From a virus: a DNA stretch of 28,667 nucleotides. A model generated the notes under the pieces. That model did no database searches. It saw only the letters and a list, made by a program, of their open reading frames with translations, and had not been told where the DNA came from. Both the position numbers and the translations under genes were made by a program. The stretch spans positions 1-28,667 of the IMG/VR virus record IMGVR_UViG_3300032770_000079; one strand, written 5' to 3'. Shown piece after piece: positions 1 through 28,667 of the stretch. Numbering within the stretch: the stretch's first letter is position 1; the number at the start of each line of letters is the position of its first letter.

Positions 1-825
1 GACAAGCTTCAAGCATCTCTAGTAACTAAGATCGGGGGAGACACCGACCCATCTGAGGTTCCAGAAGAGCCGCAGACTCGGCGCGGTGATCTCTATGTGA
101 TGGGAATGCATCGTCTGCTCTGTGGTGATGCGTCAGTTGAACATGATGTGACGGCACTTATGGGTGGTGAACAGGCAATTTGTCTGTGGACCGACCCTCC
201 TTTCCTGGGTCCGATAGACAATTCAGCCCGAGGCGAGAACGCCGATCCCGAATCTGTCCGTAATACTACCAACAGTCTTAAATCACTACTTGACGGGGCT
301 TTTACTCAGGCTGGCAAGGTTCTGACTGAGAATGCGGCCATCTATATGCTGATACCTAGCGGACCTAACTCGGTGGTCTTCCTTAATTGCTTCAAAAATC
401 AAGGATGGCATATTCGACAACAGCTGGTCTGGCTCAAAGAGTCGGCTTATAGCCAGGGACACCATCATTACAACATGAGACATGAGCCGATCGTCTACGG
501 GTCGGCTACACGCAAAGAGCCTGAGTGGTATGGACCTCAAGATGCTGATGGGGTGTTTGAAGTTGAGCGTCCACCCAGTAGCGTTACCGAGCTTCATCCG
601 ACCGCCCGGCCGATCACGTTGGTAGAAAAGTGTCTAGTAAATTCGGTACCGCGCAATGGTTTGGTCTACGATCCTTTTGCTGGTTCTGGGGCTACTTTGA
701 TCGCCGCTCATAACGTCCGGCGGCGCGCGGTGGTGATGGAGCTTGATACCGGATATTGTGACGTGATTGTGGATCGCTGGGAGCGTCACACTGGGAACCA
801 AGCCATCAAGATCAGAGCCAGCTAA
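1..825 (+). CDS. ParB-like/DNA methyltransferase, C-terminal part (5' end outside window)
   Basis: The reading frame is open from base 1, so the true start lies upstream; GTG at 97 is only an internal codon. The order of motifs is that of a beta-class amino-methyltransferase (N4-cytosine or N6-adenine): the catalytic TDPPF motif is at about 190-204 and the AdoMet-binding DPFAGSG motif at 670-690. The segment just before the methylase domain (about 61-140, ending in RHRLLCGD-like residues, here MHRLLCGD) is the usual linker in phage proteins that join an N-terminal ParB/Spo0J-like nuclease domain to a methylase. That ParB domain is inferred, not seen. The likely role is methylation of phage DNA against host restriction. 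It sits directly upstream of the terminase genes, a common phage position. Confidence 0.9.
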   Translation, partial: DKLQASLVTKIGGDTDPSEVPEEPQTRRGDLYVMGMHRLLCGDASVEHDVTALMGGEQAICLWTDPPFLGPIDNSARGENADPESVRNTTNSLKSLLDGAFTQAGKVLTENAAIYMLIPSGPNSVVFLNCFKNQGWHIRQQLVWLKESAYSQGHHHYNMRHEPIVYGSATRKEPEWYGPQDADGVFEVERPPSSVTELHPTARPITLVEKCLVNSVPRNGLVYDPFAGSGATLIAAHNVRRRAVVMELDTGYCDVIVDRWERHTGNQAIKIRAS

Positions 826-1078
826 AAGAGGGCTCCCGGAGGAACTGCCTGACGGCGTTCTTCGGATCGGGGTTACGTACAAAACGATCCGTACCACTTG
901 TGAGGGGCCGGGGTGTACAGTGGTTATCGAGCAGCCACAACGACCGGGACGTCGTCGGCGCTTTCACAGTGACGCCTGCCGCAAGCGTGCCAAGCGTGCA
1001 CAACTAAAGAAACCGACACAAGAATTTTCGGCATGGATCAGAGCACTTCAGGAGATGTCAAAAGATGCCGCTGATTAA
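767..1078 (+). CDS. Small basic zinc-finger-like protein
   Basis: Up to 103 residues. It contains a putative metal site, C45 and C50 followed by H67 and C71 (CX4C-X16-HX3C), in an Arg/Lys-rich setting ending FHSDACRKRAKR. This resembles short zinc ribbons that end in a C-(S)DAC-R-R pattern and suggests nucleic-acid binding. The only canonical start in frame is TTG at 767, which overlaps the methyltransferase end by 59 bases and lacks a clear ribosome binding site, so the start is uncertain and translation may be coupled to the upstream gene. A GGAGG stands at 838-842 but no ATG, GTG or TTG follows it in frame. The gene overlaps the next start by 14 bases. The function is not recognised; an HNH-less zinc protein linked to packaging is possible. 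Confidence 0.6.
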   Translation: MWIAGSVTLGTKPSRSEPAKRGLPEELPDGVLRIGVTYKTIRTTCEGPGCTVVIEQPQRPGRRRRFHSDACRKRAKRAQLKKPTQEFSAWIRALQEMSKDAAD

Positions 1079-1562
1079 TTCTGCCGCAGGGCGCCCTCTG
1101 CCAGAGGGTTGGAAAGAACAATTCTTAGATGTGCTGAAGACGACCAACCTGGTCTCTGAGGCTTGTAAGGTCGTGGGTATTCACCGACCTACTGCCTATC
1201 GGCATCGTGAACAAGACCCCGAATTTGCTGAACGCTGGCAGGAAGTCATTGAGTCCAGCACTGATGTGCTTGAGCAGATTTGCGTGCGTCGTGCGGCCGA
1301 GGGATCTGATCAGCTCATGATGTTCATGCTCAAAGCTCGGCGTCCGCACATCTATCGTGAGAACGTACAGGTAGAGCACCAGCACAACCATGTGGTCGGG
1401 GGAGAGGTCGTCTTGTCACTTACCGATGGACGCCAACCCATCGATATCTCGGCAGCCCAGAGACGGGAGGCGGCACGTGCGCTACTGGCGGGCGAAGCTG
1501 AAGAGGATCTTCCAGAGGTCATCGAAGACGACGCCGAAGTCGTGGACGGCGAAGCAGCCTGA
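1065..1562 (+). CDS. Terminase small subunit (HTH)
   Basis: 165 residues. A helix-turn-helix of the homeodomain/Tnp type covers about residues 28-48 (EACKVVGIHRPTAYRHRE), followed by DPEFAERW and a helical segment ending in FMLKARRPHIYR. This combination is typical of phage terminase small subunits, which recognise the packaging start on phage DNA and hand it to the large subunit. The C-terminal third is acidic and low in complexity, rich in Glu, Asp and Ala, a usual tail for this family. ATG at 1065 overlaps the preceding gene by 14 bases. The large subunit is not adjacent but begins at 4640, after a 2.9-kb inserted block, which is unusual. Assignment rests on motif similarity recalled from the family. 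Confidence 0.85.
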   Translation: MPLINSAAGRPLPEGWKEQFLDVLKTTNLVSEACKVVGIHRPTAYRHREQDPEFAERWQEVIESSTDVLEQICVRRAAEGSDQLMMFMLKARRPHIYRENVQVEHQHNHVVGGEVVLSLTDGRQPIDISAAQRREAARALLAGEAEEDLPEVIEDDAEVVDGEAA

Positions 1563-1584
1563 GTTTGCGGTTAATGTAGGTCAG

Positions 1585-1731
1585 TTGACTGAAGCTTACG
1601 CTGTTTACCTGAACGCTCCTCGGGACATGTTTGACGAAGAGGAGCAGAAGCTCCTTGATGCCGACATGCTAAGGGCTCGCGCCGCGATGGAGAAAGCGTG
1701 GCTTGAACTCAACCCAGTGCTATCTGACTGA
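1585..1731 (+). CDS. Small acidic helical protein
   Basis: The chosen start is TTG at 1585, five bases after a weak GTAGG, giving 48 residues; the frame stays open further upstream (ATG at 1390), but that would lie inside the terminase small-subunit gene for over 170 bases. ATG at 1627 is another option. The protein is predicted to be mostly alpha-helical and charged (DEEEQKLLDADMLRARAAMEKAWLEL). Its stop codon overlaps the next start as TGATG at 1729-1733, which indicates translational coupling and supports the frame being real. No family is recognised. The position between packaging genes hints at an accessory packaging or head protein, but that is only inference from context. Confidence 0.5.
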   Translation: MTEAYAVYLNAPRDMFDEEEQKLLDADMLRARAAMEKAWLELNPVLSD

Positions 1732-2354
1732 TGGAGCATCAGATCGATTGTGGCGCGGATACTGTCGCCACCTGTCATCCGCCCAGATATATATCGGCAC
1801 TCTTCCAGGGTCAGCATATTAACTATCGCCACGAGTCCGCTCAGGATGCGGTGTGGGCACATCCGGTTAAGGACGAACTATTAGTTGATCCCCGTCCTCT
1901 GGCTCCTGCGATTCCCAAAGAACCCATATCGGTTGCAATAGACCGGCCATTGCCAGAAGTACAGTGGGGAGTCAAGGAGTCGCCGGTAACGAATTTCGCT
2001 TGGATTCGATGTTTGCGGGTTCAGTCGGTGTCTTGGCTTTTGGTGGCATCTGGTTATGATCAGCTACTCATTGTGCAAGCCGGGGATATCCTCTTTTTAC
2101 CTTTGGTTATCTGTCGATGGCTGCTGGCTAATCGTCCCACCGACTGGCAGCAATGGACGGCTGTGCCAGATTCGCTTTATAACAGTACGTCTAATGACGC
2201 TGGTACTGGGCTTGATTATTTACCAGCGGTAACCACTGGTGCATGGGGGGTGGATGCGATTAGCCCTTACTTCACACTAGACGGAGACATGGGATCGGGA
2301 GAGCGTGCCGATCTCTACATAGACCCAGTGGGCGTATATTACGTGGTGCAGTAG
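1731..2354 (+). CDS. Unknown protein of 207 residues
   Basis: Starts at ATG 1731 within a TGATG overlap with the preceding stop, and ends in TAG overlapping the next GTG (TAGTG at 2352-2356). The first 90 residues are proline-rich and poorly structured. The middle (about residues 95-130) is strongly hydrophobic with a beta-strand pattern (VSWLLVASGYDQLLIVQAGDILFLPLVI), and the end carries an aromatic WGVDAISPYF-type segment and a YIDPVGVYYVVQ terminus. There is no signal peptide and no clear membrane anchor. No family is recognised. With the next gene and the beta-helix protein it forms a block inserted between the two terminase subunits, so a virion accessory role is plausible. Confidence 0.7.
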   Translation: MEHQIDCGADTVATCHPPRYISALFQGQHINYRHESAQDAVWAHPVKDELLVDPRPLAPAIPKEPISVAIDRPLPEVQWGVKESPVTNFAWIRCLRVQSVSWLLVASGYDQLLIVQAGDILFLPLVICRWLLANRPTDWQQWTAVPDSLYNSTSNDAGTGLDYLPAVTTGAWGVDAISPYFTLDGDMGSGERADLYIDPVGVYYVVQ

Positions 2355-2647
2355 TGCAAACTCAGGTGGGGAGCACCGCTGTGCTGCTAGCTCAGGGACC
2401 GGGCATCTGGACTCTACGCAATGCCACTGGAACCGCCAGCGTTTGGTTAGATGTCGGCATTCCGGCTGGGATAGATGCAGGCACAGTAACTACCAGCACG
2501 GGGTTTGAGTGGCAAGCTACCGATCCACTAATTGTAGCCAAATTGGCAATAGACACCGCGCTGTTTGCTATCGCTAACACTCCTCAAGTGGTGCACGCCA
2601 TCAAGGGAGTTCGGTTTGTATCTTCTGATGTGTTAGTGGTGAGCTAA
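2354..2647 (+). CDS. Small beta-rich protein, possible virion component
   Basis: 97 residues from GTG 2354, coupled to the preceding stop. Alternating hydrophobic and polar residues (VLLAQGPGIWTLRNATGTASVWLDVGIP) suggest a compact beta-sandwich, as in small phage decoration or fibre-base proteins, and the end (VVHAIKGVRFVSSDVLVVS) repeats that pattern. There are no cysteines and no signal peptide. The stop TAA overlaps the ATG of the spike-like gene (2645-2649), so the two are probably translated together. One speculative possibility is that this protein helps assemble or attach the following beta-helix protein. Compare the 112-residue protein at 11805-12143, which has a similar size and character but no visible sequence match. 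Confidence 0.65.
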   Translation: MQTQVGSTAVLLAQGPGIWTLRNATGTASVWLDVGIPAGIDAGTVTTSTGFEWQATDPLIVAKLAIDTALFAIANTPQVVHAIKGVRFVSSDVLVVS

Positions 2648-4638
2648 TGACCAAGCATCGTTTGGCCGAATTGGGGTCTGATGGAACAATAGGTGGTGCG
2701 GGCGGTAGCTCCGTTAACTGGTTGATCACTTTAGACTCCTACTATGATAACGCGATCTATGCAAGCAAAACAGCCGCAATTAATGCTGCTGTTGCAGCAG
2801 CTCAACTACTTAATGGAACACTTAAATTTCGTCACGGCCGCATCTATAGTCTCGACACAGGTTTCTTATCGATCGCACCCGGCTCGGCACTGACAATCGA
2901 AGGTAACGGCGCAACGCTTCAGTCTAACTGGGGCTCGCAGCACATGATCGACTTCACGCGCACAGCCCCTAATGGTAATGCGGGCGGTGATTATGGGAAT
3001 TGGGCGGACATTAAGTGCAACTTGATCCTCGACGCCAACAATCAGGTCAGTGGGCATAGCGAGAGTGTTGTCGGAAACCTCTCAGCGGGAAACTGGAGCA
3101 ATCGCCAGAATTTTGACCGCATCAATTTCGATTGTAAGTGGATCAATGTGCCGGTCGGTGGGGGTGCGACCGTAACCGAATGTTTTGCATTAGCTGGTAA
3201 GCATCTCGGATCGGGCGAGACACAGACGCACCTTCGGAATATCTACTGTAAGGGCTATATGCGCGGCGGCGACGTAGGCGCTGCGGTTATCGGAACCGGC
3301 GTAAGTGGTGCGACGAACGCTGGCGTCGAGGTCTATCACGACCAGATTTATATCGACATTGATCACGATACAGGCGTGATACCTTCGTCGGGATCGAGCG
3401 GCGGCGCGAATGTTCAGATCGGCTCGGTCGGCTGGGGTGACTACTGCGAAGTTCGTGTCCGTGGCGCAAATTCAGGTGATGTGGGTGTCGAGATTGATGG
3501 AATGATGACCGCTGTCGTTACCGGCACCATCATCGACGCAAAGAACGCTATGTTCTACGCCCGCAACTTCCATCCGCCGCGCAGTGTCACGGCGCAGAAG
3601 AACACATTTCAAAATACCGTCGCCATTACGCGGAATGTAGACAAGGGCACAATTGGTGGCACAAGCAAGGACTATGCGGTCGGTGGCGACTCGACCGGCA
3701 ACTTCGCCTTCGGTGAGTTTGTGATGGACAACTGCCAGTCGCAGTGTGAAACAGCGCTTGCGGACTGGACGAACAGCACCGCCATGTTCCTCAGTGTTGA
3801 CCAGATGTATGTCCGCCGAGTCAAGATCATCGGCACCTATAAGATTGGCTGTTCCGCGATGGCGCAGGCGGCAGCCACTGGCCACATCTTCATCTACAAC
3901 AACCTTTGGACGGCTGACCCACGCGGCGTGCTTGAAGTTGACGCGATCGCGATGGACTGGGCGGGCATGCTCGGGACCGCCAACTCCGGGATCGTCCATG
4001 AAGTGCTACGGATGAGCAGCACTAGCGGGCAGACCACTCGGAGAAATATTGGTCCAGTATCGATTGATGCGAGCGGCATTACTGGCGCTGCGACAAACAA
4101 CACCCTCAAGGTCATTCATGATGGCGTGAACGCCTCTTCGTTCTTCGTCGGCCCTGTTCACGGCATGCGCGCAACAAACGGCAGCGTCGGCAGCTGGACC
4201 GCAATGAACCTATGGATTGCAAACGCGAATTTCCACACGGGTGGCACTAACAGCAAGACGATCCTTGCGGACGGTGACTCCTCGCTGTGGACGTCAAGTG
4301 CGGGCAACGATTATCAATTCTCGAGCGCTCAATACGGGATGATCAAAATTGTTCGGATCGCAGGCCGCCGAGCAACTGGTTCACCATTCGTCTTACCCAC
4401 ATCGGTCACACCCCCCGGCTCCGGCGTTGCCTATCAGAATCCAGATGGTTTTGATGAATTGATTACTTCGACAGGCGGCACACTAACTGGTAACCTGCTG
4501 ATTAGCCCTGATAACTTCACCACAACTCTGGATCTTGGCGCGCAGGCAGGTACCTTCTTGCTTCCCGCAGGCTGGTATATGAAATTCGGCACCTCCTACT
4601 CCGGCGCGCCGACAATCACCAAAAGCCCCACAGTATAA
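2647..4638 (+). CDS. Right-handed beta-helix tail-spike-like protein
   Basis: 663 residues from ATG 2647 (overlapping the preceding TAA). The N-terminal part resembles the start of pectate-lyase-type spikes (DSYYDNAIYASKTAAINAAVAAAQ, then FRHGRIYSLDTG and LTIEGNGATLQSN), the usual opening of a Pectate_lyase_3-like beta-helix. Many short Gly/Asn-rich turns follow. The last ~110 residues, with LTGNLLISPDNFTTTLDLG and FLLPAGWYMKFGT, look like a beta-rich C-terminal domain. No signal peptide is seen, as expected for a virion protein. The likely role is receptor binding or degradation of host surface polysaccharide, but no catalytic residues can be named with confidence. Its location between the terminase subunits is odd, and base use in the central part (GC-rich, Gly/Ala codons) differs from its neighbours. 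Confidence 0.75.
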   Translation: MTKHRLAELGSDGTIGGAGGSSVNWLITLDSYYDNAIYASKTAAINAAVAAAQLLNGTLKFRHGRIYSLDTGFLSIAPGSALTIEGNGATLQSNWGSQHMIDFTRTAPNGNAGGDYGNWADIKCNLILDANNQVSGHSESVVGNLSAGNWSNRQNFDRINFDCKWINVPVGGGATVTECFALAGKHLGSGETQTHLRNIYCKGYMRGGDVGAAVIGTGVSGATNAGVEVYHDQIYIDIDHDTGVIPSSGSSGGANVQIGSVGWGDYCEVRVRGANSGDVGVEIDGMMTAVVTGTIIDAKNAMFYARNFHPPRSVTAQKNTFQNTVAITRNVDKGTIGGTSKDYAVGGDSTGNFAFGEFVMDNCQSQCETALADWTNSTAMFLSVDQMYVRRVKIIGTYKIGCSAMAQAAATGHIFIYNNLWTADPRGVLEVDAIAMDWAGMLGTANSGIVHEVLRMSSTSGQTTRRNIGPVSIDASGITGAATNNTLKVIHDGVNASSFFVGPVHGMRATNGSVGSWTAMNLWIANANFHTGGTNSKTILADGDSSLWTSSAGNDYQFSSAQYGMIKIVRIAGRRATGSPFVLPTSVTPPGSGVAYQNPDGFDELITSTGGTLTGNLLISPDNFTTTLDLGAQAGTFLLPAGWYMKFGTSYSGAPTITKSPTV

Positions 4639-4639
4639 G

Positions 4640-6178
4640 ATGGCGGGGCATTCGGGTAGCCGTGCCGAAATCGCGGGGATAGAGCACAAGCCGCTAACCA
4701 CCGAGCAGCTGGCGGCGGCGAGCCTAGATCCTTGCATCTTTATCGACCGACATTGCTATATCCGGGGCAAGGGTGGTCGTCAGGAGCGTTTCCGGATTAC
4801 CGGTAAGTGGGGCTTTCAGTCTGAAGTGGTCCAGTGTTTTGATGAGGAAGACCTCACGTTGGTGCTCAAGGCGCGGCAGCTGGGTATCTCCTGGTCTGCC
4901 GATGCCTATGCGCTCTGGTTGACCAGTTGCAACCAGGGACAGACTGTCATTATTCTGTCTCAGGGCCAGCGTGAGTCCAAGGAGGAGATGCGCCGCATCC
5001 GCTATATGCACAAGCGGCTGCCGCCTGAACTCAAGCGTCGGACCGGAGTAGAAGCTCAGGACTCACACGCGCCGGATACGACTGAACATCTCGAGTTTCC
5101 AGACATGGACTCCAGGATCATCAGCCTTCCGTCCACTGAACATGCTGGTACTTCCTACACCGCCACTTTGGTTATCATCCACGAGTTGGCCAAGATCACC
5201 ATGGCGGCCAGTCTGGTGGCAGCCATCACACCGACTATGGCGGACTCCGGCCGCATGATCATTGTCTCCACTGCCCTTGGCTTCTCCGGGACTTTCTACG
5301 ATTATTGGCAGAACAATGCCGACCGCTGGCACACCGGACAGATCGTAGGCGATCGGGGGATCGAGGGAACGTTTCGGCCGGTATTTATCCCGTGGTCGGC
5401 CCGCCCCGGCCGTACCCAGGCGTGGTACGAAGCCACTAAGCGCAATCTAGGCGAGAAGAAGATGAAGCAGGAATATCCTGCTACACCAACCGAAGCCTTC
5501 CAGGGAGCAGCTGAGCAGGTCTTTGACGAGTTTGATCGTTACTCTCATGTGTTAGATGCCTCGCGACACCCCGGTTCCAATTATGAGGTCATTGGGTGCT
5601 GCGACATGGGCGTGAGTCATGCCTATGGACATCTGATCGAAGTTCAGGGACCGATGGCTTTCATCTTCGATGAGGTCCATGTAGAGAATGGCACGGTAGA
5701 GGACTTGGGTACCGCTATGGCCGATTTGATGCGTCATCATGGACTCGATCCTTCAGAAATTATGGTTTATCCCGACCCCGCCGGAGTGGCGCGTAATCCT
5801 CAGACTTTACAGACTGACATTGATGTACTTAAAGAATGTGGTCTGTTGGTGGATGATTCGAGTAATAAGGTTTCGCCAGCTCAGCGGGTAGAGATTATCA
5901 AGAATAAACTTAAGCGCAATCATTTCTGGCTCAGTCAAGATTGCCCCGGTCTGGCTGATGCGTTAGAGAAGGCTGAATGGAAGACCCGGGCTGGGCCAGG
6001 GGGAACCAAGATCAGAGAGGATACCTACGCCAAGGACGGACTATACGAACATCCACTCGATTCGGCTGGATATGGGCTCAGCCGGATCTATCCGCCCAAT
6101 ACAGCGGTGGCGATAGAGACAGAAGTAGCGGTGGCTACACCGGTGGGTAGTTACTCAGGATCTGAATATGGGGGATAG
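4640..6178 (+). CDS. Terminase large subunit
   Basis: 512 residues. The ATPase part has a Walker A-like motif KARQLGIS at residues 77-84, a Walker B-type strand ATLVIIHE at 175-182 with the catalytic Glu at 182, and a coupling motif IIVSTA at about 207-212. The C-terminal RNase H-like nuclease shows acidic residues in the expected places: CCDMG near 322, VYPDPAG near 379, and HPLDSAGYGL near 474. This is the motor that cuts concatemers and drives DNA into the prohead. The residue before the Walker B Glu is His (H181) where Asp is usual. ATG 4640 follows the previous stop by one base, with no clear ribosome binding site, so translation may be coupled or the true start slightly downstream. Confidence 0.95.
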   Translation: MAGHSGSRAEIAGIEHKPLTTEQLAAASLDPCIFIDRHCYIRGKGGRQERFRITGKWGFQSEVVQCFDEEDLTLVLKARQLGISWSADAYALWLTSCNQGQTVIILSQGQRESKEEMRRIRYMHKRLPPELKRRTGVEAQDSHAPDTTEHLEFPDMDSRIISLPSTEHAGTSYTATLVIIHELAKITMAASLVAAITPTMADSGRMIIVSTALGFSGTFYDYWQNNADRWHTGQIVGDRGIEGTFRPVFIPWSARPGRTQAWYEATKRNLGEKKMKQEYPATPTEAFQGAAEQVFDEFDRYSHVLDASRHPGSNYEVIGCCDMGVSHAYGHLIEVQGPMAFIFDEVHVENGTVEDLGTAMADLMRHHGLDPSEIMVYPDPAGVARNPQTLQTDIDVLKECGLLVDDSSNKVSPAQRVEIIKNKLKRNHFWLSQDCPGLADALEKAEWKTRAGPGGTKIREDTYAKDGLYEHPLDSAGYGLSRIYPPNTAVAIETEVAVATPVGSYSGSEYGG

Positions 6179-6180
6179 AC

Positions 6181-6270
6181 ATGAGGTTGATCAGGTTTAT
6201 GGCGGGGATCGGCTGGATTCGTCGGGGTAAAGCCCATCGCCGGTACCTCAAGAAACATGGTGTTTGGTGA
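6181..6270 (+). CDS. Tiny basic protein, 29 residues
   Basis: ATG 6181 is two bases after the terminase stop and is preceded by a purine-rich GGGGGAT (6170-6176) that could serve as a ribosome binding site. The product is 29 residues, very basic (about ten Arg/Lys) with hydrophobic and Trp residues (MRLIRFMAGIGWIRRGKAHR...), and ends at TGA 6270, 15 bases before the next start. It fills an otherwise empty gap in a tightly packed operon, which favours its being real. It could bind DNA or membranes. Being so short, it could also be chance; conservation in related phages would decide. Confidence 0.45.
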   Translation: MRLIRFMAGIGWIRRGKAHRRYLKKHGVW

Positions 6271-6285
6271 CAGACGGGAGGATAT

Positions 6286-6537
6286 ATGGCTAAGCGACTT
6301 TCTTTTTATCAGGTTCCTATTTCGCCCGCACATGTCATCAGAGGTCTCAACAAGGACCTTGAAGTGGGCGATGGCGAGCGAGTAGAAGATCACCCAGATT
6401 ACGTAGATGGCACTCGTACTTTGGATATCCCTGATGGAGCCGAGATTTATCCTATAGGTTGGGAACACGTAAGCGCGGGTAATCCGGCAGCTGGCACAGG
6501 TATACTGAATCTCCTGGTGATTGAGTCGGTAACCTAG
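6286..6537 (+). CDS. Small unknown protein upstream of portal
   Basis: 83 residues from ATG 6286, preceded by GGGAGGAT (about 6276-6283), a strong ribosome binding site at good spacing. The sequence is moderately acidic (VGDGERVEDHPDYVDG) and ends in a hydrophobic strand (GTGILNLLVIES). It has no cysteines, membrane segment or signal peptide. The stop TAG (6535-6537) directly abuts the portal ATG, so it is in the same transcription unit. No family is recognised; being between terminase and portal suggests a head- or neck-associated role, but that is inference only. Confidence 0.75.
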   Translation: MAKRLSFYQVPISPAHVIRGLNKDLEVGDGERVEDHPDYVDGTRTLDIPDGAEIYPIGWEHVSAGNPAAGTGILNLLVIESVT

Positions 6538-8826
6538 ATGGACAACTCTCTTCTTACCGACGAAGAGCGGGCGGAGTTTTGGGGCAAATATAAGGAAGTT
6601 GCGCTCGAAGATGCGATGGCGTCCGGTGCGGGAGCCGGATGGGTAATTGAAGGCGCAAATCCTTATGCTAATGACTGGGACATGGATCTTAGTTGGCCTG
6701 AGACAGCAGGCACTAAAATCAACGGCGAGTGGATAGCAGATAGCTGGGATGCCAAGATTTCAGCTGCTACCTTTATAACGGCCAAGCGCGATAAAAAGAC
6801 TGGTCGAGTTAGAGAGAATACACTTAAGCGCGTCTCTGTTTTGGGTGATGATAACATACAGAAGATGCGGGAAGCTGCTGGATGGCAGCCACTCAAAGAG
6901 TGGTACGGTAATCCCGATCCCTTTGCCTACGGACAGGATCAGCTAACCACCGGCGGAGTTTATTCGCAATATTTGCCACTCTGGCCGGGACCAGTCACGC
7001 GCCAGCTTTATTGGCAGGACTATTGGCAAATGTCGGCCAAGGCTTTTGAAGCTTATAACCACGATCCAGTCAGTTGGCGCTGCGTTCATATGAAGGCCGA
7101 GTTTGCGCTGGGTCCGGGTATCGAACGCAAGGTTACATATTCCCGAGGACCTAAGAGGGGCCAGAGCTACGATAAGGCACAACAGGTCTTTGATGAGTTT
7201 TGGACGCGCAACAAGATGGATGCGCGCTGTGACATGCTTGCGCGCGATTATTGTTGGGGCGGTGAGCTTTTCCTTCGTTACTTCAGGAAGGGGCCGAAGC
7301 TTACTATCCGTGCGCTGGACCCAGCGACCATCTATGATCTGATCACTGATCCCGAAGACATTGAGACAGTCTTCGCTTATCATCAGCAGTTTCAGACCGC
7401 TTATCAGCTTTATGCACCACAAACGGTTACGCCACCGACCGGCATACAGGCTCCTACCGGTGCTACTCAACCGGGCTCGATCGTCCGCTATATTATTCGA
7501 CAAATTCTGCCCCAAGAGATTGATCATTATAAGGCCAACTGCTCGGGATACGAGCGGCGTGGTCGGTCGGATCTCTTCCCGGCGCTCGGATGGATTAAAC
7601 GCCTGCGCGATTACTTGACCGCTCATGTGATTCAGGCAGACATGCTGTCTCGAATCTGTTGGGACCTAACAGTAGCTGGTAATGCGTCGGCGGTACAGGC
7701 AGTTCGAAATGCTCTATTCCCTGGCGGTCGAGCCCCTCAGCCAGGTACGGTGTTTGGGCATAATACAGCCTCTACGCTTGCTGCAGTCGCGCCCACGATG
7801 CCAGGAGCGCGGGCGAGTCGAGGCGACCCGGTGCTTGATGCGCTGGTTACTATGGTCTCGCTTAGTGCCGGTCTGCCCAAGGATTGGCTTGGATTCGGTC
7901 TACAGAACACGCGTGCCGGAGCGTTGGTTGCTACCGAGCCCGGCGCTAAGTCGTTAGTGGAACTCCAGGGAACCCTGGAGGGCATGATCGACGATTCTTT
8001 CAATCGCGTGATGCTGACAGCTGGAATTTCCGATGCCGAACTTGAGACAACCTTTCCCAGCATTGCCCAGGAGGATCGTGGCCAAAAGCTTGATGACCTC
8101 GGTACTATGGAAGCCATGGAATGGCTCTCCAAACAGACAGCAGCCACATTGGCGGCCAAAGAAATGGGTATTACCACCTATGACTTTGCCACCGAACAGA
8201 AGCTCATTGCGAAAGAGTTTCCGGCCGAAGAGCACGATGAGAACGATACTGGGTTGCTCGGTCCGGACGGCAAGCCTTTCAAGAGCCATACACCCAAGCA
8301 GGGTGATGGCAAGGTTCGGCGTCCATCCATTCTGGCTACCAAGCGCCAGGCGCTCAAGCTTGACCCGACCTTGTCTCCCTCTGAGACAGTAGAAGATCAG
8401 CCGCCTGGTCTACAAATGCCGGTGGGCGACGGTACCACAGTACCTGCCACCGGCGGGGGTGGTGGCGCTGGTGGACCTATCTCGGGTGGCAAACTCCCAG
8501 CCCCGGGTAGTCAGGATGGTACCGGACGTACGGTCGCAGGTGGAGGATCGCACAATAACGGTAATTCGCGATTGGGTGCACCTAACAACGAAAATCCCAA
8601 CACTTCGGCGGGCAGGAAGGATATTAGAACCGAACATACTCGCATTCATGAGTCGGAGCCGGTCTACGCAATTCCTCATAGTCTCCTGGTGGAGTTGATG
8701 CGGGAGACACATGGGCCACGTAAGCGACCAGATGACCCTGAGTATCAGGCGGCAGCGGATCGATACCGAAAGGAAGCTCAAACCAATCTTCGGGAACTAG
8801 CAGACAGTGCTAAAGGTGAACAATGA
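6538..8826 (+). CDS. Portal protein
   Basis: 762 residues, larger than the usual 400-600 for portals. Position directly after terminase and the overall pattern fit a portal of the SPP1/HK97-like group: a clip/stem region with NHDPVSWRCVHMKAEFALGPG, LARDYCWGGELFLRYF, and a later helical segment with DPVLDALVTMVSLSAGLPKDWLG. The portal forms the dodecameric ring through which DNA enters and leaves the capsid. An N-terminal extension of about 110 residues precedes the core. About residues 627-690 are very rich in Gly, Asn and Pro, and look disordered, followed by a short charged helical end. The C-terminal tail is unusual and may contact internal proteins. Assignment is from context plus pattern; no single diagnostic motif is present. 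Confidence 0.88.
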   Translation: MDNSLLTDEERAEFWGKYKEVALEDAMASGAGAGWVIEGANPYANDWDMDLSWPETAGTKINGEWIADSWDAKISAATFITAKRDKKTGRVRENTLKRVSVLGDDNIQKMREAAGWQPLKEWYGNPDPFAYGQDQLTTGGVYSQYLPLWPGPVTRQLYWQDYWQMSAKAFEAYNHDPVSWRCVHMKAEFALGPGIERKVTYSRGPKRGQSYDKAQQVFDEFWTRNKMDARCDMLARDYCWGGELFLRYFRKGPKLTIRALDPATIYDLITDPEDIETVFAYHQQFQTAYQLYAPQTVTPPTGIQAPTGATQPGSIVRYIIRQILPQEIDHYKANCSGYERRGRSDLFPALGWIKRLRDYLTAHVIQADMLSRICWDLTVAGNASAVQAVRNALFPGGRAPQPGTVFGHNTASTLAAVAPTMPGARASRGDPVLDALVTMVSLSAGLPKDWLGFGLQNTRAGALVATEPGAKSLVELQGTLEGMIDDSFNRVMLTAGISDAELETTFPSIAQEDRGQKLDDLGTMEAMEWLSKQTAATLAAKEMGITTYDFATEQKLIAKEFPAEEHDENDTGLLGPDGKPFKSHTPKQGDGKVRRPSILATKRQALKLDPTLSPSETVEDQPPGLQMPVGDGTTVPATGGGGGAGGPISGGKLPAPGSQDGTGRTVAGGGSHNNGNSRLGAPNNENPNTSAGRKDIRTEHTRIHESEPVYAIPHSLLVELMRETHGPRKRPDDPEYQAAADRYRKEAQTNLRELADSAKGEQ

Positions 8827-8870
8827 GGGATCGGGACCGGATTCATAATGCCCTTCTTGCAGATGGATGA
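8823..8870 (+). CDS. Possible 15-residue coupling ORF
   Basis: ATG 8823 overlaps the portal stop (ATGA at 8823-8826), and its own TGA at 8868-8870 overlaps the next ATG at 8867 in the same ATGA way. The peptide is MRDRDRIHNALLADG. It would carry ribosomes from the portal stop to the start of the next membrane-protein gene, which otherwise lacks a good ribosome binding site. It may be only a translational relay, or chance. Confidence 0.25.
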   Translation: MRDRDRIHNALLADG

Positions 8871-9139
8871 CCATGAATGGGGAATGGATGCCCTCACGAG
8901 GCGAGCAGCGCCTCCTATTTTGGCTGCGACGGATTATGCGGTATGGAGTGGGGGGCGGGGGTCTGATATGGGCGATGGTGACAGACCACCTAGAGCCGGT
9001 GTTGCTGTTTGTGCTGGGGGCGGTGGCGACTTCGACCGACATTCTAAAGTTCGCGGCAGATCTGTTCAAAGCGGCCAAGGAAGAAGAGAAGGTGCTAGAA
9101 CGCACCATCGAACGGCGATCGGAAGAATTAAAGAAATGA
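8867..9139 (+). CDS. Small membrane protein with C-terminal coiled helix
   Basis: 90 residues from ATG 8867; ATG 8873 and ATG 8888 are alternatives. A basic N-terminus (RRIMRYG near residues 21-27) leads into a hydrophobic segment at about residues 31-60 (GLIWAMVTDHLEPVLLFVLGAVATS), then a strongly charged helix with AAKEEEKVLERTIERRSEELKK. This layout (one membrane segment, charged cytoplasmic helix) is seen in many phage accessory membrane proteins; a holin-like role is possible but not shown. The stop overlaps the next ATG (ATGA at 9136-9139). The alternative reading in the other frame over 8848-9135 is rejected because it is Gly/Arg-rich and lacks structure. Confidence 0.65.
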   Translation: MTMNGEWMPSRGEQRLLFWLRRIMRYGVGGGGLIWAMVTDHLEPVLLFVLGAVATSTDILKFAADLFKAAKEEEKVLERTIERRSEELKK

Positions 9140-9237
9140 GTCCCACTGGTAAGCGAGCGTTAGGTACGGCTATAGTAGTGGGGTGGATGGCCTGGTTGTT
9201 AGGGGCTTTCGCTCTATTAGTCTTGTATTATCGATGA
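9136..9237 (+). CDS. Single-span membrane peptide, 33 residues
   Basis: Starts at ATG 9136 inside an ATGA overlap with the preceding stop and ends at TGA 9237, which again overlaps the next ATG (9234). After a short polar start (MSPTGKRALG) it is nearly all hydrophobic (TAIVVGWMAWLLGAFALLVLYYR), a clear transmembrane helix. Chained ATGA junctions on both sides are strong evidence for translation. The function is unknown; size and topology fit a holin-type or spanin-associated peptide, or a small subunit of a membrane complex with its neighbours. Confidence 0.6.
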   Translation: MSPTGKRALGTAIVVGWMAWLLGAFALLVLYYR

Positions 9238-9845
9238 CAGATCGGCGGAAAACTAAGCGCGGTATTCGAGCATTTCTGACTCAACCTAAGGGCAGACGCA
9301 AAGCTGATCGTATTCGTTACGCTGTTCTGATATTATTGATTTTCTTGGCTGGGATAGAAGCTTTGGCTATAGTGAGTCTAGGTTGGCAGGGGCTCAAGGA
9401 TCATCAGACTCTTATTAAGGTGAATCATGCTGTCATAACTGCCAATATAGCGCTTAACAGGACGTATAACAATGAAGCGCGCTTACATCGGCAGTTACTG
9501 GAGGGATGTATTCGACTGAACATTCAGCGTGCAACTTCTAATACGGCACATGCGACTCAGTACCAGATAGATAATCTCTTTTTTACGGCGGCACGCGTCC
9601 AGAAGCCGTCGTCCAAACAAACTAAGTATCAGCAGGATCTGACCAGACGCTTCTTGAAATATGAAGACACTGCACTACATGCTCTTGCTTGGACTCCTCT
9701 GACTAATTGTATGTTCGCGGTCGCAATATCTGGGGTTGCATACAAGGAACCGGCACCCATATCATTCGCCACTCGAATGCCACCTGCTTCAGCTTTGAAC
9801 TATCGAAACGCTAACTTGATCGCGCCAGTGGGTAGTATACCCTAG
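9234..9845 (+). CDS. Membrane-anchored protein, 203 residues
   Basis: Start at ATG 9234, overlapping the preceding TGA; the frame is open to TTG 9183, but that would overlap the previous gene more. The N-terminal 28 residues are very basic (Lys/Arg), then one transmembrane helix lies at about residues 29-49 (RYAVLILLIFLAGIEALAIVSLG). By the positive-inside rule the N-terminus is cytoplasmic and the remaining ~150 residues face outside. That part is helical, with two cysteines that could pair (GCIRLN and LTNCMF). No catalytic motif is seen. A role as an envelope-anchored sensor or a DNA-entry/exclusion factor is possible; no family is recognised. Confidence 0.7.
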   Translation: MTDRRKTKRGIRAFLTQPKGRRKADRIRYAVLILLIFLAGIEALAIVSLGWQGLKDHQTLIKVNHAVITANIALNRTYNNEARLHRQLLEGCIRLNIQRATSNTAHATQYQIDNLFFTAARVQKPSSKQTKYQQDLTRRFLKYEDTALHALAWTPLTNCMFAVAISGVAYKEPAPISFATRMPPASALNYRNANLIAPVGSIP

Positions 9846-9853
9846 GGGGTTTT

Positions 9854-10003
9854 ATGGAGCGCAACGGAATCGCTCGTCTCTTTCAATGGATGATTCGCCG
9901 CTGGCGAATGCGTTGCCAGCTAGATGAGATTCGAACACTGCCTGTAAGGAGAGAAGGCCATGGCAGACGAATGGGTATTACAGGTCGGGGCCTACATAAC
10001 TGA
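9854..10003 (+). CDS. Possible small basic protein, 49 residues
   Basis: ATG 9854 follows an AGGGGG run (9844-9849) and gives a 49-residue, Arg-rich product (ARLFQWMIRRWRMRCQLDEIR...) ending at TGA 10003. It would overlap the next gene by 44 bases. The first ~35 residues look like an amphipathic basic helix; the rest, which overlaps the next gene, looks like shadow translation. It fills a 114-base gap in a dense operon. It may be real, or the gap may simply hold the ribosome binding site AAGGAG at about 9947 for the next gene. Confidence 0.35.
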   Translation: MERNGIARLFQWMIRRWRMRCQLDEIRTLPVRREGHGRRMGITGRGLHN

Positions 10004-10289
10004 CGGAATAGACCTCTTCGAGATTATTCGTACAGAGAGAGAAGGACCGGCGCTACCGCGCCAGCGCTACCGAGTGTCAATTGAGAACGTCGTGTCTGAA
10101 GCGGTCTTCAAGGTGACTGACGAAGACATCAAGAAGAAGTTTGAGTTCACTTGTATGAAGATGAGTGACGAGGAGCTATACAAGCGTTACAAGGCTATCA
10201 GCAAGGACTACAAGCCGGAACCCCAACCTAAACCTCAACTCTTTAGCGAGGAGTTGGCGACCAAGCGGAAGAATTTGATGTGCCTCTAA
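9960..10289 (+). CDS. Unknown soluble protein, 109 residues
   Basis: ATG 9960 follows AAGGAG (about 9947-9952). The first half is predicted beta-strand (WVLQVGAYITDGIDLFEIIR), the second a charged helix with DEDIKKKFEF and SDEELYKRYKAISKDYKPEP. The end is Pro/Lys-rich. There is no membrane segment, unlike its neighbours, so it might be a cytoplasmic or virion partner of them. The stop lies inside the start region of the next gene (10280). No family is recognised. Confidence 0.7.
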   Translation: MADEWVLQVGAYITDGIDLFEIIRTEREGPALPRQRYRVSIENVVSEAVFKVTDEDIKKKFEFTCMKMSDEELYKRYKAISKDYKPEPQPKPQLFSEELATKRKNLMCL

Positions 10290-10498
10290 TCGAGGTGCTA
10301 CCTCATCCCGATGGGCGTCGTATATATGTTCGGCACCATCACATACACCACGGACTCACCGGCGCGCTATTGATAACGGCGGGCTTAGTGCTACCCAATC
10401 CACTGGGTCCAATGGTGTTTAGTGTTGGTGTGGCGCTGGTTTATCACGACTGGCCAGACCGGCGCTACTGGTTGCCAGATCTCTTTACAGGAGACTGA
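10280..10498 (+). CDS. Small membrane protein with histidine cluster
   Basis: 72 residues from GTG 10280, overlapping the preceding gene by ten bases. The N-terminal part has a histidine cluster, VRHHHIHHG (about residues 17-25), followed by two short hydrophobic segments (LTGALLITAGLVLP and LGPMVFSVGVALVYH) separated by a proline turn, and a WPDRRYWLPDLF end. It probably spans the membrane as a hairpin. The histidines could bind metal. Small proteins of this shape occur in several phages without known function. Confidence 0.65.
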   Translation: MPLIEVLPHPDGRRIYVRHHHIHHGLTGALLITAGLVLPNPLGPMVFSVGVALVYHDWPDRRYWLPDLFTGD

Positions 10499-10499
10499 G

Positions 10500-10700
10500 A
10501 TGAAATTGACACCTTGTCAGGTAACGCTTCGTCACCCTGTCTTACGAGGCGAGACCTCTCAGTCAGAGACCATTCTGGCGGTAGACGTTCGGGAGGCTGT
10601 CTACGAGATGTTAGAGCGCCACCCTGAAGTGAGTAAATGGCATGCTGTAGACATTCAGGTACGTCAAGTCCAAGGTCTGGCTGATAGCGCCAATGTTTAA
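10500..10700 (+). CDS. Small unknown protein, 66 residues
   Basis: Start chosen at ATG 10500 because AGGAG stands at 10489-10493 with a six-base gap and the previous stop ends at 10498; an upstream TTG/ATG in the same frame (10422) would lie inside the membrane protein gene. The product (MKLTPCQVTLRHPVLRGET...) has an alternating beta pattern then a helix (VREAVYEMLERHPEVSKW) and a final strand (AVDIQVRQVQG), like a small alpha/beta fold. The end overlaps the next start by eight bases. No family is recognised. Confidence 0.65.
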   Translation: MKLTPCQVTLRHPVLRGETSQSETILAVDVREAVYEMLERHPEVSKWHAVDIQVRQVQGLADSANV

Positions 10701-11082
10701 TATTCTCCTAGCCATTGTGGCCATGGCCTTTCGTGATAGTGTAGTAACTATGTTAACCATCTTTCAAGCCAAAGGCCGGGGCAACCTAGCTGGGTGGTGT
10801 GGGGCAGTTGGTGATATAGCCAACGCCTTTGTAACTTTGACAGCCGCAGGATTTGTCATCAAGCATGGTTGGTCAGTTCAGGCAGTAACTATCTTCATTG
10901 CCGTTATGATTACTTCTTATTGCTCTACGCGCTTCTGGACTGAGTACGGAAGAAGGTTTGCTGCTCAGGGTGAGGAAGGTAAGTTGCACGACCACCCTGA
11001 ATCTCATGTACCAGAGTTGTCACGTCGAATTGCTGTATTAGAAGAACAATGCTTGAATCAGCCGCGATCCTCCGGTTTGTAG
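10693..11082 (+). CDS. Multi-span membrane protein, 129 residues
   Basis: ATG 10693 overlaps the preceding gene by eight bases. Three hydrophobic helices are visible, at about residues 2-22 (MFNILLAIVAMAFRDSVVTM), 38-57 (GAVGDIANAFVTLTAAGFVI) and 62-80 (VQAVTIFIAVMITSYCST), followed by a charged cytoplasmic tail with a short coiled segment (HVPELSRRIAVLEEQ). A GRGNLAGWCGAVGD turn links helices 1 and 2. No family can be named with certainty. The gene overlaps the MuF-like gene by 34 bases. Confidence 0.7.
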   Translation: MFNILLAIVAMAFRDSVVTMLTIFQAKGRGNLAGWCGAVGDIANAFVTLTAAGFVIKHGWSVQAVTIFIAVMITSYCSTRFWTEYGRRFAAQGEEGKLHDHPESHVPELSRRIAVLEEQCLNQPRSSGL

Positions 11083-11795
11083 ATAAGCAAAAACGTCTAC
11101 TGCGACGGGTCTACGATCTAGCTTGGCAGGATGGTGTCAATGCCTATGTGCCAGATGACGACCCAGACACAGAACCCACTCTGCCCCACGCTATGGCGAC
11201 AGCGGGTTTGGTTGGAGCGGCACTGATGACGGCACGTCGTAGCTATAAATATCGTCCACCCGCTTATCCAGACGCCATGCGCCGAGCGGTGGCTTTGGCC
11301 CCATCTTACCGAGGGCTCAACCACATGGCGGCAGAGCTTGCTCAACTTTTACAAGGTGTCGCTCCAGAAGTGGCTGATACAGGAAGTCTTGATGGGGCTT
11401 TGTCCAGCTGGGTGGATACCAATGCTTATCGGTTGGATGCCGGTGCCAGTGTCGGTTGGGCCGGAGAGCAGGCCGGATATGCTGAAGCGGCAGACGCAGA
11501 CGGTCAATTCCTTTATGCCTGGACTTCGGTGGGCGATACACATGTTTGTCCCGATTGCGAGCTTTTGTCGGGATTCCCAGCCATGGCACTCGGACAGTGG
11601 CCCACCTCGCCGGGCGCGGGGGACACTGAGTGCAGTGTCGGGTGTCGGTGTACCTGGGACATCTGGCCGGTTCCGCTTCCAGCGGATTATGTGCCCAATT
11701 TGAGCGCAGACCAGCAAGCGCTCGCTGATACGTTGGCAGACAGACAACTACAAGCGTTGTCGGACATGCTAGCTGAAGCAGCTTATCTCGGTTAA
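11049..11795 (+). CDS. MuF-like minor head protein
   Basis: 248 residues. The C-terminal half has the cysteine/tryptophan pattern of the Mu gpF (MuF) head morphogenesis domain: FLYAWTSVGDTHVCPDC at residues 154-170, a GQWPTSPGAGDTEC stretch, then CSVGCRCTWDI, giving Cys at 167, 170, 195, 199 and 201. These normally bind metal. MuF proteins are minor capsid components, injected or needed for head assembly, and usually sit just after the portal gene; here about 2.2 kb of small genes intervene. ATG 11049 overlaps the preceding gene by 34 bases, so a slightly later start is possible. The N-terminal half is helical. Confidence 0.82.
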   Translation: MLESAAILRFVDKQKRLLRRVYDLAWQDGVNAYVPDDDPDTEPTLPHAMATAGLVGAALMTARRSYKYRPPAYPDAMRRAVALAPSYRGLNHMAAELAQLLQGVAPEVADTGSLDGALSSWVDTNAYRLDAGASVGWAGEQAGYAEAADADGQFLYAWTSVGDTHVCPDCELLSGFPAMALGQWPTSPGAGDTECSVGCRCTWDIWPVPLPADYVPNLSADQQALADTLADRQLQALSDMLAEAAYLG

Positions 11796-11804
11796 GGAGA
11801 TCAT

Positions 11805-12143
11805 GTGAGTTGGCATAAAAGACAGCTGAGTATCGATAAGCTGAAGACGCTAGGTGACCCCTGGTCTTCACTTGGACCCAATACTAAAGTTTGGGCGGCC
11901 ACAACACCTGGTGGCGTTACTATTCCGGCTTATTACAAACGCCAATTTATCCGACTAAGCATCGATACCTCTACTAGTACAGCTGTGGTGTATGGTTGGT
12001 TGGGATCTGGTGGACCGCCTACGGCCACCAATTTCCACTTTGCTTTGAGTCCGTCGCAGCCGCCGCTCGAACTTGAATATACAGGACCAATCACACTGGT
12101 GTCCAGCTCCGGCACTATTTATGTAGGCGCTGTCGAAGGTTAG
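11805..12143 (+). CDS. Small beta-rich protein, possible decoration/fibre protein
   Basis: 112 residues from GTG 11805, with AAGGAG eight bases upstream (11794-11799); the ATG at 11803 is followed at once by a stop, so GTG is the start. The sequence alternates hydrophobic and polar residues with many Thr, Ser, Pro and Gly (TPGGVTIPAYYKRQFIRLSI, GSGGPPTATNFHFALSPSQ), typical of a beta-sandwich. The last part ends in a strand, GTIYVGAVEG. This would suit a small virion protein. There is no signal peptide. It follows the MuF gene by nine bases. Confidence 0.7.
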   Translation: MSWHKRQLSIDKLKTLGDPWSSLGPNTKVWAATTPGGVTIPAYYKRQFIRLSIDTSTSTAVVYGWLGSGGPPTATNFHFALSPSQPPLELEYTGPITLVSSSGTIYVGAVEG

Positions 12144-12145
12144 AG

Positions 12146-12583
12146 ATGTACCGTCTGGCGCTTCGCTTCTGGGCGCGAGTTCACCATCAGGGTCTGCACG
12201 GCCACACTCATCTTATCAATCAGCGTCGTCGTGCGCTGATCCTGGTTATCACTGGGCTTTTTCGATCGGCTTGTTGGCTTACCCTTGGTGTGCTTTATCT
12301 TAGTGGTGTGCCGTTTACTCATGCGTTGTTTGCTTCGGTTGCCTTTGTGGCATTACTTAGCCTTTACGCTAATGCGGCCACTGATTTCGGGCAAGCATGT
12401 GCTTCTCTAGCCGATTTGTCGGCAAGTGATGCGCATCATGATGCTGAGTACAATCGGGCACTCATGACATTGGACATAAATCAGCTTGAACAAGACATCG
12501 CGCAATTAGCTGAGCTTCATCCAGGACCAGTGGCCAAGCAATTATCTGACAGTATTTGTCAGCGCATCAAGGCGGCTCCGTGA
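12146..12583 (+). CDS. Two-span membrane protein, 145 residues
   Basis: ATG 12146 is two bases after the preceding TAG. A basic, histidine-rich N-terminus (HHQGLHGHTHLINQRRR) precedes two hydrophobic helices, at about residues 30-52 (ALILVITGLFRSACWLTLGVLYL) and 56-75 (PFTHALFASVAFVALLSLYANA), then a helical, acidic C-terminal region (LDINQLEQDIAQLAELHPG). No family is recognised. It is part of the series of membrane proteins in this region. The stop TGA overlaps the GTG of the next gene. Confidence 0.7.
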   Translation: MYRLALRFWARVHHQGLHGHTHLINQRRRALILVITGLFRSACWLTLGVLYLSGVPFTHALFASVAFVALLSLYANAATDFGQACASLADLSASDAHHDAEYNRALMTLDINQLEQDIAQLAELHPGPVAKQLSDSICQRIKAAP

Positions 12584-12792
12584 TCCACTTCTTATTAGAT
12601 AACGGTATCGGACAGAATATTACCGCCAGTGTGATCATTGGGGCGCCTGCTTATGTGTGGGCACGGATTAAGCTCTGGCCACGCTGGATAGAGCATGAGC
12701 GCAAGGTACACGAACTGCATCAGCAGCAAGTGGTACAGAGTGCCAGCTCTAGTGCGACTCGACATATCGATTTAGACTTCGGATCGCGCTGA
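12580..12792 (+). CDS. Small membrane protein, 70 residues
   Basis: Start chosen at GTG 12580, which overlaps the preceding TGA (GTGA at 12580-12583); TTG 12556 is less likely. It begins with IHFLLDNGIGQNITASVIIGAPAYV, a weakly hydrophobic membrane or amphipathic segment, followed by a basic, Trp-containing helix (WARIKLWPRWIEHERKVHELHQQQ) and a polar tail. The pattern of a short membrane segment then a coiled helix is like small proteins seen in other actinophage-like genomes. This is the last gene before the terminator hairpin. Confidence 0.65.
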   Translation: MIHFLLDNGIGQNITASVIIGAPAYVWARIKLWPRWIEHERKVHELHQQQVVQSASSSATRHIDLDFGSR

Positions 12793-12931
12793 ACCCACGC
12801 TAGCTGCGATCCGGGGCGAGTGACGCGGCTAAACTCCCGGGCCAGCGCCTCGCACGGGAGACGGCCTAGTGCCCCCTAGGCCGTCTTCCATTTACTTCGT
12901 CTCATAACACTAACGAGGAGGAAGAAGCAAA
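12793..12931 (+). other. Gene-free gap between head-accessory and capsid cassettes
   Basis: About 139 bases without a gene, the longest clean gap in the window. It holds the hairpin at 12856-12889 and a weaker inverted repeat, CTCCCG (12834-12839) with CGGGAG (12855-12860), that shares bases with the base of the main hairpin, so the two could compete. A strong GAGGAGGA ribosome binding site stands at 12915-12922 for the next gene. No convincing promoter boxes were found. Confidence 0.6.
12856..12889 (+). terminator. Terminator-like hairpin
   Basis: Arms GGGAGACGGCCTAG and CTAGGCCGTCTTCC pair over 14 positions with one G-U, around the loop TGCCCC. The stem is very stable. It is followed by ATTTACTT rather than a pure T tract, so it could be a partial terminator, a transcript-stabilising end or a processing site. 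It lies just before the capsid cassette. Confidence 0.7.
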
Positions 12932-13465
12932 ATGGCAACGACAGCAGCACGTAGGCCAAAGCCGTCCATCCCGGTAACCGATGACTCAGCGGCCGAACCG
13001 GCAACGATTCCGGATGGGATTCTTGAAGAGTTCCGAGGAGAGATGCTACCTGGTAGTGCTCTGTCTGAAGAACAGAAGGCAGCCAAGCAGAATCGGGACC
13101 AGGCCCGCCCCTTCCGGCAATATCAGAAGAAGGTGATTGAGAAGGCAGGGGTGCGTAATACCCACCAGCATCGACAGCTGACATCCAACTGTTGTGGTGC
13201 AGTAGCCCGGCTTTCAGCACTGCCGGACAGCGAGATCGAGATTCGTGATGCACATGGACAGATGACCACCGAATATGAGCTTCAAGTCATCGCCATTGCT
13301 AACTCGGCCTGTGAGACCATCCCAGGCGAGCAGGTCTTTACTGTGACGGCCATGAAGCTCGCTCGCGCGGCGTTGGAGCTACGTGCAGAAGATCCAGATG
13401 GTAGCCGGGGTATCGCCTGGGTCAATGATACCCGAGAAGACGAGGCTAGTGTGCTCGATGACTGA
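12932..13465 (+). CDS. Unknown protein opening the capsid cassette
   Basis: 177 residues from ATG 12932, with a strong GAGGAGGA ribosome binding site ten bases upstream. The N-terminal 55 residues are polar, Ala/Pro-rich and probably disordered; the middle (residues ~60-150) is helical with NTHQHRQLTSNCCGAVARLSALPDSEIEIRD, and the end is acidic. There is no membrane segment. No family is recognised. Given the position and strong translation signal, a head assembly role is plausible. It starts the unit that includes the protease-scaffold and capsid genes. Confidence 0.75.
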   Translation: MATTAARRPKPSIPVTDDSAAEPATIPDGILEEFRGEMLPGSALSEEQKAAKQNRDQARPFRQYQKKVIEKAGVRNTHQHRQLTSNCCGAVARLSALPDSEIEIRDAHGQMTTEYELQVIAIANSACETIPGEQVFTVTAMKLARAALELRAEDPDGSRGIAWVNDTREDEASVLDD

Positions 13466-13637
13466 TATCCGGGGACATATCCGAGAATCAGCCGACGGAT
13501 TGCGTGGGCGTCGGAATACCGAGGCCGCTCGGCGCATGCGCGAATCGGCGGAAAACGACCTGGAGCGCCAAGTAGCTGATCAACAGAAGCGCCAGGACGT
13601 GGCCGATCGCAAGAAGAGAAGGTCCTATGACCGCTAG
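13458..13637 (+). CDS. Small highly charged helical protein
   Basis: Start at ATG 13458, overlapping the preceding stop by eight bases; an upstream ATG (13383) would overlap more. The 59 residues are very rich in Arg, Glu, Asp and Gln (IRESADGLRGRRNTEAARRMRES), predicted to form one long helix. Charged helices of this type can be scaffold-like or bind nucleic acid. No family is recognised. It overlaps the next gene by 11 bases. Confidence 0.6.
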   Translation: MTDIRGHIRESADGLRGRRNTEAARRMRESAENDLERQVADQQKRQDVADRKKRRSYDR

Positions 13638-13917
13638 CGGATTTCCGCCTGGGACCAAAGATCCGGCGGGTACGGTGTCACAGGGCTACACAATCTCTAA
13701 TGCCTTGGGTGCACTCAATGCCCACAAGCCACAGATCGCCAAGCGAGTGGTTGAGGTGGTTGAGTATGCGCGTATCTTGCGTTACGTACTCAATGCCATC
13801 GATGGCTACCAGGATCGGTCGGGAGAAAGCCTGGACACTCTGCGGCGACATATTCGGCAGGGTAGAGTTGAAGTGCGTTGCATCGGCGGACGCATTACCG
13901 TCGTCGTTCCAGGCTAG
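13627..13917 (+). CDS. Unknown protein, 96 residues
   Basis: ATG 13627 overlaps the preceding gene by 11 bases. After a Pro/Gly-rich start (ASGFPPGTKDPAGTVSQGY) come helices (ALNAHKPQIAKRVVEVVEYARILRYVLNAIDGY) and a final pair of strands (VEVRCIGGRITVVVPG). It looks like a small helical-plus-hairpin protein. No family is recognised. It precedes the zinc-motif proteins of the capsid cassette. Confidence 0.65.
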   Translation: MTASGFPPGTKDPAGTVSQGYTISNALGALNAHKPQIAKRVVEVVEYARILRYVLNAIDGYQDRSGESLDTLRRHIRQGRVEVRCIGGRITVVVPG

Positions 13918-13952
13918 GGACGAGACAGCGGTGGCCACCGGAGGGCATTCCT

Positions 13953-14327
13953 GTGGCCACCCCCCACTTCTTGAAATCGGGAGAACCATTGACACCACTT
14001 GCTCCACAAAAAAGTGATGCGCGCGTCACGGCCGAGATCCGTAATCCAATGGGTTGGGTGGTTGGTCGTACCGAGCGACTAGCCGCATTGCTCGAAACTC
14101 CAGAGATCCAAGAGATTGCTCAGCGCGTGGTCAGTCATCTGGATAACTTTTGTGCAGTTGAGGAAATTGATCCTCAAGACCTTCAAGGCCAAGTGATTCG
14201 CACTCGAGCCTTGCGTTACATCACTATCCGGCTAGGAGCCCGTGATTGCTGGGCCTGCGGTGGTAGTGGCCAACAAGGCTCCGGCCTTCTCCCGTGCTCA
14301 ACTTGTGAGGGCACCGGGATCAGATAG
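13953..14327 (+). CDS. Protein with C-terminal DnaJ-type zinc motif
   Basis: Start chosen at GTG 13953, seven bases after GGAGGG (13940-13945); the frame is open to 13878 but that would overlap the preceding gene. The 124-residue product ends in two CXXCXGXG motifs, CWACGGSG and CSTCEGTG, the zinc-binding repeat found in the DnaJ/Hsp40 cysteine-rich region. The body is helical (TERLAALLETPEIQEIAQRVVSHL). The next protein carries the same type of motif near its N-terminus, 15 bases downstream. The pair may work together, or share a common origin by splitting or duplication. Confidence 0.7.
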   Translation: MATPHFLKSGEPLTPLAPQKSDARVTAEIRNPMGWVVGRTERLAALLETPEIQEIAQRVVSHLDNFCAVEEIDPQDLQGQVIRTRALRYITIRLGARDCWACGGSGQQGSGLLPCSTCEGTGIR

Positions 14328-14342
14328 AGACAAGGAGACCCA

Positions 14343-16286
14343 ATGTGGAGATGGATGCGGGAAGCCGCTGCCGGATCTAGTGCTGGATATCTAGAACGAG
14401 GTGCCAGCGCCAGTGATCCAGATGCTGATGGCATTCCTGATAACGAGGATCCCGAGGACATCAGCGTTCAGATGTGCCCTAGTTGTGGTGGTACTGGCAT
14501 CAAGGGTGCTGACTTATGTCCGCGTTGCAAGGGTGCGGGAGCATTGGTGAAGGAGTCTACCTGCGGTCCCTATTGGGTCTACTCTGACGATCCCGAGTGG
14601 CAGGAGTTGCGTGAAGCTACCCACCCTGCCTGGGAATGGATGCAGGAAGCGCCACGCACCTTCTCATCCGATGTGCGCAAGAAGTATGCAGCGTCGGGTG
14701 TGGCAATGGACGACGGTTCTTATCCAATCCCGGATGCTGATGCTCTACGTCGCGCTGTGGCTTCTTATGGACGCAATCCGACTCCAGCAGTCAAAGCTCA
14801 TATCATGAAGCGCGCTCGCGCATTGGGCAAGTCTGACTCGCTGCCAGATGATTGGAAGAGTTCTAAGGAAGCTGGAGTGGCTAACTTCGGAAAGAACAAA
14901 GCCGCTCCGTTCGGCAAGGACAAGAAGGACTCCAAAAACGGAGACTCCAAAAACGGAGACGGCAAAGGCGACAAGGAAGACGATGACAAGCCACCTTGGT
15001 TGAAGAACAAGGAATCAGAGGAAGGCATGTTGCTACGGCTGGATGCGCTCGAAGAGGAATTCCAGACCTTCGCTCGGTTGCGTGAGGCCAAGCCTGCTTC
15101 TATGACTCCGGCCTTCTCTACGCCAATCAGGGTCAAGACTTCGAGCGGCAATGAAGGCTACCGTGTGGCTTTAATTCGCGAAGGCAAAGGCAATAACGAG
15201 GATGACCAATGGTATACCGCCGATGCCATTAAGGAGATGTGCGAGTCGGGTGTTTGCGAGGGCATGCAGGCTTATGCTAATCATCCGACTGAGGAAGAAG
15301 AAGAAACCCGACCGGAGCGAGACGTAAAGGAGCTGGTAGGGACCTACCATGATGTAACTTTTAAGGAGTCGTCTAGTGGTAAGGCATATGCCGAAGGAAT
15401 TTTTGTACCGCTAACACTAGACGAGAATCATCCTCGCTATGGATGGGTGGTTACACTGGCGGAGGCGGCAGCTCGCAGCCAGGCGCCACAGCCCATTTGT
15501 GGCATCAGTTTGTTGGGCCTGTCGGCCGGAGATAATGGACCTCGGCCCGATGGTAGCCAAGGACGGATGGTAGACATGATTCGTCCTTATTCTGGTGACA
15601 TTGTCACCACAGCAGGAGCCGGTGGGGGATTTCTCCGCCAGGTAATGGAGAGCGCACGTGCGCTCCGCAACCGAACACAGAAGGAGCCAGAACCCATGAA
15701 GGCACTGGAATACCAGGCCAAGATGAGGGAGGCGGCAAAGCGCGTGCGTGAGGCCGACTCCGACGAGGACCGTCTAGAAGCACTGAGGGAAATGGAAACT
15801 CTCGAGACCGAGACCATCGACGGTACGGCCGACCTGACCATCGAGACTTTGCGCGAGGCGGCCCCTCAGCTAGTGGATCAGATTAGTCAGCAGGCCAAGG
15901 CTGAGGACGGCAAGACTATTGAAGAGCTGCGTGAAGAGAATGCGGGGCTCAAGAGTAGTCTCAACCGGTTTACAGATGCAGTTAATCTGACCACCGCGCT
16001 GCGTGAAGCCGGGGTCGAGGATCCGGTGGAGTTGCGGCACTACCATCAGCAGGCTCGGATTCTTGGTCTGACCGATGCGTCCGAGATCAAGGGTATGGTA
16101 GAGACCGATCGTGCCATGGAGGAGCGGCGACTGGCCAAGATGAAGGAATCGATCGGAGATTTGGGCGGCGATATCGAGATCGAAGGTGTTGTGGCTCGCA
16201 TTCCCGCTGGTGCGCTGCCTCAAGATGGTGGGGTGGATGTGCTCCGCGAGTCGGGGCTACCCCTTGTTTCAACGGACGCCAACTAA
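14343..16286 (+). CDS. Capsid maturation protease with N-terminal zinc motif and C-terminal scaffold
   Basis: 647 residues. In order: a DnaJ-like zinc pair (Cys 45, 48, 59, 62); a DUF6582-like helical module at about 106-172 (FSSDVRKKYAASGVAMDDGSYPI then VKAHIMKRARALG), common in actinophage head proteins; a Lys/Asp-rich linker at 188-216; a serine-protease-like capsid maturation domain at about 256-435, with AYANHP containing candidate His 314, ICGISLLGLS with candidate Ser 389, and a closing VTTAGAGGGF; and a coiled scaffold region from about 452 with LREENAGLKSSLNRF. It should cleave capsid and scaffold during head maturation. The zinc-plus-module N-terminus is an unusual addition. AGGAG-type spacing supports ATG 14343. 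Confidence 0.85.
   Translation: MWRWMREAAAGSSAGYLERGASASDPDADGIPDNEDPEDISVQMCPSCGGTGIKGADLCPRCKGAGALVKESTCGPYWVYSDDPEWQELREATHPAWEWMQEAPRTFSSDVRKKYAASGVAMDDGSYPIPDADALRRAVASYGRNPTPAVKAHIMKRARALGKSDSLPDDWKSSKEAGVANFGKNKAAPFGKDKKDSKNGDSKNGDGKGDKEDDDKPPWLKNKESEEGMLLRLDALEEEFQTFARLREAKPASMTPAFSTPIRVKTSSGNEGYRVALIREGKGNNEDDQWYTADAIKEMCESGVCEGMQAYANHPTEEEEETRPERDVKELVGTYHDVTFKESSSGKAYAEGIFVPLTLDENHPRYGWVVTLAEAAARSQAPQPICGISLLGLSAGDNGPRPDGSQGRMVDMIRPYSGDIVTTAGAGGGFLRQVMESARALRNRTQKEPEPMKALEYQAKMREAAKRVREADSDEDRLEALREMETLETETIDGTADLTIETLREAAPQLVDQISQQAKAEDGKTIEELREENAGLKSSLNRFTDAVNLTTALREAGVEDPVELRHYHQQARILGLTDASEIKGMVETDRAMEERRLAKMKESIGDLGGDIEIEGVVARIPAGALPQDGGVDVLRESGLPLVSTDAN
15681..15686 (+). promoter_or_regulatory. 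Internal ribosome binding site for scaffold
   Basis: AAGGAG lies nine bases before the in-frame ATG 15696 within the protease gene, at the boundary between protease and coiled-coil domains. This is what a nested scaffold start would need. Confidence 0.6.
15696..16286 (+). CDS. Probable nested scaffolding protein (internal start)
   Basis: An in-frame ATG at codon 452 of the protease gene, with AAGGAG nine bases upstream, would make a separate 196-residue protein equal to the C-terminal coiled part. This is the arrangement of the lambda protease C and scaffold Nu3, where the scaffold is translated in larger amounts from inside the protease gene. The segment is rich in Glu, Ala, Arg and Leu (ALEYQAKMREAAKRVREADS) and ends in a more compact region near residue 617 of the full protein (VVARIPAGALP), which may bind the capsid protein. 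The inference rests on the ribosome binding site, domain boundary and known precedent. Confidence 0.6.
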   Translation: MKALEYQAKMREAAKRVREADSDEDRLEALREMETLETETIDGTADLTIETLREAAPQLVDQISQQAKAEDGKTIEELREENAGLKSSLNRFTDAVNLTTALREAGVEDPVELRHYHQQARILGLTDASEIKGMVETDRAMEERRLAKMKESIGDLGGDIEIEGVVARIPAGALPQDGGVDVLRESGLPLVSTDAN

Positions 16287-16319
16287 GGCGCTCCGCCAAC
16301 CGCCAATCAAGGAGAAACA

Positions 16320-17003
16320 ATGCAGTTCAAGCGACGGACGGCGGTGCGTCCCAAGAAGGCCCTTAACGGCAAGCGCCTGCGTGGCGTGCTGTCGTGGAAG
16401 GAAGCCGTTGGACGCTCCGACGAAGACATCCTCGATCTGATGGATCGGGGCTATGTGTTCGAGTTGGCTGGAGGCACCACTTCCAGCAATACGGTAATGG
16501 CTAATCCCATCTACCTGCCCAAGGCCACAGTGGTCTCTACCGATCAGACCGTCAACCAGGGCGATATGGTCTGGTGGGATCCGGTTAACTACACTCTAAA
16601 GCCTCTGACGACACCGACTGCGGTTGCGGTCAGTGCTACAGGTGGGTTTATCGGTGTGGCCCAGGGCCAGGCTAACCCCAATGTCTATCCCACCCCGGCG
16701 GCAGGTACTCCGGCTGAGAATCTGCCAGGCATGATCGTTCAGCGCGGTGGTACCGTCAAGGTACATAGCACCACCGGTGACGGCTCGTACTATCCGTATG
16801 AGCCCGTGACGGTGGGGGCTGACGCTCAGACCGTTACTCGTGGCGGTCAGACCACAGCCAACCGCGTTGGATTTGTGATCGTGCCTCTCCCGTCGAGCGC
16901 ACGTGGAGCCCCGGGCGCAACTCCTGCTCCTGAGACCGTTGCCGGTGGCACCGATCTCGAGCTATGGATTGAACCCAAATTCCCCGGCACCTACCTGCTG
17001 TAG
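16320..17003 (+). CDS. Capsid decoration-like protein (DUF2190-like)
   Basis: 227 residues from ATG 16320, with AAGGAG at 16309-16314. A basic N-terminal arm (residues 1-40) leads into a beta-rich domain: VVSTDQTVNQGDMVWWDP, FIGVAQGQ, a GGTVKVHSTTGDGSYYPYEPV strand pair and VGFVIVPLP. This is the pattern of DUF2190-type decoration or head-stabilising proteins, usually encoded next to the major capsid gene as here. It probably binds the outside of the mature head at the capsomer joints. The last part is Pro/Ala-rich (GAPGATPAPETV). Assignment to the exact family is by pattern only. Confidence 0.7.
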   Translation: MQFKRRTAVRPKKALNGKRLRGVLSWKEAVGRSDEDILDLMDRGYVFELAGGTTSSNTVMANPIYLPKATVVSTDQTVNQGDMVWWDPVNYTLKPLTTPTAVAVSATGGFIGVAQGQANPNVYPTPAAGTPAENLPGMIVQRGGTVKVHSTTGDGSYYPYEPVTVGADAQTVTRGGQTTANRVGFVIVPLPSSARGAPGATPAPETVAGGTDLELWIEPKFPGTYLL

Positions 17004-17031
17004 CAGGTCCGGAAAGAAAGGAGACAAGAAA

Positions 17032-18213
17032 ATGCCGGATCTGCGAGAGATCCAGAACAGGCGAATCAAGAAGATTCGCGAGGCAATGCGTGACGAGTGC
17101 AAGCAGTCGTCGGGTATCAATATTGAGCAGGTTGATTGGACCGATCCCGACTTCTCGGTTAAGCAGTTGCGCGAGGCCGCCTATCGAGCCCGAAGGGCTA
17201 ATCTGGCCGTCCACGCAGGGCGTGGTGGTACGATGGGCATGCGCGAGGCTTCGGCCGAGTCGTCCTTCGGTCAGTTGCTACGTGCTGGCGTCAACAACTT
17301 CATGTTCGACGCATATCAGCTCGTGCCTACGATCTATCAGGACCTGGTTCGAGTCACCAATTCGAACAAGTTCGAGGAGCTGTACGCTCCGCTGTACAAT
17401 TCGGAGCTGCCTCAGGAGGTCTTCCCCTCTGAGCCCTTCGATGACAGCAAGATCTTGGGCCTGGACGTGCACGTCAGGAACCGTAAGTTCGGACGTATGC
17501 TGGCCTTCGAGCGCGAGCTGGTCGATGACGACCAGACCGGGCAGATCACCCAGCGTGCAGCGAACCTCGGTGAGATGATGCGCTACGTCGAGGAACTGCA
17601 GGTGATGATCGCGATCGATGGTGCGATCAACCCGCAGACAGGTGCGGCAGGCTACTCGTTCACGACGCTGGGCAACCAGCTTCAGACGGTGGGCCAGCTG
17701 TCACAGCCCAACCTCGAACTGGCCGATATCCAGGCGCAGAACATGGTTGACCCGCTGGGCAATTTCATGCTCGTTACGCCGGACACGGTGCTGGTGTCAC
17801 CGGCCGACAAGTTCAACCTGCTGAAGCTGCTCAACAGCACGCTCCAGCCGTCCATTCCGGGTGCCTCTGGCACCCAGCTGTCTGCCCAGACCGGTGGTCA
17901 GACCGGATGGACTATGACCATCAACCCCTTGCAGGGCGAGTACAGCGCGAAGGTTTCTCGCTTCGTGCGTGGTGCAACCTCCTCACAGGGTGGTCCCGGA
18001 CTCAAGGGTCCGGGCCAGGATGGCTCCCACGGTGCTTGTTATCTGATGCAGAGCAAGAAGAGCATCGTATTCCAGGACAGGGACCCGCTGGAGATCATCC
18101 AGGAAGCGGTCAACTCGGGTACCGCATTCTCGTATGACCAGTACCGTTACCGTGTGCGGCGCCGGTTTGCGGTGAGAGTCATCGACCCTCGGTTTATCAT
18201 TCAGATCAACTAG
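17032..18213 (+). CDS. Major capsid protein (HK97 fold)
   Basis: Start at ATG 17032, eight bases after AAGGAG (17018-17023); earlier in-frame codons overlap the decoration gene. The 393 residues begin with a helical, charged arm (about 1-75, the usual delta/scaffold-like part that may be removed by the protease), then a region with FGQLLRAGVNNFMFDAYQLVPT, a long helix, and C-terminal strands with SKKSIVFQDRDPLEI and YRVRRRFAVRVIDPRFI, as in HK97-fold capsid proteins. Codons are more biased (mostly C or G at third positions) than in neighbouring genes, fitting a highly expressed protein. Position after protease-scaffold and decoration genes supports the call. Confidence 0.92.
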   Translation: MPDLREIQNRRIKKIREAMRDECKQSSGINIEQVDWTDPDFSVKQLREAAYRARRANLAVHAGRGGTMGMREASAESSFGQLLRAGVNNFMFDAYQLVPTIYQDLVRVTNSNKFEELYAPLYNSELPQEVFPSEPFDDSKILGLDVHVRNRKFGRMLAFERELVDDDQTGQITQRAANLGEMMRYVEELQVMIAIDGAINPQTGAAGYSFTTLGNQLQTVGQLSQPNLELADIQAQNMVDPLGNFMLVTPDTVLVSPADKFNLLKLLNSTLQPSIPGASGTQLSAQTGGQTGWTMTINPLQGEYSAKVSRFVRGATSSQGGPGLKGPGQDGSHGACYLMQSKKSIVFQDRDPLEIIQEAVNSGTAFSYDQYRYRVRRRFAVRVIDPRFIIQIN

Positions 18214-18228
18214 TAGGGGGGCCTAGGG

Positions 18229-18254
18229 CGGGGGCCGCTGAAATGTGGTCCCCG
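18229..18254 (+). terminator. Terminator-like hairpin after the capsid gene
   Basis: CGGGGGCC (18229-18236) pairs with GGTCCCCG (18247-18254), eight pairs with one G-U, around a ten-base loop. It is followed by a pyrimidine-rich stretch with the hexamer TTCTCG twice (18255-18266). It lies 15 bases after the major capsid stop, where a partial terminator would favour capsid expression. Confidence 0.6.
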
Positions 18255-18283
18255 TTCTCGTTCTCGTTCGTTAGAGAGGTGAC

Positions 18284-19789
18284 ATGCCCTGGAAGGTAGA
18301 GAGAGACACTACGGCATGTCCAGTTAGCCGCCCCTATGCGGTCAAGACAGTGGACACCGGTCGAGTGCACGGTTGTCATGCCACTCAGGCACAAGCCCGA
18401 GCGCAACAGAGCGCGCTCTACGCCAACGTAAAGGAGATGAGCGTGCGCGAAGGCTCGTATACCACGGTGGCTAACGGCAAAGAGATTACTGTGTTGTATA
18501 CGGATGCTGAGCTTGTAAAGGATATGGCCAATCTCTTCTCGGCTGTGCAGATGGAAGACAAAGGCGATGATCACGTGGCCGCCAAGGTTCTTAAGGGGGC
18601 AATGGCTAACTTGCAGTCGGGTAAGCCGCTGTCTGATATTGAACTTCAGCTCTTTCATCAGCTCAAGACCAAATATGGATCGCAGATGGAAGCAATCGCC
18701 AACGATCCCACTGAAGGATTCGTGCCTGGCGAGCCCGAAGGTTCGGGACGGGTTATGGAATCAATGGCTACACTGCTCCCTGGTGAATTGGCCCGAATTC
18801 GGGAGCAATACGCTACGGCGTCCACAACCAAACGCGACAAAGATATCACCGCTCCGCATCTACATGATGGCACTATGCATGACATGGCCCACGCCATGCA
18901 GCACGCCAAGCGTCTGCAAGACAAGGATGTATTAGCTGATCCTCAGAGTGTACAGTTTAACGTGGAGCATGTGCTTAACCACCTAGAATCGGGGCTTGAT
19001 CACGGGAGCCGTTTAGGTAAGCATTTGGAGGAACACCCTTCTAACCCCAAGACTTGGAAGGACGAGAAGGGCGAGCTTCACAAAATGCGGGAGTCTGATC
19101 CTCCTCCTCCACCCAATCTTCGAGAAGCGCCGCCCCATGACGAAGCTACCGCCCTGCTTCGGACCAACCCGATACACGAGTGTTGCTCCTGTTCGATGTA
19201 TGTAGTGGAATCTTGTCGGTGTTGGGGTTATGGCAACTATAAGGTGGATCCCGATTGGCTTTGTGACTCATGGCAGATGGCACCGCATTGGACAGATCAG
19301 CTACGACTGAAGCGCAAACTGGCGGGCGAAGACCCTGAGACCGGTCAGAAGCTCATGAGTGAATCGGATACACTAGCCCAGATGGTTGAGCTAGGTTCAT
19401 TGGTGGATTGGGCACGGATGCGAGAAGACGGTAAATCCCAGATCTGTGTGGACTTTGATGGAGTCATCTATGACCGCAGTCATGAGCCTGGTGGCAGCGA
19501 TGTGTTGGGTAAGCCGGTGTCGGGAGCCAAGGAAGCTCTAATAGAGTTGGCTCAATACTTTCGAGTAGTGGTGCTTACAGCTCGTCCCAACTTGCAGGCG
19601 GTGAGAGTCTGGTTGGAGGAGCATGACATGTCATCATATGTGTCAGATGTCACCAATCACAAGCCTCCGGCCGCAGCTTATATCGACAATCGCTCTTATC
19701 TCTTCAAAAATTGGCCACAGACGGTGAAGGACATACTGAAGGGACACGGGTCACAATACTCGTCAGACATTCCGGGAGGAACAACCTAA
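18284..19789 (+). CDS. Phage head-type N-terminus fused to Cys-rich region and HAD phosphatase
   Basis: 501 residues from ATG 18284. Residues 1-50 (MPWKVERDTTACPVSRPYAV, then GCHATQAQARAQQSALYANV) match a short module often found at the start of actinophage capsid-assembly proteins. The middle is helical. A cysteine-rich stretch follows at about 300-327 (CCSCS, CRCW, WLCDSW), likely metal-binding. The C-terminal 115 residues form a HAD-family hydrolase: DFDGV with D390 and D392 (motif I), T432 in VVLTARPN (II), K460 in HKPPAA (III) and D468 in YIDNR (IV). Residues needed for phosphatase chemistry are all present. Phage HAD domains of this kind may act on nucleotides or on DNA ends. The function in the head region is unknown. 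Confidence 0.8.
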   Translation: MPWKVERDTTACPVSRPYAVKTVDTGRVHGCHATQAQARAQQSALYANVKEMSVREGSYTTVANGKEITVLYTDAELVKDMANLFSAVQMEDKGDDHVAAKVLKGAMANLQSGKPLSDIELQLFHQLKTKYGSQMEAIANDPTEGFVPGEPEGSGRVMESMATLLPGELARIREQYATASTTKRDKDITAPHLHDGTMHDMAHAMQHAKRLQDKDVLADPQSVQFNVEHVLNHLESGLDHGSRLGKHLEEHPSNPKTWKDEKGELHKMRESDPPPPPNLREAPPHDEATALLRTNPIHECCSCSMYVVESCRCWGYGNYKVDPDWLCDSWQMAPHWTDQLRLKRKLAGEDPETGQKLMSESDTLAQMVELGSLVDWARMREDGKSQICVDFDGVIYDRSHEPGGSDVLGKPVSGAKEALIELAQYFRVVVLTARPNLQAVRVWLEEHDMSSYVSDVTNHKPPAAAYIDNRSYLFKNWPQTVKDILKGHGSQYSSDIPGGTT

Positions 19790-19790
19790 G

Positions 19791-20192
19791 ATGGATGTAG
19801 AGCAGGAAGAGTTACAAACACCGGCTGCGACGATTGATCCCATCAATCTGGCGGTAGGTGCAGGGTATTATGTGAAGAATCATCGCTTTGCCAATCTCTA
19901 TATTGAGACAGAAATGGGGCGTTCTCCTCGGTTGGCGGTTGAACGCTACTACTGGGATCTTGAGCATCCGGTGGCCGTAGATTTTATTCGGTCTTTGTGT
20001 TATGGCGAGCTAGAGTTTGCCACCAAAAAAGCTTATTGTAAGGAACATAACATCCGCTATATTCTGGTTCGAAACGAGTGGGATGGAGAAGGTGCAGAGA
20101 CCGCCTTGTTGAAGTATGAGAATCCAGATGAAGCTGTGGAAGCAATTCAAGATGCAGCCCGGCCTCTGGTCGGTCCCCGCCGACGTCGTTAG
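19791..20192 (+). CDS. Unknown soluble protein, 133 residues
   Basis: ATG 19791 is one base after the preceding TAA. The sequence looks like a compact alpha/beta fold: strands and helices with NLAVGAGYYVKNHRFANLYIE, then RYYWDLEHPVAVDFIRSLCYGE, and IRYILVRNEWDGEGAETALLKYENP. The end is a basic tail (GPRRRR). There is no signal peptide or membrane segment. It is followed by an AGGAG-bearing gap and the first secreted beta-helix gene. No family is recognised; it could be a neck or completion protein, or a partner of the HAD fusion. Confidence 0.7.
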   Translation: MDVEQEELQTPAATIDPINLAVGAGYYVKNHRFANLYIETEMGRSPRLAVERYYWDLEHPVAVDFIRSLCYGELEFATKKAYCKEHNIRYILVRNEWDGEGAETALLKYENPDEAVEAIQDAARPLVGPRRRR

Positions 20193-20206
20193 GAGACAAA
20201 TACTTC

Positions 20207-21916
20207 ATGCGTAAACTCGCAATTTCGCTCATGTTGACTTTGGTAGCAGTGGGTGGTGTCGGAATGGCCATCGCCGTTGCTGATGGGCCAAGCACTGGTA
20301 CGAATACAGCTTGTGCGACCGCAACTGTTCCTGATCACACGCTTGGGGTAGACGCTAGTCCGGTTTATACAATCACTGGTACTAGCACTTCTAACTGCAA
20401 CACGGTGACGTATACGATCCCGACTAGCACGAGCACAACAACCGAGACCGTTACGAGCACACCTACCACCACCTCAACCACGTCAACGACACCCACTACT
20501 ACTACCACCACCTCAACCACATCAACGACACCCACTACGACGACGAGCACGACGAGCACGAATCCGACTCCGCCACCCGGCGGTCCGATCGCTGGTTCTC
20601 CTGTCGTCGGGCAGACGCTAACCGCGCCGAGCGGAGCGACGTTTCAGTGGTACGACGAGAGCGTGCCGATCGCCGGGGCGACCACACCGACCTACACCGT
20701 TCAGGCATCCGACCTCGATCACACGATTGCAGTCACCGTTGATGGTGTGCCGTCATCGTCCACCACTGTCGTGCAAAACCCATGCACAATCACCGACTCG
20801 ACGGCATCAGCCGCCGTCACGGACGTGCAGAACACGGCCAACTCCGGCAAAACCATCTGTCTCACCGCTGGCACCTATGCTATCACCAGCCTTACTGTTC
20901 ATCAAGCGGCGATGACCACGCTGGAGGCGCAGCCTGGCGCGTCTCCACAGCCGACCATTTCAACTGAACCGGCGATCCGCGCCAACAACTTGCGGATCGA
21001 AGGCTTCCATCTCTCCTCGGGCCTCGACGACAACGGCTCCGGCAACGTCCAGATTGTTGGTAATTACTACCACGACGCTGGCGCCAACGGCTCCCTATGG
21101 TTCGCGAGCACCAGCGATACCACCAACTCGACCGTCTCAGAGCTGCACAATCGAATGGTCAACGTCCAGACCAACGGCTCAACGTTCAACGACGGCTGGG
21201 GATTCTATGGCTGCGATGTCAACGGACAGCACTATATCCAGAACTACAACACGTTCGCGACCATGAACCAGCACCCGCTGCAGCTCGCTGGGTGTGCCAC
21301 AATCCAGGCGATTGGGAACGAGTACCTGAATATCTGGGACCAATACTCCTCCCAGCACGCGGACTGTCTCGAGATCTGGGGTGGAGCGGGCGCATCAACC
21401 ATTCAGGACAACCGGTGCACCACCCAGACCCCGGTGCCGCCATGTCCAGGTGTCGCGGGCGGCCGATGCGGCTCCGACTTCCTGCTGTCCGGCGATTCAG
21501 GGCCGTTCATCGTTACGAACAACCTGATTGTCAACAGCCCGAAGCAGTGTTTTGACGACACGCCCAACGGTACGTTCAATGGATCGATGCGCAACGGGAC
21601 AATCGAGAACAACACGGTTGTCGGCTGCAACTACGGGGCGATCGACATGACGGGTGGGTCTAGTAGCGGGAACACGGTTGCCTATAACATTGCGGATAAT
21701 ATTACCGGCAACGGCAATTGCTCACAGTTCACCGTCGAGGACTTCAACAACGGTCTCGCGCCGCATTGCCCTGGCACACATGACACGAACGTTACGCCGA
21801 GCTTCACAAGCACCGAACCGTCGAATCCAAATGCAACCTATGCGACAACGAACGTTAATGCCGCTTGGGGATATCACCCGGCGCGTGTAGGATTCGACGC
21901 ACACCTGCCCAATTGA
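20207..21916 (+). CDS. Exported beta-helix protein with Thr/Ser stalk
   Basis: 569 residues from ATG 20207; AGGAG at 20191-20195 is a little far upstream (11 bases). A Sec signal peptide is clear at residues 1-26 (MRKLAISLMLTLVAVGGVGM, then AIAVA-D). A Thr/Ser stalk of about 50 residues spans 72-120 and is encoded partly by a 39-base direct repeat. An Ig-like domain (about 126-180, PVVGQTLTAPSGATFQWYDE) follows, then a right-handed beta-helix from about 192 to the end, with NYYHDAGANG, DGWGFYGCDVNGQH and SSQHADCLEIWGG. The beta-helix is paralogous to 23084-24889. Export signals are unusual for tail proteins, so this may be released to or displayed on the host surface, or be a surface-glycan enzyme. 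Confidence 0.85.
   Translation: MRKLAISLMLTLVAVGGVGMAIAVADGPSTGTNTACATATVPDHTLGVDASPVYTITGTSTSNCNTVTYTIPTSTSTTTETVTSTPTTTSTTSTTPTTTTTTSTTSTTPTTTTSTTSTNPTPPPGGPIAGSPVVGQTLTAPSGATFQWYDESVPIAGATTPTYTVQASDLDHTIAVTVDGVPSSSTTVVQNPCTITDSTASAAVTDVQNTANSGKTICLTAGTYAITSLTVHQAAMTTLEAQPGASPQPTISTEPAIRANNLRIEGFHLSSGLDDNGSGNVQIVGNYYHDAGANGSLWFASTSDTTNSTVSELHNRMVNVQTNGSTFNDGWGFYGCDVNGQHYIQNYNTFATMNQHPLQLAGCATIQAIGNEYLNIWDQYSSQHADCLEIWGGAGASTIQDNRCTTQTPVPPCPGVAGGRCGSDFLLSGDSGPFIVTNNLIVNSPKQCFDDTPNGTFNGSMRNGTIENNTVVGCNYGAIDMTGGSSSGNTVAYNIADNITGNGNCSQFTVEDFNNGLAPHCPGTHDTNVTPSFTSTEPSNPNATYATTNVNAAWGYHPARVGFDAHLPN
20464..20541 (+). repeat. 39-base direct repeat, two copies
   Basis: Two adjacent 39-base units (20464-20502 and 20503-20541) differ at two bases. 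They encode part of the Thr/Ser stalk of the exported beta-helix protein, rich in ACC, ACT, TCA and ACG codons. Copy number of such a unit can change by slippage, which would lengthen or shorten the stalk. Confidence 0.85.
20788..21916 (+). repeat. Beta-helix paralogue region, copy 1 (pairs with 23738-24889)
   Basis: Comparison by eye shows roughly 75-80% base identity with the corresponding part of the lipoprotein gene at 23738-24889. Exact shared runs include 33 bases (21059-21091 with 24005-24037) and 47 bases (21393-21439 with 24339-24385). Gene duplication followed by divergence is the simplest explanation. Boundaries are approximate. Confidence 0.75.
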
Positions 21917-21953
21917 GGAGCCAAAGTGGCGCAAGAGATAGAGAGGACTAACA

Positions 21954-23084
21954 GTGATTGTTGAGCTGGGTAACCACGCTGCAAATAATGGTTTGGACAG
22001 TCGTCCCAAGGTAACCACCATTCATATTCCTGAGGCGGATGAGCACGGTCTGGGTGGCTACACACACGTTCCGGGCGCAATCAGCGTGCCGGACTTCAAG
22101 CAGCATCGCTCTGATGCGATGGACTTCCGAGCCGGGGTCACACATTTGCCCGACCACGAGATTCTGCTTGCTTGTGTGAATGCCTGGCCACACCAATCCA
22201 ACGATGTGCCGGATTGGATTTCGGTCCGTTCTCATGAGGAGATGTACGGCACGAAAGTTGGTCATCCCAAGAAGGTGGCCAAGGACGTTGAGGGTTTCTT
22301 GCGCGAGTTCTATGGTCTCGGATCAGATGCGGGCAAGCCTGCAGATGTCGAGTTCACACACTGGACACGATTCGGTGCTCCGGGCCAAGGCGAACCAGTA
22401 AATCCGCTGCCAGACGTCCAGATGCTCTATACCAATGCTGGTCGTGTCATTTCGAACATCAACGATGGCGGTGGTCAGGTTGGCTTTACCGCCGCTGCGA
22501 CTGCATCCGGCGCGACTTCACTGACGGATTCAGGTGCTTCTTGGACGACGAACCAGTGGGCTGGCTACCGCGTCTATGCGCAGTCATCTACCTCGAATAT
22601 GGTGTGGGCCAACATTCTATCGAATACAGCGACTGCTCTAACTGTTGATCGCTGGTATTCGGCAGCCACGCCAGGTGGCGGTGCCGGTTCTACCCCAAGC
22701 TCGACAAGCCCGTTTATGATCGCAGATGGCGGCAGCTTGTCTTCGTGGTTTGTGGCGCTCACGAGTACCAACATTACTCCGGCCGCTGCCGACACTTCCC
22801 TATCTGGTGAGATTACCACCGGTGGTGGTGGTCTTATTCGAAAGATCGCTCCTTATGCGCAAACCTCAGGAGTTGCGTCTCGATCGATCACTCTGACACC
22901 GGTGTTTACAGCCAACGGTTCAGACTCGCTACCGGTAACTGTATATGCAATTGGTGTCTTCGTCTCTATGGTGGTTGCCTCGACACCGCTGTGCATGAAG
23001 TTCGAAACAAGCCTGAATGCGTCAGCCACACTGAATCTCTCGGGCGATCAGGTGACGGTCACCGAGACCATTACGGGTTCGTAA
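21954..23084 (+). CDS. Structural-type protein with beta-rich C-terminus
   Basis: 376 residues from GTG 21954 (GAGAGGA upstream at about 21940-21946). The first ~150 residues are mixed and include THVPGAISVPDF and FLREFYGLGSDAG; from about residue 165 the sequence is beta-rich with Thr/Ser/Gly/Ala (AAATASGATSLTDSGASW, WYSAATPGGGAGSTPSS). No signal peptide is seen, unlike the genes on either side. It is most like a virion or tail-associated protein with an adhesin-style end. The stop overlaps the next ATG (TAATG at 23082-23086), so it is translationally coupled to the lipoprotein gene. No family is recognised. Confidence 0.7.
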   Translation: MIVELGNHAANNGLDSRPKVTTIHIPEADEHGLGGYTHVPGAISVPDFKQHRSDAMDFRAGVTHLPDHEILLACVNAWPHQSNDVPDWISVRSHEEMYGTKVGHPKKVAKDVEGFLREFYGLGSDAGKPADVEFTHWTRFGAPGQGEPVNPLPDVQMLYTNAGRVISNINDGGGQVGFTAAATASGATSLTDSGASWTTNQWAGYRVYAQSSTSNMVWANILSNTATALTVDRWYSAATPGGGAGSTPSSTSPFMIADGGSLSSWFVALTSTNITPAAADTSLSGEITTGGGGLIRKIAPYAQTSGVASRSITLTPVFTANGSDSLPVTVYAIGVFVSMVVASTPLCMKFETSLNASATLNLSGDQVTVTETITGS

Positions 23085-24889
23085 TGCGGCGGTGGGGGCT
23101 TGCCCTCATCGCCGTTGCAGTATTGCTGTCCGGCTGTGGGGGATCGTCTAAGCCACACGTTTGGGTGACGCGACCATATAACCACAACCTGACTGCATGT
23201 GTATCAAATGACTGTGGACCATATTCTGCGACACTACATTGGGGACCACTCGGCTTTCCATCCACAACCGGCTATTATATAAGTCTGAATGGTAGTCAAG
23301 TAGCGGACGTAGCTGCGAGCCCATACACTTTTGTTGGGATTGATTGTGGCACCACGAGTACGCTCAGTGTACAACCACACAATGGGAGTGGTGGAACAGG
23401 GCCAGTATACTCGTCGAGCTATACAACACCAGCTTGTGGTGGTGGTGGTACACCAGTTAATACAGCAGCTCCGGCTATAACCGATTCAACGAATCCGGGG
23501 TTGTATGAATCTGGTGATGTACTAAGCGCTTCAACAGGTAGTTGGACCAACTCGCCAACGAGCTATAGTTACCAGTGGATGGACGAAGATACAGTGATTT
23601 CGGGGGCAACTTCTAGTACATATACACTTGCATCCTCCGATCTAGATCACACCGTTGATGTTGAGATTACAGCTACCAATGGCTCTGGTACAAGTAATGT
23701 TGCATTCTCGGCATCATCTGGTGTCATAGTGAACGCGTGTAACATAACGACCGCTAACGTGACGACGGCCGTTGGGGATATCAACTCCGGTCATAGTGGC
23801 CAGACAATCTGCCTCAGCGCCGGAACGTATGCGCCCGGCACCATCAGCGGCAACAACGCCGCGATGACAACCCTCGAGGCTGCGCCCGGGGCGACTGTCA
23901 CCCTTTCCAATCAGCCGGTCATCACCGCAAACAACTTCCGGATCGAAGGGTTCGTCCTCTCTGGCGGCCTCACCGACAACGGGGCCGGAAACGTGAACGT
24001 CGTCGGTAATTACTACCACGACGCTGGCGCCAACGGCGCGCTCTGGTACGCCAACGGCAACGACACGACCAGCTCGACCGTCAAGGAGCTGCACAACCGG
24101 ATGATCAACGTGCAGACCAACGGCTCAACATTCGACGACGGCTGGGGGTTCTACGGCTGCGACGTCAACGGGCAGCACTACGTGCAGGATTACAACACGT
24201 TCAATACCATGAACCAGCATCCGCTGCAGCTCGCGGGGTGCGCCACGATCGAAGCGATCGGGAACGAATACCTCAACATCTGGGACCAGTACTCCTCTCA
24301 GCACGCAGACTGCCTGGAGATTTGGGGTGGGGCGGGCACATCAACCATTCAGGACAACCGGTGCACCACCCAGACCCCGGTGCCGTCGTGCCCGGGGGTT
24401 GCGGGCGGCACATGCGGCAGCGACATGCTGCTGTCCGGCGACTCCGGCCCATTCACCGTCACAAACAACCTGATCTCGAACAGCCCGAAGCAGTGTCTGG
24501 ACGACACGCCGAACGGAACGTTCAACGGCTCGATGACGAACGGCGTGCTCGAGAACAACACGATCACGAACTGCGCATTCGGCGAGCTTGACATGACCGG
24601 CGGGTCGAGTACCGGCAACACGGCCGAGTTCAACGTCGCGTCGATCACCGGCAACGGCAACTGCAGCCAGTTCACGACCGAGGATTTCAACAATGGCAGC
24701 CAGCCGCACTGCCCCGGTACGCACGACACGAACGTGACGCCCACGTTCACCAGCACTGAGCCTTCAGATCCAGGCGCGACATACGCAACGAGCAACGTCA
24801 ACTCGGCATGGGGATATCAGGTCGGCTGCACGTCACTCACTGTCTGCCACGGCCGCGTCGGCTACGACGCGCACATCCCGACGCCCTGA
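23084..24889 (+). CDS. Beta-helix lipoprotein with Fn3- and Ig-like domains
   Basis: Start at ATG 23084, overlapping the preceding TAA; an upstream in-frame start (22991) would remove the signal from the N-terminus. The 601 residues start with a lipoprotein signal: RRWGLALIAVAVL, then lipobox LSGC with Cys 18. Next come an Fn3-like domain (about 24-117, with GYYISLNGSQVADVAASPYT), an Ig-like domain (about 125-216, LSASTGSWTNSPTSYSYQW), and a beta-helix from about 219 that is paralogous to the protein at 20207. The 5' third is AT-richer and the rest much richer in G+C, so the gene looks chimeric. A lipid-anchored phage product on the host surface could block infection by other phages, alter surface glycans or bind the host; this is inference. 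Confidence 0.85.
   Translation: MRRWGLALIAVAVLLSGCGGSSKPHVWVTRPYNHNLTACVSNDCGPYSATLHWGPLGFPSTTGYYISLNGSQVADVAASPYTFVGIDCGTTSTLSVQPHNGSGGTGPVYSSSYTTPACGGGGTPVNTAAPAITDSTNPGLYESGDVLSASTGSWTNSPTSYSYQWMDEDTVISGATSSTYTLASSDLDHTVDVEITATNGSGTSNVAFSASSGVIVNACNITTANVTTAVGDINSGHSGQTICLSAGTYAPGTISGNNAAMTTLEAAPGATVTLSNQPVITANNFRIEGFVLSGGLTDNGAGNVNVVGNYYHDAGANGALWYANGNDTTSSTVKELHNRMINVQTNGSTFDDGWGFYGCDVNGQHYVQDYNTFNTMNQHPLQLAGCATIEAIGNEYLNIWDQYSSQHADCLEIWGGAGTSTIQDNRCTTQTPVPSCPGVAGGTCGSDMLLSGDSGPFTVTNNLISNSPKQCLDDTPNGTFNGSMTNGVLENNTITNCAFGELDMTGGSSTGNTAEFNVASITGNGNCSQFTTEDFNNGSQPHCPGTHDTNVTPTFTSTEPSDPGATYATSNVNSAWGYQVGCTSLTVCHGRVGYDAHIPTP
23738..24889 (+). repeat. Beta-helix paralogue region, copy 2 (pairs with 20788-21916)
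   Basis: Second copy of the duplicated beta-helix module. It is clearly richer in G+C than copy 1 and than the first third of its own gene. The change of composition occurs near 23740-23760, within the lipoprotein gene. Confidence 0.75.
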
Positions 24890-25584
24890 TGCCGCTCACG
24901 AAAGTTCAGTCAACGACCGGCATCACCACGGCGAACGCCACGTCGGTGACCGCCACCTACAGCGGCACGCCAACCTCCGGGAACCTTCTCGTCGCGATCG
25001 CATCCGGCGACGACACGCTGACGATGAACAACTCGGGATGGACCGCCGGGCCGACCGTATCGAACTACAACACCCTGTCGCTCTGGTGGAAGATCGCCGG
25101 GGCGGGCGAGCCGACCGCGATCAAGGTGAACATCGGATCGTCCACGGGCGGAAGCCTATGGATCGGCGAATACTCCGGCAACGTCTCATCGGCCGCGCTC
25201 GACAAATCCTCGACCGGCAACCCCGGATCGTTCACGGCCACCTGCACAAGCGGCACGACAGCCACGACCACGCAGGCTGACGAGCTCGCGATCGCAGGCT
25301 TCGGCTGGGGGAATTACGGCGGCGACATCGGAACCGCCTCCAGCTACTCCAACAGCTTCGTGCAGGACGCCCAGGCGGCCTCCACCGGCTCCGGAAACAA
25401 CATTCAGCATGTTGCGGTCGCGACGCTCGCGCTCGCCGCGACCGGCGCAGAGACGAGCACCGTCACGATCAGCACGTCGGTGCAACGCCCACTCGGCCTG
25501 ATCGCGACATTCAAAGCGTCAGCCGCCCGCCAGTCTCTGGTTTTCCGGAACCGCTACCAATGCAACACGCAACTGAGGATGTGA
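24889..25584 (+). CDS. Beta-sandwich (lectin-like) surface protein
   Basis: Start at ATG 24889, overlapping the preceding TGA (TGATG at 24887-24891); the frame is open from 24808. The 231 residues show a beta-sandwich pattern with typical Thr/Ser/Gly turns: VTATYSGTPTSGNLLVAIAS, LSLWWKIAGAGEPTAIKV, SLWIGEYSGN and a last GLIATFKAS strand. Domains with this pattern (a free-standing jelly-roll-like fold with a WKIAGAGE core and an ATFKA end) occur in bacterial surface proteins and phage accessory proteins, and may bind glycans. No signal peptide is seen. It belongs to the GC-rich block. Confidence 0.7.
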   Translation: MPLTKVQSTTGITTANATSVTATYSGTPTSGNLLVAIASGDDTLTMNNSGWTAGPTVSNYNTLSLWWKIAGAGEPTAIKVNIGSSTGGSLWIGEYSGNVSSAALDKSSTGNPGSFTATCTSGTTATTTQADELAIAGFGWGNYGGDIGTASSYSNSFVQDAQAASTGSGNNIQHVAVATLALAATGAETSTVTISTSVQRPLGLIATFKASAARQSLVFRNRYQCNTQLRM

Positions 25585-25587
25585 CCC

Positions 25588-26079
25588 ATGGCCTGTGGCC
25601 GCTGCTACACCGTCACCTTTTCCGCCGTCTCCGTCTCAGCCCAGCAGGAGTTCTTCTACATCAAGCCGGCGGCGGACAAGCCCGTCCAGATCGAATGGGC
25701 GAAGATCACGAACGTCGACCTGGCCGCCGAAGCCGGCGACGCGCACGAGGACTTCTGGCGCATCGAGCTGATCTACCTGCCCGCCACCGTCACCGTCGGC
25801 TCGGGCGGCACCGCCCCGACCCCAGGGCCGCTCGAGGTCAACGACACGGCCGCGGGCTTCACCGCCCGGGTCAACGACACCACGAAGGCGACCACGTCAG
25901 GCACCGCCGTCACGATCGACGCGGACGGCATGAACAACCGGATCGGCTACGTGTACCTGCCAACGCCCGAGAATCGGCCGGTCGTCGCGAATGCCGCCGC
26001 GATCGTGCTGCGCCTGAACTCGACGCCGACCGGCACGAACCTGCTCAACGGGACGATGTACGTCCGCGAACTGGTCTAG
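25588..26079 (+). CDS. Small virion-type beta protein
   Basis: 163 residues from ATG 25588, three bases after the preceding stop, with GAGGA about 12 bases upstream. The pattern is familiar from small phage structural proteins seen near tail genes: a start of MACGRCYTVTFSAVSVSAQQ with FFYIKPA, a middle of IELIYLPATVTVGSGGTAPTPGPL, a strand region with TTKATTSGTAVTIDADG, and a final VLRLNSTPTGTNLLNGTMYV. It is predicted to be all-beta. It has no signal peptide. The exact role is unknown; it may form trimers on the virion. It ends the GC-rich block. Confidence 0.65.
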   Translation: MACGRCYTVTFSAVSVSAQQEFFYIKPAADKPVQIEWAKITNVDLAAEAGDAHEDFWRIELIYLPATVTVGSGGTAPTPGPLEVNDTAAGFTARVNDTTKATTSGTAVTIDADGMNNRIGYVYLPTPENRPVVANAAAIVLRLNSTPTGTNLLNGTMYVRELV

Positions 26080-26122
26080 CCCGCGCGCCTGACGCCGATC
26101 CGCGAAAGAAACCAGGTCGCTG

Positions 26123-27604
26123 ATGGGCATTTACCGCCCGGCCCCGCGACCGTCACGGCGCCGCATATGGGTCGGAACGAAAGCCGCTTCACCGGGTGGC
26201 GGCAGCTTTACAGCATCAGATACGTCGCTGACGAGCGATAGCGCATCGCGACTTTTGGTTGTCGGCCGATCCTGCTCAGATACAACCACCACATCCGATG
26301 CTGCGACCCGGAATGTCACGCTTAGTCGAACCGCATCTGATACAAGCAATACATCTGACACTGCGACCCGTCTATTGGTGGTTGCTAGAACGACATCGGA
26401 TACATCTGCGACCAGCGATTCGACGACTCGAAATCTTGCAGTTGCGCGCACAGCATCGGACACATCTAACAGTTCCGATAACGCTAGTCGTTCTAATCTA
26501 CTGCTTGTACGCACGGGAGCTGACACAACTAACACATCGGATAGTGCGTCCAGAAGCATTACAGCTCTACGCACCGCAAGCGATACATCCAATACCACAG
26601 ACTCTGCAAGCCGCTCGGCCCTCCATTTTGCTCGTACAGGATCGGACACTTCTAATACTTCTGATACAGCAGTCCGGTCGGCTCTTCTTTTCACGCGTAC
26701 GGCGTCAGACACATCTAATACCTCTGACTCGGCTACGCGTTTGGCTACCTTTGCTCGTACTGGGGCAGATACATCACTCACTTCAGATTCTGCCACAGTA
26801 ATCTGGGTGGGTGGCGGATATTCTACCTTTGACACATCACTCACGTCAGATTCGGCTACACGTATTCTGCATGTAGCTCGGACCGGCTCCGACACATCAC
26901 TCACCTCAGATTCCGCCACAGAGAGTAGCACGGGTGGTCTTAATAGAACGGCATCTGATACCAGCGCTACGTCTGATTCAGCTGTCCGATCGGCACTTCA
27001 CTTTGTTCGAACGGCTTCGGATACTAGTAATACGTCAGATAGTGCTACACGAGTCCTTGCGCTTGTTCGGACAGCATCCGATACCAGCAGCACTTCAGAC
27101 TCGGCTACGCGCTCTTTGCGTGTTGCGCGCACAGGGTCAGACACGTCGCTTACATCTGATGCTGCTACGCGGTCTGCTTTCCATGCTGTTCGTATAACGT
27201 CAGATACATCGCTTACCAGTGACACCACCTCTCGACTGGTGGTGGTCGGACGTACAGCATCAGACACCTCTCTCTCTAGTGATGTAACCGGGAGTCCTGG
27301 ACCACCTCGTATTTGCTCGCCCACTCTAGCGGCTATCACACCATATACGAGCAGTGCTGGAATCCAGGGCTACTCAACACCCGGGCCGACAATTGGCTAC
27401 GCGTCACATGAGGTAATAACAGCTTATGTCTCGCAAGAAGTGCTGGTAGGTGGTTACTCGTCATTTGAGACATTACATGGTTATGTGTCTTCAGCAGCAA
27501 TTACCAGTTACTCAACGCCGGGGACAATCGTCGCTTATTGGTCGATGGCGACTATCACACCGTACGTATCCGGATCCTCTATCTCCGCGTGTTCAGGAGG
27601 TTAG
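26123..27604 (+). CDS. Repeat protein with 18 Ser/Asp/Thr repeats
   Basis: 493 residues from ATG 26123. After a short basic N-terminal part (RPSRRRIWVGTK, residues 11-20) and a Gly linker come 18 tandem repeats of about 20 residues (residues 32-388) with consensus SDTSNTSDSATR-x-L-x-x-x-RTA. A C-terminal region of about 100 residues then carries a second, looser repeat of Tyr-rich turns (ITPYTSS, IQGYSTPG, ITAYVSQE, LHGYVSS, ITPYVSGSS). There is no signal peptide. The repeats alternate a polar Asp/Ser/Thr turn with a hydrophobic strand, suggesting a stacked beta-solenoid or a fibre shaft. DNA copies are not identical, so they are old or selected to differ. A fibre-like virion component or adhesin is the best guess; no family is recognised. 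Confidence 0.8.
   Translation: MGIYRPAPRPSRRRIWVGTKAASPGGGSFTASDTSLTSDSASRLLVVGRSCSDTTTTSDAATRNVTLSRTASDTSNTSDTATRLLVVARTTSDTSATSDSTTRNLAVARTASDTSNSSDNASRSNLLLVRTGADTTNTSDSASRSITALRTASDTSNTTDSASRSALHFARTGSDTSNTSDTAVRSALLFTRTASDTSNTSDSATRLATFARTGADTSLTSDSATVIWVGGGYSTFDTSLTSDSATRILHVARTGSDTSLTSDSATESSTGGLNRTASDTSATSDSAVRSALHFVRTASDTSNTSDSATRVLALVRTASDTSSTSDSATRSLRVARTGSDTSLTSDAATRSAFHAVRITSDTSLTSDTTSRLVVVGRTASDTSLSSDVTGSPGPPRICSPTLAAITPYTSSAGIQGYSTPGPTIGYASHEVITAYVSQEVLVGGYSSFETLHGYVSSAAITSYSTPGTIVAYWSMATITPYVSGSSISACSGG
26216..27286 (+). repeat. 18 tandem coding repeats of about 60 bases
   Basis: Eighteen units of about 57-66 bases encode the Ser/Asp/Thr repeat. Protein identity between units is high at SDTS, TSDSA and R-T-A/G positions, while the bases differ at many third positions. 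Most units are 60 bases; a few carry one or two extra codons. Confidence 0.85.
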
Positions 27605-27607
27605 TTA

Positions 27608-28159
27608 GTGACAATTAAGACAGCATTAAGTGATTCGGATATTGCCAACTGGCACGGTCTGCTGAGCGAGATCACCGATCAGGAGATTATTGATGTCTAT
27701 GCCCGTGCTAGAGACGCTGGATTAGCCGAGGGTAATGAGCACAAGTATCGCCCGAGCGTTGGCGCTGCTCGCATTCGGGCATTGGCATCTAAGCTGACTT
27801 CCAATCCGGGAGTAAACGCTCCGGTTATCATCCTTAAGACTTACTCAACTTTCCCGCCCGTTGCTGCTCAGTTAACTGATACCAATGGCAGCATAAACCT
27901 CACTACCGCGACCACTGTTAAATTTGTGATGAAGGGAATCACATCTAATACAATTATCACTGGTACCGCGACAATTGTGACTCCTGCGACCGGTATGGTG
28001 TCTTATACTTGGGGATCAACCGATACTCAACAGGCTGATTCCTATCAAGTAGAATGGGCTGTTACCTGGTCAGGCGGCGGATTTCAGATCATTCCTAGTG
28101 CAGCAGCCAGTAACCAAGTGATTGAAATTGATGCTGATTTGGATGCCGCAACAGGCTAA
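27608..28159 (+). CDS. Baseplate/upper-tail-type protein (BppU_N-like)
   Basis: 183 residues from GTG 27608, preceded by AGGAGG about 8-13 bases upstream. The N-terminal ~75 residues are helical (SDSDIANWHGLLSEITDQEIIDVYARARDA). The C-terminal ~105 residues have an Ig-like pattern (PPVAAQLTDTNGSINLTTATTVKFVM, then GMVSYTWGSTDTQQADSYQVEWAVTW) like the N-terminal domain of BppU-type baseplate proteins and similar phage neck/tail proteins. It probably marks the return to virion structural genes after the accessory block. The stop overlaps the next ATG (TAATG at 28157-28161). Confidence 0.7.
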   Translation: MTIKTALSDSDIANWHGLLSEITDQEIIDVYARARDAGLAEGNEHKYRPSVGAARIRALASKLTSNPGVNAPVIILKTYSTFPPVAAQLTDTNGSINLTTATTVKFVMKGITSNTIITGTATIVTPATGMVSYTWGSTDTQQADSYQVEWAVTWSGGGFQIIPSAAASNQVIEIDADLDAATG

Positions 28160-28667
28160 TGCCGGAGCGCGCTAGATTACCTTTCCTCCGAAGAGGAGCC
28201 TTAACTCAACAGGCCGTGGTGCCTGCTGAAGTTACCAATTTTATCCCTCGACCCAGATTAGATCCTTCCGGGGCTACTAATCCCAGTATTGCCAGCGCCA
28301 CCAATGCAGTGAGACATCGTATTCAAGACGGATACCCATCATTGGACACGAGCCCTGTACCCTTTAATATGGTTAGGCTCGAGAACCTGAGCGATCAGAT
28401 CGTCGGAGGAACGATCTTTCAGGTGCGCTATCAGGACGTTCCTACGCAGCGTTATATGAATGCTCAGGTAGTGCCGGGAACATTAGTCGCTTATTTGGAC
28501 GGGTCCTGGGCGCCGACTACGCCCACGGTTGATGTCAATTCCGACGGAAACTTTACGCTGCTGTCCGCACCGACGTCTCAGCTGCTGATTACCTATGCCT
28601 GGCAATATCTGAGCGATGGTGACATCCATCAGTTTCTAGACGAAGCTCGACAGTGGTTGCGTGAGTT
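28159..28667 (+). CDS. Head-tail connector-like protein (3' end outside window)
   Basis: ATG 28159 overlaps the preceding TAA. The frame runs without a stop to the end of the window, giving at least 169 residues. After a Pro/Arg-rich start (MPERARLPFLRRGAL) there is a helix-poor middle with NMVRLENLSDQIVGG and a beta domain (VVPGTLVAYLDGSWAPTTPTV). The visible end (DGDIHQFLDEARQWLRE) starts a helical region of the kind seen in phage connector or baseplate-attachment proteins. Function is inferred from context only. Confidence 0.65.
   Translation, partial: MPERARLPFLRRGALTQQAVVPAEVTNFIPRPRLDPSGATNPSIASATNAVRHRIQDGYPSLDTSPVPFNMVRLENLSDQIVGGTIFQVRYQDVPTQRYMNAQVVPGTLVAYLDGSWAPTTPTVDVNSDGNFTLLSAPTSQLLITYAWQYLSDGDIHQFLDEARQWLRE

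Follow-up and report, generated by a model that had tools for sequence, protein, structure and literature searches.

Known phage proteins acting outside the host cell

To our knowledge, most phage proteins described as working outside the infected cell in lytic growth are small exclusion lipoproteins, lysis proteins or surplus tailspikes. The T5 gene for Llp adjoins the receptor-binding gene pb5, and Llp is reported to be made early (PMC9586334). We analyzed a soil-type phage fragment of 28,667 nucleotides (the whole stretch, hereafter the window) in which two genes, A and B, sat interspersed among virion genes. Like members of the T5 Llp/Cor family, B would be a phage lipoprotein of the host envelope with an intramolecular disulfide and a gene near virion genes (PMC9586334), but T5 Llp is small, jams FhuA and is early, whereas B comprised 601 aa with FN3, Ig-like and 384-residue cysteine-rich parts, lay in a late cassette and had a putatively secreted paralogue. 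Ltp (TP-J34/TP-778L) and the Ltp-like gp41 of Cutibacterium phages have in common with B a lipoprotein signal, a spacer and a long non-cytoplasmic part, but Ltp binds the tape-measure protein through a pair of small HTH repeats, a domain that B lacked (PMC11480721). No relationship to the Llp, Cor or Ltp families was found in PHROG, Pfam or NCBIfam, and B was neither a small single-domain protein nor one of HTH repeats. Other late phage proteins that rely on host Sec or lipoprotein export are signal-peptide endolysins and Rz1 spanin lipoproteins (PMC6116005), from which A and B differed in having no lysis domain, in being much larger and in lying outside the lysis cassette.

With P22, Sf6 and HK620-type tailspikes and depolymerases, A and B would share a probable right-handed beta-helix acting on surface glycans, but tailspikes have no export signal and carry a particle-binding head domain, whereas A and B began with a signal peptide or lipobox followed by stalk or Ig-like modules. 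Set against the features of tailspikes and receptor-binding proteins (no export signal, a particle anchor and a tail neighbourhood), A and B fell outside that class. Hoc-like and whisker Ig-domain capsid decorations have an Ig-like module related in sequence to that of A and B, in which, unlike in these decorations, it formed a spacer between the export signal and the cysteine-rich domain.

Locus organization

Capsid and head genes flanked the A/B cassette on one side and a neck-like gene on the other, and the pair was not placed among tail genes (Table 1). The initial annotation had set A and B in a phage late operon, which was borne out; the setting was a head-to-neck decoration cassette, and the interval taken to hold two paralogues also enclosed a third, unrelated structural-type gene. 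The start of B overlapped the upstream stop (TAATG) and its stop overlapped the next start (TGATG), giving 1-nt overlaps with virion genes on both sides. No terminator-like sites were found for A or B, and promoter-like sites occurred only at chance level. As the two genes had no promoter or terminator of their own and were packed into the late transcript, they looked late-lytic, unlike classic prophage morons. No integrase was found in the window or in six related contigs, all of them possibly fragments. Elsewhere, at 2647-4638, the window encoded a separate helix-like protein without a signal peptide.

Table 1. Coordinates of genes, protein modules and sequence features at the A/B locus
Feature	Position	Strand	Remarks
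Major capsid protein gene	16972..18213	+	
Small conserved gene	19791..20192	+	Left edge of variable cassette in relatives
Gene A	20207..21916	+	569 aa; SD AGGAG; start ATG 20207
A signal peptide	20207..20281	+	Residues 1-25; predicted SPase I cleavage between AVA and D26
Tandem duplication in Thr/Ser stalk of A	20463..20538	+	39-bp, 1.9 copies, 97%
A helix-type domain	20777..21913	+	12 cysteines, every one shared with B
Middle gene between A and B	21954..23084	+	Structural-type; unrelated to A/B
Gene B	23084..24889	+	601 aa; start ATG 23084
B signal peptide II and lipobox	23084..23137	+	Predicted lipidated Cys18, +2 residue Gly
B helix-type domain	23735..24886	+	76% identity with its counterpart in A; additional disulfide-type pair C582/C588
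Foreign-codon block	23807..26147	+	GC3 0.87; most of B helix domain and genes 24889-25584, 25588-26079
Gene after B	24889..25584	+	231 aa, virion-type, beta-rich, without signal peptide
163-aa gene	25588..26079	+	Beta-rich, virion-type
Conserved neck-like gene, start	28159..28665	+	Right edge of cassette; homologues in L004, L005, L006, L010 (by inspection)

Export signals and cysteine content

Signal peptides were called by a mechanical rule (n-region, h-region, and AxA or lipobox), with lipoproteins defined by a basic n-region, a hydrophobic h-region and a lipobox [LVI][ASTVI][GAS]C within about 15-35 residues. By this rule the N-terminus of A, MRKLAISLMLTLVAVGGVGMAIAVA followed by D, had the basic n-region, h-region and AxA of a Sec signal peptidase I substrate, with a hydrophobicity of 2.44 over 13 residues and two basic residues. 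The N-terminus of B, MRRWGLALIAVAVLLSG followed by C, had the features of a bacterial lipoprotein processed by signal peptidase II (MRRWGLALIAVAVLLSGC, lipobox LSGC18). Beyond its signal peptide, A continued through a Thr/Ser stalk and an Ig-like module (~residues 125-190) into a 379-residue helix-type domain (191-569), and B passed from its lipoprotein signal through FN3-like and Ig-like modules into a helix-type domain of 384 residues. Both ORFs and N-termini were thus as first annotated, with a Sec signal and Thr/Ser stalk in A and an LSGC lipobox in B.

Of the 33 genes called, A and B alone passed the rule, which random proteins of window composition passed at rates of 0.2% (AxA) and 0.005% (lipobox). 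The same rule found no export signal in any other cassette protein of the window, and large virion-type proteins in comparable places in the same clade had no signal peptide (L003 8444-10321, L006 12809-15406 and window 2647-4638). Mature A contained 14 cysteines and B 18 besides the lipid Cys, 12 of them common to both within the helix-type domain; the counts were even in each mature module, and cysteine density was 2-3x that of neighbouring genes, with 2.5-3.2% against 0.8% (17/2109) in the beta-rich ones. Such elevated, even and conserved cysteines are as expected if A and B fold outside the cytoplasm. The signal rule and this separate cysteine test both back the earlier suggestion of a destination in the envelope or surroundings: A is predicted to be soluble and B lipid-anchored, and, judged from sequence, both were most likely made for those locations.

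The shared C-terminal domain

The C-terminal domains of A and B (379 and 384 aa) were 76% identical, and the motifs DGWGFYGCD and SSQHADCLEIWGG highlighted in the initial annotation were present and identical in both proteins. Its shared domain of about 380 residues was upheld; its beta-helix we can only infer, because AlphaFold was uninformative (pLDDT 33 for whole A and for the domain, in runs with two sequences as input) and the domain had no family match in Pfam, including Beta_helix, PHROG, NCBIfam or the PDB. In favour of that fold, the domain had the entry motif of a beta-helix, GKTICLTAGTYA, together with PbH1-like, N-rich turns; HHalign comparison with 30 planctomycete Beta_helix proteins scored near background, the best two aligning at the helix entry. 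We regard a right-handed beta-helix, braced by disulfides, as its probable fold. No catalytic family was matched in Pfam or NCBIfam. The domain was under purifying selection, with a dN/dS of 0.16 overall that fell to 0.085 across its central 120 residues, where this lower value would place the functional site. The Ig-like modules of A and B matched phage capsid-decoration and whisker Ig domains and one solved phage tail protein.

Protein, profile and motif scans of viral contigs returned no relative of the domain, and two motif loci were chance matches; none was found in the plasmid collection, and matches in the phage collection were confined to the Ig-like part. Scanning 84,980 bacterial and archaeal species with one motif gave a single match, in a planctomycete, that was judged to be chance, and a profile search of 392 genomes from its phylum found no domain relative. 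Neither A nor B matched anti-phage defence families.

Insertion of A and B and chimerism of B

Relatives were found through the major capsid protein gene, yielding a comparison set of six related virus contigs. The middle gene was conserved in two of these, L004 (51% identity) and L010 (59% identity), where it directly abutted both neighbours and A and B were missing; A and B are therefore extra genes, inserted on both sides of a conserved one. In being accessory insertions missing from close relatives (L004, L010) they were like morons, but a strict prophage moron, which would have its own promoter and terminator and be expressed in lysogens, was rejected for want of an own promoter and terminator. 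Host colonisation, one of the roles first suggested, and lysogenic conversion were weakened by the lack of an integrase in the window and the six possibly fragmentary contigs, by the lack of a separate promoter or terminator and by tight coupling to virion genes. In several relatives the head-to-neck cassette held further genes of the beta-rich decoration type. Relatives also encoded sugar-pathway genes (GDP-mannose 4,6-dehydratase and glycosyltransferases) immediately after the neck gene, which suggests that glycans matter to this phage clade. WhiB, sought as a host clue, was not found in the related contigs.

Gene B was chimeric, with a sharp GC3 switch from 0.41 to 0.87 near the boundary between its Ig-like module and C-terminal domain; a two-changepoint fit (log-likelihood gain 176) gave a GC3 of 0.41 to the left and 0.42 to the right of the foreign block. 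An abrupt change inside B at about 23807 that reverses at about 26147 could also arise if assembly had misjoined two unrelated sequences. We judge this artefact very improbable: frames stayed open across both junctions, the Ig-then-helix order of B was the same as in A, and the longest exact match between A and B (47 bp) lay away from the composition junction.

Possible roles of the exported pair

Two related proteins built for export, one predicted to be secreted and one lipid-anchored, suggest that the phage remodels the host exterior late in infection. The best overall explanation, which we hold tentatively, is that A and B are accessory late proteins exported by Sec, and that their shared domain acts on surface or matrix glycan. 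The host Sec machinery would export both; A would be released or wall-associated by way of its Thr/Ser stalk, and B would be lipidated and kept on the cell envelope via its FN3/Ig spacers. The shared domain might bind or cleave a glycan on the host's surface or in its matrix, so that anchored B and free A could strip or mask a receptor or extracellular matrix, with the possible benefit that other virions would be unable to use the cell and progeny would not be trapped on it at lysis. Counting against this explanation are the near-background HHalign scores with known beta-helix proteins and the lack of a catalytic family match; decoration- or whisker-like Ig modules and virion decoration neighbours would suit a virion role too. 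It is rather doubtful, though conceivable, that the pair represents an undescribed kind of late exoprotein system, in which the same cysteine-braced specificity domain is both secreted and lipid-anchored, recombination swaps the domain while the export anchor is kept, and a lytic phage conditions the host surface or surroundings before lysis. If true, a large paired exported system in a virion operon would mean that the host cell and its surroundings are further places where phages put specificity domains, and A and B would make it possible to test directly whether late export alters progeny escape or exclusion. For annotation the case carries a caution: not every helix-like protein in a viral contig is a tailspike, and a signal peptide together with cysteines can discriminate.

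A superinfection-exclusion pair is unlikely in our estimation. At the surface of the infected cell B would stop other phages at the receptor or at injection, much as T5 Llp or TP-J34 Ltp does, with A serving as a phage-absorbing decoy; phage lipoproteins with this role are known and can adjoin virion genes (PMC9586334, PMC11480721), both proteins have the export features, and B has the lipobox. Known exclusion lipoproteins are small, however, whereas B has 601 aa and a large domain, and T5 Llp is reported to be early, whereas A and B lay in a late operon without their own promoter. As no integrase was found in the contig group, no long-lived lysogen to protect was apparent either. We give equally little credence to A and B being head or neck appendages, with N-termini that are merely signal-like or with export followed by joining of particles at lysis. 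Their place in a head-to-neck cassette that holds beta-rich decoration-type genes in several relatives would fit such appendages, as would the Ig-like matches to capsid-decoration, whisker and solved tail proteins and the swap of B at a domain boundary, which is typical of adsorption proteins; yet the neighbouring cassette proteins of the window all lacked export signals, and a precise lipobox with cysteine-rich, even-numbered modules is unexpected for cytoplasmic assembly.

An architecture of stalk, Ig and helix-type domain resembles that of bacterial exported proteins. A and B might be captured host surface proteins, such as an adhesin or matrix enzyme, that travel with the phage as passengers without a selected phage function yet; both were inserted relative to the related contigs, and the collections searched yielded no viral relatives of them. 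We consider this improbable: the one-motif scan of the 84,980 species gave only its chance match, two copies were retained at a dN/dS of 0.16, and the helix domain of B shared its foreign composition with two adjoining virion-type genes, which makes another phage a likelier source of it than a bacterium.

Gene order and predicted export of A and B

The terminase, portal, head protease and major capsid genes of this 28.7-kb virus window were all oriented rightwards, followed by genes A and B on either side of a 376-aa gene; 3' of B lay four more beta-rich genes and a neck-like gene.

Coordinates of window genes discussed here
Feature	Position	Remark
663-aa gene	2647-4638	upstream of terminase
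Major capsid gene	16972-18213	
501-aa gene	18284-19789	directly after major capsid gene
133-aa gene	19791-20192	between 501-aa gene and gene A
Gene A	20207-21916	
376-aa gene	21954-23084	separates A from B
Gene B	23084-24889	
493-aa gene	26123-27604	
Neck-like gene	from 28159	incomplete, continues past the window's end

The 501-aa protein carried a motif (CVDFDGVIYD) resembling HAD phosphatases, and its C-terminal domain, fused to a conserved N-terminal part, matched PHROG 1238, annotated as phosphoheptose isomerase. The 493-aa protein was built from repeats of about 15 residues (ASDTSxTSDSAxR), with similar repeats in the related contigs L004 (753 aa) and L010 (444 aa); TRF detected no DNA repeats, which points to an old origin of these repeats in the nucleotide sequence.

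The initial annotation had assigned a Sec signal to A and a lipobox to B. Only A (MRKLAISLMLTLVAVGGVGMAIAVA, with predicted cleavage before the following D) and B (MRRWGLALIAVAVLLSG, followed by the lipobox cysteine) among the 33 called window genes passed a simple signal rule (13-residue hydrophobic stretch, basic start, and AxA or lipobox), which random proteins of the same composition passed at rates of 0.2% for AxA and 0.005% for lipobox. Both start codons were well placed: AGGAG lay upstream of the ATG of A, and B was coupled on both sides, its ATG overlapping the previous stop (TAATG) and its stop the next ATG (TGATG). Paired cysteines are frequent in proteins that fold outside the cytoplasm. 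A contained 14 cysteines and B 18 plus that of the lipobox; 12 were common to both domains, two more fell in B's extra insert, and the N-terminal modules held two (A) and four (B). Cysteine density was 2.5% in A and 3.2% in B, compared with 17 in 2109 residues of the beta-rich neighbours and 0-1.5% in the relatives' cassette genes, a pattern that fits export of the whole protein beyond a mere signal-like N-terminus. Rule, chance rates and this separate cysteine test agree, and the predicted export of both proteins is well supported.

In A, the Thr/Ser stalk holds a nearly perfect 39-bp tandem duplication (20463-20538), which suggests that the stalk has recently changed in length. A relative's exported-looking 362-aa protein (MKSFVIAFVATAALAVFGAWALAAG; contig G003, 6798-7886, minus strand) was located outside the cassette.

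The shared domain and the composition of B

The final 379 (A) and 384 (B) residues were 76% identical, with a dN/dS of 0.16 that fell to 0.085 across the central 120 residues, which are therefore the likely functional face; they contain NQHPLQLAGC, SSQHADCLEIWGG and the previously highlighted DGWGFYGCD. A beta-helix has been proposed for this domain. Known Beta_helix proteins matched GKTICLTAGTYA at their entry in 5 ORFs from 4/30 loci, compared with 0/144 phage control ORFs and no reversed sequences, and asparagine-rich turns exceeded shuffles, about 1% of which reached the count; both make the fold plausible. Since AlphaFold gave a pLDDT of 33 in two runs, hhalign against known beta-helix proteins stayed near background and no family library matched the domain, we grade the fold no higher than probable.

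Third-position GC was 0.41 up to 23807, 0.87 for 23807-26147 and 0.42 beyond, and a milder 0.73 in A's domain. By composition B is chimeric. As the block also covers two virion-type genes besides most of B's domain, that domain was probably imported from another phage's cassette and probably fused in frame, near the boundary of the Ig-like module, with a lipoprotein anchor from another source. Adsorption proteins likewise evolve by keeping their anchor while the specificity domain at the C-terminus is exchanged; in B, the anchor is an export signal.

Comparison with related contigs

Five related contigs were recruited via the capsid protein and a sixth via the 376-aa gene. In L004 (105 kb) and L010, the place of the 133-aa gene was taken by a small gene (homologous in L004) that lay 10-12 bp 5' of the 376-aa homologue; the next gene lay 3-9 bp 3' of this homologue, leaving no space for A or B, which are thus two insertions relative to these contigs. 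A's domain was absent from the four whole records searched, L004's among them. Content between the 133-aa and neck-like genes varied: L005 had nearly nothing, L006 had 123-aa and 865-aa proteins, and L003 had several, one a 625-aa helix-like protein. Given relatives without room for A and B and this variable content, the stretch is a decoration cassette at the head-neck end, and A and B are accessory members of this cassette. One L003 cassette ORF (7736-8392) was flagged by the crude signal rule and rejected, its hydrophobic stretch being late and weak (2.05) and the opposite strand carrying a longer ORF. Among the relatives' remaining cassette genes, none had a signal comparable to that of A or B. 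L010 also encoded a MuF-like head morphogenesis gene (1087-2553) with an apparent intein-like insertion (CFAPGVKVSGDFVAGMKARYRGEMLELVTASGARVTLTPNHPVATEQGFV ... ANGIVCSNCKC).

Possible role of A and B

Phages are already known to encode exported lipoproteins as well as beta-helix proteins; what is new is a secreted and lipid-anchored pair inside a virion cassette, although the limited searches for relatives do not establish its rarity. No relative of the shared domain was found in phage, plasmid or viral collections, or in a genome scan by one motif. Our leading, still tentative reading is that A and B would be late-made exoproteins, one copy unattached and the other lipid-anchored. They would act on a glycan of the host's surface or matrix, so that progeny are not lost and others cannot use the cell; we infer both target and benefit. 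The absence of promoters and terminators of A/B, and of integrases in the window and the six related contigs, argues for lytic, late action and against lysogenic conversion. Directly after their neck genes, relatives encoded GDP-mannose 4,6-dehydratase, a C-methyltransferase and several glycosyltransferases (L006 16792-20301; L005 14540-19551), which indicates that glycans matter to this clade, though a connection to A and B would be hypothetical; virion glycosylation is a possible role of these sugar genes.

The Ig-like module ahead of the shared domain is related to phage decoration or whisker Ig domains, and A and B might instead be virion decoration proteins, which we consider unlikely. 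We give the same low weight to an exclusion pair of the Llp/Ltp type (Llp, PMC9586334; Ltp, PMC11480721). That A and B are captured passengers is more doubtful still, and a misassembly of B, the gene with the compositional break, is very improbable.

Other helix-like proteins

The 663-aa window protein had a tailspike-type helix look (NGTLKFRHGRIYSL...LTIEGNGATL). Its head (MTKHRLAELGSDGTIGGAGGS) resembled the start of L003 8444-10321 (LGSDGSVGGPGGS), with no similarity further on, which suggests a common short particle anchor with exchanged bodies.
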